This document shows positions 1 through 64,000 of a DNA stretch of 64,000 bases, one piece after another. The translations under genes and the position numbers were made by a program. Below the pieces are notes generated by a model that saw only the letters and a program-made list of their open reading frames with translations, did no database searches and was not told where the DNA came from. Source of the DNA: Bradyrhizobium oligotrophicum S58. Lineage in GTDB: Bacteria > Pseudomonadota > Alphaproteobacteria > Rhizobiales > Xanthobacteraceae. How positions within the stretch are numbered: the first letter of the stretch is position 1; each line of letters begins with the position of its first letter. The stretch is taken from positions 3,195,001 to 3,259,000 of the forward strand of contig NC_020453.1 of NCBI RefSeq assembly GCF_000344805.1, read 5' to 3'.

Positions 1-667
1 CGATCGCCTCGTGCTTCGGCCCGCCGGCGCGTGCAACCACCGCCAGGAGCCGCTCGCCCACGCTGTTGAGGGCCAGCACGCCCGGCGTGTTGACGTCGCC
101 GAGAACGCTGACCACGCTCGAATGCTGCTGGTTCAGGCTGACCACGACCTGCGGCTCCAACGCGCGCTTCTGCAGCCGGAAGACGATCTCCTGCTCGATC
201 TGGGGGAGAGTCCGGCCGGCAGCGGCGATCTCGCCTGCATAGGGCACGCGGATGTTGCCTTGCTGGTCCACCGCCTGCGCCGGCAGATCGACGAAGTTGC
301 CCGGACGGGCGCCGGCGGCGGTCGGCGGCGTGAACAGTCCGCCCGGTGCCGCTTCGAAAATCGAGACGTTCAGGACGTCACCGATCCCGGCGACCTGCAC
401 CGGCTTCGGCCGCTTGTCCGGAAACACGCCCTGGAAGGTAATGAGATTGGGCTGCGACAGGAAGCCGATGGTGTCAGAGCTGACATCGACCAGGGCATAG
501 GGGAGCGCCGTGTTCGATCGGACGCTGGCGGTGGCATTGTCGCTGACCGCGTCGCTCGTCGGACCCGTCCCAGGCAGCCAGGAGCAGGCCGGCAGAACCG
601 CCAGCAATGCGACGACCATCAGGGCGCGCGACCCCCGGCAAAGGCTGTAAGAACCGCGTGGGCTCAC
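1..667 (-). CDS. Wza/GumB-like polysaccharide export lipoprotein (3' end missing)
   Basis: Outer-membrane polysaccharide export protein, cut by the left edge of the window, so the C-terminus is missing. Reading from a GTG at 667 gives a basic N-terminus, a hydrophobic segment and a lipobox-like LAVLPAC, which predicts a lipoprotein signal. An internal ATG at 619 is the alternative start, but it would shorten the basic part of the signal. The mature part has the Poly_export pattern (GIGDVLNVSIFEA, then QGNIRVPYAGEIAAAGRT) and a following SLBB-like stretch (VSVLGDVNTPG). In the family this protein forms the outer-membrane channel that works with the Wzc-like protein encoded at 34.5-36.9 kb. No clear Shine-Dalgarno supports either start. 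Confidence 0.85.
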   Translation of the reverse strand, partial: MSPRGSYSLCRGSRALMVVALLAVLPACSWLPGTGPTSDAVSDNATASVRSNTALPYALVDVSSDTIGFLSQPNLITFQGVFPDKRPKPVQVAGIGDVLNVSIFEAAPGGLFTPPTAAGARPGNFVDLPAQAVDQQGNIRVPYAGEIAAAGRTLPQIEQEIVFRLQKRALEPQVVVSLNQQHSSVVSVLGDVNTPGVLALNSVGERLLAVVARAGGPKHEAI

Positions 668-1258
668 AGCGCCATCGCAGATCGAGGATCCGGCGAGGCC
701 GGCCGATCCGCGCGCTCCGGACGGATTGATTAAATCGTTCAAACGCATCCCCGGATACGACAAAAATACGTTTCCCCACGCCACTCCCTCCGCCCCCCGG
801 AGGAAGAACGCCGTCCTACCTAGTTCCCAACCTACCCGGCGGCCAATCCAGGCGAAAGCGCACCCCTGTTCGTCCAGGGCCGCTTTTGCCGCGCCGTGCC
901 AATTAGGTCACAGTCTGGCCGCACCAAATTACCTTCATGGGGACTAGATCGTCACCGATGTGCCGAGCCTGCGGAGCGGCGTGGCTTCGACCTAATGGAA
1001 CCCGTAAAATTCTAGACAGAAAGCCGTTGATCAACGGTTATCCGAGTCGTTCGCGCCACGCCTGAACGCAGGGGCGCAGGCGGTGCGTCGCCGCGTCGCA
1101 CGACGCGAGCTTGCCGGGCCGGAACGGTCCCGGGCTGTCGGTCGTGTCATCGGCAGGGCCGGGCAGGGGGCAGCGGCCGGCTATCAGTTGTCCGCGGCTG
1201 CCATTCAAGTCTATGGTGCTGCAGCAGCCGCTGAGCGTCTTGCAAGGGGAGCACGTCG
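668..1258. promoter_or_regulatory. gene-free upstream region with AT-rich motif and a 14-bp palindrome
   Basis: About 590 bases between the divergent export-lipoprotein gene and a small secreted-protein gene. No convincing coding sequence was seen on either strand. ATTAAAT occurs at 729-735, just upstream of the export gene. A perfect 14-base palindrome, CCGTTGATCAACGG, lies at 1024-1037 and could be a dimeric regulator site. Both assignments are inferences from sequence symmetry. Confidence 0.4.
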
Positions 1259-1537
1259 TTGTCGAACGTCATCAGGATCGCAGCCGTCACGCTTGCCGCT
1301 GCGCTTGCCGGCTTGCCTGGCACCGCGTCGGCGCGTGGGCTCTATCCGCTCACCGAGTGCGGCCCGGATCTCAGCCGGCTGTGCCGGCTGCACGGCGCGT
1401 TCGAGGCCACTCCGTTTCGCTACAATCTTGCGATCTATCCCGGGTGCATCCGGCGCGTGGCGGTGGAGACCCGCTGGGGTGCGCAGTATCGCCGCGCCGT
1501 GGTCTGCGGGGCGCCGCAACGACCGATGGTCTGGTGA
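1259..1537 (+). CDS. small secreted hypothetical protein
   Basis: A 92-residue protein read from TTG at 1259. The start is supported by AAGGGGAG at about 1244-1251, seven bases upstream. Residues 1-26 form a typical signal peptide ending in TASA-RG. The mature part is about 66 residues with four cysteines (ECGPDL, RLCRLHG, YPGCIR, VVCG), so disulphide bonds in the periplasm are likely. I recognise the RGLYP...CGPDL...YNLAIYPGC pattern from small uncharacterised proteins of Bradyrhizobium-like genomes, but know no function. It stands alone between the export gene and an AT-rich region. Confidence 0.65.
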   Translation: MSNVIRIAAVTLAAALAGLPGTASARGLYPLTECGPDLSRLCRLHGAFEATPFRYNLAIYPGCIRRVAVETRWGAQYRRAVVCGAPQRPMVW

Positions 1538-1922
1538 GTTCGAGCCGTCTTTCGCGATGGAGCCGGGTGCTCTCTGTCTGTAGCCTCTCGGCGCCCCCCT
1601 ATGGTCGCCCATGCGGAGCCGCGGGGAGTATCCAGTGGACGTAATCTACTGGTTGTGTTTTATATTTTTCACAATCTGAAATTAAATTATTTACTCGACC
1701 AATTGCGGAGACGATCGAAATAAAAAAGCGTCGCCAGAACACACTTAAGCTTCAATCGTCGCGGAATAAAGTGGGTTAATAAGTCCTTTCGGAGACGCGG
1801 TAAGAATTTACTGTAGCCGCAATGAGTACCGGAAGTGTTTAATATCTTGCCTTCAAGATGGTAAATTAACTTGTCGCGAGTGGTTAATTTAATCCTGATC
1901 CTCGAATTCGTGCGTTCCTGCG
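1538..1922. other. AT-rich gene-free stretch with two ATTAAAT-type motifs
   Basis: About 385 bases that become strikingly AT-rich from about 1655 onward. ATTAAAT lies at 1681-1687 and ATTTAAT at 1887-1893. An open frame on the minus strand crosses this stretch, but its product is very basic and has no recognisable features, so no gene is called. It could be a promoter or silencer for the weak open frame that follows. Confidence 0.4.
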
Positions 1923-2333
1923 ATGACAGTTCGCCGGCGTTCGATAAAAAATCCCTTAGAACTCGCAAGCGAGTGGGGTCCGTCCTTGTGTGACGAGCTT
2001 TGTACAGCGTTGATTGAGGATCATGTGATGGATATTGGCGGCGGCGGGCCATTGAATGCCGTTATGAAATCATTAAACAAAATACGTGCTACAAAATCTC
2101 GCTTCCGTCGGCTGGCGTCGGGCAATTCAAGCCAATCAGCTTTGCTCTCGCAGATCGAGCTCTGTGACATCCTCCTCAACGAAATTCGCTCGATCAGTTC
2201 CTGCGTGGAGAAGCGGGCGGAGAAGTCCGGTGCCCCCAGCCGCCGCCCGATGGCAAACAGGCGTCACCGCGGCACTGCTCACCTGGTGGCGCCGCGTCGC
2301 CCCGCGCCGGGCCGCACCAAGCAGCGGAAATGA
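1923..2333 (+). CDS. hypothetical protein (weak call)
   Basis: A 136-residue open frame from ATG at 1923. Residues 1-100 look moderately protein-like, with an amphipathic stretch around residues 72-92 (LLSQIELCDILLNEIRSI). The last 35 residues are Arg/Pro-rich and look like read-through of a high-GC frame. There is no clear Shine-Dalgarno, no recognised family, and the local composition is much more AT-rich than the neighbours. It may be a small gene of foreign origin, or not a gene at all. Confidence 0.25.
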   Translation: MTVRRRSIKNPLELASEWGPSLCDELCTALIEDHVMDIGGGGPLNAVMKSLNKIRATKSRFRRLASGNSSQSALLSQIELCDILLNEIRSISSCVEKRAEKSGAPSRRPMANRRHRGTAHLVAPRRPAPGRTKQRK

Positions 2334-3434
2334 CGAGCAGCCCGCGTCATCGGTCGCCCCTCGGCGACCGATGACCTTTGGCGGCCAACAGTGCAATTCG
2401 CCGTTGCGCCGACGCCCAGGGAGCTGCAGCGGGGCGACGGCTACGACGCCTCGCAGTCCGACAGCGATAGCCTCTCGGCGGCCTTCCGGTGACCGAGTTC
2501 ATCGAGATCTGCGTTTCAAGATTTTTCGCTGATTCGGAAATCATTGCCGAATGTATCCCGGAGGACGTCCGGGCGCCGGCAGAGAACGCACCGGTCTGCA
2601 GTCTTGCGGCCGATCCGCTTCGCAGCCGATCCGTTGTGTCCCGTGATCCCTGAGTGCAACCTGCGGGCGGCATTCTGAGCGGTGGGCAACGCGCGAGCAT
2701 CCGGTGTCGGGCATAACGAAAGGCGGGCAGGGCGATCGTCGGCTCCCGGGACTGGTCCCTCCGGTCGACCGTGCCTTCATTCATTCAATCGATCGTCGGC
2801 AAGCCCCACCTCCAGCCGAAGCCGACAACGCTCCAGTGCGGCAATTCGTCATGGCGTGGGCGTGGGGCGTGTTTGCTCAGCGGAAGACGATGGTCGACGT
2901 TGGCAGGAGCATCAGTTCGATGTTCGGCAAATGAATGCATCTCGGCGGCTTCGTGGCATATTCCCGGTGTCGTGCGTAATTAAACCTGCATCCGGCATTT
3001 TGCGCGGATACAAAATATCTCGATCCGGGTTATCGGCTTCGTCGCTCGAATAGGTTGTATGCATTCGTCAGTCGCTGTGCATGACAGCGTGCGGCAAACG
3101 ACTCGGCCGCGAAAATGCGTCTCACTCCGCCCTTGGGACTACGTGATTTCGGCGCGATCTTGCCGCATAGCAGCGAAAATCCGAGCCGATCTCGTCGATT
3201 TGATGTTTTCCAATCCCGTGCAGCCCGCCAAGGTCGCTCGGTGTAATTTGTACGCCACATTTTCTGCGAGCGGGGTTGCAGGTTGATATTTGATTGAGTT
3301 ACAACCATTCGCGTCGGTCGAGTGAATATGACTGAAATATTCAGTTTTTCCGACAGCGAACCACTTGCGGATCGAAATACCGAATTATATGACATTAATC
3401 CGGCAGGATAGAGATCACAGATAAAGGTCGCTGT
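2334..3434. other. about 1.1 kb without a convincing gene
   Basis: Short open frames exist on both strands, but none has a plausible start site, codon pattern or recognisable protein features. The right half (about 2950-3430) is AT-rich, including AATTAAA near 2980, and leads into the H-NS-like gene, so it may hold that gene's promoter and autoregulatory sites. Nothing more specific can be supported. Confidence 0.4.
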
Positions 3435-3818
3435 ATGTCCACCAAGAAGATCGATTTCGAGACGATGTCTTTCGATGACCTCTGGTCGCTCCATGAGCAG
3501 ATCAGCCAGATCCTCGCTGTGAGGATCACGTCGGAGAAGCGCGAGCTCGAACGTCGTCTGGCGGTTCTCAACCGCAGTCGCGGTGCCATCGAGGGGGCGA
3601 CCAACGAAGGCGCGCAGTCCTACGGCTCCAGTGGCAAGGCGCGACGCAAATATCCGAGGGTCCTGCCGAAATATCGCAATCCGCAGACCTCCGAGACCTG
3701 GTCGGGCCGCGGAAAGCAGCCGCGCTGGCTGGTCGCTGCGATCAAGACCGGACATCGGATCGAGGAGTTCGCGATCAACGGCGCAAGTGCCCCGAAGGGC
3801 CGCCGTCAGCGGGCCTGA
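3435..3818 (+). CDS. H-NS-like nucleoid-associated DNA-binding protein
   Basis: A 127-residue protein from ATG at 3435, with AAAGGT just upstream as Shine-Dalgarno. Residues 1-50 are a charged helical segment typical of the H-NS oligomerisation region (DDLWSLHEQISQIL, then a Lys/Arg/Glu-rich helix). Residues 70-115 hold the H-NS C-terminal DNA-binding domain: KYRNPQTSETWSGRGKQPRW matches the family signature around the conserved W-x-GRG-x-x-P-x-W core. H-NS proteins bind AT-rich DNA and silence transcription. The gene sits between AT-rich intergenic DNA and the exopolysaccharide genes, so a role in controlling this locus is a reasonable inference, although it could equally act genome-wide. 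Confidence 0.9.
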   Translation: MSTKKIDFETMSFDDLWSLHEQISQILAVRITSEKRELERRLAVLNRSRGAIEGATNEGAQSYGSSGKARRKYPRVLPKYRNPQTSETWSGRGKQPRWLVAAIKTGHRIEEFAINGASAPKGRRQRA

Positions 3819-4228
3819 TCGCTTGCGGTTCAGTCACCGCCCTGTTGTGCATGGCAATCGGCGTTGCTCGTAAAGCTTGCATCTGATTCGTCATCGCGGC
3901 ATCGGCCGAACGGCACTCTCAGCGATGGTGACGACGAGATACTGGGACGCTCGTCAGTCTCGTGACCGCAGGGCGCCGGGCGCCGCCGGCCGGAAGATGA
4001 GCCCCACCACCGAACGATCTCCTGAGGTCAGCAGCGGCCGTGATCGGGCGGCATCCAGTGAATCGCGCGGGCGTCGCGTTTCCAAAGCCCGCAGCGTCCA
4101 GCCGCGCGACATTGACGACCATCGGGAAATGAAAGTGGTTGCGTACGATCGATTCTCTTCTGGAGCCTCGATCGGAAGCTCGCGCGACGCGTGCGCCGCA
4201 GAATCGCTTGGAGCTCTACACCCCGGAG
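3819..4228. other. convergent intergenic stretch, nothing recognised
   Basis: About 410 bases between the ends of the H-NS-like gene and the initiating transferase gene. The open frames here lack starts and protein-like composition. No clear terminator hairpin with a T-run was found. Confidence 0.35.
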
Positions 4229-5704
4229 CTAGTAGGCGTTGTCGCCGCGGATCAGCTCGATCGGCGTCCTGAGCAGGATGGCGATGTCCAGCGACAGGCT
4301 CCAATTGTCGATGTACCAGAGGTCGAACTCGACCCGTTGTTCGATGGACGCGCGGGTCGGTGTCGGTCCCCTGCAGCCGTGCACCTGGGCCCATCCCGTC
4401 AGCCCCGGCTTGACGCGCCGGCGGAACGCGTAATTGCGCACCAGCTTGTCGAATTCGTTGTCATGCGCCAGTGCGTGCGGACGGGGGCCGACCAGGGACA
4501 TGCTCCCGTTCAGCACGTTGAGCAGCTGAGGCAGCTCGTCGATGCTGGTCCGGCGCAGCCATGCGCCCAGGCGGGTGAACCTGCTGTCGCCGATCCGGGC
4601 CTGAACGATGGAGGGGCCGTCCTCGAGCACGTACATGGTGCGGAATTTGTAGATCTGGAAGGCTCGGCCGTTGAAGCCGCAGCGCTGCTGTCGGAACAGC
4701 ACCGGTCCCTGCGAATCGAGCTTGATGGCGATTGCGACCAGCAGCAGCAGCGGCGACAGCAGTGCCAGCGCCATTCCGGCCATCACGACGTCCATGAGCC
4801 GCTTCGTCGCGTGCTCGAGCGGGCTCATCAAGCCACGGTGCAACTCGACGCAGACGGCGCTGCCCAGTTCGCGGCGCGGACGCTTGAATATCTCCGAGGC
4901 CGTTCCGACGGGGACGAAGCTCACCGGAAACGGCAGAACTCTCAGCTCGGCGCCCAGCGTGCGCAGATCGGACCATGGGGCGGGACTGGCGCCGACCACG
5001 ATCTCCTCGATGTCGGAGCCGCGCACATAATCGATCACGCTTGAAACGATATGTTGTCGCTGGTTGGGATCCGCGCCGGGCTCAGGAAGCAGGAAGTGCC
5101 TCTTGACGCGGAAGCCGGTATCCGTGAGCGCCTGAGCCAGGCCCGCATTGTCCTTGCCCGCGTCGTCGGTGATCAGCACGACGTTCCGGCCAGAGAACCG
5201 TTTCTCCGCCAAACCCTTCGCCAGCAGATATTCGGTGATTCGGCGATTCAGGATCAGCGCCATGATCCCGAAAATGGCGAACACGATGCTGGTGCCGCGC
5301 GAGAATTCGCTGCCGATCTTCAGCGCGAACAGGGCGCCGGCCAGCACGAGGAACGCGGTGATCCAGGTCAGGCAAGCCGCGCGGATCTGGCGTGGCAGGA
5401 TCAGGAGCTCGGCCGGGCGATACATTCCCCGGATCTTCATCATCGAGACGAACAGGGCTGAGACCAGGATCGCCAGCCCGACCGATTTACTGACGTCGTT
5501 CGCCCCTGCAGCGTCCTGCAGGTGATACAGAAATCCGGACAGGACGCTGGATGCGGTGATGGTGGCGATGTCCGCCGCGATCGCGAAGGGCTCGACGGCG
5601 GCGTAATGGACCGGCCATTTGCGCCCTTGGAATTGCCGTTCCGCCAGGATGGCGGCGGGCATGCCGTTCCTATCGAGAGTCTCGGGCTGATCCGCGTAAT
5701 GCAT
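4229..5704 (-). CDS. undecaprenyl-phosphate sugar-1-phosphate transferase (initiating enzyme, WcaJ/GumD/PssY type)
   Basis: Membrane enzyme that transfers the first sugar phosphate to undecaprenyl phosphate and so starts the repeat unit. About 490 residues, the usual length for the polyprenyl glycosylphosphotransferase family. The N-terminal half has about four hydrophobic segments and a CoA-binding-like Rossmann region (RNVVLITDDAGKD). The C-terminal catalytic domain is clear: TKRLMDVVMAG, a membrane re-entrant helix, KFRTMY, RRTSIDELPQLLNVLNGSMS, LVGPRPH and KPGLTGWAQV. The start is uncertain. ATG at 5704 is used here; a TTG at 5782 lies inside an AT-rich motif; an ATG at 5660-5662 has the best upstream AGGA. 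Confidence 0.92.
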   Translation of the reverse strand: MHYADQPETLDRNGMPAAILAERQFQGRKWPVHYAAVEPFAIAADIATITASSVLSGFLYHLQDAAGANDVSKSVGLAILVSALFVSMMKIRGMYRPAELLILPRQIRAACLTWITAFLVLAGALFALKIGSEFSRGTSIVFAIFGIMALILNRRITEYLLAKGLAEKRFSGRNVVLITDDAGKDNAGLAQALTDTGFRVKRHFLLPEPGADPNQRQHIVSSVIDYVRGSDIEEIVVGASPAPWSDLRTLGAELRVLPFPVSFVPVGTASEIFKRPRRELGSAVCVELHRGLMSPLEHATKRLMDVVMAGMALALLSPLLLLVAIAIKLDSQGPVLFRQQRCGFNGRAFQIYKFRTMYVLEDGPSIVQARIGDSRFTRLGAWLRRTSIDELPQLLNVLNGSMSLVGPRPHALAHDNEFDKLVRNYAFRRRVKPGLTGWAQVHGCRGPTPTRASIEQRVEFDLWYIDNWSLSLDIAILLRTPIELIRGDNAY

Positions 5705-6156
5705 GGGAATATGGGTTGTTCGAAACTCGGTTAATATGGCGGCTCGGCCGTCATTATATAAATCAACATTTAATTTAAACAAATAAAATCGCCGGGGAAA
5801 TGCGCTGCCGCGGCAGAATGGTCTCGCGATACCGTGCTGCGGTAGCAGGTGGCGGAATGCGACGGCCCCGAGCCGAAAAACGCCGAAAGGCTGCGTGATT
5901 TCAGAGGGCCGCGAACGGCATGCTCAGTCGGGCGATGCGGTCGGTCATACCAGGCGTGTGGCAGATTAATGTCGGTGAAACTGATATTTCAATGGCCGTC
6001 CCTGAAAATGCTGTTTAAAGTAGAAAATAATCGGGCTATTAAATTTGCGTGCGAGCCAAACGTTCGCCTGGCATTGGTTTTCCGCGACCGAGTCCGGCGA
6101 GCTTGGAAGATAATGATGCCCATTTCCAAGATTATGAATCCGAAGGACGTCGAGCC
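5705..6156. promoter_or_regulatory. divergent promoter region with AT-rich motifs
   Basis: About 450 bases between two divergently transcribed polysaccharide genes. ATTTAAT is at 5768-5774 and ATTAAAT at 6038-6044, each on the side of one of the genes. GAAGGA about ten bases before 6157 is the ribosome binding site of the nucleotidyltransferase gene. No protein gene is supported here. Confidence 0.5.
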
Positions 6157-6954
6157 ATGAAGGTCGTGTTGTTCTGTGGCGGACTTGGTACGCGGATCAG
6201 GGAATATTCCGAAAGCGTCCCGAAGCCGATGATTCCGATCGGCCATCAGCCCATCCTGTGGCATGTGATGCAGTACTACAGCCAGTATGGCCATCGGGAC
6301 TTCGTGCTGTGCCTCGGCTACAAGGCCAACGTCGTCAAGGACTACTTCCTGAACTACAATCAGGCGGCCACCACCGACTGTACGATCTCGCAGTTCGGCA
6401 AGAAGGTCGAGCTGCTGGGCGAACGCCCGGCCGATTGGCGGGTCTCGCTGGTCGATACCGGCATCTGGCGCAACATCGGCCAGCGGCTGCGGGCCGTCCG
6501 TCACATGGTGCAGGACGAGGACATCTTCCTGGCCAACTACAGTGACGGCCTGACCGATGCGCCGCTCCCGGACATGATCGACAAGTTCAAGCGCAGCGGG
6601 ATGATCGGCTGTTTCATCGCCATCCATCCGCCGATCAGCTTCCACCTCGCCGAGTTCGACGGCGACGGCAAGGTTGGTCGCATGGCCGCGAGCAACGATT
6701 CCGACATCTGGATCAACGGCGGCTACTTCATCTTCCGCAAGGAGATCTTCGACTACATCGAGGAGGGCGACGAACTCGTCGTGCAGCCGTTCAAGCGGCT
6801 CATCGACCAGGGCCTGCTGATGGCCTATCGCTACGAAGGATTCTGGCGGGCCATGGACACGCTGCGGGACCGCCAGGTGCTCGAGGAAATGATCGAGCGT
6901 GGCGACACCCCGTGGCATCTCGGCACCAGCCTTCCGGCGGTGGTCAACGGATGA
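6157..6954 (+). CDS. glucose-1-phosphate cytidylyltransferase-like sugar nucleotidyltransferase (RfbF type)
   Basis: A 265-residue sugar-1-phosphate nucleotidyltransferase. The N-terminal signature GGLGTRIRE...PKPMIPIG and the following PILWHVMQYYS are typical of RfbF-like cytidylyltransferases, which make CDP-glucose from CTP and glucose-1-phosphate. Later conserved parts include NYSDGLTD (metal-binding Asp) and NGGYFIF. The start ATG at 6157 has GAAGGA upstream. Its stop overlaps the next start by four bases, so it is co-transcribed with the PIG-L gene. No matching CDP-glucose 4,6-dehydratase is obvious in the window, so the activated sugar and its fate are uncertain. Confidence 0.88.
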   Translation: MKVVLFCGGLGTRIREYSESVPKPMIPIGHQPILWHVMQYYSQYGHRDFVLCLGYKANVVKDYFLNYNQAATTDCTISQFGKKVELLGERPADWRVSLVDTGIWRNIGQRLRAVRHMVQDEDIFLANYSDGLTDAPLPDMIDKFKRSGMIGCFIAIHPPISFHLAEFDGDGKVGRMAASNDSDIWINGGYFIFRKEIFDYIEEGDELVVQPFKRLIDQGLLMAYRYEGFWRAMDTLRDRQVLEEMIERGDTPWHLGTSLPAVVNG

Positions 6955-7604
6955 GAGCGCTGCAGCTTGCCGGTCGTGGTGACCGGCTGTCGGTCCTGTG
7001 TCTCGGTGCGCATTCGGACGACATCGAGATCGGCGCAGGAGGCACGCTTCTGACCTGGCTCGACCAGGGCGTTCGCCTGGAGGTTCATTGGTGCGTGCTG
7101 AGCGGCAATGACGAGCGTGGCGTCGAGGCGAGGGCGTCGGCCGACGATTTTCTCGCGGAAGCGGCCGGCCGCAATCTCGACATCATGAATTTCCGCGACG
7201 GGTTTTTCCCGGAGCAGGGCGAGGAGATCAAGGCCTGGTTCGAGCAGCTGAAGGGCCGGATCAATCCCGACGTCATCCTCGCCCACCGCCGCGATGATGC
7301 GCATCAGGATCATCGCCAGGTCAACCGGCTGGTCTGGAACACGTTCCGCGATCATCTCGTGCTCGAATACGAAATTCCGAAATGGGATGGTGACCTCGGG
7401 CGGCCCAACATCTACATGCCGGTCTCTGAATTCGTCATGAAGCGGAAGGTCGCGTTGCTGATGTCGCATTTCGGCAGCCAGCGCTCCAAGCAGTGGTTCG
7501 ACCCCGAAACATTCATGGGCCTGGCGCGGCTGCGGGGCATGGAATGCCGTGCTCCCGAGCGCTATGCCGAGGCGTTCGTCGTCCGCAAGCTGTCGCTGGG
7601 GTGA
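6951..7604 (+). CDS. PIG-L/LmbE family deacetylase
   Basis: A 217-residue zinc-dependent N-deacetylase-like protein. The start overlaps the stop of the nucleotidyltransferase (ATGA). The metal-binding motif is GAHSDDIEIGAGG near residue 20, matching the family's [A/P]HxDDxE, and the second part HRRDDAHQDHRQVNR near residues 110-124 supplies the other His ligand. PIG-L proteins remove acetyl groups from N-acetyl sugars or sugar conjugates. Its place in the cassette implies that an N-acetylated sugar or nucleotide sugar is processed during building of the repeat unit. The substrate itself cannot be read from the sequence. Confidence 0.88.
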   Translation: MRALQLAGRGDRLSVLCLGAHSDDIEIGAGGTLLTWLDQGVRLEVHWCVLSGNDERGVEARASADDFLAEAAGRNLDIMNFRDGFFPEQGEEIKAWFEQLKGRINPDVILAHRRDDAHQDHRQVNRLVWNTFRDHLVLEYEIPKWDGDLGRPNIYMPVSEFVMKRKVALLMSHFGSQRSKQWFDPETFMGLARLRGMECRAPERYAEAFVVRKLSLG

Positions 7605-7811
7605 TCGGCGCGGTCGGTCGCCGTTCGCGGCATCATAGGCGCATCAGTTTCTGAGAAGCGGCGGGCAGACATCACGGCCATCCTGCCGCGATGTCTCGGC
7701 GTGCGGACAAGCACCTCGGCTACAGCGTTGGTGCGAACCTGAGCGTCGTTATCCGACGCAGCCAGGCGAGCCAGCGGCTACGTCTTGACGCGTGGGCCGG
7801 CGCGATCGCGC

Positions 7812-8912
7812 TCAGCCGGCCGCACGCCTGGGAAGTTCGACGGCTTCGTGCGATGGCGGCGTCCCGATCGCCGTGGCCGGCACCTTCTCGAGCCAGACTT
7901 CGCGCCACCAGGCGAAGATGCCGCGCGGGCAGAACAGGCGGTTCTCGCTGTAGCGTGATTGGCAGTAGACGCCGTCGAGGATGACGGCGGGCGTCTTCAT
8001 CCGCCTGATGTAGCCGGTCCGCTCGTCGATGAATTTCTCGACGCGGGTGCGCACCCGGAACACTTTTCCACAATAGGGCACCATCTCGGCGTCGAAGCCC
8101 ATGCCGCGATTGTTGGTCTGCTTGTCGATGGTGGCGAGGATGTCCTTGTGCGGGCGCACGCGGACGAGGTCGCCCGGCTGCAGCCCGAGATGCGCGATCG
8201 GCGCGTCCTTGTCGGTTGCGAGGTCTCCACGCCGCCGCGGGAACGGCACGCCGCCCCACAGCGACTGGAAGCGGTCGTAGATCCATCGCGCCGGACGTCC
8301 GAGCCTCGGCCGGCGCGCCATCGTGGCGCCGACATAGGCGAAGTAGAGCAGGCCGCGGAACATCTTGCCCGCAGACACATTGCCGGACGCGATGTCCTCG
8401 GCATATTGCCGTGCGTCCCACCATTTGAGCGGCTGGGTGTAGCTCGGCAACTCGGTGGCCTGACAGGCATAGCGAGGACCTTTTCCCGGCGCCTGGTCGG
8501 ACGACTTGGTCGCGTCCCACACGTCGCGCGCCGTGCATCCGCCGGACGGCTGGCGGGCTGCCGCATGGTCGCGGCCGGCCGCCGCGGCCTGGGCCGGGTC
8601 GACCGGGGACAGCCACGCCTCTTTCCAGAAGATCAGGCAGGCCGCCTGACAGCCGCCATAGGCCTCACCGTCGCAGCGAAGCTCGAGATGGACCGCGTTG
8701 GGCAGCCGCCGGCCGAGCCATTCGCCGGTGTTGTAGCCGGTCACCGTATCGCAGGTCTTGTGGGCGCGCTTGTAGACCTGGAAGCGCTGGCCGCACCATT
8801 TGAACATCTGGGGCATGAACGGCAGCCCTTCGAGGCGCCCGTTCGCATCGAGTGTAGCAAGGATCTCCTCCTTGCTGCGAACCTCAACCCAGTCGCCGGC
8901 CGATAGCGTCAT
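7812..8912 (-). CDS. uncharacterised protein with two Cys-containing repeat domains
   Basis: A 366-residue protein of unknown function, transcribed against its neighbours. It contains an internal duplication. Domain A (about residues 6-101) begins GDWVEVRSKEEILATLD and ends IFWKEAWL; domain B (about 247-341) begins GDLVRVRPHKDILATID and ends IFAWWREVWL. Aligned cysteines are C40 with C281, C80 with C317 and C92 with C328; domain A also has C54 and C88, and the linker has C126 and C150. No signal peptide or membrane segment is evident, so it is probably cytoplasmic. The paired Cys pattern suggests metal or Fe-S binding or a redox role, but this is inference. I recall similar uncharacterised proteins from other biosynthetic loci. 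Confidence 0.75.
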   Translation of the reverse strand: MTLSAGDWVEVRSKEEILATLDANGRLEGLPFMPQMFKWCGQRFQVYKRAHKTCDTVTGYNTGEWLGRRLPNAVHLELRCDGEAYGGCQAACLIFWKEAWLSPVDPAQAAAAGRDHAAARQPSGGCTARDVWDATKSSDQAPGKGPRYACQATELPSYTQPLKWWDARQYAEDIASGNVSAGKMFRGLLYFAYVGATMARRPRLGRPARWIYDRFQSLWGGVPFPRRRGDLATDKDAPIAHLGLQPGDLVRVRPHKDILATIDKQTNNRGMGFDAEMVPYCGKVFRVRTRVEKFIDERTGYIRRMKTPAVILDGVYCQSRYSENRLFCPRGIFAWWREVWLEKVPATAIGTPPSHEAVELPRRAAG

Positions 8913-9236
8913 GCTCTGTCTCTCAAATCTTCAAGGAATGCGTCTGAATTAAAGCAGGCGAGGTTTGCGGTTCCGATTTGTCGGATTCATGGCAAGCATT
9001 TAATTTGACGGAATATGATTAATTCGCGCGGCGGCCGGCGGCTGGCCCGCAGGTTGGCCGTCGTGCCGTATTTTGGCTTGAATCAAGTGCATTTGGCTGT
9101 CTCTCGGCTCGTCGCACTCGCGCCGCCGTCGGTGCTCCGGGGTGTGGATGGACTGGACGCGAGCAAATATAATCAATTATAATGCGATGCAGGTAATTTA
9201 AATCGTGCTTTGGTTGATGCGCAAGGGGTGACGAAT
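8913..9236. promoter_or_regulatory. divergent promoter region with AT-rich motifs
   Basis: About 320 bases between the duplicated-domain gene and the SDR gene, which diverge. ATTTAAT is at 8998-9004 and AATTTAAAT at about 9195-9203, shortly before the SDR start. AAGGGGT at about 9223-9229 is the ribosome binding site that fixes the TTG start at 9237. No coding sequence is supported. Confidence 0.45.
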
Positions 9237-10274
9237 TTGAGAGTGCTCATCACTGGAAACATGGGCTATGTCGGCCCCGAGGTCGCAAAGCATCTGCGGG
9301 CGCAGCGGCCGGATGCCATCCTGCACGGCTTCGACAATGCCTACTTCGCGCACTGCCTGACCGGAGCCCCGGTCCTTCCCGAGCGCTATCTCGACGAGCA
9401 GTTCCATGGCGACGTCCGCGAGATGTCGCTGGACCTGCGCGGCTACGATGCCGTGGTCCAGCTGGCTGCGATCTCGAACGACCCGATGGGCAATCGCTTC
9501 CAGGACGTGACGCTGGACATCAACCAGAACACCACCGTGTCGCTCGCCAAGGCGGCTGCGGCGGCGGGCGTAAAGAACTTCGTGTTCGCCTCGAGCTGCA
9601 GCGTCTACGGCATCGCCGACGGACCGCCGCGCAAGGAGAGCGACCCGCTCAATCCGATCACCGCCTATGCCAAGTCGAAGATCGGATCGGAGCAGGAGCT
9701 GGCGGCGATCGACACCGGCATGACCATCACATGCCTGCGCTTTGCGACCGCCTGCGGCATGTCGGATCGGCTGAGGCTCGATCTGGTCCTCAATGATTTC
9801 GTGGCCTGTGCGCTCACGCGCCGGCAGATCAGCGTGCTCTCCGACGGCACGCCGTGGCGCCCGCTGATCGACGTGGCCGACATGGCGCGGGCGATCGATT
9901 GGGCCGTCGACCGGCCGGCTGACACAGGCGGCCGCTTCCTCACCGTCAATGCCGGTTCGGACGACCGCAACTACCAGGTCAAGGATCTCGCCAACGCCGT
10001 GGCCGCTCGAGTGCCGGGCACCGATGTGTCGATCAATATCTCCGCGCCGGTGGACAGCCGCTCCTACAAGGTCGATTTCGGCCTGTACCGGAAGCTTGCG
10101 CCCGATCACCAGCCAAGGGTGACGCTGGAGCAGTCGATCAGGAATCTGATCGATGGCCTCAAGCGAATGAATTTCAAGGATGCCGATTTTCGCTCATCCG
10201 ATCTGATCCGTCTCAAGGTCCTGCAGGACCATATGGAGACGTCCAGGATCAACGACCGGCTGCAATGGATCTGA
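9237..10274 (+). CDS. NAD-dependent epimerase/dehydratase (extended SDR), nucleotide-sugar modifying
   Basis: A 345-residue extended short-chain dehydrogenase/reductase. The NAD-binding motif GNMGYVG is at residues 7-13, and the catalytic site is SSCSVYG with YAKSK (Tyr-x-x-x-Lys). TTG at 9237 is chosen because AAGGGGT lies seven to eight bases upstream and the Rossmann fold begins at once (RVLITG); a longer frame to 9210 exists. It probably acts on a nucleotide sugar delivered by the RfbF-like enzyme, as an epimerase, dehydratase or 4-ketoreductase; the sequence alone does not say which. It heads a run of four co-directional sugar-modifying genes. Confidence 0.85.
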   Translation: MRVLITGNMGYVGPEVAKHLRAQRPDAILHGFDNAYFAHCLTGAPVLPERYLDEQFHGDVREMSLDLRGYDAVVQLAAISNDPMGNRFQDVTLDINQNTTVSLAKAAAAAGVKNFVFASSCSVYGIADGPPRKESDPLNPITAYAKSKIGSEQELAAIDTGMTITCLRFATACGMSDRLRLDLVLNDFVACALTRRQISVLSDGTPWRPLIDVADMARAIDWAVDRPADTGGRFLTVNAGSDDRNYQVKDLANAVAARVPGTDVSINISAPVDSRSYKVDFGLYRKLAPDHQPRVTLEQSIRNLIDGLKRMNFKDADFRSSDLIRLKVLQDHMETSRINDRLQWI

Positions 10275-10326
10275 TGCCGCGCGGCGCGCCGGGCAGGCCT
10301 TCGCTTCGACCGATAGTGGAGAAACC

Positions 10327-11589
10327 ATGGAACTGACCCTTCCCACGGCCGTGGGCGTCGCGCCCAAGTGCCGGCATTGCGGCGATGATCTCACGCTCAA
10401 GCTGATCGACCTCGGCGCCTCGCCGGTCGCCAACGACTACGTGGATCCGGCCAATTACATGCGGGCCGAGCCGTTCTACCCGCTGGAGACGTTCGTCTGC
10501 CGCGAGTGCCGTCTGGCACAGACGCGCGACCTCTTGGCCGCGTCCGAGATCTTCCGGGCGGACTATGCCTACTTCTCCTCGCATTCGACCTCGTGGCTCG
10601 AGCACGCGCGGAGCTATGTCGAAGTCGTGACCGAGCGCTTCAAGCTCGGTCCGGCATCGCGCCATGTCGAGATCGCATCGAACGACGGCTACCTGCTGCA
10701 ATACTCGCTTCAGAAGGGGATCAGCTGTCTCGGCGTCGAGCCTTGCGAGAGCGTCGCGCTGGCTGCGCGCGCGAAGGGCATCGAGACCCGGGTCGAATTC
10801 TTCGGCCGTGGCTCCGCGACGCTTCTTCGGGAGGAGGGATGGTCGGCCGATCTGGTTACGGCGAACAACGTGCTCGCCCATGTTCCGGACATCAATGACT
10901 TCGTCGGCGGGGTCAAGATCCTGCTGGCTCCGGAAGGGGTCGCGACCTTCGAGGTCCAGCATCTGCTGACGCTGATGCAGCGGCACCAGTTCGATACGAT
11001 CTATCACGAGCACTTTTCCTACCTGTCGCTGATCGCCGGCTTGCGCATCTTCGCCCGGGCGGGCCTGCGCGTGTTCGACGTCGAACTCCCCGAAACCCAT
11101 GGCGGTTCGATCAGGTTCTTCGTCTGCCACGAGGGCGCGTCGCATGCCGAGAGCCCGAACGTCGCCGATGTCCTGGCGCGGGAGCGGGCCTACGGCCTGC
11201 ACGAGGACGCGATCTACATGGCCTGGAACGAACAGGTCAAAGAGACGAAGCGCGCGCTTCTCGAACTCCTGACGGCGCTGAAGCGCGACAACAAGAAGAT
11301 CGTCGCCTACGGCGCGCCGGCCAAGGGTGTCACGCTGCTCAACTACTGCGGCGTCCGGACCGATTTTCTCGACTTCACGGTCGATCGCGCCCCGTCCAAG
11401 CAGGGACGCTACATGCCGGGCGTACGCATTCCGATCCTGCCGCCGGAAGCGATCTTCGAAGCCAGGCCCGACTACGTCCTGATCCTGCCCTGGAACATCA
11501 AGAACGAGATCAAGGCGCAGATCGCGGAGATCCGCAACTGGGGCGGTCGTTTCATCGTGCCCGTGCCCAAGGCGACCATCGAGGATTAG
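10327..11589 (+). CDS. SAM-dependent nucleotide-sugar C-methyltransferase
   Basis: A 420-residue methyltransferase with the three-part layout of sugar C-methyltransferases of the NovU/TylC3 type. The N-terminal zinc-binding part has CRHC and CREC pairs with the VANDY spacing typical of the family (residues 16-62). The central SAM-binding fold shows EIASNDGYLLQY. YHEHFSYLS near residue 222 carries the conserved catalytic-region Tyr/His/Glu. The C-terminal part contains VAYGAPAKGVTLLNYCG. Members methylate a carbon, often C3, of a 4-keto-deoxy nucleotide sugar. Together with the neighbouring RmlC-like epimerase this predicts a branched-chain sugar in the polymer. Confidence 0.9.
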   Translation: MELTLPTAVGVAPKCRHCGDDLTLKLIDLGASPVANDYVDPANYMRAEPFYPLETFVCRECRLAQTRDLLAASEIFRADYAYFSSHSTSWLEHARSYVEVVTERFKLGPASRHVEIASNDGYLLQYSLQKGISCLGVEPCESVALAARAKGIETRVEFFGRGSATLLREEGWSADLVTANNVLAHVPDINDFVGGVKILLAPEGVATFEVQHLLTLMQRHQFDTIYHEHFSYLSLIAGLRIFARAGLRVFDVELPETHGGSIRFFVCHEGASHAESPNVADVLARERAYGLHEDAIYMAWNEQVKETKRALLELLTALKRDNKKIVAYGAPAKGVTLLNYCGVRTDFLDFTVDRAPSKQGRYMPGVRIPILPPEAIFEARPDYVLILPWNIKNEIKAQIAEIRNWGGRFIVPVPKATIED

Positions 11590-11700
11590 CGGGCGTCATC
11601 GCTCGTCGTCGGGCGCCCTGCATACAGAGGGCGTCCCTTTGACGAGGAAATTGTCGAGATCGACGGCACCGCCGGATCATTGCGCGAAAGAGTTGTTGCC

Positions 11701-12243
11701 ATGAGGTTTGTCCAGCTGGGACGGTCGGATGCGCGGCTGATCGAGCTCACGGTCCGCGCCGACGAGCGTGGCAGCTTCACGCGGACCTGGTGTGCGAAGA
11801 CCTTCGCTGACGAGGGCATCGACTTCCAGCCGGTTCAGGGCAATAGCTCGGTGACCCGTATCAGCGGAAGCGTGCGCGGCATGCATTTTCAGCGCGCGCC
11901 GAAGCCCGACGCCAAGATCGTGCGCTGCTCCGCCGGACTCATCCATGACGTCATCGTCGATATCAGGCCGAATTCGCCGACGCGGGGCGAGATCTATGCC
12001 TGTGAGCTCGGGCCGACCACAGCGCGGATGCTCTACATTCCCGCAGGCTTTGCCCACGGCTTCCAGGCGCTCACCGACGACGTGACGGTCGAGTACCTGA
12101 TGGGCATCGAATATGTCGAGGATCTGTCGGATGGTTTCCGCCACGATGATCCGATGATCGGGATCAAGTGGCCGCAGCCCGTGACCGTCCTGTCGGCGAA
12201 GGATGCCGCCTGGCCATTGCTTGCAGAACGAGGTCTGTGGTGA
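11701..12243 (+). CDS. RmlC-like nucleotide-sugar 3,5-epimerase
   Basis: A 180-residue cupin of the dTDP-4-dehydrorhamnose 3,5-epimerase family. Visible family features are DERGSFTRTW, the catalytic-His motif GSVRGMHFQ, HDVIVDIR and the substrate-pocket stretch IPAGFAHGFQAL. ATG at 11701 is preferred over a TTG at 11680 because GAAAGAG lies just upstream. It is slightly shorter than most RmlC proteins. In this cassette it may epimerise the 4-keto sugar before or after C-methylation; dTDP specificity is not implied, since the only nucleotidyltransferase nearby is RfbF-like. Its stop overlaps the GTG of the next gene. Confidence 0.88.
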   Translation: MRFVQLGRSDARLIELTVRADERGSFTRTWCAKTFADEGIDFQPVQGNSSVTRISGSVRGMHFQRAPKPDAKIVRCSAGLIHDVIVDIRPNSPTRGEIYACELGPTTARMLYIPAGFAHGFQALTDDVTVEYLMGIEYVEDLSDGFRHDDPMIGIKWPQPVTVLSAKDAAWPLLAERGLW

Positions 12244-13586
12244 ACCGGCACGTGCAGATGGCGGCAACGCCAGGCCATCGTGGCGGTCTGGACCGTAGGC
12301 CCGGAATCGACCTCCACGCGATGATCCGCGACATGTTTCCGATCAATCGGAGCCTTACCGGGGCGGGCGTTCGCCAAACGCTTGCGATCATCGCGCGCCA
12401 TATCGATCTCACCGTTCACGAGGTGGCGACGGGCACCCCCGTGCTCGACTGGCACGTGCCGATGGAGTGGAATATCCGCGGCGGCACGATCAGAACGCTC
12501 GATGGGCGATGCCTGGTCGATTTCGCCCAGAATAACCTTCACATCATGGGGTACAGCAAGCCGGTTCACGGTGTTTTCAGCCGGGCCGAGCTCGCGCGCC
12601 ACGTGCACGCGCTGCCGGATCAGCCCGACCTCATTCCATACCGCACCGGCTACTACGCCGATGATTGGGGTTTCTGTCTGCCCGACCGGCTCTGGCAGAC
12701 GATGACGGACGATTCCTACCAGGTCGATATCGACAGCGATCTGTCGCCGGGCGCGATGACCTATGGCGAGTTCTTCGTTCCCGGCGAGACCCAGGACGAG
12801 GTCCTGATCACCTGCCACGTCTGCCATCCCAGTCTCGCCAACGACAATCTCTCGGGCATTGCCGTCGCGACCGCGCTGGCCGCGTTACGGGCAGGGCGAC
12901 GAGGGCGGCTCGGCTATCGCTTCCTGTTCCTGCCGGCAACCATCGGCGCCATCACCTGGCTTGCACGCAACGAGGCGCGTCTCGATCGCATCGTGCATGG
13001 GCTGGTGCTGACCTGCCTCGGAGACGACGGCCCGTTCCACTACAAGCAGAGCCGCAGGGAAGGGGCGACGATCGATCGCGCCGTCGCACATGTCCTCGCC
13101 CAGGCCGGCGCGCCGCATGCGATCATGCCGTTCAATCCCTACGGCTATGACGAGCGTCAGTTTTGTTCGCCCGGCTTCGACCTTCCGGTCGGATGCTTCA
13201 TGCGCGGCGTTCACGGCACTTTTCCGGAATATCACACCTCGGCAGATGACCTCGATTTCGTGAAGCCCGAGGCGCTCGACGGCTCCTTTGCCGTCTTGGA
13301 CACGCTGTTGGACCTGCTCGATCGCGACTGCACCTATGAGCGCATCGATGGCCGAGGCGAGCCGCAACTCGGCCGGCGCGGGCTGTACCGCGCGATCGCT
13401 GGACAGCGCGAAGCCGGCGGCGCCACCCAGATGGACCTGTTGTGGTTCCTCAACCTGGCCGACGGCCGGCACAGCCTGCTCGATATGGCCATCCGTGCCG
13501 ATGTCCCTTTCGGACGGATCGAGGCTGCCGCGCGGCTGGCCCTGGACGCCGATCTCGTCCGTCCAGTTGCCGCGCGTGAAGCGTGA
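12240..13586 (+). CDS. DUF4910/M28-like putative aminopeptidase-type hydrolase
   Basis: A 448-residue protein from GTG at 12240, which overlaps the previous stop by four bases and has GAGGT six bases upstream. The core resembles M28-type zinc hydrolases: THVCHPSLANDNLSG contains the first His/Asp metal ligands, and YHTSADDLDF near residue 330 gives another His/Asp. A C-terminal winged-helix-like tail follows (MDLLWFLNLADG). Proteins of this family are common in bacterial polysaccharide loci and are annotated as aminopeptidase-like, but I know of no proven substrate. Here it may remove or transfer an aminoacyl or acyl group on a sugar. No signal peptide is seen. Confidence 0.78.
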   Translation: MNRHVQMAATPGHRGGLDRRPGIDLHAMIRDMFPINRSLTGAGVRQTLAIIARHIDLTVHEVATGTPVLDWHVPMEWNIRGGTIRTLDGRCLVDFAQNNLHIMGYSKPVHGVFSRAELARHVHALPDQPDLIPYRTGYYADDWGFCLPDRLWQTMTDDSYQVDIDSDLSPGAMTYGEFFVPGETQDEVLITCHVCHPSLANDNLSGIAVATALAALRAGRRGRLGYRFLFLPATIGAITWLARNEARLDRIVHGLVLTCLGDDGPFHYKQSRREGATIDRAVAHVLAQAGAPHAIMPFNPYGYDERQFCSPGFDLPVGCFMRGVHGTFPEYHTSADDLDFVKPEALDGSFAVLDTLLDLLDRDCTYERIDGRGEPQLGRRGLYRAIAGQREAGGATQMDLLWFLNLADGRHSLLDMAIRADVPFGRIEAAARLALDADLVRPVAAREA

Positions 13587-13655
13587 TGCGGTCGTTCGGG
13601 CTCAGTCGTGAGACCGCGGCGACCGGCCGCGCAGAGGCGCGCCAAGGAGGTGTCG

Positions 13656-14813
13656 ATGGTCGACCAGCCTGACAAGCCGCGGGTTCTGATCTTTTCGCTG
13701 AGGAATATCTTCGGCAGGGCGCTCAACCGCGGCCCGCATTATGAGTTCGAAGACATCATCCGTGAGATCGATTCCGCCGAACTGGTCGCGCCAAAGGTCG
13801 ACCCGGCCAGCCGACGTGCGAGCTTGGCCACCCGGCTCGCTTATCACGCACCTGTCGCACTGAACCCCGGCATCCCCAAAATAGCAGCCAAGGGGCCTTA
13901 CGATCTCCTGTTCACGATCTGCGGCTTTCCGCAGGATCTGCTCATGTTCAATGCGGTGGAGCATCTGCGGGATGTCTGCAAGACTTCGGTCTGCCTTCTC
14001 GACGAGCTCTGGGCCAAGGACATCCACAAGCACCGCCATTTCCTGCCGATCCTCGCCAAGTTCGACGTCGTGCTTCAGTATCACAGCTCGAGCGTCAAGC
14101 CGCTCAGCGAGCTGATCGGGCCGCGATGCCGGTACTTTCCGCCGGGCGTGGATGCGAGCCTGTTCTGCCCCTATCCTGATCCGCCCGCGCGCGTGGTCGA
14201 CGTCTACAGCATGGGGCGGCGGCCGGCCGCCGTGCATCAGAAGCTGCTCGGCATGGCCCGCGATGCCGGTCTGTTCTACGTCCACGATACGATCAGCGGG
14301 AGCCAGGCGATCGAGCCGCGGGAACATCGTGCGCAGGTCGCCAGCATCGCCAAGCGAAGCAGATACTTTCTGGTCAATCCCGGGAAGTTCGACAGCCCCG
14401 AGGAAACCGGCCATCAGGTCGAGTTCGGCTACCGCTATTTCGAAGGTGCGGCTTCCGGCGCCATCATGCTCGGCGAGCGACCGAACAACGCGGTATTTCC
14501 TGGCCTGTTCGATTGGCCGGACGCCGTGATCGAGGTGCCGCAGCAGTCCGGCGAGATCGACCGGGTGATCAGCGAACTGGATCGCGATCCCGGACGCCAG
14601 GACCGCATACGGCGCACCGGCATGGAGCAGGCGCTGATGCGGCATGACTGGGTGTATCGGTGGGAGACGGTCCTGGAGGCGGCCGGCCTGCGACCGCTGC
14701 CAGGGCTCGCCGCACGGAAGCATCGCCTCGCGACGCTGGCCGGCCTGGTTTCCGGCCATCGTCCAATCGGGCCGTCTGAATTTAATCATGAGCGGCGATT
14801 ATCGGCACGGTGA
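13656..14813 (+). CDS. glycosyltransferase with GT-B fold
   Basis: A 385-residue putative glycosyltransferase. ATG at 13656 is chosen because a strong AAGGAGGTG (13644-13652) lies directly upstream. The C-terminal half has the Glyco_trans_1_2-like pattern: RYFPPGVDASLFCP, VDVYSMGRR, then GYRYFEGAASGAIMLGE with the conserved E-G-x-x-x-G of the nucleotide-sugar pocket. The N-terminal half lacks clear motifs. It probably adds one sugar to the lipid-linked repeat unit at the cytoplasmic membrane face. The end of the gene contains an ATTTAAT motif (14780-14786). Confidence 0.78.
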   Translation: MVDQPDKPRVLIFSLRNIFGRALNRGPHYEFEDIIREIDSAELVAPKVDPASRRASLATRLAYHAPVALNPGIPKIAAKGPYDLLFTICGFPQDLLMFNAVEHLRDVCKTSVCLLDELWAKDIHKHRHFLPILAKFDVVLQYHSSSVKPLSELIGPRCRYFPPGVDASLFCPYPDPPARVVDVYSMGRRPAAVHQKLLGMARDAGLFYVHDTISGSQAIEPREHRAQVASIAKRSRYFLVNPGKFDSPEETGHQVEFGYRYFEGAASGAIMLGERPNNAVFPGLFDWPDAVIEVPQQSGEIDRVISELDRDPGRQDRIRRTGMEQALMRHDWVYRWETVLEAAGLRPLPGLAARKHRLATLAGLVSGHRPIGPSEFNHERRLSAR

Positions 14814-14814
14814 C

Positions 14815-14821
14815 ATTTAAT
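14815..14821. promoter_or_regulatory. ATTTAAT motif upstream of the flippase gene
   Basis: A single AT-rich heptamer just after the glycosyltransferase stop and about 180 bases before the flippase gene. It is one of a set repeated through the polysaccharide locus. Function is inferred from recurrence only. Confidence 0.35.
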
Positions 14822-14996
14822 CCTTTTCTCCGCCACAAAGAAACGTCATCGATCCGCTGTTGCCCCGAACTTGGTGCAATCTTTTCGCGATAGCTCGTTT
14901 TCGACCGCTGGATATTTCATGCCGCTGATGGACCTGACCTGCGCGCGACACAGCATCCCAAGGTCCGCCGCCAAGACCAAAGGCGATTGATCCGAC

Positions 14997-16496
14997 ATGT
15001 CTGAAGTCGTCGCCGCCTATTTCGAAGAGCACCGGGAATCGAAGGATCTGGGACGCCGCGCCCTGCGCGGCGGCATCATCTCCATCGTCATTCAGTACGG
15101 CAACGCTGCGCTTCAGATCGTCGCCGCCATCGTTCTGGCCCGGCTGCTCGCGCCGGAGGATTTCGGTCTCGTCGCCATCGTCAGCGTGCTGACGAGCTTT
15201 GCTCCGCTCCTGATCGATTTCGGCCTGCTCGATGCGACGGCGCAGAGAAGCCGGATCACGCCGGCCCAGGTCAGCGGTCTCTTCTGGGTCAGCGCCGGCA
15301 TTGGCGTGACGGTCGCTGTGATCGTCGCGGCGTGCAGTCCGTTGATTGCCTGGATCTACGGTGATCCGCGGCTGCAGCCCATCGCGCTGTGTATCGCGAT
15401 CACCTTCGTGCTGTCCGGACTGACCAATCAGCACATGGCGCTGCTACGGCGCACGATGCAGTTCGGCCGCATCGGTCAGATTCAGCTGTTCGGCACGCTC
15501 ACCGGCACCGTGGTCGCCATCGCCGCCGCGGTCGCCGGATACGGCTATTGGGCCCTGGTGCTGCGTCCGATCACGACGTCGGTCTGCGTCGTCGTTGCGG
15601 CATGGTCGGCCTGCCGCTGGCGCCCCGGTGCCCCGGTGTTCGACGACGAGGTCAAATCGATGGTCCGGTTCGGCCTCCACGTCGTCGGCTTCACCGTCGC
15701 CTACACGCTGTCCCGTGCCGTGGACCGGATCGCGCTCGGTCTGCTCTACCGGCCCGATCAGGTCGGCTATTACCAGAACGCGATGAACCTGTACGACAAC
15801 TCGGTTTATGCCGCGCTCAATCAGACACATGCCGTCGGAAGCGCGGCCCTCAGCAAGCTGCAGTCGAATCCGGCCGCGCTGCGGCAGAAATACGAGGCGG
15901 CGCTCTCGATCCTGGCCTTTTTCCTGATGCCGGTTGCAGCGATCCTTTCCGTCACCGCCGAGGACCTGACCGTCGTCCTGCTGGGCCAGAAGTGGCAGGC
16001 CGCCGGTGCGCTGCTGAGCATCATCGCTCTGCGCGGCATCTCGCATGTGGTCGAGGGCTCGCAGGGCTGGCTGCATTTGTCGCTCGGGAGAGCCGACCGG
16101 TGGCAGACATGGGGCATCATCTCCCTCGTGGTGCAGGTGATAGCCGTGCTCGCCGGCCTGCCTTTTGGTCCGGTCGGGGTGGCCTGGGGTGTCGTGATCG
16201 GATGCTCGCTGATCGCGCTGCCGTCGGTCATCTATGCGGGCCGCCCGCTCGACATCGGCGCCGAGCTCGTGATCCGGGCCGTGGGTCCGCAGACGATCGG
16301 CGCGGTTGCGGCCACGGCCGCTGGCTGGTGGCTGCAAGCGGCGGTTCTGACCGGTTATCCCGCGTTGGTGCGCATGATCCTGTCGGGCTGCTTCTGCAGC
16401 TGTCTCTATCTCGCGGTTGTCGTCGGTGTGTTCCGGCACCGCGAGCCGCTCCGGATCGCAGGTACGATCATCCAGGATTTCATCAGGAAGCGATGA
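14997..16496 (+). CDS. Wzx-like polysaccharide flippase (PST/MATE-like)
   Basis: A 499-residue integral membrane protein with about 12-14 hydrophobic segments, the usual size of WzxC/ExoT-type transporters. Characteristic parts are RGGIISIVIQYGNAALQI at the start of the first membrane segment, LLAPEDFGLVAIV, and SRAVDRIALGLLYRPDQVGYYQNA in the middle. It should flip the undecaprenyl-linked repeat unit to the periplasm for polymerisation by the Wzy-like protein encoded at 30.0-31.4 kb. It is preceded by a 180-base gap with one AT-rich motif, so it may have its own promoter. Confidence 0.9.
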   Translation: MSEVVAAYFEEHRESKDLGRRALRGGIISIVIQYGNAALQIVAAIVLARLLAPEDFGLVAIVSVLTSFAPLLIDFGLLDATAQRSRITPAQVSGLFWVSAGIGVTVAVIVAACSPLIAWIYGDPRLQPIALCIAITFVLSGLTNQHMALLRRTMQFGRIGQIQLFGTLTGTVVAIAAAVAGYGYWALVLRPITTSVCVVVAAWSACRWRPGAPVFDDEVKSMVRFGLHVVGFTVAYTLSRAVDRIALGLLYRPDQVGYYQNAMNLYDNSVYAALNQTHAVGSAALSKLQSNPAALRQKYEAALSILAFFLMPVAAILSVTAEDLTVVLLGQKWQAAGALLSIIALRGISHVVEGSQGWLHLSLGRADRWQTWGIISLVVQVIAVLAGLPFGPVGVAWGVVIGCSLIALPSVIYAGRPLDIGAELVIRAVGPQTIGAVAATAAGWWLQAAVLTGYPALVRMILSGCFCSCLYLAVVVGVFRHREPLRIAGTIIQDFIRKR

Positions 16497-16555
16497 CCAG
16501 CGGGTGAAAGCAGCCTCAGACTGCACGCGGCGGGTCCTATTAACCCTCGCCGTCA

Positions 16556-16591
16556 ATTAAATTGAAATATATGATCCGGTCGTGATTTAAT
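16556..16591. promoter_or_regulatory. pair of AT-rich motifs in promoter position
   Basis: ATTAAAT (16556-16562) and ATTTAAT (16585-16591) lie in opposite orientation about ten to forty bases before the start of the next glycosyltransferase. The second is embedded in TCGTGATTTAAT, which recurs exactly at 27812-27823 in another promoter region of the locus. This is likely a regulator or nucleoid-protein site overlapping a promoter. Confidence 0.5.
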
Positions 16592-16599
16592 CGTTTTAA

Positions 16600-17940
16600 A
16601 TGGCCATGCCCCACGACACCGCAATTTCCGATGTAGTCGACCTCCGGCCTGCGCCGCCGGCACGGCGCGATGTATCGCGGCCCCAGGACAGTGTCGGGGA
16701 TCGGCGTCGTCTCAACATTCTCTACGTCTCGCACATGCCGGCAAGTCCGCCGCGGTTCGGGGCGCAGGCACGCATGCACGGACTGATGACGCAGCTCGCG
16801 CGCCGCCACGATCTCACGGCGGTGATGCTGGTGGACGACGCCTTCGATATCGACGAGTGCCAGCAGGCGATGCAGTCGTATTGCCGGGACGTCGTTCTGG
16901 TGCGCAATCCCGATGGGGGCGATGGTCTCGGCAAACGGCTCCTGCAGCTGCGCTCGCTGGTGTCGGTCAACAGCTTCGACCGGCTGCGCGTCGCACGGCC
17001 CGAACTGCAGCAGGTGCTGGATCGGGTGCTGCGCGCGACCCGGTTCGACATCGTCAACCTCGAGTTTCCCTACCTCGGTCAATTCGATTTCCGCCAGGCT
17101 CCGGCCGGCGAGAGACCGCCGCGGCTGATCGTGGACTCCCATGAGATCGCCTACGATCTGGCGCGGCAGTTTGCGGCCACCGGCGCCAGCGTCGGCCGCC
17201 GGCTCTATGCCGGTGCGAATTGGCGCAAGCTGCGCCGCGAGGAGCTCACGATCTATGGTGCGGCCGACGGCGTCTATCTGTGCAGTACGGATGACGAAAA
17301 GCGTCTGCACGACGATCTTCCCAACACCTGCACGGCGGTGATCCCGAACGCGGCCGATATCGAGTTCTATCAGCCACGCAGCACGGACCCGGCGCCGGAC
17401 GGCCGCACCATCGTGTATTTCGGGCTGCTGTCGACCGTGCCGAACATCGATGCCGTCATCCACTTCGTCCAGGACATCTGGCCGCGCATCGCCGATGCGC
17501 ATCCTGACGCGCGTTGCAAGATCATCGGTGGCCGGCCGCCGCCGTCGTTGCTGGAACTGGCGGGACCGCGGATCGAACTGACCGGCTTCGTTCCGGACCT
17601 GCGACCGCATCTCGCGTCAGCCGCGGCTATCGTCGTTCCGCTGCGCCTCGGTGGCGGAACGCGGCTGAAGATCGTCGAGGCGATGGCGATGGGCAAGGCG
17701 ATCGTTTCGACCAGCCTGGGTGCGGAGGGGATCGAAGCCATGGCTGGGCGCGACATGCTGATCGAGAACGAGCCTGCAGCGTTCGCCGACGCCGTCAACC
17801 GGCTGCTTGCCGAGCCCTCGCTTGCGGCGCGCATCGGCAGCGCCGCGCGGCAGGTGGCCGTCGACAAATACGCGTGGAGCGCGGCCGCGCAGGCGCTGGA
17901 GAGCTTCTACCGCGAGATCCTGGAGACCACGCCGTCATGA
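16600..17940 (+). CDS. GT4-type glycosyltransferase
   Basis: A 446-residue GT-B glycosyltransferase. The N-terminus has about 35 disordered residues before the Rossmann strand LNILYVSHMPASPPRFGAQ. The C-terminal nucleotide-sugar domain carries IPNAADIEFY, YFGLLSTVPNID, KIIGGRPP, and GGGTRLKIVEAMAMGKAIVS, with the E-x7-E-like signature of retaining GT4 enzymes. The start is ATG at 16600 or ATG at 16606. The final ATGA joins it to the oxidoreductase gene, so the three genes 16.6-20.0 kb form one operon. Confidence 0.88.
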   Translation: MAMPHDTAISDVVDLRPAPPARRDVSRPQDSVGDRRRLNILYVSHMPASPPRFGAQARMHGLMTQLARRHDLTAVMLVDDAFDIDECQQAMQSYCRDVVLVRNPDGGDGLGKRLLQLRSLVSVNSFDRLRVARPELQQVLDRVLRATRFDIVNLEFPYLGQFDFRQAPAGERPPRLIVDSHEIAYDLARQFAATGASVGRRLYAGANWRKLRREELTIYGAADGVYLCSTDDEKRLHDDLPNTCTAVIPNAADIEFYQPRSTDPAPDGRTIVYFGLLSTVPNIDAVIHFVQDIWPRIADAHPDARCKIIGGRPPPSLLELAGPRIELTGFVPDLRPHLASAAAIVVPLRLGGGTRLKIVEAMAMGKAIVSTSLGAEGIEAMAGRDMLIENEPAAFADAVNRLLAEPSLAARIGSAARQVAVDKYAWSAAAQALESFYREILETTPS

Positions 17941-18995
17941 AGGCCGCGCTCATCGGGGCCGGGCAGATCGCCCGCCAGCACCTGGCCTGCCTCAACACCC
18001 TGCCGGGAGTTCAACTCGCCGCCATCTGCGATCTGTCGCCGGCGACCGCGGAAGCTGCGGCCGAGCGCTATGCGATCCCGTCCTGGTACACCGATCACCG
18101 GGCGATGCTCGACGCGGTACGTCCTGACGTCGTGCATGTGACGACGCCGCCGACCTCGCATTTCCGCCTGGCGCTTGATGCGCTCGAGGCCGGTGCGCAT
18201 GTGATCGTGGAGAAGCCGGCGACCTCGACCTTCGAGGAGCTGCAGATCCTGACCCTGCGCGCCAAGCAGACCGGTCGCCATGTCGTCGAGGACTACAACT
18301 ACGTCTTCAACCGCGCGCCGCAGGAGATCCTGCGTCGCATCGAGACCGGCGAGTTCGGCGCGGTCACCCATGTCGACGTGCTGATCTGCCTCGACATCCT
18401 CGGCCCCGACGGCTTTGCCGATCCCAACTCGCCGCATCCGGCGCTCAACCTGGCCGGCGGCGCGATCGCCGATTTCCTGCCGCATCTCGCCTCGCTGTCG
18501 CATGCGTTCCTCGGTCCGCATCGCAATGCGCAGACGGTCTGGAGCAAGCGCAAACCGTCGCCGCTGCCGTTCGACGAGTTTCGCTGCGTGGTCGAGGCCG
18601 AGCGCAGCACGGCGACGCTCGGCTTCAGCGCGAGCGCGCAGCCGGATGCCTTCTGGCTGCGGGTCTATGGCGAGCGGATGCAGGCCACCGCCAATCTGTT
18701 CGAGACGCGGCTGACCTTCGACGGACCGCGCAACGTGCCGAAGCCGCTGCGCCCGTTCTTCAGCGGCCTGGAGGAGGGCGGCGACATCCGGCGTGCGGCG
18801 CTGTCGACCTTGCTGCGCAAGTTCAAGGGCCCGGGCGCCTATGAGGGGCTATGGGAATGCCTGGCGCGCACCTATCAGGCGCTGGCCGCGGGCGTAGCGT
18901 TGCCGATCACGAGTGAAGACGTGCTCGAGGTGAACCGCATGGTGGAGGCGATGAAGCCGAGGGAGCAGGTGAAGATGAAGGAGCCGGCGATATGA
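17937..18995 (+). CDS. Gfo/Idh/MocA family oxidoreductase
   Basis: A 352-residue NAD(P)-dependent oxidoreductase. Residues 1-12 give the dinucleotide-binding motif (ALIGAGQIARQH), and HVIVEKPATS near residue 90 is the family's EKP motif with the conserved Lys. The C-terminal domain begins with EDYNYVFNRAP. Such enzymes often oxidise or reduce nucleotide sugars, for example as 3-dehydrogenases. It overlaps both neighbours by four bases and so is translationally coupled to a glycosyltransferase and an epimerase, which points to a sugar-precursor role for this polysaccharide. Confidence 0.85.
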   Translation: MKAALIGAGQIARQHLACLNTLPGVQLAAICDLSPATAEAAAERYAIPSWYTDHRAMLDAVRPDVVHVTTPPTSHFRLALDALEAGAHVIVEKPATSTFEELQILTLRAKQTGRHVVEDYNYVFNRAPQEILRRIETGEFGAVTHVDVLICLDILGPDGFADPNSPHPALNLAGGAIADFLPHLASLSHAFLGPHRNAQTVWSKRKPSPLPFDEFRCVVEAERSTATLGFSASAQPDAFWLRVYGERMQATANLFETRLTFDGPRNVPKPLRPFFSGLEEGGDIRRAALSTLLRKFKGPGAYEGLWECLARTYQALAAGVALPITSEDVLEVNRMVEAMKPREQVKMKEPAI

Positions 18996-20023
18996 AAGCG
19001 CTCGTCACCGGCGCCAATGGCTTTCTCGGCCGGCACGTCGTCAACGCGTTGCTCGCGCGTGGCATCGAAGTTCGCGCCATGGTGCGTCCTGCGACCCGCG
19101 TGGAGCCGCTCGGCTGGCCGTCGTCCGTCGATATCGTCAGGGCCGACCTGCGCACGTCGCGTGATCTTGCTGATGCATTCGAGAATGTCGATGTGCTGAT
19201 CCATCTGGCGGCCGTGGTCTCCGGAGGCGAGGACGCGCAGTTCGCCGGCACGGTCGGTGGCACCGAGCGGCTGCTCGAGGCGATGTCGGGCACGGCGTGT
19301 CGCCGGCTGGTGCTGTGCAGCAGCTTCTCGGTCTACGACTACACGGCGACGCGCGATGTGCTCGATGAGACTTCACCGCTGCAGCAGACGCCTGATGTCT
19401 ACACCCGCGGCGGCTACACCGTCGCCAAATGGTGGCAGGAGCGGGTGACGCGCCGCTACGTCGAGAAGCACGGCTGGGATCTCACCGTGCTCCGCCCTGG
19501 ATTCATCTGGGGACGGGAGCACGGCTATCTCGCGGCGCTGGGACAGCAGATCGGACGACATCACGTCGTCATCGGGCCGTTGACCCGCATCCCGATGACC
19601 CATGTCGAGAACTGCGCCGACGTCTTCGCCTTGGCGGCCGCCGACGCTCGCGCGCGCGGTCAGACGCTGAACATCGTCGATGGTCCGGGCGAGCAGGTCT
19701 GGACCTATTTGTCCGATTACCTCAGCGGAAGTGGTGAGCGCGGCTTGCGGCTGCCTGTTCCTCATTGGCTCGCCAGTGCGATCGTGCGGCTGGCCTTCGC
19801 CACCGTCTTCAGGCGGGCGACGAAGGTGCCGGCGATCCTGACGCCCAAGAAGTTCGATGCGATGCTCAAGCCGCTGCGCTTCGACAATCGAAGGCTGAGA
19901 GAGACGCTCGGCTGGACCCCGCCGCTCGACTACAAGCAATGCCTGGCGCGGACCTATGGCCCGGTGCCGACGCCGGCCGAAGCGCCAGCGTCGTGGTCTC
20001 CCGGAACGCCTGCGTCGATTTGA
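18992..20023 (+). CDS. NAD-dependent epimerase/dehydratase (extended SDR)
   Basis: A 343-residue extended SDR. The dinucleotide motif GANGFLG is at residues 7-13; the active site is SSFSVYDY with YTVAKWWQE (Tyr-x-x-x-Lys). The rest follows nucleotide-sugar epimerases, with LRPGFIWG and a substrate domain ending in LGWTPPLDYKQCL. It is the last gene of the 16.6-20.0 kb operon and probably works in sequence with the Gfo/Idh/MocA enzyme. The exact sugar is not predictable. Confidence 0.85.
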   Translation: MKALVTGANGFLGRHVVNALLARGIEVRAMVRPATRVEPLGWPSSVDIVRADLRTSRDLADAFENVDVLIHLAAVVSGGEDAQFAGTVGGTERLLEAMSGTACRRLVLCSSFSVYDYTATRDVLDETSPLQQTPDVYTRGGYTVAKWWQERVTRRYVEKHGWDLTVLRPGFIWGREHGYLAALGQQIGRHHVVIGPLTRIPMTHVENCADVFALAAADARARGQTLNIVDGPGEQVWTYLSDYLSGSGERGLRLPVPHWLASAIVRLAFATVFRRATKVPAILTPKKFDAMLKPLRFDNRRLRETLGWTPPLDYKQCLARTYGPVPTPAEAPASWSPGTPASI

Positions 20024-20147
20024 GCTCCGCGATGATCAGGCGACGACGAGGTGAAGCGCTGCTGTCATCGAGATTGGCGAGCTCTGCGTCGCATATGTTC
20101 TGCATCCTTCGTCATTGTGATCAGCACATTGCAAACGGAACGGCCTG

Positions 20148-22088
20148 ATGTGTGGCATCGCCGGGATCATCGGCCGAACGGATGACGCCAACCGCGCAGC
20201 GCTGCAGCGGATGAACGACGCCATGCTGCACCGGGGACCGGATGCCGGAGGCACGTGGGCCTCGGAGCCGGACGAGCGTGGTTGGGGCGCGCTGCTCGCG
20301 CACCGCCGCCTGGCCATCCTCGATCTGTCGCCTGCCGGCGCGCAGCCGATGACGGACCCGGTGACCGGGCACGTCATCGTCTTCAATGGTGAGATCTACA
20401 ACTTCGCCGATCTGCGGCAACGCCTGATCGCCGGGGGGCAGCAGTTCAGCTCCACCGGCGACACCGCGGTGATGTTGCGCGCGCTCGGCCTGCACGGTCC
20501 CGAAGCCGTGGCGTGGCTGCGCGGCATGTTCGCATTCGCCTGCTGGGATCCGCGTGAGCGCCGGCTGCTGCTGGCGCGCGATCCCCTCGGCATCAAGCCG
20601 CTCTATGTTGCCCGCGCGACAAGTCCAGACGCCGGCTGGTCGCTGGCCTTCGCGTCGGAGCTGCGCGCTCTGCTGGCGTCGGGTCTCCTGGGCAAGGCGC
20701 AGCTCGATCCGCAGGGGCTCGCCAGCGGGGTGTGGAACGGCTTTGTCGTCGGCCCCGGCACGGCGGTGAGGGGGGTCGAGCTGCTGTCTCCCGGACATCT
20801 GACCGTGTTTGACGGCGTCGGAAACACGCTCCGCGACGAGGATTTCTGGTCGATCCCAGGACATACGCCCGAACCGAGCATGGATGAGGAGCAACTGGCC
20901 GACGTGCTGGAGGAGGGGCTGCGGCTGCATCTGGCCAGCGACGTGCCGCTGGCTGTCTTCCTGTCGGGCGGTATCGATTCCTCGGTCATGGCCAATCTGG
21001 CGCAGCGCGCGGCGAAGAGCCCGATCCACACCTTCACGCTGGCGTTCGAGGAGCAGGAGCTGAACGAGGGGCCGATCGCGCGGCAGATTGCGACAGCCAT
21101 CGGCACAGAGCATCACGAGGTGGTGCTGACCGAGCAGCACTTCGTCGACAATCTCGACGCCGCGCTCGACAGCCTCGACCAGCCGACCTTCGATGGCCTG
21201 AACTCCTACTACATGTCGCACGCGATCCGCGGCGCCGGCTTCACGGTGGCGCTCTCGGGGACAGGGGGCGACGAGCTGTTTGGCGGCTATACGTCGTTCC
21301 GCGACCTGCCCGTCCTGCAGCGATGGTCGCAACGAACCGCATGGGTACCGGCCGGCTTGAAGGTGGCCGCGGCAGCGCTGGCCTCGCGGATGCTGTCGCC
21401 GTCCGGCAGCGCCGTCGCCTCGCAGACGCGCTGGGCCAAGCTCCCCGACATGGTCCGCCGCAGCGATGATCTAATGGCGCTCTATCAGATGGCGTATGCG
21501 CTGTTCCTTCCCGGCTTCCAGCGCGAGCTGCTGGCGCCAGACCTCGTGGCGACATTGAGCGACGGACTGCCCGCCGCGATGAAGGCGAAGCTGAACCGGG
21601 AGACCCGCGCGCGCACACCGCTTTCAGCGATCAGCGTCATGGAGCAGCGCCTGTTCCTCGGCGAGCGGCTGTTGCGTGACAACGACGTCGCGAGCATGGC
21701 GGCCTCGCTGGAGCAGCGTGTGCCGCTGGTGGATCAGGTGCTGTTCGAAAGCGTCGATCGGCTGCCGGACCAGAAACGCTATGAGCCGTTGCGCAGCAAG
21801 GCGATGCTGAGGCGAATCGGCCTGCGCGGACTGGACCCGGCCTTGTTCGATCGGCCGAAGAGCGGCTTCGTGCTGCCGCTGGATCGCTGGATTCGCCGTG
21901 GTCTGCAGGACGCGATGGATCAGACGTTGCGCGATCCGCAGGCGGTTGCGCCGGTTGGCCTCGACCCTGCAGCCGTGGAGCGGCTCTGGCGCGCCTTCCT
22001 GGACGGCGCACCGGGCCTCTATTGGTCACGCGTGTGGTCGATCTACGTGTTCGTGCGGTGGTGTCACCGCCACCGCGTGTTCCGCTGA
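20148..22088 (+). CDS. AsnB-type glutamine-hydrolysing amidotransferase
   Basis: A 646-residue asparagine-synthetase family protein. The start MCGIAGIIG supplies Cys2, the glutaminase nucleophile; RRLAILDLSPAG and FNGEIYNF complete that domain (residues 1-210). The synthetase domain has the ATP-pyrophosphatase motif FLSGGIDSSV and SGTGGDELFGGY. Family members in polysaccharide loci are often not true asparagine synthetases but amidate other carboxylates, for instance uronic acids; that is inference here. Its 3' end overlaps the convergent thioesterase gene by 63 bases. A 124-base gap separates it from the upstream epimerase. Confidence 0.9.
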   Translation: MCGIAGIIGRTDDANRAALQRMNDAMLHRGPDAGGTWASEPDERGWGALLAHRRLAILDLSPAGAQPMTDPVTGHVIVFNGEIYNFADLRQRLIAGGQQFSSTGDTAVMLRALGLHGPEAVAWLRGMFAFACWDPRERRLLLARDPLGIKPLYVARATSPDAGWSLAFASELRALLASGLLGKAQLDPQGLASGVWNGFVVGPGTAVRGVELLSPGHLTVFDGVGNTLRDEDFWSIPGHTPEPSMDEEQLADVLEEGLRLHLASDVPLAVFLSGGIDSSVMANLAQRAAKSPIHTFTLAFEEQELNEGPIARQIATAIGTEHHEVVLTEQHFVDNLDAALDSLDQPTFDGLNSYYMSHAIRGAGFTVALSGTGGDELFGGYTSFRDLPVLQRWSQRTAWVPAGLKVAAAALASRMLSPSGSAVASQTRWAKLPDMVRRSDDLMALYQMAYALFLPGFQRELLAPDLVATLSDGLPAAMKAKLNRETRARTPLSAISVMEQRLFLGERLLRDNDVASMAASLEQRVPLVDQVLFESVDRLPDQKRYEPLRSKAMLRRIGLRGLDPALFDRPKSGFVLPLDRWIRRGLQDAMDQTLRDPQAVAPVGLDPAAVERLWRAFLDGAPGLYWSRVWSIYVFVRWCHRHRVFR

Positions 22089-22958
22089 GACGAGAGGGAC
22101 GTGCGGGGTGCCCCCGTCATCATCTCGGTGCTGCTGTGACGATGACGATCGAACCCCTGGCCCCTTGCGCCAGCCGGACGTCGCCCTGACGAACCTTTCA
22201 TGCAACGCGCCGACATTCTCGGCATCGAACAAGGTGTGATGCTTGCCTGGAATGTCGGCGATGTCGATATCGGGACATCGCCGTCGCCATGCTTGATCGT
22301 GTTCTGCTGCAAATCCGGTGCGCAGCAGGATGGTGGGCGCTCCCAATGTGACGGGATTTCGATCGGCCGATCCCATCCAGGGGGCAACGATCCTGATCAG
22401 GAGACGCATGCTGAGCTCCTGCTCGAAGATCGGATCGAGCGCGAACAGCAGCGGCAATCCTGGGGAGCAGCGTCGAGCGATCCAGGGCAGCCGATCGCCT
22501 GGCGCCCTCGCCAGACTGCGCCACAACCTCGAACGCATGAAACGCGCGAGATCGCCCAGGCGGAAGCCACGCAGTTGTTCCAACGCCAGCTCCAGAGCGC
22601 GCCGCTTCCATCCTGGCGAGGGGCGCGACGATTCGATCATCGTTGAATCGATGGCGCACAGACCGGCGATGTCACGGCCCTGCGCCTGAAGCCGAAGGCC
22701 GACCGCGTAGCCAAGGTGCCCGCCGATCGAGACGCCGACGATTCTGATCGGTCCGGCCGGTATCGTTGCTGCGATCTTGACCGCGATGTCGTCGATCAGC
22801 GCGTCCGCCGAGTAGCCTTCCGTGATGTAGCGTCGCCATCCCGGATAGTCGATCACCATGATGTCGATGAGATCATCGGGACCGTTCCGAAATACGTTTA
22901 GGTCGGGTGCGTCACCACCCGCTGCGGGCAGGAATGCTATCGCGGCACGCGGACTCAT
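22026..22958 (-). CDS. thioesterase-like alpha/beta hydrolase
   Basis: A 310-residue alpha/beta hydrolase of the thioesterase type. The nucleophile elbow is GVSIGGHLG near residue 97; AGLCAIDST follows, and GKHHTLFD near residue 240 gives the catalytic His. Its start overlaps the stop of the flavoprotein gene (ATGA), so it is the last gene of a four-gene operon read from 26.7 kb down. The last 50 or so residues lie past the domain, and the last 63 bases overlap the convergent asnB-like gene; the true C-terminus is thus less certain. It may release or proofread an acyl or aminoacyl intermediate. Confidence 0.75.
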   Translation of the reverse strand: MSPRAAIAFLPAAGGDAPDLNVFRNGPDDLIDIMVIDYPGWRRYITEGYSADALIDDIAVKIAATIPAGPIRIVGVSIGGHLGYAVGLRLQAQGRDIAGLCAIDSTMIESSRPSPGWKRRALELALEQLRGFRLGDLARFMRSRLWRSLARAPGDRLPWIARRCSPGLPLLFALDPIFEQELSMRLLIRIVAPWMGSADRNPVTLGAPTILLRTGFAAEHDQAWRRRCPDIDIADIPGKHHTLFDAENVGALHERFVRATSGWRKGPGVRSSSSQQHRDDDGGTPHVPLVSAEHAVAVTPPHEHVDRPHA

Positions 22959-24160
22959 GCGGCCAGCGATGCTTTCGGTGCGATGCGACCGGACAGGACA
23001 TGCGCGCTATAGTCTGCGCCCACCACGAATCGGAACAGCGGTCCGAAACTCATTGCCGATGCCGGACCGATGAAATGAAGTCCCGGCACCGACGATTCGA
23101 ACGAGGCGTCGAGCCTCGGATAGCGCTTCAGGCGCGTGATTGAGGCGCGCATTTCGTCTTCGATGAAAGAGAGGCGGTCGACGTCGATATCATAGCCGGT
23201 GCCGGCCACGACGTGGTCGACCACGAGCCGTCGTTCGAGGTTGTTCTTTGACGTATCGCGCAATGTCAGCGCCACGCGCCCGTCGGCTTCAAGCGCCTGG
23301 ACGACATTGATGCTGCAATGAATCGGAAACTTGTCTTCGACGCGGCTGCGAAGCCACCATGCGCCCTCTGGCGGGAGATGGTTGCGCGTAAAGCGTGTGC
23401 GCCACGTGTCGGGCAAGCTGTGCATGGCTCCCGGAAAATGCGTCAAGGTCCAGGCCTTGGGGCCGGTCCCCAGACCTGCAATGGGCGAGCGCATTCGTCG
23501 CCACAGGCTGCGCTCGCGCGACACGCGGGTCTGCCAGAAAATTTCGTCTTCGCGCACCAGGAGCTGCGGCCGCGCGCCCGCCTCGAAGAGCAGCGCAGCG
23601 GCCTCGAGCGCGGATTGTCCGGCGCCGACGACGGCGATGTCGCGCCCCTTGAAGGCGGCGAAGCTGCTGACATCGGAGGTATGGACGACCAGCGGAGTGG
23701 GTAACGTCGCGAGGAGATCAGGGACGTATGCAAATCCCGACAGCCCCGTCGCGATCACGACGCGCTCAGCCTCGCAGCGGCTGCCGTCAGCGAGGCTGAG
23801 ACCAAAGCCGCCGGCCTGGCGATCGAGGCGCGCGACGTCGATGTCCTCGACCCAGGGCACGACGTTCTGCTGAAACCACTGGCCGTACGCCGCGAAGTTC
23901 TGCATCGAGCACGGCTCGAACGTCTCGAGCCCGCGCGGCCCGTTGTAGTCGGCAAAGCTGTAGCCGGGCATCGGCGCCGAGATGTTCGTCCCGAAGCAGT
24001 ACGATTTCAGGTATCGGTCGCCGCCGGTCTCGGCGATGCGCGACCAGAACTGCATCGGACGTCCAAAAATGCGGTGGTCGATGGCCTGCCCGGCGAGGTG
24101 TGCGGCGAGCGAAAGACCGTAGGGTCCCGCTCCGATGATTGCGACTGAGACCTTCTTCAC
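22955..24160 (-). CDS. FAD-dependent oxidoreductase, monooxygenase-like
   Basis: A 401-residue flavoprotein from GTG at 24160. Residues 5-14 (VAIIGAGPYG) bind FAD and VVGAGQSALEAA near residue 180 is a second Rossmann motif, probably for NAD(P)H; ATGLSG and AGTGYDID are further conserved turns. The layout fits CzcO-like and ornithine/lysine N-hydroxylase-like flavin monooxygenases. It lies 12 bases after the ATP-grasp gene and overlaps the thioesterase gene. The substrate is unknown; an N- or C-hydroxylated building block is possible. Confidence 0.82.
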   Translation of the reverse strand: MKKVSVAIIGAGPYGLSLAAHLAGQAIDHRIFGRPMQFWSRIAETGGDRYLKSYCFGTNISAPMPGYSFADYNGPRGLETFEPCSMQNFAAYGQWFQQNVVPWVEDIDVARLDRQAGGFGLSLADGSRCEAERVVIATGLSGFAYVPDLLATLPTPLVVHTSDVSSFAAFKGRDIAVVGAGQSALEAAALLFEAGARPQLLVREDEIFWQTRVSRERSLWRRMRSPIAGLGTGPKAWTLTHFPGAMHSLPDTWRTRFTRNHLPPEGAWWLRSRVEDKFPIHCSINVVQALEADGRVALTLRDTSKNNLERRLVVDHVVAGTGYDIDVDRLSFIEDEMRASITRLKRYPRLDASFESSVPGLHFIGPASAMSFGPLFRFVVGADYSAHVLSGRIAPKASLAA

Positions 24161-24172
24161 GAGCGCTGCCTC

Positions 24173-25477
24173 TCACATACTCTCGTTGAACACACGCCGG
24201 GTCGGCAAGGCCGCTCGCGGTTTCGCGCGCATGAAGCGCGGCAGGGATCTGAGACCGAGGTAGACTTCCGAAAACGCGTGAACGATACCCGGCAGGAGGT
24301 CGTCGCGGTCAGCGGCAAAATCGACGGCATGGCCCGCATGCTGTTTCATCCAGCCGTACCATTTGCGAAATTCCTGGTTCGATATGCGCGCGGTGAGCAC
24401 CTGAGCGACAAGGATTGCCCGCAGAGTGAAGCGATCGCGAAAGACCGCCTGCCTGTCGTCTTGCGTCTGCGCCTTTGCGACTTCCAAGCACAGCGATGCG
24501 CTGTCACCGATCGCATCCAGGCAGGCGAGAAGTGGCAGCGGCATGCCGCGGCTGATGTCCATTCCAACCTGGCTGAACATGCGCGGGTTGAAGTCGATGA
24601 TGGCCCAATGACCGTCGAACCAGACGAATTCGGCTTCGAACAGGCCGAAATAGCCGAGCTCGCGGCAGAGATGGCGAATGAGATCAGGCAGATGCTCGGG
24701 CGAGGGCTGTGACTCGAAGCAGACGCCCACGCCTACGGGCTGTGAGCGCTGAAACACCTTTCTTGCGGCTCGGGTCACGAACAGCTCGGTCGAGCGGTCG
24801 ATGAAGCCGGTGATCGACAGGACGCCCTCGCTTCTCACGCGAACGAACTGCTGCAGGAGAGGCCGCTTGGCGTCGGGCAGCAGTGGAGTGTCGGTGACCC
24901 GTTCCTGCTCGCGATCGAGGAAACTGCGATATTGCCGGATCAGCTCCTCGGGTGAACTGACCACCACGCCTTTGTCGTTGCGAACGCGATGAACGTGGGT
25001 CCGCGGTTTTATCAGGATCGGAAACGGCAGGTTCGGCGCCAGTGCGGCGAGTTCTTCCAGGCTGGTCGGGTCCCAGCTCGGCAGCACCGCCAGCCCCGCG
25101 CTGATCGCCGCATCGGAGAAGAGCTTCTTGTCGAGGATACGCCGGAGGCTCGAAAGCGGCGGATGATATAAGCGGAAATGCGGCTGCAGCATTGCTGCGT
25201 TTTCCGCGTAGATCCACGCGGTCTCGTCCGAGGTGGGGAGCAGGATATGTCCGGGATTGGACCTGCCGATCGCGAGCAGCCGCTCGAGGAATCGCGGGCT
25301 GTCGCTCTCGGGCGGCGCCGAAAAGGTGCGTTTGGCGTAGCGCGACCAGGCTGCCGCGCCGAGGCGCTCGCTCGAGACGACATTGACGTCGAAGCCCCTC
25401 GCGCCGAGGCTGCGGACGGCCGCGATGGTGCCGCCGGCGCCTGCGGTCGCCAGAATGACGGAAAGTCCCTCACTCAT
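24173..25477 (-). CDS. ATP-grasp carboxylate-amine ligase-like protein
   Basis: A 434-residue ATP-grasp enzyme. The N-terminus is a PreATP-grasp domain (LSVILATAGAGGT). LDKKLFSD at about residues 115-122, FPILIKPRTHVH with the ATP-binding Lys, and IIDFNPRMFSQVG with the metal-binding Asp/Asn residues match the fold. Such enzymes join a carboxylate to an amine or thiol through an acyl phosphate. It overlaps the acyltransferase stop by four bases (ATGA) and is followed by a flavoprotein and a thioesterase, which suggests that an amide-linked decoration is made by this operon. A true substrate assignment is not possible. Confidence 0.82.
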   Translation of the reverse strand: MSEGLSVILATAGAGGTIAAVRSLGARGFDVNVVSSERLGAAAWSRYAKRTFSAPPESDSPRFLERLLAIGRSNPGHILLPTSDETAWIYAENAAMLQPHFRLYHPPLSSLRRILDKKLFSDAAISAGLAVLPSWDPTSLEELAALAPNLPFPILIKPRTHVHRVRNDKGVVVSSPEELIRQYRSFLDREQERVTDTPLLPDAKRPLLQQFVRVRSEGVLSITGFIDRSTELFVTRAARKVFQRSQPVGVGVCFESQPSPEHLPDLIRHLCRELGYFGLFEAEFVWFDGHWAIIDFNPRMFSQVGMDISRGMPLPLLACLDAIGDSASLCLEVAKAQTQDDRQAVFRDRFTLRAILVAQVLTARISNQEFRKWYGWMKQHAGHAVDFAADRDDLLPGIVHAFSEVYLGLRSLPRFMRAKPRAALPTRRVFNESM

Positions 25478-26694
25478 GACGGCACCCCGTTGCGGCTTTG
25501 TCGTTCGGTCGACGCTGGCCTGAGCTTGTGTCGGAGTTGCCTGAAATACGGCTCGATGAAGCGTTCGAGCGCCGCGGCATAGATGATCGAGAGCAGCAAC
25601 GTCAGCGGAAAAAGCAGATAGGGTTTGGCGGCGATGGCCGGGAGGTTCTTGTCGATCGCCCTGATGATCACATTGTGGATCAGGTAGATCGCGTAGGAAT
25701 AGGTCCCGAGCGTCATCAGCCAGGAGCGATTGAGGTTTCGGAACAGGGGTGAATTAGAGAAGCGGACTGCGAAATAGAACAGCGGCATCAGGGCCAGGCC
25801 CTGGATGCTGTAACGGGCGGTCTCCCGAAACGTCGGGTCGCGGTAGAGCAGGGAGACCAGCAGCGCGGCTGCCGCGCCCAGCATCAGCGCCCATTGCGCT
25901 AATGACATCGCGCCGGACGTCGATCGCCGTCGCACAGGATTGATGACGAGCGCCAGGAGGCAGCCATAGGCAATCGAGTCGATGCGCGTATCCGAGCCGT
26001 AATAGGTGCGGTCAGGAAAGAAGCCGGGGGCGTGCACCAGATGGATGCGCCAGGCGAGAACGGCGAGACAGACGGCCCCGAGCACCGCGCCGATGGTGCG
26101 AGGGCGTAGCGCCGATCCCAGCAACAGGGTCATCAGCAGCGGATAGACGATGTAGAAATGCTCCTCGACCGCGAGCGACCACAGGATCCCGGTGCCGTCG
26201 GGGACCGTGTTGCCGGGATCGAAGAACAGGCCATAGTAGTTGGCGAAATACAGCAGTTGCGCCGCCAATCCCTTGGCAGTGATCCCGCCGTCGAGCAGGC
26301 CGGCTGAGGTAAGCCCATAGGCGATCGCCAATGTGAGCAGCAGGGGCGGCATCAGCCGGAACACGCGACGGGCGTAAAAGCGCGGGATGTCGAGGGTGCC
26401 GGTGCGCTCGTGCTCGGACAGCATGAGGGTCGAGATCAGAAAGCCGCTCAGGAAGAAGAAGATGGTGACGCCGAGGCCGCCGGGGATCAGCGTCTGCAGC
26501 CCGGAATGACCCAGGACGACGATCAGCACCGACAGCGCGCGAATGCCATCCAGCGACGGAATGACAGCGGATCCGCTGATCTGCGCGTGCGTCGGGAGAG
26601 CCGCCGCGCCGAACGTGGCGTTGTCATCGGAGATCCCGGCCGGCGAAGGTATCGAGGCGGCGCGGAATTGGCTGAACGCGAGAGTCTTGGCCAT
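25474..26694 (-). CDS. acyltransferase 3 family membrane protein (OafA/YrhL/ExoZ type)
   Basis: A 406-residue membrane acyltransferase with about ten hydrophobic segments. The family's first segment is visible as IPSLDGIRALSVLIVVLGHSG, with the conserved Arg and His, followed by FFFLSGFLIS and FYARRVFRLMP. Members move acetyl, succinyl or other acyl groups onto sugars across the membrane. It starts the leftward four-gene operon. In the context of an exopolysaccharide locus, O-acylation of the repeat unit is likely. Confidence 0.88.
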   Translation of the reverse strand: MAKTLAFSQFRAASIPSPAGISDDNATFGAAALPTHAQISGSAVIPSLDGIRALSVLIVVLGHSGLQTLIPGGLGVTIFFFLSGFLISTLMLSEHERTGTLDIPRFYARRVFRLMPPLLLTLAIAYGLTSAGLLDGGITAKGLAAQLLYFANYYGLFFDPGNTVPDGTGILWSLAVEEHFYIVYPLLMTLLLGSALRPRTIGAVLGAVCLAVLAWRIHLVHAPGFFPDRTYYGSDTRIDSIAYGCLLALVINPVRRRSTSGAMSLAQWALMLGAAAALLVSLLYRDPTFRETARYSIQGLALMPLFYFAVRFSNSPLFRNLNRSWLMTLGTYSYAIYLIHNVIIRAIDKNLPAIAAKPYLLFPLTLLLSIIYAAALERFIEPYFRQLRHKLRPASTERQSRNGVPS

Positions 26695-26775
26695 GGTGTC
26701 CAGAAAAATGGGTCGGAGATAAATTTCGGCTTGGCAAATGTTGCTTCGACACCGCCGTCATCGGCCGGGCGAAGA

Positions 26776-27726
26776 TCACCTTGCGTCGGCGACGGGATGG
26801 CTGGCGCTCCACAGTTGAGCCCGCTCCGCATTGATCCGCGCCGTGGCGGCGCGTTTGCCGAGCCGCAGGCAGGTTTTCTGGTAGGTGCGGAGGAAGCGCC
26901 TGAACTCGAGATCGTCATAGCGCGGCAGGCCCTTCAGCCAGCTGCGGAAGTAGCCCCACAGCATCGCCGCGCTGCCGATCAGCGCGGGATAGGCGGGCAG
27001 GTGATAGACCGCCACCGCGAGATGATAGAGCGGCGACGTCCCCATGAAGTACTGGCCGAAGCCTTTGCGCAGACGTCCGGTCCAGATCCCGTTGTGGCTC
27101 GCACCCTGCGGCCGCAGATGGACGAAGCGCAGCGCTTCGGTATCGATGCTCTCGGCGATCCAGCCGAGCATGCGGCAGCGGTGGCAGTCGATGCCGTCCC
27201 ACATCACCTGGCGCACGAAGCCACCGATCTCCTGGAAGCACGAAACACGGTAGAACTTGGTCATGCCGACCGACATCTCGTCGCCGCAGACCTCGGGCTC
27301 CAAGGCACCGGTCTGGGGATGGACGAACCACGGCTTGCCCGAGGTCGTCCCGACCCTTGGATCGGCCTCCATCCGTTCCATCAGTAGTTCGAAGTAGCGC
27401 GGGGGCAGGTCGAGGTCCATGTCGAGCTTGCAGAGATAGTCGAAATCCTCGAGCCGCACGGTGTCCATGCCGGCATAGAAGGCTTCGATCACACCAGGGC
27501 CGACCTTGCGCCCGCCGCGATCGGCGCGGCGCACGACGCGCAGATAGGGCAGCCGCTGGGCGTAGTCCTCGAGAATGGCCGGGGTCTCGTCGGTCGATCC
27601 GTCATCGACGACGATCCACAGCGCGGGCGGCACCGATTGCGCCGCCACGCTGTCGAGCGTCCGGCGGAGATATTGTGCCTCGTCCCGGCACGGCGAGATC
27701 AGCAGGTAGCGGCGCGATGGCGTCAC
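26776..27726 (-). CDS. family 2 glycosyltransferase
   Basis: A 316-residue GT-A enzyme from GTG at 27726. SPCRDEAQYLRRTLDSVAAQ and WIVVDDGSTDET at residues 10-50 are the GT2 N-terminal signature; the metal-binding DxD-like part is LCKLDMDLDLPP near residue 98. There is a short hydrophobic stretch near residues 250-265 that may tether it to the membrane. It should add a sugar to the lipid-linked repeat. It is separated from the acyltransferase gene by about 80 bases and could be the first gene of that leftward operon. Confidence 0.88.
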   Translation of the reverse strand: MTPSRRYLLISPCRDEAQYLRRTLDSVAAQSVPPALWIVVDDGSTDETPAILEDYAQRLPYLRVVRRADRGGRKVGPGVIEAFYAGMDTVRLEDFDYLCKLDMDLDLPPRYFELLMERMEADPRVGTTSGKPWFVHPQTGALEPEVCGDEMSVGMTKFYRVSCFQEIGGFVRQVMWDGIDCHRCRMLGWIAESIDTEALRFVHLRPQGASHNGIWTGRLRKGFGQYFMGTSPLYHLAVAVYHLPAYPALIGSAAMLWGYFRSWLKGLPRYDDLEFRRFLRTYQKTCLRLGKRAATARINAERAQLWSASHPVADAR

Positions 27727-27805
27727 GTATGAAATCCCTTTATGGAAGCACGGAACACCGGCGCATCCTTTTGGAACAGGTGGGCATGCCGGCGCCGTTG
27801 AATAA

Positions 27806-27823
27806 ATTAAATCGTGATTTAAT
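27806..27823. promoter_or_regulatory. inverted repeat of the AT-rich motif between divergent genes
   Basis: ATTAAAT and ATTTAAT form a perfect inverted repeat with seven-base arms and a four-base CGTG spacer. It sits in the 214-base divergent region between the GT2 and beta-helix genes, where no gene is seen. The clear symmetry makes this the best candidate for the core of the repeated motif. Confidence 0.55.
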
Positions 27824-27940
27824 ATTATGTTGCGGCCCGTGTCAAAATCATGGTGTTTTTAAATCTGCTGCCCAGCCGCACCGCGTCCCGTCCCGTCAAT
27901 CGGGCCCGGTCCGCTCAACGAGACCAGCTTTACGGAGAGC

Positions 27941-29998
27941 ATGCGCGTCGTGATCCCCAGCAAAACGCAAACGCCGCTTCTACCATGCCGTTCGGACTGG
28001 CTTCGAGCGACCGGCAAGCGGGGCCGCATCTGTCTTGCGGCGACGCTCGCCATGCTGATCGTTCATGGCCTCTCGGAGCCGCGCGCCGCGGCCGGCGAGA
28101 CAGCCGTGCCGACCGGGGCGCCGGCATTGGCTGGCAGCCTGCTACCGGCAGAGCGAATGGTCGCGTGGAATCCCGGCCTGATGTCGGTGGGCGGGATTCC
28201 GAACCGCACCACCATCTATCGGACGCTGTCTCCGACCGGGAAGGACGACACCAGCGCGATCCAGGCCGCGCTGAGCAGTGCACCCGTTGGCCAGGTCGTG
28301 ATGCTCGGGTCCGGCACCTTCATCGTCAATGAGCCGCTCTTGATCAATCGCCCGGTCACGCTGCGCGGCGCGGGCGCGGGCACGACGAGGCTGCTGAAGT
28401 CCAATGGCGCGCGTGCCAGAACGCCGGCAGTCATCGCCGGCACCAGCGGCATCCTGACGCCGGTCGATCCGAGCTCATACCGCTACGATCCCAAGCCGGT
28501 CATCATCGTCGGGCCCTCACGCTGGAACAATGGGCCTGACAGCAGCGCCTCGCAGAACCTGCTGGTGGACGGCGCTCAGGGGGCGACCACCATCAGACTG
28601 ACCAATACAGCTGGCCTCAGGGCCGGCGACGTCGTGCTGTTGGACGAAGCCTCGGGCGCATCGTGGCAGGCGACGCCAGCGGGCTTCCCGGGGGCCGCGA
28701 AGGTCTGGCAAGGCGACCGCGTCGCCTGGAACATGCATGATCCCGTCCAGCCCGGCGACGACAATGGCGGTGCGAATGCCGAGGGCCCCTATGATCAGAC
28801 ACCCGGCGTGCTGCCGAAATCGATGACGTGGTTCGCGCGGCCCGACCGCGCCACCGCCGAGATCAAGGAGATCGCATCAGTTTCCGGCAGCGCCGTGACG
28901 TTCACCTCGCCGCTGACGATCAGCTATCGCATCAGTCACCAGGCGCAGCTTACGCCCTACAGCACCGATCCAAACAGCGGCGGCCACGCTGCGAACAATC
29001 TCGACATCCACATCGCCCATGCCGGCGTTGAAAACCTGAGCATCCTGGGTGGCGCGGATGGTGCGTTGAGGTTCGAGGCTGCGGCCTATTCCTGGGCCAA
29101 ATCCATCGAAGTGACGCAGTGGCTCGGCGAGGGCGTGGCGATCGACAATTCGTTCCGGGTCGAGCTCCGCGACTCCCATATTCACGCGGGGTCATGGCCT
29201 CAGCCCGGCGGCGCCGGATACGCGATCAGCCTTGCCTGGGGCTCGTCGGAGGTGCTGATCGAAAACAACATCCTGGTCGACGTCTGCAAGAACATGGTGT
29301 TCCGTTCATCCGGCGCGGGCAGTGTCGTCGGCTACAACTATGTCGACGACTCGTTCGATTTCGACAATCCGGGCTGGGTCGAAGTCGGCATCAATGCCTC
29401 GCACATGGCCGGCTCCCACCACGTCCTGTTCGAAGGCAATCTGTCGCACAATGCCGACAGCGACTACACGCATGGCAACGCCATCTATCTGACCTTCTTC
29501 CGCAATCATTTGACGGGCCAGCGCCAGCGCCTCGACGACCGTTCAGGCATCCGCACGGCCGGTCTTGCGTATGGGTCGTGGTGGGACTCCTTCGTCGGCA
29601 ACGTGCTCGGCCGCCCCGGGCGTATGCGTGGCTGGACCTACGATGATCCTTCGATGCGGAGCAATACGGCGCTCTGGGGGAGGGGCGGCGTCGGGAGTGT
29701 CTGGATGCTGGGTTACGATCCGGAGCGCTGGACGATGGCGCCCGATCCGAAGACATTGGCAACGGTGATCCGCGGCGGTAATTTCGACTATCTCACCAGC
29801 AAAACGGTCTGGGCCGACGGCCTGCCGGCACAGCCGCTGCCGCCGTCGCTTTATTTGAACGCCAAGCCCGGCTTCTTCGGCAACCTTCCCTGGCCTTGGG
29901 TGGATCCCACCGGTGACGCCAAGCTCCAAACGCTGCCCGCCAAGGCGAGGCTCGATGCGGGCACACCGTTCGCCGTCGCGCCTGGAGCAACCCAATAG
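27941..29998 (+). CDS. secreted right-handed beta-helix protein (pectate-lyase-like)
   Basis: A 685-residue predicted secreted protein. Residues 1-52 hold a long basic n-region, a hydrophobic core (ICLAATLAMLIVHGL) and a cleavage-like AAAGE. TGKDDTSAIQAALSSAP near residue 100 is the start motif of Pectate_lyase_3 and related beta-helix domains. Repeated short strands with Asn/Asp/Gly turns follow (ENLSILGG, IENNILVDV, FEGNLSHNAD, FVGNVLGRP). Such proteins in exopolysaccharide loci usually act as lyases, epimerases or hydrolases on the polymer, or bind it. No catalytic residues can be assigned with certainty. Confidence 0.82.
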   Translation: MRVVIPSKTQTPLLPCRSDWLRATGKRGRICLAATLAMLIVHGLSEPRAAAGETAVPTGAPALAGSLLPAERMVAWNPGLMSVGGIPNRTTIYRTLSPTGKDDTSAIQAALSSAPVGQVVMLGSGTFIVNEPLLINRPVTLRGAGAGTTRLLKSNGARARTPAVIAGTSGILTPVDPSSYRYDPKPVIIVGPSRWNNGPDSSASQNLLVDGAQGATTIRLTNTAGLRAGDVVLLDEASGASWQATPAGFPGAAKVWQGDRVAWNMHDPVQPGDDNGGANAEGPYDQTPGVLPKSMTWFARPDRATAEIKEIASVSGSAVTFTSPLTISYRISHQAQLTPYSTDPNSGGHAANNLDIHIAHAGVENLSILGGADGALRFEAAAYSWAKSIEVTQWLGEGVAIDNSFRVELRDSHIHAGSWPQPGGAGYAISLAWGSSEVLIENNILVDVCKNMVFRSSGAGSVVGYNYVDDSFDFDNPGWVEVGINASHMAGSHHVLFEGNLSHNADSDYTHGNAIYLTFFRNHLTGQRQRLDDRSGIRTAGLAYGSWWDSFVGNVLGRPGRMRGWTYDDPSMRSNTALWGRGGVGSVWMLGYDPERWTMAPDPKTLATVIRGGNFDYLTSKTVWADGLPAQPLPPSLYLNAKPGFFGNLPWPWVDPTGDAKLQTLPAKARLDAGTPFAVAPGATQ

Positions 29999-30039
29999 GG
30001 CTGCTGTGAGCGAGGTCCTGACGTTCCGGCACGAGATCG

Positions 30040-31428
30040 TCAGAAACGGACGCCGAGCCGCGGCCTCCACGCCAATCGTGGGCGACCGGAACGAACCGGC
30101 ATTCTAGGCACCGGCTGATGAGCGGGCACGGCTCGCTGCGACCGGCGCCAGTACCGCGCGGCCTCGACCGTCACCAGGACGAACACGACCCAGGAGACGT
30201 CGAAAGCGCGCAGCCACAAGGTTTCGAGGAAATTGTAGACCATGACGAACAGGGCGACGGACAACAGAATCCAGGCTCGCTTGGCGTCGTAGTTCATCAC
30301 GCGCCCGATGACGTGAACGGTCGTCACGAGAAAGACGAGGAGCAGGCCGAGACCGACGTAGCCAAGTTCCAGAATCGCGTCGTAGTAGCCGTTGTGGGAG
30401 TTCGGCATCGCCTTCACCCAGCCGGGGGCTTCGGTGACGCTCGGAGCGTCCGCTCCGACCAGCCAGAAGCTCTGATAGCCCCATCCGAGAAGCGGCCTCT
30501 GCGCGATCTCCATCTCCGAGAACGCCCATATCGTCGTGCGGCCCGTGAAGCTGGAATCCCCGGTCAACAGATAGGCAATGCGGCCGGTGTTGAAGCCTGC
30601 GAGCTCGCCGAACACGACATAGCCCAGCACGATGGCCGCGAGGATCAGGACCGGAGCGAGCCGCAATGTCCTCGCGATCGCGAGCGTCAGGATCGCCAGG
30701 ACGGGGGCGACGAGTGCGAGACCCAGCGCCGTCTTGGAGCTGGAGAGGAAGATCAGGACGACGGCTGCCACCGCCACGATGAGCCCGAGCGCACGACGGT
30801 AGCCGGGATACAGCATTTCGTGCACCGACAGCAGAAAGGCGATGGCGGCGAACTCGCCGAGCAGGTTCTTTCCCGAGAAATAGCCCTGATAGCCGATGTC
30901 CACCAATGCGGTGCCATATTGCGCGTAGGTCGCATAGCCGCCGGGGATCAGCAGGACGTTCAGGATCACGCCGGCCGCGAAGCAGAGGAACACGCCGCGC
31001 ATGATGTTCGCCGTCGGGCTCGCCAGCAACGCGGGCAGCACTACGGCGGTGAGGACCATCGCTTCCTGGACGAAACGGACGAAGGCGAATTCGGGTTTCA
31101 ACGCCCATACCACGCTGGCGCCGGCGAAACCGAAATACACGCAAAGGCCGACGATGTTCGGCGGCATGGAGAGCCTGCCGCCGCGACCTAGGCGTTGCGC
31201 CGCAACGACGATGGCGAGGACCGCCAATACCGGCCAGAAGATCCGGTTCTCGACGCGGCTCTCGAGCAGGCCTTGAAGCCCGGCGGACGGCGGGAAGGCG
31301 AAATAGATCAGCGGCTGAATGAGCGACGAATAGGCGAACGCCACGACCGGGATCAGCGCGCAGACGTCGAAGGTCCCCACGGCCCGCGGCCCGGCGGCCG
31401 TGAATGTCGTCGCTGGAATTCTGGGCAT
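30040..31428 (-). CDS. Wzy-like polysaccharide polymerase (O-antigen ligase family)
   Basis: A 462-residue integral membrane protein with about 11-12 hydrophobic segments. The Wzy_C/O-antigen ligase domain is recognisable by the large periplasmic loop GDSSFTGRTTIWAFSEMEIA, GWGYQSFW and MPNSHNGYYDAILELGYVGL. The RTxIW and SHN-x-Y motifs are typical of polymerases such as ExoQ. It polymerises repeat units in the periplasm after flipping. The gene is convergent with the beta-helix gene, only about 40 bases away. Confidence 0.9.
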   Translation of the reverse strand: MPRIPATTFTAAGPRAVGTFDVCALIPVVAFAYSSLIQPLIYFAFPPSAGLQGLLESRVENRIFWPVLAVLAIVVAAQRLGRGGRLSMPPNIVGLCVYFGFAGASVVWALKPEFAFVRFVQEAMVLTAVVLPALLASPTANIMRGVFLCFAAGVILNVLLIPGGYATYAQYGTALVDIGYQGYFSGKNLLGEFAAIAFLLSVHEMLYPGYRRALGLIVAVAAVVLIFLSSSKTALGLALVAPVLAILTLAIARTLRLAPVLILAAIVLGYVVFGELAGFNTGRIAYLLTGDSSFTGRTTIWAFSEMEIAQRPLLGWGYQSFWLVGADAPSVTEAPGWVKAMPNSHNGYYDAILELGYVGLGLLLVFLVTTVHVIGRVMNYDAKRAWILLSVALFVMVYNFLETLWLRAFDVSWVVFVLVTVEAARYWRRSQRAVPAHQPVPRMPVRSGRPRLAWRPRLGVRF

Positions 31429-31512
31429 TCGCGCTCTACTTCTGAAAATCCGATTCCAACGTCTGGCGAGCCGGTCCGGAGCGCCGCGGTAAGGATGATA
31501 TCCGGGCCGAAG

Positions 31513-31622
31513 ATTAAATCAAAGCTTTGGGGCGCGCCAGACTTTGCTGCACGGCTGCCGAAAATATGTCTGTCATTCACAAATAAACCGTATTAAATAA
31601 ATCAAATGATTTAAAATTAAAT
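31513..31622. promoter_or_regulatory. cluster of three AT-rich motifs in a divergent promoter
   Basis: ATTAAAT occurs at 31513-31519, 31592-31598 and 31616-31622 in the 286-base gap between the divergent Wzy-like and WecG-like genes, with a further TGATTTAAA near 31608. The stretch is very AT-rich in a high-GC genome. Likely a binding region for a nucleoid-type regulator. Confidence 0.5.
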
Positions 31623-31714
31623 GATGATTTTCGCCGGGTCAGCCGGGCGCGGCCGGGATCTCCGCAAACCCCGGCCTCCTCGTGCGGACAGGGCAGATTG
31701 AGGGAGAGCGGTCG

Positions 31715-32920
31715 ATGCTGACCACGCAGGAATTGCAGGAGGCCGGACGCTCCTATTATCGCGTGGACCGTTTCGGGACGGATCGCGACCGGCCCGACGT
31801 CGATACCGCAACGACGGACACCGCCGCCGTCGATGACCTCGACCGCGACGTCTACTGCGTCCTTGGAATACCGATCGATGCCATCGGCATGCGCGGCGTC
31901 CTGCGCCGCATCCGCGACGCCGCGCGGCGCAAGACACGTCTTCTGATCTCGACTCCCAATCTCAATTTCCTGGTCGCCAGTCAGTCGGACAGGAGCTTCA
32001 GGGACTCGCTGATCCTGAGCGACCTCTGTACCGTCGACGGCATGCCGGTGGTCTGGATCGCGCGGCTGATCGGAATTCCGATCAAGAGCCGCACCGCCGG
32101 CGCCGATATCTTCGATGCCCTGAAGGCGGACATCGGTTCTGCGAGCACCCTGAAGCTGTTTCTGTTCGGGGGACCGGAAGGTGGCGCCGAACGTGCCGCC
32201 CACAGGCTGAACAGCCAGCCGGGGGGATTGCACTGCGTCGGCTGGTCCAATCCGGGCTACTGCTCGGCCGAGGAGATGAGCCGGGACCACATCATCGAAG
32301 AGATCAACGCCAGCGGCGCGGACTTTCTGGTCGCCTCCTTGAGCAGCCAGAAGGGGCAGTCGTGGCTGCAGCGCAATCATCAGCGGCTCGAGATTCCGGT
32401 TCGCGCCCATCTGGGCGCTGCGCTCAATTTCCAGGCCGGCACGGTCAAGCGCGCGCCGCCGATCCTGCGCAGGCTGGGGCTGGAGTGGCTGTGGCGCATC
32501 AAGGAGGAGCCCTATCTCTGGCGCCGCTACTGGAACGACGGGACGGCGATGCTGCGGCTGCTGTTCACCCACGTGCTGCCATTCGTGTTCTGGACCTGGT
32601 GGATGCGGCGCACGCATGAGCGGGGGGAGGCCCTCACCATCACCCAGGACTATGGCTCGCGCACGGTCACGCTCAGTCTTTCAGGGCCGGCCGATGCACG
32701 GCACGTCGACAGGGCCATTCCGGTGTTCCGCGCCGCGACGGCTTCCCGCAAGCGCGTCACGCTCGATTTCTCCAATGTCTGCGCCATCGATGCGCGTTTT
32801 CTCGGATTGCTGCTGATGCTGAGGAAGCAATTGGAGGCCCAGGGCTGCGCCGGGACGTTCGTGGGCGTCTCGCCCCTGATGGCGCGAATATTCCGCATGG
32901 GCGGCCTGGATCTTCCATGA
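31715..32920 (+). CDS. WecG/TagA/CpsF-family glycosyltransferase fused to a C-terminal STAS domain
   Basis: A 401-residue fusion. ATG at 31715 is chosen because GAGGGAGAG is just upstream; a longer GTG frame starts at 31682. Residues about 40-280 are the GT26 domain: LISTPNLNFLVAS, DLCTVDGMPVVW, RTAGADIFDAL, FLFGGPEGGAE, GADFLVASLSSQKGQ, VRAHLGAALNF and LEWLWRIKEEP with the membrane-facing tail. A transmembrane-like stretch (FTHVLPFVFWTWW) follows. Residues about 308-401 resemble a STAS domain (RVTLDFSNVCAIDARFLGLLLML), where the usual phosphorylated Ser is replaced by Ala/Arg. The STAS part may regulate or localise the enzyme. Confidence 0.85.
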   Translation: MLTTQELQEAGRSYYRVDRFGTDRDRPDVDTATTDTAAVDDLDRDVYCVLGIPIDAIGMRGVLRRIRDAARRKTRLLISTPNLNFLVASQSDRSFRDSLILSDLCTVDGMPVVWIARLIGIPIKSRTAGADIFDALKADIGSASTLKLFLFGGPEGGAERAAHRLNSQPGGLHCVGWSNPGYCSAEEMSRDHIIEEINASGADFLVASLSSQKGQSWLQRNHQRLEIPVRAHLGAALNFQAGTVKRAPPILRRLGLEWLWRIKEEPYLWRRYWNDGTAMLRLLFTHVLPFVFWTWWMRRTHERGEALTITQDYGSRTVTLSLSGPADARHVDRAIPVFRAATASRKRVTLDFSNVCAIDARFLGLLLMLRKQLEAQGCAGTFVGVSPLMARIFRMGGLDLP

Positions 32921-33056
32921 GCGCAGCGCGCGAATATCGTCCCTCTCGCCGCTGGTCCGATGATCCACGACATCCGGCTTCGGCGCGACGGGCTACCCTG
33001 CGCTCGATCGCTGCGGACCATCCTTCACGTGAGGAGTCGTCGCTGGAGGTCGAGCG

Positions 33057-34088
33057 TTGAGCGCGGTAGCCCAGACTCGGCGCGAGGTCCTGATCGACTT
33101 CTATCGAAGCTGCTCGATGCTGTTCGTGTTCTACCATCACACCGCGAACGTGTTTCCCGATTCCGTCGACCTGTTCACCAAATTCAATCCCTTCGCCGAG
33201 CTGTTCATCGTCATTTCGGGCTTCATGGTCGGCTACGTCTATCTGCACAAGGAGCAGCATGGAGAGCTCGTCGTCCGCGGGCTGAAAGTGCTCGCCGCCT
33301 ATTTCGTCATCTCGGTGCCGGTCGCCATCGGCATGGCCGTCCTCGGCAAGAAGCGCGAGCCGGTCGGGGAGGCGATCTTCGACGTGCTGACGTTCCAATC
33401 CGAACCGACGGCCATCACGATCCTGAAATTCTACGGGTTGATGTTCCTGCTGCTGCCGCTGATCCTGCCGCTGTTCAAGCGGCACAGGGGGCTGATGCTC
33501 GCGCTCTCGGCAGCGATCTTCGTGCTCTGCACCTGGTTCGCCAACACCAGGGATCCTGCACTGGAGAATCCCGCCGCGATCCTGCTGCTGTTCTCGCTGC
33601 AGGCGCAGCTCTTTCTCATGCTGGGCACCTGGCTCGGCGACCTCCACCGCCGCAACCGCCTGATCGGCCCCCGGTTCTACGCGATCATGTTGGCGCTGTT
33701 CGTGTTTGGGCTGGTGCTGGACGGTTGCCTGGGATTTCCGAGCAATGGGGAGAAATATCCCTACCGGTTCGACAAGCTGGTCAACCTGCTTTGGACCTTG
33801 CCGCTGCTGCTGGCGCTGCTGTGGGCGTTGTTCGCGGCCACCCGGCAATGGGCGGCGGTCGCGCTGGTCCTCAATGTCGGCCAGAACTCGCTGATCGCGT
33901 TCCTGGGCTCGGAGGTCGTGCGCCAATCGGTGAAGCTGGCGCTCCTGCTCGGCGGCGTTCATCCCCAGGTCTATGGCCAGACCATGATGGGCCTGTTCGA
34001 CGTCGTCCTGGTCACCGCGGTGCTCTGGCTCTACCGAGCGCATGGGCTGCAGCGGCATCCCGTGCTGCACCCGCTGGGCGGCCGATAG
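33057..34088 (+). CDS. OpgC-like membrane acyltransferase
   Basis: A 343-residue membrane protein with about ten hydrophobic segments, read from TTG at 33057 with GGAGGT five bases upstream. RREVLIDFYRSCSMLFVFYHH at the N-terminus and the following ELFIVISGFMVGYVY match the OpgC branch of acyltransferase-like proteins, which succinylate periplasmic glucans. In this locus it probably acylates the exopolysaccharide or its lipid-linked unit. It is the second predicted acyltransferase of the locus. It follows the WecG-STAS gene by 136 bases. Confidence 0.82.
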   Translation: MSAVAQTRREVLIDFYRSCSMLFVFYHHTANVFPDSVDLFTKFNPFAELFIVISGFMVGYVYLHKEQHGELVVRGLKVLAAYFVISVPVAIGMAVLGKKREPVGEAIFDVLTFQSEPTAITILKFYGLMFLLLPLILPLFKRHRGLMLALSAAIFVLCTWFANTRDPALENPAAILLLFSLQAQLFLMLGTWLGDLHRRNRLIGPRFYAIMLALFVFGLVLDGCLGFPSNGEKYPYRFDKLVNLLWTLPLLLALLWALFAATRQWAAVALVLNVGQNSLIAFLGSEVVRQSVKLALLLGGVHPQVYGQTMMGLFDVVLVTAVLWLYRAHGLQRHPVLHPLGGR

Positions 34089-34210
34089 CGGTATTTTCCG
34101 CACCGCAGTGTTGCCCCGATGCGCTTGCTCAAATCCCCCCGAGCCGCTTAGCTCATCCCTAACCATTCGCCGCTAGCCTCTCGCCACGGCCCGAGGAGGC
34201 ATGAAAACTG

Positions 34211-34471
34211 ATGTGGGTGATCGCACTTCATTTTGGAGCCGGGGCTGTGGCCGGGGCGATCTTCAATGTTCGCACGCTGCTCGTGCTCGTCGCCGTGGTT
34301 TTCGTGGAATGCATCGCGGTGTCGGTCGCGAGCGGCCTGTCTGCTGCGCTCGTATCGGTCGGCGGCCTGGTCGCAGTCCAGCTGGGCTATCTCGCCGGCA
34401 TCTATCTTCGCAGCGTTCTGGAGCGCGTCGGGATCGCGCATCCGTCCATCCGGCCAGAACATCAGCGCTGA
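34211..34471 (+). CDS. small membrane protein, ExoX-like in layout
   Basis: An 86-residue hydrophobic protein from ATG at 34211. GAGGAGG lies upstream at about 34193-34199, at slightly long spacing. Two or three membrane segments fill residues 1-67, ending VAVQLGYLAGIYLRSVLER. The size and the V-Q-L-G-Y-L-A-G pattern recall the small inner-membrane exopolysaccharide production repressors of rhizobia (ExoX/Psi-like), but the likeness is weak and from memory. It lies convergent to the Wzc-like gene. Alternative: an unrelated small membrane protein. Confidence 0.5.
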   Translation: MWVIALHFGAGAVAGAIFNVRTLLVLVAVVFVECIAVSVASGLSAALVSVGGLVAVQLGYLAGIYLRSVLERVGIAHPSIRPEHQR

Positions 34472-34482
34472 GCTAAGCCCGG

Positions 34483-34524
34483 GATGATCGACGGCGCGCA
34501 CCCACCGGCGCGCGCCGGATCATC
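34483..34524. terminator. bidirectional hairpin between convergent genes
   Basis: GATGATC (34483-34489) pairs with GATCATC (34518-34524), and inside it GGCGCGC pairs with GCGCGCC, giving a long stem in the 50-base gap between the small membrane-protein gene and the stop of the Wzc-like gene. No long T-run follows, so it may be an imperfect intrinsic terminator or an RNA-end stabiliser for both transcripts. Confidence 0.55.
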
Positions 34525-36884
34525 TATTCCGCCATGACGCTGCCGTAGCGGGCATAATATTCGTGGTTGTAGTAGTCGCCGAAATGATGGGCGTAGCGCT
34601 TCAGCGCCTTCATGTCGGTCTTGTTGAGCACGACCCCGAGCAGCGTATCGTAGACGTTCGGCGCGGTGTTCAACGCGTGCTCGACCACGTCGGCCGGCGT
34701 CCGTCCCCATTCGACGACCAGAACGAAGCTGTCGAGCAGCGCCGAGATGGCGCGCGCGTCGACCACCGGCGCGAGCGGTGGAAGATCGACGATGATGTAG
34801 TCGTAGGTCTCACGCAGCTGCTCGAACAGCTTGCGCATCTCCTTGTTGGCGAGGATGTCGCTGGTGTCGTGCTGCGCCGCGCCCTTGCCCGGCAGGAAAT
34901 GCAGGCGCGTCACCGGGTCGGTCCAGATCGTGTCCTCGAGCCGGCGCGCGCCGGAGACGACGTCGGCGATGCCGGAGCCGGCATCGGGGGCGAGCGTGGC
35001 GGAGAGGGACGGATTTCGCAGGTCGCAGTCGACCACGATGACCCGCTTGCCCGAACTGGCGATCAGCTGGGCGAGCGAGGCGGCGATGATCGACTTGCCC
35101 TCGTTGGGTAGCGCCGACGTCAGTCCGAACACCTTCCGCGACGCGCGACTCGGATCCTGGTCGATGGCCACTTTCAGCGAACGGATCGATTCCGCGAAGC
35201 GGGACGAGGGCATCGCCGATGCGGCCCAGCAGGTCCCCGTGCCCCGCGATACCATGCGCTGGCCGCCATCCGTGTCGGCCTTGTCGGCGACCCTGAGCGC
35301 AGCCTCCCTGGTGACCCTGTTCACCTCGCCATGTTTCAGCAGAGGCACGACCGACAGGCAGGGCAGGCGCAGGCGGTCTTCGACCTGGTCGGTCGTTCGA
35401 AAGCTGCGGTCCTTGACCTCCGCCAGCAGCCCCAGGCCGCCGCCCAATGCGAGGCCGCCGAACAGGCCGATCGCCAGCAGCACGATGGATTTCGGCTTGC
35501 TCTTCTTCTTCGGCGGAGTGGCGGCCGAAATGACCCGCGCCTTCGTAATCGGGAACGATCCCTGCTGGACCGAGCCCATGTAGCGCTGCAGAAAGGTGTC
35601 GTAGAGCGCGCGGTATCCCTTGGCGCTGGTCTCCAGCTCGCGGATGCTGACCTCGGCGGCCCTGGTGTCCTGAGACCGTGCCACCGCCTGCGCGAGCTGC
35701 TTTTCGACCTCCTGCTGCTGCTGCTTGGCCTCCGCGTAATCATGCTTGGCGACGTCGGCGAGTCGCCGCACCTCGTCGAGCATGGCCTGGCGGATGCTCT
35801 TCATCGCGGCGCGGATGTTGACGACGGCCAGATGGTCACTGCCGTATTTGGCGGAATACTCGTATTCCCGCTTCGCATTGTCGAGGTATTGCTGGCGCAG
35901 GCTGTTGATGATCGCCGTGCTGTTCGAATTGCTCAGCGAAAGCCCGTCGGGCGGATTGAGATTGCCGCTCAGCTCCGCGGGGGAAAAGTCCGAGATCGCG
36001 GCGATGCTGTCGATCGGCGTGTCGGCGTTGTTCGTGGCGAGCATGTCGTCGAACCGGCTGAGACGGGTCATCAGCGAGGCCGTATGCGTACGCGCGGCCA
36101 CCAGGCGATTGGTGAGCTCGGTGACCTGCTGCTGGTCCATGAACTTGCCGTCGGCCGAGACGATGTTGTGCCGGCTCTTCAGCTCGTTCACCGCGCGCTC
36201 GGCCGCGGTCGCGTCATTGCCCAGATCCTGCAGACGCTCGTGCAGCCAGGCGGTGACGGTGCGGTGCTCGTTCGTCTCTGCTTTCAGCTGCTGATCGAAA
36301 TATTCCTTGGCGATCGCATTGGCGATCATCGCGGCCCGTTTCGGGTCGCTGGCGCTGAAATCGACTTCGACGACGGTGCTGGTGCCGATCCTGAAAGCGG
36401 TCATTCGGCGCTGAAATTCGTCGAGGAGATCGTCCGTCGACGGCGCGCTCGGCTCCGGCGTGGAGCCGACGAGCCGGCGGATGGCGTCGGTTGCGGCTTG
36501 AAGCGGGCCGCCTTTGCCGTTGAAGTCCGGATCATCGGCAAGGTTCAGCTTGCCGATGACGGCTGTCGCGACCGACTTCGACTTCAGGATCTCGATCTGG
36601 GATTCCATGTCGAGCGGCGGATCGTCCTGGGTCGGCTGCGGCTGCACGGCCGGGGGCTTCGCGCTGCCGAGCATGATCTTCACGTCCGCCGAATAGGTCG
36701 GCGGCAGGACCTTCAGGATGGCGATGCTCGCCGCCACCGAAAGCACCGTGGCGATCGCAATCACCAGATAATGCCGGCGAAGAAATCCCAGCGCCGTGTT
36801 GAACGGACCGGGCCCGGTCCGTTGCCAACCATGGTCCTGCTGAGGATTATAGGCAACCGCGCTCACGTTGGGATTGTGCAGCAT
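34524..36884 (-). CDS. Wzc/ExoP-like polysaccharide co-polymerase and BY-kinase
   Basis: A 786-residue inner-membrane protein that controls chain length and export. Residues 30-60 include the first membrane segment after a cytoplasmic N-terminus (YLVIAIATVLSVAASIAIL); the periplasmic Wzz domain with coiled-coil stretches spans about 60-450; a second membrane segment follows KKKSKPK. The cytoplasmic kinase domain has Walker A SALPNEGKS, Walker A-prime VIVVDCDLRNPS and Walker B YIIVDLPP. The last 25 residues contain six tyrosines, the usual autophosphorylation cluster. It is the partner of the Wza-like protein at the left end, yet the two genes lie 34 kb apart. Confidence 0.93.
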   Translation of the reverse strand: MLHNPNVSAVAYNPQQDHGWQRTGPGPFNTALGFLRRHYLVIAIATVLSVAASIAILKVLPPTYSADVKIMLGSAKPPAVQPQPTQDDPPLDMESQIEILKSKSVATAVIGKLNLADDPDFNGKGGPLQAATDAIRRLVGSTPEPSAPSTDDLLDEFQRRMTAFRIGTSTVVEVDFSASDPKRAAMIANAIAKEYFDQQLKAETNEHRTVTAWLHERLQDLGNDATAAERAVNELKSRHNIVSADGKFMDQQQVTELTNRLVAARTHTASLMTRLSRFDDMLATNNADTPIDSIAAISDFSPAELSGNLNPPDGLSLSNSNSTAIINSLRQQYLDNAKREYEYSAKYGSDHLAVVNIRAAMKSIRQAMLDEVRRLADVAKHDYAEAKQQQQEVEKQLAQAVARSQDTRAAEVSIRELETSAKGYRALYDTFLQRYMGSVQQGSFPITKARVISAATPPKKKSKPKSIVLLAIGLFGGLALGGGLGLLAEVKDRSFRTTDQVEDRLRLPCLSVVPLLKHGEVNRVTREAALRVADKADTDGGQRMVSRGTGTCWAASAMPSSRFAESIRSLKVAIDQDPSRASRKVFGLTSALPNEGKSIIAASLAQLIASSGKRVIVVDCDLRNPSLSATLAPDAGSGIADVVSGARRLEDTIWTDPVTRLHFLPGKGAAQHDTSDILANKEMRKLFEQLRETYDYIIVDLPPLAPVVDARAISALLDSFVLVVEWGRTPADVVEHALNTAPNVYDTLLGVVLNKTDMKALKRYAHHFGDYYNHEYYARYGSVMAE

Positions 36885-37299
36885 GTTTTTGAAGCTTCAT
36901 CAGTTTCGCTTCGGACGTCGGAGCCGCCCGGGTGCCTGCTAAAACAAAGGTTTGTCGTCTGAGTCATTAAATGGTTTGATCGTGCCGCTTAAATTATTTA
37001 TATTAAATCTAATTTTGGCGAGCAAGTGGCCGGAAATAATTAAATGTCGTCTGTGGCCAAAAGCATGCAGCGCGGCGCTGCCGGTGCATGGTTCGATCGT
37101 GCAGGCGGCTCGACCGACGCGGCCGCCGACGCTGGTATCGTGCGGGCGTATGGGACAAAATTAAATCGGGCGAACGGCCGGGGTGGATTGAATTTTGCAG
37201 TATGGTTATCGGTGGCGGGTTGAAGCCCTTCGGCCCGGGCGCTGCCGGGACGAAGCTTCGGGCGGACCGGGGAGCTTGACCTTCGATCGGTTCTCGCAC
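36885..37299. promoter_or_regulatory. AT-rich upstream region of the Wzc-like gene
   Basis: No gene is supported here. ATTAAAT occurs four times: 36966-36972, 37002-37008, 37039-37045 and 37160-37166. The first three lie within 80 bases and about 80-160 bases upstream of the Wzc-like start. This is the densest motif cluster of the window and the last one seen before the catabolic region. Confidence 0.5.
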
Positions 37300-37790
37300 G
37301 CTGATCCCCGCCGTTCATCCTTCGCCCCGGATCGTCTGCGCCTTCTGCGTCATGCCACTGCGGCCTCGCGGCGCCTGTCGCGTCCGAGCTGTGGCGGTCG
37401 GTCCGCCCTCTCTGATCGCGAGGGCGCAGGGAATGCCGGGCGCTGGCCGCACCCATGGCCCGCCAGCTGAAAAAATGCTGGCGGCAGGAACCACAGGTTC
37501 AGCCGAGACATCCCGGCATTCCCCGCGCGATAGTTGGACGGCTTATACGTACTCTCCCCGGGGACCGGGCTTGTTTGCCCCCGTCACGGACGGATCATCG
37601 TCACCATCCGCTTGGCCTCAGCATCGGGAGACCAGGACCATACGACTTCGCCGGCGCATCGGCTCGTTCGTCCGCACGACCAAGGTCATGCTGCGAAACC
37701 GTTGCGCCTACCGCATCCCGCACCCGACGTTCCGTGACGATCGCGAAGCGCCCCTCGTGGCGAGGCAGGATGGGAGCAGTCAATCATGAT
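37300..37790. repeat. dispersed intergenic repeat of Bradyrhizobium type
   Basis: A non-coding stretch whose text I recognise from memory as a multi-copy intergenic repeat in Bradyrhizobium and related genomes. Tell-tale parts are GCAGGAACCACAGG near 37486, the phrase GATAGTTGGACGGCTTATAC near 37530, and CTCTCCCCGGGGA near 37552. Open frames crossing it are very Arg/Pro-rich and have no protein features. Exact borders cannot be set without comparison to other copies. The remaining 37791-38034 holds nothing recognisable. Confidence 0.5.
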
Positions 37791-38034
37791 TTCGGTAAAA
37801 AAGAAAGATGGATTTTTTACGCGTGGGGACTGGACAGCGGTGATGTGGTTGAGGCCGCGGGTGAAATCAGCTTTTCGGCGCAGGCGTTCGAGCTGCGATC
37901 GTGCCCATGTCGGACGGATTGCCGCGGGAGCGGCTCGGGAGGAAGCGCAACGGGGACGGCATGAGTCGCCCGGCGGGCAGCGAGCCCAGGATGGCTTGTT
38001 GTGCGCGCTCACGGCGTATCCGCACGCCTTGATG

Positions 38035-39060
38035 TCACTGGCGGTCTGCCGTCAGTTGCTGCCGGTAACGCTCGGCGTCCCAGTTCAGCAGGGCCTGCTC
38101 GTGCACGGCCGAGAGATAGATGACATCCGCGTCGAGCGGCAGGCGGCTGGTCACGAGCGCGAGGCAGCTCAGCATCGCCTCGGCGCCGGGACTGGCGTCG
38201 CTGCGGATGATGGCGCCGAGGCCCGGCGCCAGGGCCGCGACGGGAGCGGGCAGGCGGCTCGATGCCGTGCGCGCGAGCATCGTGGCGAGGCCGTCAGCGC
38301 CGTCGATCGTCGGCAGGGCCGGACCGAGAAACACGACGTGGTCGGGATAGAGCGAACCACCGGTCGCGATCATCAGGCTGAACGGATCGGTGGCGATGCC
38401 GTGGCTACCAGCATCCTGCGGCAGGCGATAGTCGGTGCCGGCGCACAGACGGCGCAATGCCGCTTCGTCGGCAGCAGGTGTCGGGCGCACTGGCAGCGCC
38501 AGCCGGCGCTCCACCTCATGGACCAGCGCCTCGGCCTCGTCGCAGGTCTCGGCGCCGACGACGAGGCCGTGATTGCCGAGGATCAGCACATCGATGCGCT
38601 CGCGCGCGACGATCTCGCTGACGGCGCGCGCCAGCGGCAGCCCTGGATGAAAGTAGTCGAGATCGCGCCAGGCGAGCCCATCCAGTCGCGCCGCAAATTC
38701 ATCGCGGGCCTCGCGCCGGACCGCCCAGGCGATGGTGTTGACGGCGTGGACGTGCAGCACGATCCGGTGCGGCAGCAGCGCATGCAGCGAGGTCTCGATC
38801 GAGGCGCGCAACGGACCGGGCGCGGCGAGCGGGATGCGCTCATCGTCACCGGCGAGCGTCTCGCGGGCGGCCGGCAGCAGCACCGGCACGAAGATGTTCG
38901 TCTCGTTGGCGTCGGCAAGCCAGGTGCCGGACGCCTTCACCCAGAGCACGTCGTCCTGCTTGAGCGACGAGTTGCCGCCGGCGCCTTGCACCAGCAGCAT
39001 GTTGCGGCCGACTCGTGCCGACATCTCGCTGAGATCATGAAGCTCTGCAGGCTCGCGCAT
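38035..39060 (-). CDS. class II aldolase/adducin family protein, long form
   Basis: A 341-residue class II aldolase-like enzyme. Residues 25-35 (LVQGAGGNSS) and the zinc-binding HVHAVNTIAW (His-x-His) near residue 104, with GNHGLVVGA near residue 164, match the family. It is over 100 residues longer than simple FucA-type aldolases; the extra C-terminal domain follows residue 190. It is the last gene of a leftward operon with a FGGY kinase and a HAD protein, so it probably cleaves the sugar phosphate made by the kinase. The substrate is not predictable. Confidence 0.85.
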   Translation of the reverse strand: MREPAELHDLSEMSARVGRNMLLVQGAGGNSSLKQDDVLWVKASGTWLADANETNIFVPVLLPAARETLAGDDERIPLAAPGPLRASIETSLHALLPHRIVLHVHAVNTIAWAVRREARDEFAARLDGLAWRDLDYFHPGLPLARAVSEIVARERIDVLILGNHGLVVGAETCDEAEALVHEVERRLALPVRPTPAADEAALRRLCAGTDYRLPQDAGSHGIATDPFSLMIATGGSLYPDHVVFLGPALPTIDGADGLATMLARTASSRLPAPVAALAPGLGAIIRSDASPGAEAMLSCLALVTSRLPLDADVIYLSAVHEQALLNWDAERYRQQLTADRQ

Positions 39061-39075
39061 CTCGCGTCTCCCTCG

Positions 39076-39945
39076 TCACCAGGCCAGATGTTGCATCGTC
39101 CAATTCGGCATGCGGCTCGGCGACGCCGCGAGCTTGCGCGTGGCGGCAGCCAGGTCCGAGGCGCCGGCCAAGGTGGTGCGATGCACGCCATCGGCGAGCA
39201 GCAGCGTCTGCAGCCCCTGCGCGCGGGCGCCGGCGACGTCGTGGTCGAGCGAGTCGCCGATCATCAGCACGCGATGCGGGTCCGGGTTGCCGAGCTGCGC
39301 CAGCGCCGCCGCGAAGATCGGCTGATACGGCTTGCCGACGAACGACACCGGGCCGCCGAGCCACTCATAGGCGCGCGCGAGCGTGCCGGGCGCGGGCACG
39401 AGGCCGGTTGCACCGAACATCATCAGGTCGGGGTTGGCGCAGATCATCGGCACGCCTCGGGCCGCTGCGCGCGCGAACTGATCGCGCCAGAGGTCGGGCT
39501 CGGTGAGGTCGTCGTCGAGGCCGCCGAGCAGGATGAAATCGGCATCGCGCGTGTCGTTCACGATCACGAGGTCGAGGCCGTCGATCAGCGAGCCGTCGCC
39601 GCCCCTGGTGATCAGGAAGCAGGCGTCGCCGCAGTCGGTGAACGGCGCGCGCGTGCGGTCGCGCAGGCCCGTCCAGGTCACCTCGCCCGAGGTGAGAATG
39701 CCGTCGTACGTCGAGCGCGGCAGGCCGAGCCGCGCCAGCCGCTCGGCATTGGGGCCCGCGCGCTTGCCGGAATTCGATAGCACGAGAATGTGCTTGCCGG
39801 CTTCCTTCAATCTGATGACGCAGTCGTGTGCCGCCGGAAACACCGTTCGGCCGTCATGCAGCGTGCCCCATTGGTCGAGCAGCACGTGATCGAACCGGTC
39901 GGCGATCGCGGAGAGGCCGCTGATCTCACACGCCGCGGCCGTCAT
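39076..39945 (-). CDS. HAD superfamily class IIA hydrolase (TIGR01459-like)
   Basis: A 289-residue HAD protein. The first motif is HVLLDQWGTLHDG at about residues 20-32; note that the Asp normally two positions after the nucleophile is Trp here, as in the related TIGR01459 group, so ordinary phosphatase activity is not certain. Motif II is VLSNSGKR, and motifs III/IV are VGKPYQP and MIGDSLDHDVAGA. It overlaps the kinase stop by four bases and lies 15 bases before the aldolase. A role in sugar phosphate turnover is likely. Confidence 0.85.
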   Translation of the reverse strand: MTAAACEISGLSAIADRFDHVLLDQWGTLHDGRTVFPAAHDCVIRLKEAGKHILVLSNSGKRAGPNAERLARLGLPRSTYDGILTSGEVTWTGLRDRTRAPFTDCGDACFLITRGGDGSLIDGLDLVIVNDTRDADFILLGGLDDDLTEPDLWRDQFARAAARGVPMICANPDLMMFGATGLVPAPGTLARAYEWLGGPVSFVGKPYQPIFAAALAQLGNPDPHRVLMIGDSLDHDVAGARAQGLQTLLLADGVHRTTLAGASDLAAATRKLAASPSRMPNWTMQHLAW

Positions 39946-41216
39946 CGTGGCGGCCCCTGCAGCGCCAGCAGCGCCGTGCCGTAGCTCGCCTCGGTCTGCG
40001 CCGCGACGCTCACCGGCACGCCGACGACACTCTGGCGAATGCGCGTCCAGGCCGCGTTCCTGGCGCCGCCGCCGATGCTGATCACGCGCCGCAGCGCCGG
40101 TGCGCCGAGCGCCTGGAGACGCCGATAGGCCAGCGCCTCGACGCTTGCAATGCCTTCGAGCAACGCCTGAAAGAAGCGGTGGTCTTCAGGCGGGCGCGGC
40201 GTGATCCGTGGCGCCAGCGCAGGATCGGCGATCGGAAAACGCTCGCCGGGCTTCGGCAGCGGATAGTAGTCGAGCCCGGTCGGCTGGTCGGGGCGCAGCA
40301 GCGGCGTCATGCGGGCCATGTCGTCGGTGGAGAAATGTGCGAGCAGCGCGGCGCCGCCGGAGTTCGATGCGCCGCCGGCGAGCCATTTGTCGCCGAGCCG
40401 GTGCGAGTACACGCCCTGGGCGGCGGCGAAGATCGGCTGTGTGGCGATCAGCTTCACCACCAGCGTGGTGCCGAGCGAGGTCACGGCATCGCCGGGCGTA
40501 TCGGCGCCGGTCGCGATGAAGGCGGCGACGCCGTCGGTGGTGCCGGCCACGATGCGCGCCGATGGGGATAGTCCGAGCGTGCGCGCGATCGACGGATCGA
40601 TGTCGGCGAACGGCGTGCCCGGCACCAGGATGATCGGCAGCACGTCAGGTGCGATGCCGAGCTGGTCGAGCCAGTATGGCCAGCAGCGCCGCACCGGATC
40701 ATAGCCGAGCTTGAGAGCGTTGTTCTCGTCGCTGAAACCGTGACGGCCCGCGAGCCGTCCTGCGATCCAGTCGGCCTGGTGCACGGCGCGGTGCGCACCG
40801 TCAGTCTTGCCCAGCAGATGCAAGAGCTTGGCGAGCGCGCTGCTCGCACCATGCGCGCCGCTCTCGGGCGGCGCGACCGCGGCGATGCGTTTGGCCTCGC
40901 CGGTCGCGCGCGCATCGTTGTACATCAGGCCGGGCGAGCAGGGCCGTCCATCCGCATCGATCAGCAGCAGCGTGCCCGAGGTGCCGTCGACCGCGATGCG
41001 CGTGACGGCACCGAGATCGATGATCTCGCCGAGCTTCTCGATCGTCGCGACCACGGCCTGCCACCACAGCTCCGGATCCTGATCGATCGCGCCGCCGTCC
41101 TGACACGGGGCGGCGAGCGGAACGGCGGCCGCGCCACGGGCCGCACCGCTGTTATCGACGGCGCAGGCGCGCACGCCGCTGGTTCCCACGTCGATGCCGA
41201 CAAATAACTCCGTCAT
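39942..41216 (-). CDS. FGGY family carbohydrate kinase
   Basis: A 424-residue sugar kinase. ATG at 41216 is chosen since the ATP-binding strand begins at once (LFVGIDVGTSGVRA) and GAGGTCG precedes it; the open frame continues upstream without protein-like sequence. Other features are DGTSGTLLLID, SLGTTLVVKL (phosphate-binding turn) and ISIGGGARNAAWTRI near the C-terminus. FGGY kinases act on ketoses and polyols such as xylulose, ribulose or glycerol. It is the first gene of the leftward operon and diverges from the SorC-type regulator, hence is likely controlled by it. A second FGGY kinase is encoded at 47.9-49.5 kb. Confidence 0.87.
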   Translation of the reverse strand: MTELFVGIDVGTSGVRACAVDNSGAARGAAAVPLAAPCQDGGAIDQDPELWWQAVVATIEKLGEIIDLGAVTRIAVDGTSGTLLLIDADGRPCSPGLMYNDARATGEAKRIAAVAPPESGAHGASSALAKLLHLLGKTDGAHRAVHQADWIAGRLAGRHGFSDENNALKLGYDPVRRCWPYWLDQLGIAPDVLPIILVPGTPFADIDPSIARTLGLSPSARIVAGTTDGVAAFIATGADTPGDAVTSLGTTLVVKLIATQPIFAAAQGVYSHRLGDKWLAGGASNSGGAALLAHFSTDDMARMTPLLRPDQPTGLDYYPLPKPGERFPIADPALAPRITPRPPEDHRFFQALLEGIASVEALAYRRLQALGAPALRRVISIGGGARNAAWTRIRQSVVGVPVSVAAQTEASYGTALLALQGPPR

Positions 41217-41275
41217 GCGACCTCGTCTCGATTGCGCTGCAGCACGTTTGGGGGATTGACGGGCGGAGCAGCGTC

Positions 41276-41309
41276 TGCAATTTTTTGCAAGGCGTGAAGA
41301 ATTTTGCAA
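41276..41309. promoter_or_regulatory. TGCAA/TTGCA operator candidate in a divergent promoter
   Basis: In the gap between the FGGY kinase and the SorC-type regulator, TGCAA (41276-41280) and TTGCA (41285-41289) form an inverted repeat with a four-T spacer, and a further TTGCAA lies at 41304-41309, about one helical turn and a half away. The arrangement suits an oligomeric regulator such as a SorC protein acting on both transcripts. This is an inference from symmetry and position. Confidence 0.5.
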
Positions 41310-41331
41310 GCAGACATTCGAGCAGGCATTC

Positions 41332-42348
41332 GTGACGACAGCTTCCGACAGGGCGCCCATGGTGGACGGCGAAGCCTCGCTGGCGACGCGCGCGGCGTGG
41401 CTGTATTTCGCGGCCGGGCTGACGCAGTCGGAGGTGGCGGACCGCCTCAACATCCAGAGCACCAAGGCGCATCGGCTGATCGCGCGCGCCAGCCGCGAGG
41501 GCATGATCCGCGTCTTCGTCGAGGGGCCCGTGGCGGAATGCGTCGCGCTGGAGAACGCGCTGGCCGACCGTTACGGGCTGGCGTTCTGCCGCGTCGCGCC
41601 GGATCTCGGCGAGGGCGAGCTGCCGCTGAAGGCGCTGGCCCTGGAGGGCGCGAGCTTCCTGCGCCAGGTGCTGGAGCGCGGCGACGACAAGATCATCGGC
41701 GTCGGCCATGGCCGCACGCTCGCGGCCGTCGTCGCGCAACTGCCGCAGACGCCGGCGCGCGACGTCCAGTTCGTGTCGCTGCTCGGCGGCCTCACGCGCA
41801 AATTCGCCGCCAATCCGTTCGACGTGATCCACCGCCTGGCCGAGCGCACCGGCGCGGAGGCCTATCTGCTGCCGGTGCCGGTGTTCGCCAACTCGGTCGC
41901 CGACCGCGCCGTGCTGATGCAGCAGTTCGGCATCGCCGACGTGTTCGCGCTCGCGCGCGCGGCATCGCTGCTGTTCGTCGGCATCGGCCAGATCCACGCC
42001 GACGGCTTCCTGGTGTCGAGCGGCATGATCAAGCCCGACGAGGTTGTCGAGTTGAAGCGCGCCGGCGCCTGCGCCGATCTGCTCGGGCATTTCTTCAATG
42101 CCGACGGCAAGCTGCTCGATCTCGATCTGTCGGCGCGCGCCACCTCGATGGCGGCCCGCGATCTCAAGAAACACCGCATCGTCGCCATCGGCGGCGGGCC
42201 GGCCAAGATCACGGCTCTGCGCGCCGTGCTGCGCAGCGGCTTCCTGAATGGCTTGATCATCGATGAGGTGACCGCTCAGGCACTATCTACCGACAAGCCG
42301 GAGAAAACATCCGGCAACTCCAAAAACAAAAGTCGGAAGGGCAGGTAA
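41332..42348 (+). CDS. SorC/DeoR-type sugar-binding transcriptional regulator (EryD-like)
   Basis: A 338-residue regulator. Residues 18-60 form the helix-turn-helix (AAWLYFAAGLTQSEVADRLNIQSTKAHRLI), followed by the SorC sugar-phosphate-binding domain with IIGVGHGRTLAAV, FVSLLGGLTR and AIGGGPAKITALRAVL. Starts are GTG at 41332 or ATG at 41359. The protein ends in a Lys/Ser-rich tail. The binding-protein gene follows after 36 bases, so the regulator probably heads the operon it controls. Regulators of this family, such as EryD of Brucella, control erythritol use; the EryA-like kinase in the same operon supports that comparison. Confidence 0.88.
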   Translation: MTTASDRAPMVDGEASLATRAAWLYFAAGLTQSEVADRLNIQSTKAHRLIARASREGMIRVFVEGPVAECVALENALADRYGLAFCRVAPDLGEGELPLKALALEGASFLRQVLERGDDKIIGVGHGRTLAAVVAQLPQTPARDVQFVSLLGGLTRKFAANPFDVIHRLAERTGAEAYLLPVPVFANSVADRAVLMQQFGIADVFALARAASLLFVGIGQIHADGFLVSSGMIKPDEVVELKRAGACADLLGHFFNADGKLLDLDLSARATSMAARDLKKHRIVAIGGGPAKITALRAVLRSGFLNGLIIDEVTAQALSTDKPEKTSGNSKNKSRKGR

Positions 42349-42384
42349 CGCGAACAAGCAACTACAAACAAATGGGAGGGTAAG

Positions 42385-43824
42385 ATGTACGATCGCGAGA
42401 AGAACCTATTTGCGTCCTACGCCGGCAAGCGCATCAGCCGGCGCGATCTGCTCGACGGCGCCGCCAAGCTCGGCATCGCCGGTGTCGCCGCCAATTCCGC
42501 CTTTGCGTCCGCGATGTCGAAGGCGATGGCCGCCGACTTCGACTGGAAGGCCCAGAGCGGCAAGACCGTCAAGCTGCTGCTCAACAAGCATCCTTACGTC
42601 GACGCGATGATCGGCGACATCGAGGCGTTCAAGAGCCTGACCGGCATGAATGTCAGCTACGACATCTTCCCGGAGGACGTCTATTTCGACAAGGTGACAG
42701 CGGCGCTGTCGTCGAAGTCCGATCAGTACGATGCCTTCATGACCGGCGCCTACATGACCTGGACCTATGGTCCGGCCGGATGGATCGAGGACCTCAACAC
42801 CTACATCAAGGACCCCGCCAAGACCAATCCGGCCTTCGCCTGGGACGACGTGCTGCCCGGCCTGCGCTCGTCGACCGCGTGGGACGGCGTCGCCGGCTCC
42901 GAGCTCGGCTCGGGCAAGGCCAAGCAATGGTGCATCCCGTGGGGCTACGAGCTCAACAACATCACCTATAACCGCAACATCTTCGACAAGGTCGGCGTCA
43001 AGCCGCCGAAGAACCTGGACGAGATGCTCGACGTCGCCGCCAAGATCACCAAGGACGCCGGTGGTCCCTACGGCGTCGGTGTGCGCGGCTCGCGCTCCTG
43101 GGCCACCATCCATCCGGGCTTCCTGTCCGCCTATTCGAATTTCGGGCAGAAGGACTTCGTGATGGAGGGCGGCAAGCTCAAGGCCGCGATGAATACCAAG
43201 GCCTCGAAGGAGTTTCACGAGAAGTGGGTCAGGATGATCCAGGGCTCGGGCCCGAAGAACTGGTCGACCTACACCTGGTACCAGGTCGGCACCGACCTCG
43301 GCGCCGGCGCCTCCGGCATGATCTTCGACGCCGACATCCTCGGCTATTTCATGAACGGCGGCGAGAACAAGGAGCGCGGCAATCTCGGCTACGCGCCGTT
43401 CGCGGCCAACCCGGCCGCCAAGGCGCCGACGCCGAACGTCTGGATCTGGTCGCTCGCGATGTCGAGCTTCTCCAAGCAGAAGGACGCGGCGTGGCTGTTC
43501 ATGCAGTGGGCGGCCTCGGTCGAGCACGATCTGTTCGGCGCCCGCAAGATGGACTTCGTCAATCCGGTCCGCACCTCGGTATGGAAGGACAGCGAGTTCC
43601 GTGACCGCATCGCCAAGTCCTATCCCGGCTATCTCGAGCAGCATGACCTGTCCGCGCCGGGTGCCAAGATCTACTTCACGGCGCAGCCGCTGTTCTTCGA
43701 TCTCACGACCGAGTGGGCGGCCTCGCTGCAGAAGATGGTGGCCAAGGAGGTCAGCGTCGATGAAGGCCTCGACAAGCTGGCCGACAGCATCAACCGTCAG
43801 CTGAAGCAGGCCGGCCTCGGCTGA
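42385..43824 (+). CDS. ABC transporter substrate-binding protein (polyol/sugar, family 1)
   Basis: A 479-residue periplasmic binding protein. GGGAGGG lies just upstream of ATG 42385. The N-terminus has a twin-arginine-like signal: KRISRRDLLDGAAKLGIAGVAA, ending near AMA-ADF, so export through Tat is likely. The mature part is a family 1 extracellular solute-binding protein (LLLNKHPYVDAM, PWGYELNNITYNRNIFDKVG). With two permeases and two ATPases following, it resembles the rhizobial GlpV- and Mpt-type polyol importers. The ligand is probably a polyol such as erythritol, by context only. Confidence 0.88.
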   Translation: MYDREKNLFASYAGKRISRRDLLDGAAKLGIAGVAANSAFASAMSKAMAADFDWKAQSGKTVKLLLNKHPYVDAMIGDIEAFKSLTGMNVSYDIFPEDVYFDKVTAALSSKSDQYDAFMTGAYMTWTYGPAGWIEDLNTYIKDPAKTNPAFAWDDVLPGLRSSTAWDGVAGSELGSGKAKQWCIPWGYELNNITYNRNIFDKVGVKPPKNLDEMLDVAAKITKDAGGPYGVGVRGSRSWATIHPGFLSAYSNFGQKDFVMEGGKLKAAMNTKASKEFHEKWVRMIQGSGPKNWSTYTWYQVGTDLGAGASGMIFDADILGYFMNGGENKERGNLGYAPFAANPAAKAPTPNVWIWSLAMSSFSKQKDAAWLFMQWAASVEHDLFGARKMDFVNPVRTSVWKDSEFRDRIAKSYPGYLEQHDLSAPGAKIYFTAQPLFFDLTTEWAASLQKMVAKEVSVDEGLDKLADSINRQLKQAGLG

Positions 43825-43853
43825 GGCTGGGCGCGGACCCTCCACGACCACCT

Positions 43854-43891
43854 GCCGGTCCGGCCGCTCCCCCACGGGCGTCCGGACCGGC
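43854..43891 (+). terminator. intercistronic hairpin after the binding-protein gene
   Basis: GCCGGTCCGG (43854-43863) and CCGGACCGGC (43882-43891) form a perfect ten-base stem with an 18-base loop, in the 83-base gap between the binding-protein and first permease genes. There is no T-run, so partial termination or protection of the upstream mRNA 3' end is more likely than full termination. This would give more binding protein than permease. Confidence 0.6.
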
Positions 43892-43907
43892 CCATCACTG
43901 CGAATGT

Positions 43908-44855
43908 GTGATCACGCCTGTCATGAGCATGGCTGAACTTGTCGAGACCGAGGCGGCGCCGCGCCGCACGAAACGCTGGCGCGGGCGGCTGCTGCCGTAT
44001 CTGCTGAGCCTGCCGGCGCTGCTGGTGTGCATCGCCATTCTGGTGCCGTTCGTGACCGCGGCGATCTATTCGCTGCAGCGCTACCGGCTCAATCTGCCGT
44101 ATCTGCGCGGCTTCATCGGGGTCGACAACTACATCGACTTCCTGTCCGATCCGGCGTTCTGGAATACGCTGCGGATCTCGCTGGTCTATACCGCGGTGAC
44201 TGTCATCGCCGAGCTGCTGCTCGGCCTCGGCATCGCGCTGCTGCTGCGCCGGCCGACCCGCTTTCACAACGCGGTCTCGATCGCATTGCTGCTGCCGCTG
44301 ATGACGGCGCCGGCGATCGCGGCGCTGATGTGGAAGCTGATGACCAATCCGAGCTTCGGCATCCTGTCCTATCTGGTCGGCCTGTTCGGCGCGCATGATT
44401 TCAAATGGGCGTCCGATCCGTCGACTGCGCTGTTCACGGTGGTGCTGGTCGACGTCTGGGTCTACACGCCGTTCATCATGATCCTGCTGCTGGCGGGGCT
44501 GCGCTCGCTGCCGCGGCAGCCGTTCGAGGCGGCGGCGCTCGACGGCGTTCCGGCGAGCTTCGTGTTCTTCCGCATCACCTTGCCGATGCTCGCGCCCTAC
44601 ATCATCACCGCGTCGCTGTTCCGGCTGCTCGATTCCATTCAGCAGTTCGACATCGTCTATGCGATGACGCAAGGCGGGCCCGGCGACCGGCTGATGGTGT
44701 TCCAGGTCCAGGCCTACCTGGAGTTCTTCCAATACACCAATGTCGGACGTTCGGCGGCGCTGCTGATGATTCTCTGGCTGATCACCAACATCCTGTCCAA
44801 CATCTTCATCAAGAACTGGCTTCGGCTGCGTGCGCGCGCCCACGGTCACGCCTGA
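43908..44855 (+). CDS. ABC transporter permease (MalF type)
   Basis: A 315-residue inner-membrane permease with about six membrane segments. The EAA loop that contacts the ATPase is RQPFEAAALDGVPASFVFFRITLPML near residue 205. GTG 43908, ATG 43923 and ATG 43929 are possible starts; none has a strong ribosome site. It pairs with the next permease to form the channel for the substrate bound by the upstream binding protein. Confidence 0.9.
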   Translation: MITPVMSMAELVETEAAPRRTKRWRGRLLPYLLSLPALLVCIAILVPFVTAAIYSLQRYRLNLPYLRGFIGVDNYIDFLSDPAFWNTLRISLVYTAVTVIAELLLGLGIALLLRRPTRFHNAVSIALLLPLMTAPAIAALMWKLMTNPSFGILSYLVGLFGAHDFKWASDPSTALFTVVLVDVWVYTPFIMILLLAGLRSLPRQPFEAAALDGVPASFVFFRITLPMLAPYIITASLFRLLDSIQQFDIVYAMTQGGPGDRLMVFQVQAYLEFFQYTNVGRSAALLMILWLITNILSNIFIKNWLRLRARAHGHA

Positions 44856-44865
44856 GGAGGACGTC

Positions 44866-45723
44866 ATGGATCACTCCACTTTGGCAGGGCGTATCTTTCG
44901 CGGCGTGGCGCTGTCGCTGGTGCTCGTGTTCTTCATGTTTCCGATCGTCTGGATTTTCCTGATGTCGTTCCAGACCAACGAGCAGATCCTGCGGATTCCG
45001 CCGCGCCTCCTGTTCGAGCCGACGCTCGCCAATTACGAGGCGCTGATCTCGGGACAGTTGCGCACCGCGGCCGGCAATCTGCAGCTTACCTTCATGCGCA
45101 ATCTCATGAACAGCTTCATCCTGTCGAGCGCGTCGGTGATCCTGGCGCTGCTGCTCGGCGTGCCCGCGGCCTATGCGTTCGCGCGGTTCAAGTTCCGCCT
45201 CGGCGAGACCATTGCGTTCACGCTGCTGTCGTTCCGCTTCGCGCCGCCGCTGCTGGTGCTGCTGCCGTTGTCGCTCTACTACCAGCAGCTCGGGCTCAAC
45301 GACACGTATTTCGGTATCGTCTGGGTCTACCAGCTGATCGCGCTGCCGCTGATCCTGTGGATCGTGCGCGGCTATTTCGAGGACATCAGCCCGGACATCG
45401 AGCACGCCTACCGGCTCGCCGGCCATTCCTGGCGCGAGGCCTTCACGCGCATCGCCGTGCCGCTGGCGGGGCCGGGCATTGCGGCGGCGGGGCTGCTGTC
45501 CTTCATCTTCTGCTGGAACAATTTCGTGTTCGCACTGATCCTGGCTTCCGCTGACAAGCAGCCGGTGACGGTCGGCGCGCTCGCCTTCGTCACAGCGTCG
45601 GGCATCCAATACGGCCAGATCGCCGCGGCGATCGTGCTGTCGGTGACGCCGACCCTGCTGCTTGCGCTGTATGCGCAGCGCTATCTGGTCGAGGGGCTCT
45701 CGCTCGGTGCGGTCAAGGGTTGA
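44866..45723 (+). CDS. ABC transporter permease (MalG type)
   Basis: A 285-residue permease with about six membrane segments. ATG at 44866 is chosen because GAGGAGG lies directly upstream; an earlier frame start overlaps the previous gene. The EAA-type loop is PDIEHAYRLAGHSWREAFTRIAVPLAG near residue 185. It lies ten bases after the MalF-type gene, and eight bases separate it from the ATPase gene. The partner relation follows from gene order. Confidence 0.9.
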   Translation: MDHSTLAGRIFRGVALSLVLVFFMFPIVWIFLMSFQTNEQILRIPPRLLFEPTLANYEALISGQLRTAAGNLQLTFMRNLMNSFILSSASVILALLLGVPAAYAFARFKFRLGETIAFTLLSFRFAPPLLVLLPLSLYYQQLGLNDTYFGIVWVYQLIALPLILWIVRGYFEDISPDIEHAYRLAGHSWREAFTRIAVPLAGPGIAAAGLLSFIFCWNNFVFALILASADKQPVTVGALAFVTASGIQYGQIAAAIVLSVTPTLLLALYAQRYLVEGLSLGAVKG

Positions 45724-45730
45724 GGACATC

Positions 45731-46828
45731 ATGGCGCGTCTCGAACTCAAATCCGTCAGCAAGGCGTTCGGCGCCGCGAGTTGTGCCAAGGGCGTGTCGC
45801 TGGCCGTCGAGCCCGGCGAGATCGTCGCCGTGTTCGGTCCGTCCGGTAGCGGCAAGACGGTGCTGTTGCGCATGATCGCCGGCATGTTCGAGCCGGACGG
45901 CGGCGACATCCTGGTCGGTGGCCGCTCGATCGTCGATGCACCGCCGGAGCGGCGCGGCATCGGCATGGCGTTCCAGAACTTTGCATTGTTTCCGCATATG
46001 AGCGCGCGCGACAACATCGCCAGCGGCCTGCGTGCGACGGGCGCAGGCGATATTGCGGCGAAGGTCGCGGCGATGAGCCGGCTGTTGAAAATCGAGCACG
46101 TGCTCGGCCACAGACCGCGCGAATTGTCCAATGGCCAGAAGCAGCGCACCGCGCTGGCACGCGCGCTGATCGGCAATCCCGAGGTGCTGCTGCTCGACGA
46201 TCCCCTGCGCAATGTCGACGCCAAGCTGCGCTACGAGATGCGGCTGGAGCTGCCGAGCCTGTTGCGCCGGAACGCGGCGGCCGTGCTCTATGTCACGCAG
46301 GACTATCGCGAGGCGATGGCGATCGCCGATCGCATCGCGGTGCTGATCAATGGCCGCCTCGTGCAGGTGGCGCGCCCCGAGGAGATCTACGCCCGCCCGG
46401 CGTCGGTCGCGGTGGCGCGGCTGTTCGGCGATCCCAGCATCAACCTCTCCGAGGTGATGCCGGTTGCGGAGCAGGGGCGGATGACGGCGGCCATTGCCGG
46501 AACGCAAATCCGGCTCGACGCGGACGAGTTGCCGTCCAACACGCGTTGCTGGCTTGGCGTCCGTCCGGACGATGTCATGGTGACGCGTCAGGGCGGCGAC
46601 GGCGCGATCCCCGCGCGCACCGTCGCGGTCACGCCGATCCACGAGCGTGCGGTGGTGCTGCTGCGCTTCGCCGACGGCTCGGAATGGCTGGCGGCGCTGG
46701 CGCCCGAGGCGCTGGAGGCCGGCCCCGACGAGGATGTGTTCGTGCGGTTCGCGCCCAATGCGGCGCTGCTGTTCGACCATGCGACGGGAGACCGCATCGG
46801 CCTGCCGGCGCGGCGGCAGGCGGCGTGA
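45731..46828 (+). CDS. ABC transporter ATPase 1, with degenerate catalytic motifs
   Basis: A 365-residue importer ATPase with a C-terminal TOBE-like domain. Walker A is intact (GPSGSGKT, residues 36-43), and so is the Q-loop (FQNFALFPHM). Three other motifs differ from the norm: the signature is LSNGQ, not LSGGQ (132-136); the catalytic Glu after Walker B is Asp (LLLDDP, residue 157); and the switch His is Gln (YVTQDYREA, residue 190). This subunit may bind ATP but hydrolyse it poorly. It pairs with the ATPase encoded next, as in the rhizobial GlpS/GlpT pair. Confidence 0.9.
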   Translation: MARLELKSVSKAFGAASCAKGVSLAVEPGEIVAVFGPSGSGKTVLLRMIAGMFEPDGGDILVGGRSIVDAPPERRGIGMAFQNFALFPHMSARDNIASGLRATGAGDIAAKVAAMSRLLKIEHVLGHRPRELSNGQKQRTALARALIGNPEVLLLDDPLRNVDAKLRYEMRLELPSLLRRNAAAVLYVTQDYREAMAIADRIAVLINGRLVQVARPEEIYARPASVAVARLFGDPSINLSEVMPVAEQGRMTAAIAGTQIRLDADELPSNTRCWLGVRPDDVMVTRQGGDGAIPARTVAVTPIHERAVVLLRFADGSEWLAALAPEALEAGPDEDVFVRFAPNAALLFDHATGDRIGLPARRQAA

Positions 46829-46839
46829 GGACCAGTCAC

Positions 46840-47949
46840 ATGCTCGAGATCCGCAACGTCGACAAGCTCTATCACAGCCGCGGCAAGCCGCCGGTTCATG
46901 CCGTGCGCGCGCTCGACATGGCGGTGAAAGCAGGCGAGATCGTCGCGCTGCTCGGCTCGTCCGGCTGCGGCAAGACCTCGACCTTGCGCATGATCGCCGG
47001 CTTCGAAAGCGTGTCGTCGGGATCGATCGCGCTGGCACAGCGGCCGATCCATGAGCTCCCGCCGGCGAAGCGCAAGGTCGCGATGGCATTCGAAGGCTAT
47101 TCGCTGTATCCGCCGCTGACCGTGCGCGAGAACATCGCCTTCGCGCTGAAGGCGCAGCAGCTGTCGCGCGCCGAGATCGCCCATCGGGTCGACAGCATCG
47201 CCCGCCTGGTCGAGATCGAGGACATTCTCGATCATCATCCGCGCGCGCTCTCCGGCGGACAGCAGCAGCGGGTGTCGCTGGCACGTGCGCTGGTGCGCGA
47301 CGCCGACCTCTATCTGCTCGACGAGCCGATGGGGCAGTTGGAGCCGCAGCTCCGCGCCGTGCTGCGCGGCCGCATCAAGGGCCTGCTGGCCGAGCGCGGC
47401 ATGACCGCGATCTTCGTCACCCATGACCAGACCGAGGCCAGCGCGCTCGCCGATCGCATCGCCGTCATGGAGGACGGCGTGCTGCAGCAGTTCGCCAGCG
47501 AGAAGGAATTGAAGAACCGTCCGGCCAACCTGTTCGTCGCGAGCTTCATCGGCGAGCCGCCGATGAATTTGCTGGAGACGAATGTGGCGCAGGAGGAGGG
47601 CGGTTTCCGGCTCGCGGTCGGCGCCGATGTCGCCTTTCACATTCCCCGGCAGACGCTGGACGTCACCGCGCAGCAGGCGCTGGTGCAGGCCGATCGGATC
47701 AAGGTCGGCATCCGGCCGCAGCGGATCGCGATCGGGACCGGAGAGTCGCGGCTGCGCGTGGTCTCCAACCAATGGCTCGGCGATCAGTCGCATGTTGCCG
47801 GGGAATGCGCAGGGCATCTGCTGGTCGCGGTGACGTCGAGCAAGGTCGCTGCGAGGCCCGGTGACGTCGTGCCGTGTGCGCTGGAGGCGCGTCATCTGCA
47901 TATCTTCGGCGCCGACGGCGTCTGCGTCCGCCATGCGGAGGCACGCTGA
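46840..47949 (+). CDS. ABC transporter ATPase 2
   Basis: A 369-residue importer ATPase with a C-terminal regulatory domain. Walker A (GSSGCGKT, 39-46), signature LSGGQ (137-141), Walker B with catalytic Glu (YLLDEP, 158-163) and switch His (FVTHDQTEA) are canonical. The Q-loop Gln is replaced by Glu (FEGYSLYPP, residue 85), and the D-loop is unusual (MGQLEPQ). It should form a heterodimer with the preceding, more degenerate ATPase. ATG 46840 follows the previous stop by 11 bases. The eryA-like gene starts three bases after its stop. Confidence 0.9.
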   Translation: MLEIRNVDKLYHSRGKPPVHAVRALDMAVKAGEIVALLGSSGCGKTSTLRMIAGFESVSSGSIALAQRPIHELPPAKRKVAMAFEGYSLYPPLTVRENIAFALKAQQLSRAEIAHRVDSIARLVEIEDILDHHPRALSGGQQQRVSLARALVRDADLYLLDEPMGQLEPQLRAVLRGRIKGLLAERGMTAIFVTHDQTEASALADRIAVMEDGVLQQFASEKELKNRPANLFVASFIGEPPMNLLETNVAQEEGGFRLAVGADVAFHIPRQTLDVTAQQALVQADRIKVGIRPQRIAIGTGESRLRVVSNQWLGDQSHVAGECAGHLLVAVTSSKVAARPGDVVPCALEARHLHIFGADGVCVRHAEAR

Positions 47950-47951
47950 CC

Positions 47952-49532
47952 ATGGCGGCCGCTGCGACCCGCGATGTGATCATCGGCATCGACGCCGGGA
48001 CGTCGGTGATCAAGGCGGTCGCGTTCGCGCGCAATGGCCGCCAGCTGGGCGATTTCGCCATTCCCAACAGCTACACCACGGCGCCGGGCGGCCGCGTCGA
48101 GCAGGACATGGAGCGGACCTGGACCGACACCGTGGCCGCTCTGCGTGGGCTCGGCGCAGCGCTTCCGGACCTGGCGCAGCGCGTGGCCGCGATCGCCGTG
48201 ACCGGGCAGGGCGATGGCACCTGGCTGATCGATGCCGATGGCCGTCCGGTCGCGCCCGCCTTGTTGTGGCTGGACTCGCGTGCGGCGGGCTTGGTCGAAT
48301 CCTTCCGCGCTGGCGAGCGCAACGCTGCGCACTATCAACGCACCGGATCGGGCCTCAACGCCTGCCAGCAGGGCCCGCAACTGGCCTGGCTGCAGGCGCA
48401 TGACGCCGACATGCTGGCGCGCGCCAGCACGGTGTTCCACTGCAAGGACTGGCTCTATTTCAGGCTCACAGGCCAGCGCGCCACCGATCCGTCGGAGGCG
48501 TCGTTCTCCTGCGGCGATTTCCGCAAGCGTTGCTTCGACGGCGAAGCCGCTGATCTGATCGGCATCGCGGAGTCCATGCGCCTGTTCCCTGATGTCGTCG
48601 ACGGCGTTGCCACGACGCATCCGTTGACGGCAAGTGCCGCGGTAGAGACCGGATTGCCCGAGGGCGTGCCGGTGTCGCTCGGCTATGTCGACGTGATCTG
48701 CAATGCGCTCGGCGGTGGGCTGTATGATCCCGCACCCGACGTCGGCTGCAGCATCATCGGCTCGACCGGCATGCACATGCGGCTGGTGAACAGCGCCGAT
48801 GCGGTCAAGCTCAACGCCGAGGCGACCGGCTACACGATGCCGTTCCCAGTACCGGGCCAATATGCACAGATGCAGTCGACGATGGCCGCGACCCTGAACA
48901 TCGACTGGCTGCTCGACGTCGCGCGCGGCGTGCTCGCGATGGAAGGCATCGCGCGGTCGCGCAATGATCTGATCAAGCGCCTGGACGAGCGTGTGCTGGC
49001 GGCGAGGCCGGGCGAGCTGCTATATCACCCCTTCATCTCCGATGCCGGCGAACGCGGCCCCTTTGTCTCTCATGAAGCGTCTGCGCAACTGATCGGCCTG
49101 CGCACCCGGCACGGCTATTGGGATCTGATGCGGGCGGTGATGGAGGGACTGGCCTTCGCCGCACGTGACTGCTACGCGGCGATGGGATCGCTGCCGAACG
49201 AGATACGGCTGACGGGAGGCGCGGCACGCAGCCGTGCGCTCGGCGCCATCATCGGCGCTGCGCTCGGCAGCACCATTCGGGTCTGCCGTCGCGAGGAGGC
49301 CGGCGCGTCGGGCGCCGCGATGATCGCGGCGGTCGCCACCGGACTCTACACGAACATGATGGACTGCGCGGAGGAGTGGGTGAGACCGTATCTGGATGGG
49401 CCGCAGGCGCCGGACGCCGCGTTGGCGGAACGATATGCGCAGCTGTTCCCGACCTATGTCGAAGCGCGTCTTGCCGCGCGGCCGGTGTGGAAGCAGCTCG
49501 CCAGACAGCGTGCAGGAGCCGATCATGTCTAG
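47952..49532 (+). CDS. eryA: FGGY carbohydrate kinase, EryA-like (erythritol kinase family)
   Basis: A 526-residue FGGY kinase. Features in order: IIGIDAGTSVIKAVAF (ATP phosphate binding), VTGQGDGTWLIDADG, WLDSRAAGLVE, FHCKDWLYFRLTG, ATDPSEASF, SIIGSTGMHMRL, PFISDAGERGPF and RLTGGAARSRALG. This run of motifs closely matches, from memory, the EryA erythritol kinase of Brucella and rhizobia, more than xylulokinase or glycerol kinase. The product of that reaction is an erythritol phosphate. The location after a two-ATPase polyol importer fits. The symbol is tentative, since related kinases may use other tetritols or pentitols. Confidence 0.8.
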   Translation: MAAAATRDVIIGIDAGTSVIKAVAFARNGRQLGDFAIPNSYTTAPGGRVEQDMERTWTDTVAALRGLGAALPDLAQRVAAIAVTGQGDGTWLIDADGRPVAPALLWLDSRAAGLVESFRAGERNAAHYQRTGSGLNACQQGPQLAWLQAHDADMLARASTVFHCKDWLYFRLTGQRATDPSEASFSCGDFRKRCFDGEAADLIGIAESMRLFPDVVDGVATTHPLTASAAVETGLPEGVPVSLGYVDVICNALGGGLYDPAPDVGCSIIGSTGMHMRLVNSADAVKLNAEATGYTMPFPVPGQYAQMQSTMAATLNIDWLLDVARGVLAMEGIARSRNDLIKRLDERVLAARPGELLYHPFISDAGERGPFVSHEASAQLIGLRTRHGYWDLMRAVMEGLAFAARDCYAAMGSLPNEIRLTGGAARSRALGAIIGAALGSTIRVCRREEAGASGAAMIAAVATGLYTNMMDCAEEWVRPYLDGPQAPDAALAERYAQLFPTYVEARLAARPVWKQLARQRAGADHV

Positions 49533-50565
49533 CTCCATCGCCATCATCGGCGACCGCTTCATGCTGCCCTCGGTGTTTGCCGAGCGCATCACGGCCACCT
49601 GCGGCGATGGCATCGACATCCGCATGCTCGAGCAGCCCTGGCCGGATGAGCCGATGGAGCACGGTTATGCCGGCTCCAAGCTCGACGGCCTGAAGGAGTT
49701 CATGGGCGACCCGGACGAACTGGCCGAGTTCATCGGGGAGGCGCCCCTGCTGGTGACGCATCTGGCGCCGATCTCGCGGGCGATGCTGCAGCGGCTGCCG
49801 AGCCTGAAATTCATCGCGGTGTCGCGCGGCGGCCCGGTCAATGTCGACATGCAGGCGGCGCGCGATCACGGCGTGCTGGTGGTCAACACGCCCGGCCGCA
49901 ACGCCAGCGCGGTGGCCGAATTCACCATCGGGGCGATGCTGGCGGAGACCAGGCTCATTCGCAGCGGTCACGAATCCATGCGCGGCGGCGATTGGCGCGG
50001 CGATCTCTACCGCGCCGACCGCACGGGGCGCGAGCTCGGCGAAATGACGGTCGGCATCGTCGGCTATGGCGCGATCGGCACCCGCGTGGTGAAGCTGTTG
50101 AAGGCGTTCGGCTGCAAGGTCCTGGTGACCGATCCCTACGTCCAGCTCAGTGCCCAGGACCGCAATGACGGCGTCGAGCATGTCGCGCTCGCCGAGCTGC
50201 TGGCGCGTGCCGACGTCATCAGCCTGCATGCCCGCGTGACCGCGGAGACCACCGGCTTCATCGATCGCGAGGCGCTCGCGCAAATCAAGCCGGGCGCGAT
50301 CCTGATCAACACGGCGCGCGGTCCACTGGTGGACTATGACGCGCTGTACGAGGCGCTCAGCTCACAGCGGCTTGCAGGCGCGATGCTCGACACGTTCGCG
50401 GTCGAACCGGCGCCGCCGGACTGGCCGCTGTTGCAACTGCCCAATGTCACGCTGACGCCGCACATCGCCGGCGCCTCCGTGCGCACCGTCACCTTTGCCG
50501 CCGACCAGGCGGCCGAAGAGGTTCGCCGCTATCTCGCCGGCGAGCCGCCGCTCAATCCCTGCTGA
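49525..50565 (+). CDS. D-isomer-specific 2-hydroxyacid dehydrogenase family protein
   Basis: A 346-residue NAD-dependent dehydrogenase, with GGAG before ATG 49525; it overlaps the kinase gene by eight bases. The dinucleotide fold is GIVGYGAIGTRVVKLLKAFG near residue 175. Catalytic residues are visible: Arg in NTARGPLVDY, Glu near DTFAVEPAP, and His in LTPHIAGAS. Members oxidise D-2-hydroxyacids or act as phosphoglycerate-type dehydrogenases. Its place between a polyol kinase and an aldolase implies a step on an acid or aldehyde arising from polyol breakdown; no gene of this kind is part of the classic Brucella ery operon. Confidence 0.88.
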   Translation: MSSSIAIIGDRFMLPSVFAERITATCGDGIDIRMLEQPWPDEPMEHGYAGSKLDGLKEFMGDPDELAEFIGEAPLLVTHLAPISRAMLQRLPSLKFIAVSRGGPVNVDMQAARDHGVLVVNTPGRNASAVAEFTIGAMLAETRLIRSGHESMRGGDWRGDLYRADRTGRELGEMTVGIVGYGAIGTRVVKLLKAFGCKVLVTDPYVQLSAQDRNDGVEHVALAELLARADVISLHARVTAETTGFIDREALAQIKPGAILINTARGPLVDYDALYEALSSQRLAGAMLDTFAVEPAPPDWPLLQLPNVTLTPHIAGASVRTVTFAADQAAEEVRRYLAGEPPLNPC

Positions 50566-50579
50566 CGAAAGGTTTTTCA

Positions 50580-51338
50580 ATGAATCGCGAGGAACGACTG
50601 CTCCGCGAAAACATCATCGCCAAATGCCGGTGGATGAACGCGTCGGGCCTGAACCAGGGCACCTCGGGCAACATCTCCGCCCGCTACAAGGATCGCATGC
50701 TGATCACGCCGTCGGCCACGCCCTATGACTTGATGAAGCCGGACATGATCGCCTCGATGCCGCTCGAGGGCGACTACGGATCCTGGGACGGGCCGCTGAA
50801 GCCCTCGACGGAATGGCGCTTTCATCTCGACATCATGCGCGGGCGCGCCGATGTCGGTGGTGTCGTGCACACCCACTCGACCTACGCCACCGTGCTTGCG
50901 ATCGCGCGCAAGTCGATCCCGGCCTGCCACTACATGATGGCAGCGTTCGGCGGCAATGACGTCCGCTGCGCCGGCTATGCGCGCTACGGCACAGCGGAGC
51001 TGTCGGAGCTCGCGCTCGCCGCGCTCGAGGGTCGCAACGGCTGCCTGCTCGCCAATCATGGCATGATCGCGGTGGGTGCCAATCTCGACAAGGCGATGTG
51101 GCTCGCGGTCGAGCTCGAGACCATTGCGAAGCAGTACTATCTGTCGCTCGCGCTCGGCCAGCCGCACATCCTCGGTGACGCCGAGATCGCCGAGACGGCG
51201 CAGGGCTTTTCGACTTACGGGCTGCAGGAGCCCAAAGCGAAGGCGACCAAGTCGGCCAAGCCTGTCAAGGCGGCAACGAAGACGCGTGCCGCCGCCGAGC
51301 GTCGCAAGCCTGAGAAGAAGCGCAGCATCAAGCGATGA
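50580..51338 (+). CDS. class II aldolase (FucA-like) with a basic C-terminal tail
   Basis: A 252-residue zinc-dependent aldolase-like protein. GTSGNISARYKDRMLITPS near residue 28 is the phosphate-binding part; zinc ligands are in VVHTHSTYA (His-x-His) near residue 98 and ANHGMIAVG near residue 157. The core ends about residue 215; the last 35 residues are unusual, rich in Lys/Ala/Arg (KAKATKSAKPVKAATK). FucA-type enzymes split a ketose 1-phosphate into DHAP and an aldehyde. It overlaps the next gene by four bases (ATGA). Confidence 0.88.
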   Translation: MNREERLLRENIIAKCRWMNASGLNQGTSGNISARYKDRMLITPSATPYDLMKPDMIASMPLEGDYGSWDGPLKPSTEWRFHLDIMRGRADVGGVVHTHSTYATVLAIARKSIPACHYMMAAFGGNDVRCAGYARYGTAELSELALAALEGRNGCLLANHGMIAVGANLDKAMWLAVELETIAKQYYLSLALGQPHILGDAEIAETAQGFSTYGLQEPKAKATKSAKPVKAATKTRAAAERRKPEKKRSIKR

Positions 51339-52843
51339 ACGCGACGGTCTCACGCAGCGGATCCGGTCACGGCTTGTTGGACCTCGCCGTGATCGGCGGC
51401 GGCATCAATGGCGCTGGTATCGCCCGTGATGCCGCCGGCCGCGGCCTGAAGGTGCTGTTGTGCGAGAAGGATGACTTTGCCGAAGGGACCTCGTCGCGCT
51501 CGGGCAAGCTGATCCATGGCGGCCTGCGCTATCTCGAGTACTACGAGTTCCGGCTGGTCCGTGAAGCTTTGATCGAGCGCGAGGTGCTGCTGGCGTCCGC
51601 GCCGCACATCATCTGGCCGATGCGCTTCGTGCTGCCGCATTCGCCGGAGCAGCGCCCCGCCTGGCTCGTGCGCACCGGGCTGTTCCTCTACGACCATCTC
51701 GGCGGCCGCAAGCAGCTGCCGGCGAGCCGCAACGTCGATCTCGCGCATGAGCCGGAAGGCGCACCGCTTCGCCCCGAATTCCGGCGCGGCTTCGAATATT
51801 CGGATTGCTGGGTCGACGATTCCAGGCTCGTGATCCTCAATCTGGTCGATGCCGCGCGCAAAGGCGCGGTCATCCTGCCGCGCACCCGTGCCGTGAGCGC
51901 GCGGCGAGAGGACGGTGTGTGGCTGCTGGACATGCACCGCGAGAATGGCGAGGTGCAGACCGTTCGTGCGCGGGCGCTGGTCAATGCCGCCGGGCCATGG
52001 GTGCAGGACGTCGTGCAGGGCGTCGCCGGGCTCAATTCAGCACACAATGTGCGCCTGGTGAAGGGCAGCCATCTGGTGGTGCCGAAGTTCTGGAGCGGCT
52101 CGCAGGCCTATCTGCTGCAGAACACCGACCGTCGCGTCATCTTCGTCAACCCCTACGAGACCGATCTGGCGCTGATCGGCACGACCGACATCGTGCATGA
52201 TGGCCGCGCAGAAGACGTCGCGATCGATGGCGGCGAGATCGACTATCTTCTGGCTGTGCTCGATCGCTATTTCCGGGCTGCGCCTCGCAAGGCCGACATC
52301 ATCCATGCCTTCTCGGGCGTGCGGCCGCTGTACGACGACAATGCCGACAATCCCTCGGCTGTCACGCGCGACTACGTGTTCGAGGTGCATGGCACCCCCG
52401 AGCAGCCGCCGCTGCTGTCGATCTTCGGCGGCAAGATCACGACCTTCCGCCGGCTCGCCGAGCAGGCGCTGGAGCGCCTCGCGCCGTGGTTTCCGCAGAT
52501 GGCGCCGGCGTGGACGGCCGACGCCTGTCTTCCGGGCGGCAACCTCGGTTCGTCCTTCGAGCAGTTTCTCGCCGACCTCGCTGCTGCATATCCGGCATTG
52601 CCGCAGCAGGCGGTGACGCATTATGCGCGGCTCTACGGCACCTGCGCGCGGGATCTGCTCGGCTCGGCCCGCAGCACAGATGATCTCGGCCGTCATTTCG
52701 GCGGCACCTTCTATGAGCGCGAGCTTGCTTACCTGCGCGAGCGCGAGTGGGCTTCGACCGCAGCCGACGTCCTGGAACGGCGCACCAAGCATGGCCTGCA
52801 TCTGACCCGCGCCGAGCGCGAGACGTTCGAGGCGCAGCTCTGA
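51335..52843 (+). CDS. GlpD/EryB-like FAD-dependent polyol-phosphate dehydrogenase
   Basis: A 502-residue flavoprotein of the glycerol-3-phosphate dehydrogenase family. AVIGGGINGAGIARDAAGRG is the FAD-binding site; SSRSGKLIHGGLRYLEYYEF is the GlpD signature; NAAGPWVQDV, GSHLVVPKFW and FGGKITTFRRLAEQ follow. Both GlpD and EryB of Brucella share this layout. Together with the EryA-like kinase, EryB function (oxidising an erythritol phosphate, membrane-associated, passing electrons to quinone) is the favoured reading, but a GlpD role is not excluded. It is the last gene of the operon and is convergent with the next permease. Confidence 0.87.
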   Translation: MNATVSRSGSGHGLLDLAVIGGGINGAGIARDAAGRGLKVLLCEKDDFAEGTSSRSGKLIHGGLRYLEYYEFRLVREALIEREVLLASAPHIIWPMRFVLPHSPEQRPAWLVRTGLFLYDHLGGRKQLPASRNVDLAHEPEGAPLRPEFRRGFEYSDCWVDDSRLVILNLVDAARKGAVILPRTRAVSARREDGVWLLDMHRENGEVQTVRARALVNAAGPWVQDVVQGVAGLNSAHNVRLVKGSHLVVPKFWSGSQAYLLQNTDRRVIFVNPYETDLALIGTTDIVHDGRAEDVAIDGGEIDYLLAVLDRYFRAAPRKADIIHAFSGVRPLYDDNADNPSAVTRDYVFEVHGTPEQPPLLSIFGGKITTFRRLAEQALERLAPWFPQMAPAWTADACLPGGNLGSSFEQFLADLAAAYPALPQQAVTHYARLYGTCARDLLGSARSTDDLGRHFGGTFYERELAYLREREWASTAADVLERRTKHGLHLTRAERETFEAQL

Positions 52844-52919
52844 CCAGGTCCGGCGTATTCGCAGCGCGAGAGGCAGTTCGGACCCGCCGGCCCGCTGCAT
52901 CCGCGCCAGGTTTCGCTCG

Positions 52920-53900
52920 TCACACCTTCTGGCGGCCGTAGATCAGCAGCATCAGGATGATCACCGCGCCGTAGATCAACTGGCGGCCAGCCTCGCTGAT
53001 CTGCATCACCGACAGGATCGACTGCAGCAGCGTGATCAGCACGACGCCGGCGACCGTGCCGAGATAGCTGCCGCGGCCGCCGAGGATGTGGGTGCCGCCG
53101 AGCACGACGGCTGCGATCGAGGGCAGCAGATAGGCGTCGCCCATCGACTGCGCGGCTTTCGACGCATAGCCCGCGAGCAGCACGCCGCCGAAGGCGGAGA
53201 GGGCGCCCGACAGCGCGAAGGCCAGCATCGTGACGCGGCGTGTGTCGATTCCGGAGAGGTAGGCGGCCCGCTCGCGATTGCCGATGGCGTAGATGGCGCG
53301 GCCGAAGGTCGTGCGCGACAGCAGCCAGATCGCTGCTGCACCGATGATCGCCCAGACCAGCACCGCATTCGGAAGGCCGGGAACGACATTGCCGGTGGCG
53401 AGATAGCGCATCGCCTTGGACGCGGAATCCTGCGGTGAGAAGCCGCCGGTGTAGGCCACCATCAGCCCCTGGGCGACCGCATTGGTCGCCAGCGTGATGA
53501 TCATCGAGGGAATGCGCAAATAGGCGACGCCGATGCCGTTGAGGAAGCCGATGGCCGCCCCACAGAGGATGCCGCAGGGAATCGCGAGGATGACGCCGGC
53601 CGTGCCATGCGAAGCGACCGCGCACGCCATCATCGCGCCCGTGGTGACCACCCATGGCACGGACAGATCGATCTGCCCGAGCAGGATCACCAGCATCATG
53701 CCGGTGGCGATTACGCCGAGGAAGCTCGCGACCTTCAGCTGTTGCAGCAGGTAGTCCGGCGACAGGAAGCTGCGCGAATACAGGCTGCCCACCAGCAGCA
53801 ACAGCAGGATGCAGCCGAACGACGCCGCCACCGCCGGGTCGATCCGGCGCAGCATGGCAATGCCGCGATGGGCCTGTTGTGATGCCATTGCGTCGCTCAT
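52920..53900 (-). CDS. ABC transporter permease, ribose/xylose type (second)
   Basis: A 326-residue permease of the RbsC/XylH (BPD_transp_2) group with about nine to ten membrane segments. ATG 53900 overlaps the preceding permease stop by four bases; the longer open frame upstream is only the opposite-frame image of that gene. Characteristic parts are LLGQIDLSVPWVV, SRTTFGRAIYAIGNRERAAYLSGI and AAVVLGGTHILGGRGS. It forms the channel with the permease encoded by the preceding gene. Confidence 0.9.
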   Translation of the reverse strand: MSDAMASQQAHRGIAMLRRIDPAVAASFGCILLLLLVGSLYSRSFLSPDYLLQQLKVASFLGVIATGMMLVILLGQIDLSVPWVVTTGAMMACAVASHGTAGVILAIPCGILCGAAIGFLNGIGVAYLRIPSMIITLATNAVAQGLMVAYTGGFSPQDSASKAMRYLATGNVVPGLPNAVLVWAIIGAAAIWLLSRTTFGRAIYAIGNRERAAYLSGIDTRRVTMLAFALSGALSAFGGVLLAGYASKAAQSMGDAYLLPSIAAVVLGGTHILGGRGSYLGTVAGVVLITLLQSILSVMQISEAGRQLIYGAVIILMLLIYGRQKV

Positions 53901-54877
53901 CCGAACCACTCCAGCCGATTGCGCACACGAACCAGCCCGAACGCGCCGATCGAGACCGCGAGCATGAGCACGAGCCCCTGGAACAGCGGCTGCCACAGCG
54001 GATCGAAGTCGAACACGAACAGCAGGTCGCCGATGGTGCGGAAGGCGAGCGCGCCGAAGATCGCGCCGATCGCGCTGCCGCGGCCGCCCATCAGCGAGAC
54101 GCCGCCGAGCACGACGGCCGCGATCGAGAACAGCGTGTAAGCGTTGCCGCTCGCATAGGCCGCCTCGCCCGTATACGAGAAGAATGTCAGGAACAGGCCG
54201 CCGATCGCGGACAACAGGCCGGCCAAGGTGTAGGCGGCGAACTTGGCGGCGCGGACCGGCGCGCCGGACATGTAGGCTGCGACCTCCGAGGAGCCGGTCG
54301 CGAACGCGGCCCGACCGACGACCGAGCGGCTGTAGGGCACCCAGATCAGGAGCGCGACGAGGGTCAGCGTCACCAGGCTGGTCGGCAGCACGCCGAACAG
54401 CCGCCCGGTCAAGGCATCCGCCAAGGTCTCGTTGACCGATCCGCCGGGATTGGGCCGCAGGAACAGCGCAATGCCGTAGTACATCGCGCCGGTGGCGATC
54501 GTGGTCACGATCGGCTGCAGCCGGCCGAAGATCACGATCGCGCCGTTGATCATGCCGCAGACGAGGCCGGTGCCGAGCACGCCGGCGACGCCGAGCGCGG
54601 TCTCGGTGGCGGTGCCGACCACGATCCAGGAGGCGAGGCAATTGGTCAGGGTCAGGATCATGCCGACCGACAGATCAATGCCGGCGGTGATCACCACGAT
54701 CGCCTGCGCCATGGCGACGAAGGCCAAGAGCGTTGCCTTGTTGGCGGCGGTCTGCACCATGTTGGCGCTGAAGCCGGCCGGATGGTTGGTCGCATAGATC
54801 AGGAACATCGCGACGAAGATGCCGATCGCCAGCAACGTGCCGCGCTGTTCAGCGAGCCAGAACCGCCATTCGGTCAT
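53897..54877 (-). CDS. ABC transporter permease, ribose/xylose type (first)
   Basis: A 326-residue permease of the same group as its neighbour. Conserved parts are VVITAGIDLSVGMILTLTN, IVTTIATGAMYYG, YSRSVVGRAAFATGSSEVAAYMSG and AAVVLGGVSLMGGRGSAIG. It overlaps both the ATPase gene and the next permease gene by four bases, so the transporter is translationally coupled. Two different permeases imply a heterodimeric channel. Confidence 0.9.
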   Translation of the reverse strand: MTEWRFWLAEQRGTLLAIGIFVAMFLIYATNHPAGFSANMVQTAANKATLLAFVAMAQAIVVITAGIDLSVGMILTLTNCLASWIVVGTATETALGVAGVLGTGLVCGMINGAIVIFGRLQPIVTTIATGAMYYGIALFLRPNPGGSVNETLADALTGRLFGVLPTSLVTLTLVALLIWVPYSRSVVGRAAFATGSSEVAAYMSGAPVRAAKFAAYTLAGLLSAIGGLFLTFFSYTGEAAYASGNAYTLFSIAAVVLGGVSLMGGRGSAIGAIFGALAFRTIGDLLFVFDFDPLWQPLFQGLVLMLAVSIGAFGLVRVRNRLEWFG

Positions 54878-56415
54878 CCCACACTCGCTTCCGTCGGTTC
54901 GTGGTCGTCGACGTTGAGGGCGCTGCTGATCAGCGCGCGCTCGGTGATCTCGGCGCCCGCGAGCTCGCGCCTGATCGCGCCATCATACATCACCAGCACG
55001 CGGTCACAGCAGCCGATCAGCTCGTCATAGTCGGTCGAGTAGAGCAGGATCGCGGCGCCGTCGTCGGCGAGCCGGCGCAGCAGCCGATAGATCTCCTGCT
55101 TGGTGCCGACGTCGATGCCGCGCGTCGGATCGTTCAGCAGGATGATGCGCGGCCTGTTCATCAGCCATTTCGCGATCACGACCTTCTGCTGGTTGCCGCC
55201 GGACAGCGCGCTGACGGGGAGGTCGGGGGAGGCGGTCTTGATCTCGATCAGGCGGATCATCTCGTCGATCAGCGCCGACTGCCGTTGCCGGTCGATGATG
55301 CCGAACGTCGCGAAGCGGTCGAACGCGGCCGCCGAGAGATTGTCGCGCACCGACATCGGCAGCATCAGACCCTCGGTCTTGCGATCCTCCGGGATCAGCG
55401 CGAGGCCGATGTGGTCCGACTTGGCAGCGACCGGGCTGTCGATCTTCACGGTGTCGCCGTCGATCAGGATGTCGCCGCGGCAGTCTCTGAGCACGCCGAA
55501 CAGCGCCAGCAGCAGCTCGCGCTGGCCCTGGCCGTCGAGGCCGCCGAGGCCGATGATCTCTCCGGCGTGCAGCGAGAACGAGATGTCCTTCAGCCGATCG
55601 CCCCAGCCGAGCCGCTTGCATTGCAGCGCCGGCGGCCGGCCGTTACTCTTGCGGACCGGCTTGTCGGGAAAGGCATGCTTGTATTCGCGGCCGATCATGA
55701 GTTCGATCACTTCGGCATCCGTCTTGGTGCCGGCGGCGAAGGTCGAGATCCTGCGGCCGTTGCGGAATACGCTGCACTCGTCGGCGAGTTCGGCGATCTC
55801 GTGCATGCGGTGGGAGATGTAGAGCAGCGCGAGTCCTTCGGTCCGCAGCCGCTTCAGCACCTCGAACACCTTGCTGACGTCGGAGGCCGTCAGCGCCGAT
55901 GTTGCCTCGTCGAGGATCAGGATCTTCGGCCGCCGCGCCAGCGCTTTGGCGATTTCGACCATCTGCCGGCGCGACAGCGGCAGGTCCTTCACCAGCGCAC
56001 GCGGATGGATGTCGCCGGCGCCGGCGCGATGCAGCGCCTGCTCGGCGATGGCGCGCTGGCGCCGCCGGTCGATCATGCCAAGCCGCGTCGGCGGATGAGA
56101 GATCATGATGTTGTCGGCGACCGACAGATCGGGGATCAGCGACAGCTCCTGGAAGATGCAGACGACGCCGGCATCGGTTGCGGCCGCCGGGCGCGCGAAG
56201 GCCACCTCGCGGCCTTGCAGCGTCATGCGTCCTTCGTCCGGCGCGACCACGCCGACCATCAGCTTGATCAGCGTCGACTTGCCGGCGCCGTTCTCGCCGA
56301 GAATGGCGTGGATGCGGCCGGGGTGAACTTCGAGGTCGGCCCGGTCGAGCGCAATGACGCCGCCATAGCGCTTGGACAGTCCTTCCGCGCGAAACAGCGG
56401 CTCTGCCGCGATCAT
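54874..56415 (-). CDS. ABC transporter ATPase with two nucleotide-binding domains (RbsA/MglA/XylG type)
   Basis: A 513-residue tandem ATPase. The first domain has Walker A GENGAGKST, signature-like LPLSRRQMVEIAKAL, Walker B ILILDEATSAL and YISHRMHEI. The second has the expected degenerate Walker A (GLGGLDGQGQRE), a good signature ALSGGNQQKVVIAKWL, and an altered Walker B, ILLNDPTRGIDVG, where Asp-Glu of the norm is Asn-Asp. A single such protein serves the whole importer. Its gene starts about 150 bases after the binding-protein gene, with a hairpin between. Confidence 0.92.
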   Translation of the reverse strand: MIAAEPLFRAEGLSKRYGGVIALDRADLEVHPGRIHAILGENGAGKSTLIKLMVGVVAPDEGRMTLQGREVAFARPAAATDAGVVCIFQELSLIPDLSVADNIMISHPPTRLGMIDRRRQRAIAEQALHRAGAGDIHPRALVKDLPLSRRQMVEIAKALARRPKILILDEATSALTASDVSKVFEVLKRLRTEGLALLYISHRMHEIAELADECSVFRNGRRISTFAAGTKTDAEVIELMIGREYKHAFPDKPVRKSNGRPPALQCKRLGWGDRLKDISFSLHAGEIIGLGGLDGQGQRELLLALFGVLRDCRGDILIDGDTVKIDSPVAAKSDHIGLALIPEDRKTEGLMLPMSVRDNLSAAAFDRFATFGIIDRQRQSALIDEMIRLIEIKTASPDLPVSALSGGNQQKVVIAKWLMNRPRIILLNDPTRGIDVGTKQEIYRLLRRLADDGAAILLYSTDYDELIGCCDRVLVMYDGAIRRELAGAEITERALISSALNVDDHEPTEASVG

Positions 56416-56514
56416 GCTGATCCCCTCAGCGGTTCTGCAACAGGGACGTGCTCGCCGCGAACGGGCTCACGAACCAACGATGATGTGCGGAGCGACACGC
56501 CCGAATTGCCGCAT

Positions 56515-56550
56515 CCGATCCGCCGCGCAATTCGGCGCGCGGCGGATCGG
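56515..56550 (-). terminator. intercistronic hairpin after the sugar-binding-protein gene
   Basis: CCGATCCGCCGCGC (56515-56528) and GCGCGGCGGATCGG (56537-56550) make a perfect 14-base stem with an eight-base loop, just downstream of the binding-protein stop on the minus strand. No T-run follows. A partial terminator or an mRNA-end stabiliser is likely, giving excess binding protein over the ATPase and permeases. Confidence 0.65.
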
Positions 56551-56565
56551 GACGCCTATTGCCGC

Positions 56566-57702
56566 CTATTGGTTTTCCTTCGACTGGCCCATGATCTCCT
56601 GCGCCGTGAAGTTGATGCCGCAGGTCGGGAAGGAGTTGCCCACGAAGAAGTTGTCCGACTGCGCCGGGAAGTAGTCCTGATCCTTCTTGAAGTTCGGATC
56701 CTCGACGACGGCGAGCGGCAGCTTGACCGACTGCGGCACCACCTTGCCCTCGAGCGCCGCAAGCGCGACCTTGATCGCGACCGCGACCTGCGCGGGACCG
56801 GTGCCGGCCGAGGAGCATTTCAGGCCTTCCGACGCCTTGGCGGCGCAGAACTTGCGGAAGCCGTTCTCGGTCTCGCCGCCGAACGGCACCATCTTGTGTT
56901 TGGCGTCCAGCATGGCCTGCACGATGCCGGTGTCGCCGCCCTGGCCGGAGATCGCATCGAATGGGCCGTTGGTCGCAATCGCGTCCGCGGTAGCCTTCTG
57001 TGCGACGCCATCGTCCCATTTGCCGACGACCTCGGTGACCTGCCACTTCTTGCCGGAGCCGTTGAGAACGGAGTGGAAGCCGTTGTGGCGGTCGGTATCG
57101 ACCGACGTGCCGGCCACGCCGCGCACTTCGAGCACCTTGCCGCCATCGGCGACGTTCTTGACCAGCCACTTCGCCCAGAGCTCGCCGAGTCCCTTCTGGT
57201 CGACATTGACGTTGATGGCATCTTCGGTCGCGAGAATGTTGTCGAAGGCGACGAGCACGACGCCGGCCTGCTTGGCGCGCTTGATCACCGGGCCGAAGGC
57301 GGTCGGGTTCTGCGCGTTGACGACGATGGCGTCATAGCCGGAATCGATGAAGTTGTTGATCGCCGAGATCTGAGCCGGGACGTCCTCGCCGGTCGAAACG
57401 ACCTTGAACTCCTTCAGCTTGGCCTTGACCTCGGGCTGCGCCGCATAGGCCTTCGCCGTCTGGATCATCTGGATACGCCAGGTGTTGGCGATGTAGCCGT
57501 TGGCCAACGCGACGCGGTAGGGGCCTTTCTTGGCCGGGAATTTGAAGAACTTGGTGTCGCCGGCCCATGGCACCATGCATTCGGGCTCGGCCGCCGGGCC
57601 CTTGACCGTCTCGGGCTCTGCCAGCGCCTTGCCGGCGAAGGCCGACAGCAGCACCAGCGATGCGCAAGTGGCAAGGCATCGCGCCCTCATCGACTTCGAC
57701 AT
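56566..57702 (-). CDS. periplasmic sugar-binding protein (ribose/xylose ABC type)
   Basis: A 378-residue periplasmic binding protein. ATG 57702 is chosen for its GGGGAGGT site just upstream; the frame can be read further from 57744. The signal peptide covers residues 1-28 (CLATCASLVLLSAFAGKALA). The mature protein is of the Peripla_BP_4 type: ISAINNFIDSGYDAIVVNAQNP, VVLVAFDN, and SGQGGDTGIVQAM. It is the first gene of the importer operon and diverges from the LacI-type regulator. The ligand is unknown; a sugar or a polyol (EryG-like importers are of this type) are both possible. Confidence 0.88.
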   Translation of the reverse strand: MSKSMRARCLATCASLVLLSAFAGKALAEPETVKGPAAEPECMVPWAGDTKFFKFPAKKGPYRVALANGYIANTWRIQMIQTAKAYAAQPEVKAKLKEFKVVSTGEDVPAQISAINNFIDSGYDAIVVNAQNPTAFGPVIKRAKQAGVVLVAFDNILATEDAINVNVDQKGLGELWAKWLVKNVADGGKVLEVRGVAGTSVDTDRHNGFHSVLNGSGKKWQVTEVVGKWDDGVAQKATADAIATNGPFDAISGQGGDTGIVQAMLDAKHKMVPFGGETENGFRKFCAAKASEGLKCSSAGTGPAQVAVAIKVALAALEGKVVPQSVKLPLAVVEDPNFKKDQDYFPAQSDNFFVGNSFPTCGINFTAQEIMGQSKENQ

Positions 57703-57822
57703 TCGTGACCTCCCCTGTTGTTGTCGCGCCACTGATTGACGCATGTGCGAGACGCCTCACTTGTTTCCGGAGGTTGTTCGAGCATCGCTCGTCGTCCCGA
57801 CGGCCCAAGGGTTACTGAGCTA

Positions 57823-57836
57823 TGACAGCGCTGTCA
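57823..57836. promoter_or_regulatory. LacI-family operator candidate, 14-bp perfect palindrome
   Basis: TGACAGCGCTGTCA is fully palindromic with the central CG typical of LacI-family operators. It lies between the divergent sugar-binding-protein and LacI-type regulator genes, about 120 and 90 bases from the two starts. The regulator very likely binds here to control the importer and itself. Confidence 0.75.
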
Positions 57837-57926
57837 ATTACCGTCGCCCGGCTTTTGCCAAGCGGCCATTGCCGTGCCAAGAATGAGGTCCGGGCCAGAA
57901 CCTCAGAGATCAGTGCATCGCAGATC

Positions 57927-58952
57927 ATGTTTCAGAAGCGCCGCACAACGCTGGAGGACGTCGCGCGCATCGCCAATGTCAGCGCTGTCACCGTGTCACG
58001 GGCGCTGCGTCGGCCCGACATGGTCTCGGCAGAGCTGCGCAAGCGGATCGATGCCGCGGTCGAGAGGCTGGCCTACGTGCCGAATTTCGCCGCCAGCCGG
58101 TTGGCCTCGGCACGCACGCACGCGATCGGCGTCGTGGTGTCGTCGCTCTCCAACGGCATCTTCGCGGACTATCTGCAGGCGATCTACAACAGCCTGCTGC
58201 CGCTCGGCTTTCGCCCGGTGGTCGTGAGCAGCCGCTACTCGGCGGAAGAGGAGGAAGCAGCGATCAAGGCGCTGCTCGGTCAGAACGTCGAGGCGCTGAT
58301 CCTGGTCGGCGTCAACCAGACCAGGGCCGCGCGCCGCGTCCTGGCGCGGGCGCGAATTCCGGTGGTGCAGACGTTCGAGCTGACCGATGACCCGATCAAT
58401 CTCAATGTGGGTTTGTCGCAGCGCAAGGGCGGCTATGCCGCGACCCGCTTCCTGCTGGACCTCGGGCATCGGCGGATTGCCTATCTCTCCGGACAGCGCG
58501 ACGACCGGGCGAGGGCGCGCCTCGAGGGTTACCGCGCGGCGCTCGCTGAGGCCTGTCTGGACTGCTCGTCGCTGGTCGCCTCGCTGCCGGCGCAGGCGAC
58601 GATCTCGCTCGGGCGCAAGCTGACCTTGGACATGCTGGCCGCCGAAGTGCCCGATGCGATCTTCTGCTGCGACGACAACATCGCGCTCGGAGCGCTGTTT
58701 GCGTGCGAGCAGACGCAACTGGACGTCCCGGGCCGGATTTCCCTGATCGGCTTCAACGATCTCGAATTCGCCGCGGCATGCAATCCGCCGCTGTCGACGG
58801 TGCTGACACCGCGCGCCGACATGGGCCGGGTGGCGTCGGAGCTGGTGCTGCGGGCGATTGCGACCGGCAAGCGGCCCGCGAGCAGGCAGATCGACCTCGG
58901 CTTCGAGATCGTCGCGCGTGGCAGCACGGGCCCTCGCATCGTTGAGCCCTAG
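57927..58952 (+). CDS. LacI-family transcriptional regulator
   Basis: A 341-residue repressor. ATG 57927 starts directly before the DNA-binding domain; the upstream extension of the frame crosses the operator and has no protein-like features. Residues 5-55 are the LacI helix-turn-helix and hinge (TTLEDVARIANVSAVTVSRALRRP, then YVPNFAASRLAS). The sugar-binding core has IGVVVSSLSNGIFADYL, GHRRIAYLSG, DAIFCCDDNIALGAL and ISLIGFNDLEFAA. It resembles the GntR (gluconate) branch of the family. It is divergent from the importer operon and presumably regulates it through the palindrome between them. Confidence 0.92.
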   Translation: MFQKRRTTLEDVARIANVSAVTVSRALRRPDMVSAELRKRIDAAVERLAYVPNFAASRLASARTHAIGVVVSSLSNGIFADYLQAIYNSLLPLGFRPVVVSSRYSAEEEEAAIKALLGQNVEALILVGVNQTRAARRVLARARIPVVQTFELTDDPINLNVGLSQRKGGYAATRFLLDLGHRRIAYLSGQRDDRARARLEGYRAALAEACLDCSSLVASLPAQATISLGRKLTLDMLAAEVPDAIFCCDDNIALGALFACEQTQLDVPGRISLIGFNDLEFAAACNPPLSTVLTPRADMGRVASELVLRAIATGKRPASRQIDLGFEIVARGSTGPRIVEP

Positions 58953-59178
58953 CTGCGCTGTTGCGGCGCATCATGCAAAATGAGACTGCCCGTCAAGGTC
59001 GGCGTGACGACAGCGCTCGCGCAGCCTGTGGCTTCGGATAGCGTCCGCCCGGATCGTGGCTCATGGCCGTACACGACGCACCGCTGTGCGCATGAGGTCA
59101 CTATCAAACAAGGTCAGCAACGACTGGCCGGGTACACATTCGGGTGCCTCAGCGATTGACGACAAAGGGAGGAGTTCG

Positions 59179-60429
59179 ATGGTCATGCGAAGTGTGGGGT
59201 TCGCTGCGCTCACGGCATTGCTGCTGTCAGGCACGGCCTCTGCCCAGGAGAAGATCAAGGTCGGCGTCACCGCGACGCTCGAGGGCACCTACACGGTGCT
59301 CGGCGAGGACGGCATGCGCGGTCATGTCACTGCGCTCAATGTGCTCGGCAAGAAGATCGGCGACAAGGAGCTGGAATTCGTCGTGGCTTCGACCGACGCC
59401 ACGCCGGACTCTGCGGTGCGCGCCGTGCGCAAGCTGATCGAGCAGGACAAGGTCCAGATCCTGCTGTCGCCGCTGTCGGGTGACGAAGGCATCGCGGTCA
59501 AGAATTTCGCCAAGACGCATCCCGAGCTCACCTTCGTCAACGCCGCCTCGGGCGCGCAGGAGACGACCTATGTCGATCCCGCGCCGAACTTCTTCCGCTA
59601 CAACATGGATGGCGCTCAGTGGCAGGTCGGCCTCGGCAAATACGCCTATGAGACCAAGGGATACCGCAAGATCGCGACCGTGGGCGAGGACTACTCCTTC
59701 ATCTACACTCAGGTGTTCGGCCTGGTGCTGGAGTTCTGTGGGCTCGGTGGCAAGGTCACCAATCGGCAGTGGGTCCCGCTCGGAACCAAGGATTTCGCCT
59801 CGGTGATCGCGGCGCTCCCCGACGATGTCGACGCGATCTATCTCGGCCTTGGCGGCGCCGACGCCGTCAATTTCCTCAATCAGTATCAGCAGGCCGGCGG
59901 CAAGGCGCACCTCATGGGCGGCTCGATCATGATCGATCAGACCATCCTGTCGTCGAAGGGCAGCGCCAAGAACGCCCTGATCGGAACGATCGCCGCGTCC
60001 GGCCAGGCCGACACCTGGGAGGATCCGCGCTGGCAGAAATTCGTCAAGGCCTATCAGGACGCGTTCCCACCGGAGAAGCGCTTCCCGAGCCCGTCGCTGC
60101 TCGCCACCAACTACTACGGCTCGACCATGGCGCTGATCCTGGCGCTTCGTGAGGTCAATGGCGACCTCTCGAACAACCAGGCCAAGCTCAAGGAAGCGCT
60201 GGCCAAGATCGAGATCGATGCGCCCAATGGCAAGATCAAGCTCGACTCCAACCGCCAGGCGATCGGCACCAACTTCGTCACCGAGGTCGTCGATGACGGC
60301 AAGGGCGCGCTGTTCAGCAAGGTCGTCAAGGTGATCCCCGACGTCAACCAGACCCTGGGATACGAGCCGGCGACCTTCGCCAAGATCGGCCTGCCGAGCC
60401 GGACGGTGCCTGAATGTAAGAAGTACTGA
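59179..60429 (+). CDS. Liv-type ABC transporter substrate-binding protein
   Basis: A 416-residue periplasmic binding protein. ATG 59179 has GGGAGGAG just upstream; the longer frame to 59056 is unlikely. The signal peptide is residues 1-22 (MRSVGFAALTALLLSGTASA). The mature protein belongs to Peripla_BP_6: GVTATLEGTYTVLGEDGMRG, ATPDSAVRAVRKLIEQDKV, ILLSPLSGDEGIAVKNFA and FRYNMDGAQWQVGL. Such proteins bind branched-chain amino acids, amides, urea or aromatic acids. The ligand here is not evident. The operon continues with an AraC regulator and Liv-type permeases. Confidence 0.9.
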   Translation: MVMRSVGFAALTALLLSGTASAQEKIKVGVTATLEGTYTVLGEDGMRGHVTALNVLGKKIGDKELEFVVASTDATPDSAVRAVRKLIEQDKVQILLSPLSGDEGIAVKNFAKTHPELTFVNAASGAQETTYVDPAPNFFRYNMDGAQWQVGLGKYAYETKGYRKIATVGEDYSFIYTQVFGLVLEFCGLGGKVTNRQWVPLGTKDFASVIAALPDDVDAIYLGLGGADAVNFLNQYQQAGGKAHLMGGSIMIDQTILSSKGSAKNALIGTIAASGQADTWEDPRWQKFVKAYQDAFPPEKRFPSPSLLATNYYGSTMALILALREVNGDLSNNQAKLKEALAKIEIDAPNGKIKLDSNRQAIGTNFVTEVVDDGKGALFSKVVKVIPDVNQTLGYEPATFAKIGLPSRTVPECKKY

Positions 60430-60449
60430 CCTTTCCGCAGAGAGAGCGG

Positions 60450-60475
60450 CGCGGCTCGAGCCGGCTCGGGCCGCG
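60450..60475 (+). terminator. intercistronic hairpin after the Liv binding-protein gene
   Basis: CGCGGCTCGAG (60450-60460) pairs with CTCGGGCCGCG (60465-60475), eleven pairs including one U-G wobble, with a four-base loop, 20 bases after the stop. A short mixed T/C stretch follows. It is probably a terminator or mRNA stabiliser that separates the highly needed binding protein from the regulator and permeases. Confidence 0.6.
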
Positions 60476-60552
60476 TCGTCGCGTCTCTTGCTTTCTGTGA
60501 AGCAATGATCGACGCTGAAAAGCAAACAAGAAGATGTTTCGGTGAGGAAGTG

Positions 60553-61377
60553 ATGAGTAGGGCGCTCGCCGTCTTTCATGCTCGCTTCGGTCGCGCGACG
60601 GTCTATCAGCTCAATCGGCCGTTCAACGTGCATGCCCACCGCGAGGGGCATCTGATCTTCCATGTCGGTGGAACACCGGCCGACATCGACGTGTGCGACC
60701 AGCGCTATCAGATCGGCGAAAACTGGATCGTTGCGGTCAACCCGTGGGAACCGCACAATTTCCTGCCCAACGATGTCGATAACGGCGCGATTTTCTTCGT
60801 GCTCTACGTCAACGCGGAGTGGTTCGCGCCGCCGGCGGCGCGCGACCAGACCCTGCGGTTTGGTCGCACCTGTTTCCGGCGGACCGCAACGCTCGACCGA
60901 TGCATTCGCCGCACTGCGGCGCTGGTATGTGGCGCGCCATCTCTCGGCTGTCTCGATGGCGAGCTGCGGCAGCTGATCGACAGCTGCTACGAGGAAAGCT
61001 GGCGCGTGCCGGAGCTGATGCCGGAGCGGCCATGTGCCGAGGTGACGGACTTTCGTGTTCGCAAGTCCATCAAGCTGATGTCGGACAGCCCGTGCGCCGA
61101 GATCGAACTCGATCATATTGCGAAGGAGTCAGGGCTGTCGCGGCCGCATTTCTATCGCCTGTTCCGCAGCCAGACGGGTGTGACGCCGAACCTCTATCTC
61201 AATACGCTGCTGATGGAGAGGGCGCTGGATGCGCTGGTCGCGACGGAGTCGCCGATCGCCGACATCGGCTTCGATCTCGGCTTCTCCTCGCAAAGCGGCT
61301 TCACGCGGTTCTTCGCCGGCAATGTCGGCATGGCGCCGACGGATTATCGCCGCGCTGCAAAAGTGCTGCGCGCCTGA
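60553..61377 (+). CDS. AraC-family transcriptional regulator
   Basis: A 274-residue regulator. ATG 60553 is preferred for the GAGGAAG just upstream; ATG 60505 in frame would add 16 residues. The N-terminal part is a cupin-like sensor (NVHAHREGHLIFHVGG, GENWIVAVNPWEPHNF). The C-terminal 100 residues are the AraC helix-turn-helix: IELDHIAKESGLSRPHFYRLFRSQTG and IADIGFDLGFSSQSGFTRFFAGNVG. It sits between the binding-protein and permease genes of a Liv-type importer, so it probably controls that importer in response to its substrate. Confidence 0.9.
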   Translation: MSRALAVFHARFGRATVYQLNRPFNVHAHREGHLIFHVGGTPADIDVCDQRYQIGENWIVAVNPWEPHNFLPNDVDNGAIFFVLYVNAEWFAPPAARDQTLRFGRTCFRRTATLDRCIRRTAALVCGAPSLGCLDGELRQLIDSCYEESWRVPELMPERPCAEVTDFRVRKSIKLMSDSPCAEIELDHIAKESGLSRPHFYRLFRSQTGVTPNLYLNTLLMERALDALVATESPIADIGFDLGFSSQSGFTRFFAGNVGMAPTDYRRAAKVLRA

Positions 61378-61660
61378 CGCGCTGCTGCGCGTCGCGCGAA
61401 AAGAGACTGTCGATCAAACAGGCGCTCTCGTCTGCCGCTACACTCTGCGGAACGTGATCCGACAAGGGATCCGACGAGGGAGGACGAGCGATGGCCGGCA
61501 GACGCGGCTGTCTTCGGCTGCATGCGAGTCACCGAGGACGTGACGGAGCGTTGCCGTTCGCTGGCAGCTGCAACGCCGCTGGTGGCGCACCTCGAACCAT
61601 GAAGCCCGAGCAAAGCGGGTTGACGTACAATCACCCGGTCTTTCGACGGAGGGGCGCTGC

Positions 61661-62671
61661 GTGAGCCGCTTCATCGAGCGCCATCCGGTCTGGTCTCTCG
61701 TTGTGCTGCTGGCCGTGGCTCTCCTGGTCTGGTTGATCTTTGCGGTGTGGCCGGCCGGCCTCGAGGAAGCGATCGGCCGCAAGAAGGTGTTCCTCAACGC
61801 GGTCTTCAACGGCATCACGCTCGGCGGGCTGTATTTCCTGGTCGCGAGCGGCTTCACGCTCATTTTCGGCCTGATGCGCAACGTCAATCTGGCGCATGGC
61901 TCGTTGTATCTGCTCGGCGGCTATGTCGGCTACGGCATCTCGACGGCGACCGGCTCCTGGGTCCTCGCCTTCATCGCCGCCTTTGTCGTCGTTGCCATCG
62001 TCGGCGTGTTGCTGCAGGTCCTGGTGTTCCGGCGGATGGAGGGGCAGGACCTGCGCCAGACCATGGTGACGATCGGCCTCTCGATCGTGTTCGCCGACCT
62101 GATGCTGTGGGCGTTCGGCGGCGATTTCTACCAGGTGCAGACTCCGGCCTGGCTGATCGGGCCGGTGCAGCTGCCGCTGATGACGGCGATGAAATCGTCG
62201 GGCGAGGCGGTGTTCCTGCAATATCCGGCGGTGCGGCTGGTGATCTTCGGCGGCTCGGTCGTGATCGGCGTCGCGATGTGGCTCGCGCTCAACCGCACCC
62301 GGGTCGGCATGATCGTCCGCGCCGGCGTCGACGATCGCGACATTCTCGCCGCCACCGGTGTGCAGATCCAACTGGTGTTTGTGCTGGTGTTCGCGCTCGG
62401 CGCCGGCCTAGCCGGCATTGCTGGCGTGGTCGGCGGAACTTTCCAGTCGCTCTCGCCCGGCGAAGACACGCGGTTTCTGCTGGCGTCGCTCGTGGTCGTC
62501 ATCGTCGGCGGCATGGGATCGATTCCGGGGGCCGCGCTCGGCGCCGTGATCATCGGGCTCGCCGAACAGCTCGGCTCGGTCTACATCCCGACCTACGCGA
62601 TCGTCGTGACCTTCCTGATCATGGTGCTGGTGCTGGCGTTGCGGCCCCAGGGCCTGCTGGCGAGGCGTTGA
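61661..62671 (+). CDS. Liv-type ABC transporter permease, LivH-like
   Basis: A 336-residue permease from GTG 61661, with GGAGGGG upstream. About eight membrane segments follow a short N-terminus; the stretch NAVFNGITLGGLYFLVASGFTLIFGLMRNVNLAHGS is interrupted-family typical of LivH (key part GLMRNVNLAHG). The cytoplasmic loop NRTRVGMIVRAGVDDRDILAATG contacts the ATPase. The preceding 280 bases after the AraC gene hold nothing recognisable. It pairs with the LivM-like protein encoded next. Confidence 0.9.
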   Translation: MSRFIERHPVWSLVVLLAVALLVWLIFAVWPAGLEEAIGRKKVFLNAVFNGITLGGLYFLVASGFTLIFGLMRNVNLAHGSLYLLGGYVGYGISTATGSWVLAFIAAFVVVAIVGVLLQVLVFRRMEGQDLRQTMVTIGLSIVFADLMLWAFGGDFYQVQTPAWLIGPVQLPLMTAMKSSGEAVFLQYPAVRLVIFGGSVVIGVAMWLALNRTRVGMIVRAGVDDRDILAATGVQIQLVFVLVFALGAGLAGIAGVVGGTFQSLSPGEDTRFLLASLVVVIVGGMGSIPGAALGAVIIGLAEQLGSVYIPTYAIVVTFLIMVLVLALRPQGLLARR

Positions 62672-62672
62672 G

Positions 62673-63761
62673 ATGTCCTTGATCCAGGAAGCACGGGCGC
62701 GGGAGGTCACGCTGGCACGGAGCGCCGCCGCGCAGCCGGCCGCGTGGTCGGTGACCGAGCAGCCCTGGGCGTGGGCCGTGGCGGCGCTGCTCTTGATCAT
62801 GCCGGTCATCGCCAACGGCTTCTTTTTGATCGAGATCTTCGGCACCACCCTGATCCTCGGCACCATCGCGCTGAGCCTGATGTTCCTCGCCGGCTACGGC
62901 GGCATGGTCAGCCTGATGCAGCTGACGATCGCGGGCTTTGCCGGCTACATGGTCGCCGTGTTCGGCGTCAGCGGCAACGCCAATATCAGCCTGGGCTGGC
63001 CGTGGTGGCTGGCGACGCCGATGGCGCTGGTGCTCGCGGTGCTGTTCGGCACGCTCGGCGGGGCGCTCGCAGTGCGCACCGAAGGCATCTACACCATCAT
63101 GATCACGCTCGCGATCGGCGCGGCGTTCTACTACTTCACCAACCAGAACTGGGCGATCTTCAACGGGCATACCGGCATCAACACGGTCGCCACGCCGCAT
63201 TTTCTCGGCGTCGATTGGCGCATGGACATCGCGTTCTATTACCTGACGCTGGCGGTGGCGGCGCTGTGCTATTTCGCCGTGCTGTATCTGTCGCGCGCGC
63301 CGTTCGGCCTGGCGCTGCAGGGCGTGCGCGACAATCCCAGGCGGATGGCGGCGCTGGGCTTCAACGTCAATGCGCATCGGATCGCCGCCTATGCCGTCGC
63401 GGCCCTGGTTGCCGGACTGGCCGGCGTGCTGCAGGTCTGGAACTACCGGCAGATCTCGCCGGGCTCGGTCGCGGTCGAGCGCTGCATCGACATTCTGATC
63501 GTCGCCGTGGTCGGCGGCATCACCCGCCCGGTCGGGCCCTATATCGGTGCCTTCATCTTCGTCATCCTGCGCACCTTCGCGCTCGACTTCCTGGTCAAGG
63601 TCGGGCTCGACGGCAACCGATTCCGCCTGCTGATCGGGCTCGGTTTCCTCGCCATCGTGTTCTGGTCGTCCGATGGCGTCATCGGCCTCTATGAGCGGTG
63701 GCGGCGTCGCGGCCGGCCCGTGGAGACGCGGCCGCGTCCGGGAGGTCACGGCCATGGATAG
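62673..63761 (+). CDS. Liv-type ABC transporter permease, LivM-like
   Basis: A 362-residue permease starting one base after the previous stop. It has about nine membrane segments, and the LivM features LMFLAGYGGMVSLMQLTIAG, LSRAPFGLALQGVRDNPRRM (cytoplasmic loop) and VGGITRPVGPYIGAF. The last 25 residues are Arg/Pro/Gly-rich. It overlaps the ATPase start by eight bases. Confidence 0.9.
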   Translation: MSLIQEARAREVTLARSAAAQPAAWSVTEQPWAWAVAALLLIMPVIANGFFLIEIFGTTLILGTIALSLMFLAGYGGMVSLMQLTIAGFAGYMVAVFGVSGNANISLGWPWWLATPMALVLAVLFGTLGGALAVRTEGIYTIMITLAIGAAFYYFTNQNWAIFNGHTGINTVATPHFLGVDWRMDIAFYYLTLAVAALCYFAVLYLSRAPFGLALQGVRDNPRRMAALGFNVNAHRIAAYAVAALVAGLAGVLQVWNYRQISPGSVAVERCIDILIVAVVGGITRPVGPYIGAFIFVILRTFALDFLVKVGLDGNRFRLLIGLGFLAIVFWSSDGVIGLYERWRRRGRPVETRPRPGGHGHG

Positions 63762-64000
63762 GGTGGCGGACCGGCTCTCGGCGCTCGGCTCGACCGCAGC
63801 TCTCGAACTGCGCGGGGTGACGCGGATGTTCGGCGCGCTGGCCGCACTCACCGACGTCACCATCACCGTCCGGCCCGGCGAGCGGCGCGCCGTGCTCGGC
63901 TCGAACGGCGCCGGCAAGACCACTTTGTTCAATTGCGTCACCGGTGATTTCCTGCCGACCTCCGGCACGATCCGCTTCTTCGGCGAGGACATCACGGGGT
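63754..64000 (+). CDS. Liv-type ABC transporter ATPase, LivG-like (3' end missing)
   Basis: Only the first 82 codons are in the window; the gene runs off the right edge. ATG 63754 has GGAGG about nine bases upstream and overlaps the LivM-like gene. LELRGVTRMFGALAALTDVT and Walker A GSNGAGKTT with LFNCVTGDFLPTSGTI are the LivG-type start. A second ATPase (LivF-like) would be expected beyond the edge. Confidence 0.9.
   Translation, partial: MDRVADRLSALGSTAALELRGVTRMFGALAALTDVTITVRPGERRAVLGSNGAGKTTLFNCVTGDFLPTSGTIRFFGEDITG

Follow-up and report, generated by a model that had tools for sequence, protein, structure and literature searches.

The genes for an ATP-grasp ligase, a flavoprotein, and a hydrolase constitute a portable cassette, inserted in a variable slot of a core exopolysaccharide (EPS) locus and missing from related loci. 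The core of this cassette is a recurrent flavoprotein/ATP-grasp pair that is found in many other polysaccharide loci. The association of the pair with polysaccharide genes was observed directly; the chemistry of the pair we infer. Among the matches listed in the portion of the literature searched, no description of this pair was found.

Results

The window, that is, the whole 64-kb stretch of DNA analyzed, contains all five open reading frames described in the first-pass annotation, with the positions, overlaps, and gap exactly as claimed there. An asnB-like gene (20148..22088, plus strand) encodes a class II glutamine amidotransferase of 646 amino acids and lies behind Gfo and SDR genes, on the strand opposite to the trio. 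On the minus strand are the alpha/beta-hydrolase of thioesterase family PF00975 (cassette gene 3, 22026..22958), the FAD/NAD(P)H flavoprotein (cassette gene 2, 401 amino acids, 22955..24160), the ATP-grasp ligase (cassette gene 1, 434 amino acids, 24173..25477), and an acyltransferase 3 (PF01757, 25474..26694), upstream of which, on the same strand and 81 bases apart, is a GT2 glycosyltransferase gene (26776..27726). The hydrolase and flavoprotein genes overlap by 4 bases (22955-22958), as do the ATP-grasp and acyltransferase genes (25474-25477); a gap of 12 bases (24161-24172) separates flavoprotein from ATP-grasp ligase, and the hydrolase tail overlaps asnB by 63 bases (22026-22088). Pfam matches agreed with the identities first given to AsnB, the acyltransferase, the thioesterase, and the FAD enzyme; the ATP-grasp protein had no Pfam match, but its predicted model has an ATP-grasp fold.

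Comparison with three related Bradyrhizobium genomes (L133 to L135) delimited the cassette. In these genomes the EPS locus is collinear with that of the window (protein matches of at least 35% identity) and both AsnB and the acyltransferase are kept, whereas the ATP-grasp, flavoprotein, and hydrolase genes were not found in their EPS loci. Nucleotide matches stop at 22088 (22107 in L134) and restart at 25513 (25534 in L135), leaving a variable slot (22089..25512) with asnB on one side and the acyltransferase gene on the other. In the window this slot holds the 3.4-kb cassette; it is nearly empty in one of the three genomes and contains an SDR gene in the other two. Since EPS loci that lack the trio still have AsnB and the acyltransferase, these two are members of the core locus and not of the cassette; Pfam and locus comparison assign the GT2 gene, like the acyltransferase in this clade, to the same core. 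Retention of asnB without the trio extends across L133 to L142 and to 10 of the 12 other genomes having AsnB at E values up to 1e-180. The genome of ORS 278 seems to have the locus of the window as well. The earlier grouping of all five genes as one set was consequently abandoned, as EPS loci exist without the trio and asnB runs on the opposite strand.

AsnB itself matches Asn_synthase (249.2 bits) and GATase_7 (132.4 bits), carries the N-terminal Cys (MCGIAG), and exceeds the curated cut-off of asparagine synthetase B TIGR01536 (389.1 versus 267.1 bits), while remaining below that of the XrtA/PEP-CTERM amidotransferase TIGR03108 (362.5 versus 816.9 bits). The acyltransferase matches Acyl_transf_3 at 116.5 bits.

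The ATP-grasp protein matched no Pfam model at 1e-3 and is thus without a match to the TupA-like family. Its predicted model (pLDDT 85) has the ATP-grasp fold, and K157, E281, E283, N297, and R299 are invariant in 21 aligned rows; the predicted fold, together with the conserved Lys and the metal-binding Glu/Asn residues, place the protein in the ATP-grasp superfamily. Identity to the L-amino acid ligase 3vot and to PylC, both ATP-grasp enzymes, is 13 to 14%, a likeness that is no guide to substrate because PurK and 2pn1 score higher.

The hydrolase exceeds the PF00975 cut-off (41.7 versus 26.4 bits), and the catalytic triad residues Ser77 and His240 are invariant in 17 aligned rows. Only this strain among the 17 has a C-terminal extension of about 46 residues (22026..22166, minus strand, including the stop), the other 16 rows ending within about 15 residues of its start. 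The 63-base overlap with asnB is due to this extension and, judged by the alignment, is no conserved feature. The family match and these two residues agree with a type II thioesterase of carrier-protein pathways, but a carrier-protein pathway at the locus was rejected, as none of the 38 PP-binding matches in the genome falls within the 64-kb window and the nearest lies about 31 kb past its end.

The flavoprotein matches Pyr_redox_3 (65.3 bits) and, partially, Lys_Orn_oxgnase (53.5 bits), and has the FAD motif GxGPxG as GAGPYG and the NADP motif GxGxSA as GAGQSALE. ATG[YF] is a motif of flavin N-hydroxylating monooxygenases of the PvdA/SidA/DesB type; it is present in 10 of 14 aligned rows, with GTGY or GSGY at this site in the window flavoprotein and three near relatives. 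With a flavoprotein model of moderate quality, the nine top rows of a second structural aligner were all N-hydroxylases, and identity to the ornithine/diamine enzymes PvdA, SidA, DesB, KtzI, and DfoA is 14 to 18% in these nine rows. These enzymes serve in siderophore synthesis; the window flavoprotein, unlike them, has an ATP-grasp partner and EPS neighbors. The genome also carries a separate strong PF13434 match (E value of 6e-118) elsewhere.

The trio recurs beyond this locus. The flavoprotein gene directly follows the ATP-grasp gene in all nine named loci, and the hydrolase gene comes next in seven of the eight with a long enough contig (in one of the seven behind an intervening opposite-strand gene), in a scan that worked through two short peptide patterns and is no census. 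The first-pass annotation had proposed beforehand that failure of the three genes to be conserved together would refute it, and since they are conserved across the named loci, its proposal withstood this check. A phylum search gave 3 of 349 genomes when E values as high as 1e-60 were accepted and just five candidates were scored in each genome; two other genome searches scored at most nine and four candidates per genome, and absence in any of these searches means little.

Among 33 loci selected by the flavoprotein, 28 have an ATP-grasp gene no more than about 2.1 kb away, a count that includes L109, whose ATP-grasp hits are fragmentary only; the whole 8.26-Mb genome of the window has four such ATP-grasp matches. 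For loci outside the ATP-grasp profile the figure is 16 of 21; this second count is given because L084 and L045 are one record and the ATP-grasp protein of L045 was in the profile. Several loci are near copies (e.g., L094/L105/L106/L110), so the 33 are not independent events. One pair is fused. Across 35 loci, leaving out L045/L084, L039, L109, and the three without an ATP-grasp hit (L103, L106, and L110), the distances of the two proteins co-vary, with the ligase diverging much more than the flavoprotein.

Polysaccharide genes surround the pair in 23 of the 33 flavoprotein-selected loci, compared with 1 of 20 controls, and these loci are of several different makeups. The wider flavoprotein/ATP-grasp family is thus enriched in polysaccharide loci. 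The expectation that the trio would stay beside Wzx/Wzy genes did not always hold: seven of nine ATP-grasp-selected loci (four from Bosea, one Rhizobiales metagenome-assembled genome, Granulicella, and B. iriomotense) have none of the EPS markers used within the fetched stretches. Neither AsnB nor the acyltransferase accompanies the trio in the fetched Bosea and Granulicella loci. GDP-mannose-dehydratase-type and aldose epimerase genes lie near the trio in B. iriomotense.

Discussion

Our best reading, held tentatively, is that an amide-forming ligase works with an N-oxygenating flavoenzyme as a cassette in an EPS slot, the product probably decorating the EPS here. Using NADPH and O2, the flavoprotein would oxygenate an amine or amino-acid substrate at its nitrogen. 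The ATP-grasp ligase would convert a carboxylate to an acyl phosphate and join it to this (oxidized) nitrogen, or else to a uronic acid or sugar amine, so that an amide- or hydroxamate-type group results; the optional hydrolase may edit or release a stalled acyl intermediate. An amide-type product is plausible. At this locus it would most likely be put on the polymer or its lipid-linked unit, which would make the cassette one of a number of interchangeable options for altering surface chemistry. The greater divergence of the ligase would suit an oxidation step that stays the same while the coupling partner varies. That these enzymes, with a ligase whose specificity changes rapidly, add amide- or hydroxamate-type, possibly metal-binding, groups to surface polymers as a previously undescribed and swappable EPS decoration is an improbable extension of this reading.

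Alternatively, the cassette may make a free small molecule, such as an N-oxidized amino-acid amide, that is unrelated to the polymer, the EPS locus being a permissive slot. We consider this a real possibility, if a doubtful one: in Bosea, Rhizobiales 62-17, and Granulicella the trio has no EPS markers nearby, and an EPS locus lacking the trio is still complete, yet 23 of the 33 loci selected by the flavoprotein are situated among EPS genes, in several different makeups, and in L079 the acyltransferase is fused in frame to the ATP-grasp ligase. This fusion, and the adjacency of the five genes in the window, L079, and L080, would also suit a unified pathway in which AsnB, acyltransferase, ATP-grasp ligase, flavoprotein, and thioesterase build one decoration. 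Such a pathway is very unlikely, and the loci without the trio largely refute it already, given the persistence of AsnB and the acyltransferase in L133 to L135, the 10 of 12 genomes with AsnB and no trio, and the Bosea and Granulicella trios lacking both.

Compatible with each of these readings is that the flavoprotein is another two-Rossmann enzyme (a YpdA-like reductase or a sulfur or carbon monooxygenase) and that the pair yields an ordinary amide with a redox change elsewhere. Thioredoxin reductases and a flavin monooxygenase are its best PDB matches by sequence, Foldseek ranks thioredoxin reductase and dihydrolipoamide dehydrogenase first, and its NCBIfam matches are of mixed kind and all below cut-off, with no named N-hydroxylase model reached (histamin_N_OH, 28.7 bits against a cut-off of 700). 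The nine N-hydroxylase rows of the second aligner speak against this assignment, which we judge rather unlikely. A disulfide reductase of the thioredoxin-reductase type was rejected, as the redox-active CxxC is absent from all 14 family members examined; this absence counts against that type only.

Known systems share parts of this arrangement. According to the available portion of PMC11800379, the C-terminal domain of Cj1438, within a multidomain protein of its locus, is a TupA-like ATP-grasp amide ligase of the Campylobacter capsule that joins glucuronic acid to ethanolamine-P or serinol-P as an amide. An ATP-grasp enzyme in a polysaccharide locus is common to both, but for Cj1438 no flavoprotein partner is described in that portion, and the window ligase is without a TupA-like match at 1e-3. 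In the argolaphos pathway, as given in the part of PMC8976061 available, AlpC is an ATP-grasp candidate ligase acting with N5-hydroxyarginine, which resembles the cassette in combining such a ligase with an N-hydroxylated amino acid; the proposed N-hydroxylase AlpD, however, belongs to the YqcI/YcgG family rather than to this kind of flavoprotein, and the product is a phosphonate peptide, not a polysaccharide. The bradyrhizose O-antigen was set aside as an explanation, short of proof: the accessible part of PMC4743980, where rfaL (BRADO5200) and a cluster of eleven genes are given for the O-antigen, does not mention an ATP-grasp enzyme.

EPS loci that are alike except for the presence or absence of the cassette offer a natural contrast, so that decoration can be tested directly on the polymers. 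Exchangeable decoration genes help set the surface that a bacterium presents to phages and, in bradyrhizobia and other plant symbionts, the one that it presents to its host. A ligase/flavoenzyme pair that recurs in polysaccharide loci would point to a chemical group on these polymers that has perhaps not yet been looked for.

Results

The five genes considered here lie in an exopolysaccharide (EPS) locus within the window (bases 3195001 to 3259000 of a single-contig, 8.26-Mb genome), flanked by sugar-nucleotide genes, wzx, several glycosyltransferase genes, and a gene for a Wzy_C-domain protein; the same locus encodes a WecG-type transferase and a Wzz/AAA-type (Wzc-like) protein. The first-pass annotation had treated asnB (20148–22088, + strand) and the − strand genes for an alpha/beta-hydrolase (PF00975; 22026–22958), a flavoprotein (22955–24160), an ATP-grasp ligase (24173–25477), and an acyltransferase (25474–26694) as one decoration cassette. 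Its five ORFs, 4-base overlaps, 12-base gap, and 63-base tail overlap are all exact in the sequence. The window hydrolase extends about 46 residues past the common end point, and none of the other 16 sequences in the alignment stops more than about 15 residues from it; the overlap with asnB is therefore nonconserved.

Comparison within Bradyrhizobium separated a core locus from an inserted cassette. With AsnB as the query, 13 of 195 genomes of the genus, including the window's own, gave matches at E values up to 1e-180. Three of the loci (L133, L134, and L135) were collinear with the window from the C-methyltransferase gene and rmlC through to WecG at 69 to 97% identity, in the order C-methyltransferase, rmlC, DUF4910, glycosyltransferase, Wzx, GT4, Gfo, SDR, AsnB, acyltransferase, GT2, lyase, Wzy, and WecG, and none had a match to the flavoprotein, ATP-grasp ligase, or hydrolase. 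Their nucleotide match to the window ends with the stop codon of asnB (22088; 22107 in L134) and resumes within the final few acyltransferase codons (25513; 25534 in L135). Between these points, L135 holds about 100 bases, and L133 holds an SDR gene that is shared with L134 (89% identity). The flavoprotein and ATP-grasp ligase were likewise not found in the fetched stretches of seven further AsnB loci (L136 to L142). Thus, the EPS core includes asnB and, within this clade, the acyltransferase gene, and the ATP-grasp, flavoprotein, and hydrolase genes occupy a variable slot as a cassette of 3.4 kb. The first pass recognized real genes and guessed their theme, but it lumped core locus and inserted cassette together; AsnB and the acyltransferase persist in L133 to L135 without the trio. 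Among the loci fetched, the cassette accompanies this EPS locus in the window, L079, and L080, and a Bradyrhizobium metagenome-assembled genome (MAG; L037) carries the trio, AsnB, and an SDR gene (78% identity to the L133 SDR gene) in a related locus.

A pattern-based scan of named species genomes with the ATP-grasp alignment yielded nine loci, from Bradyrhizobium (three), Bosea (four), a Rhizobiales MAG, and Granulicella aggregans, a member of a different phylum. The proposed conservation of the trio was upheld: the flavoprotein gene directly followed the ATP-grasp gene in 9/9 loci, and the hydrolase gene came next in 7/8 with a continuing contig (counting L045, where an opposite-strand methyltransferase-like gene precedes it), the exception being B. 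iriomotense (L038). Constant association with EPS genes did not hold, since none of the EPS markers used was found in the fetched stretches of seven of the nine loci. The Granulicella neighbors include UPF0182, peptidase, and nucleoside hydrolase genes, and those in B. iriomotense include two sugar-modifying genes.

Searches of the genus, class, and phylum with the flavoprotein as the query (in the phylum, an alignment of flavoproteins) identified 33 loci in addition to the window's, and 10 to 20 kb was fetched for every one of them. A clean ATP-grasp profile placed this domain within about 2.1 kb of the flavoprotein in 28 and less than 400 bases away in 24; the five without a near match were L094 and L105 (7.4 kb away), L103, L106, and L110. 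Twelve loci had contributed to the profile (L084 via its twin, L045), and 16 of the 21 outside it had an ATP-grasp domain within about 2.1 kb. The profile matched four sites across the entire 8.26-Mb genome with E values up to 1e-10, the window's own among them, so the computed probability that a locus shows such proximity by chance is about 0.3%. L104 encodes the two domains in one single-frame ORF (2449–4872, + strand). In L079, the acyltransferase and ATP-grasp ligase share a single-frame ORF of 832 residues (11229–13727, − strand). The two genes have a four-base overlap in the window, and their fusion may reflect coupling or simply the loss of the intervening stop. Flavoprotein and ATP-grasp distances were correlated across 35 loci (r = 0.89; 2000 permutations gave at most 0.22); common species ancestry could account for part of this correlation, though one genus supplies most loci. 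Divergence is much greater among the ATP-grasp proteins than among the flavoproteins (median identity, 20% versus 39%).

Using markers of initiation, export, polymerization, and glycosyl transfer taken from the window and five of the 33 loci, 23/33 loci scored as polysaccharide loci (18/28 without the five donors), some being near copies of one another, versus 1/20 evenly spaced stretches of the window's own genome. Their makeup varied: ExoY with AsnB-like genes and a DegT aminotransferase, Poly_export with WecG, or GINT1-like with several glycosyltransferases. A further recurrent EPS locus type (L095, L096, L098, and L099) carries one or two AsnB-like genes close to the pair, with ExoY, a DegT-type aminotransferase, and glycosyltransferases.

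Other features of the locus were also observed. Ahead of wzx, a sugar-nucleotide gene set (6049–13586) looks like a branched deoxysugar pathway; by sequence reading, its first genes resemble glucose-1-phosphate cytidylyltransferase, PIG-L-like deacetylase, epimerase, and C-methyltransferase genes, followed by dTDP_sugar_isom and then DUF4910/DUF2172 (Pfam). The epimerase-to-DUF4910 run recurs in L090 (73 to 83% identity) next to a distant flavoprotein/ATP-grasp pair. Among the sugar genes, a 366-aa ORF (7812–8912, − strand) is overlapped by an opposite-strand 315-aa ORF, and one protein (31682–32920) joins a WecG-type glycosyltransferase to a C-terminal STAS domain.

Discussion

ATP-grasp ligases form an acyl phosphate and couple the acyl group to a nucleophile. 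The flavoprotein may perform N-oxygenation, and the pair may yield an amide or hydroxamate that could be attached to the polymer, with a putative editing role for the hydrolase. Elsewhere in this genome (G000:C1:6010043-6046000), a strong Lys/Orn N-hydroxylase match adjoins long ORFs that contain carrier domains; this region may be a hydroxamate siderophore cluster.

Among the literature matches listed, no description of this enzyme pair was found. Excerpted accounts report amidation of the Campylobacter capsule by an ATP-grasp enzyme (PMC11800379) and an ATP-grasp candidate together with N-hydroxyarginine in argolaphos (PMC8976061); neither excerpt describes a flavoprotein/ATP-grasp pair. Our comparisons demonstrate pairing, portability, a variable slot, and enrichment in EPS loci, and the pair is conserved and recurrent in bradyrhizobial polysaccharide loci.
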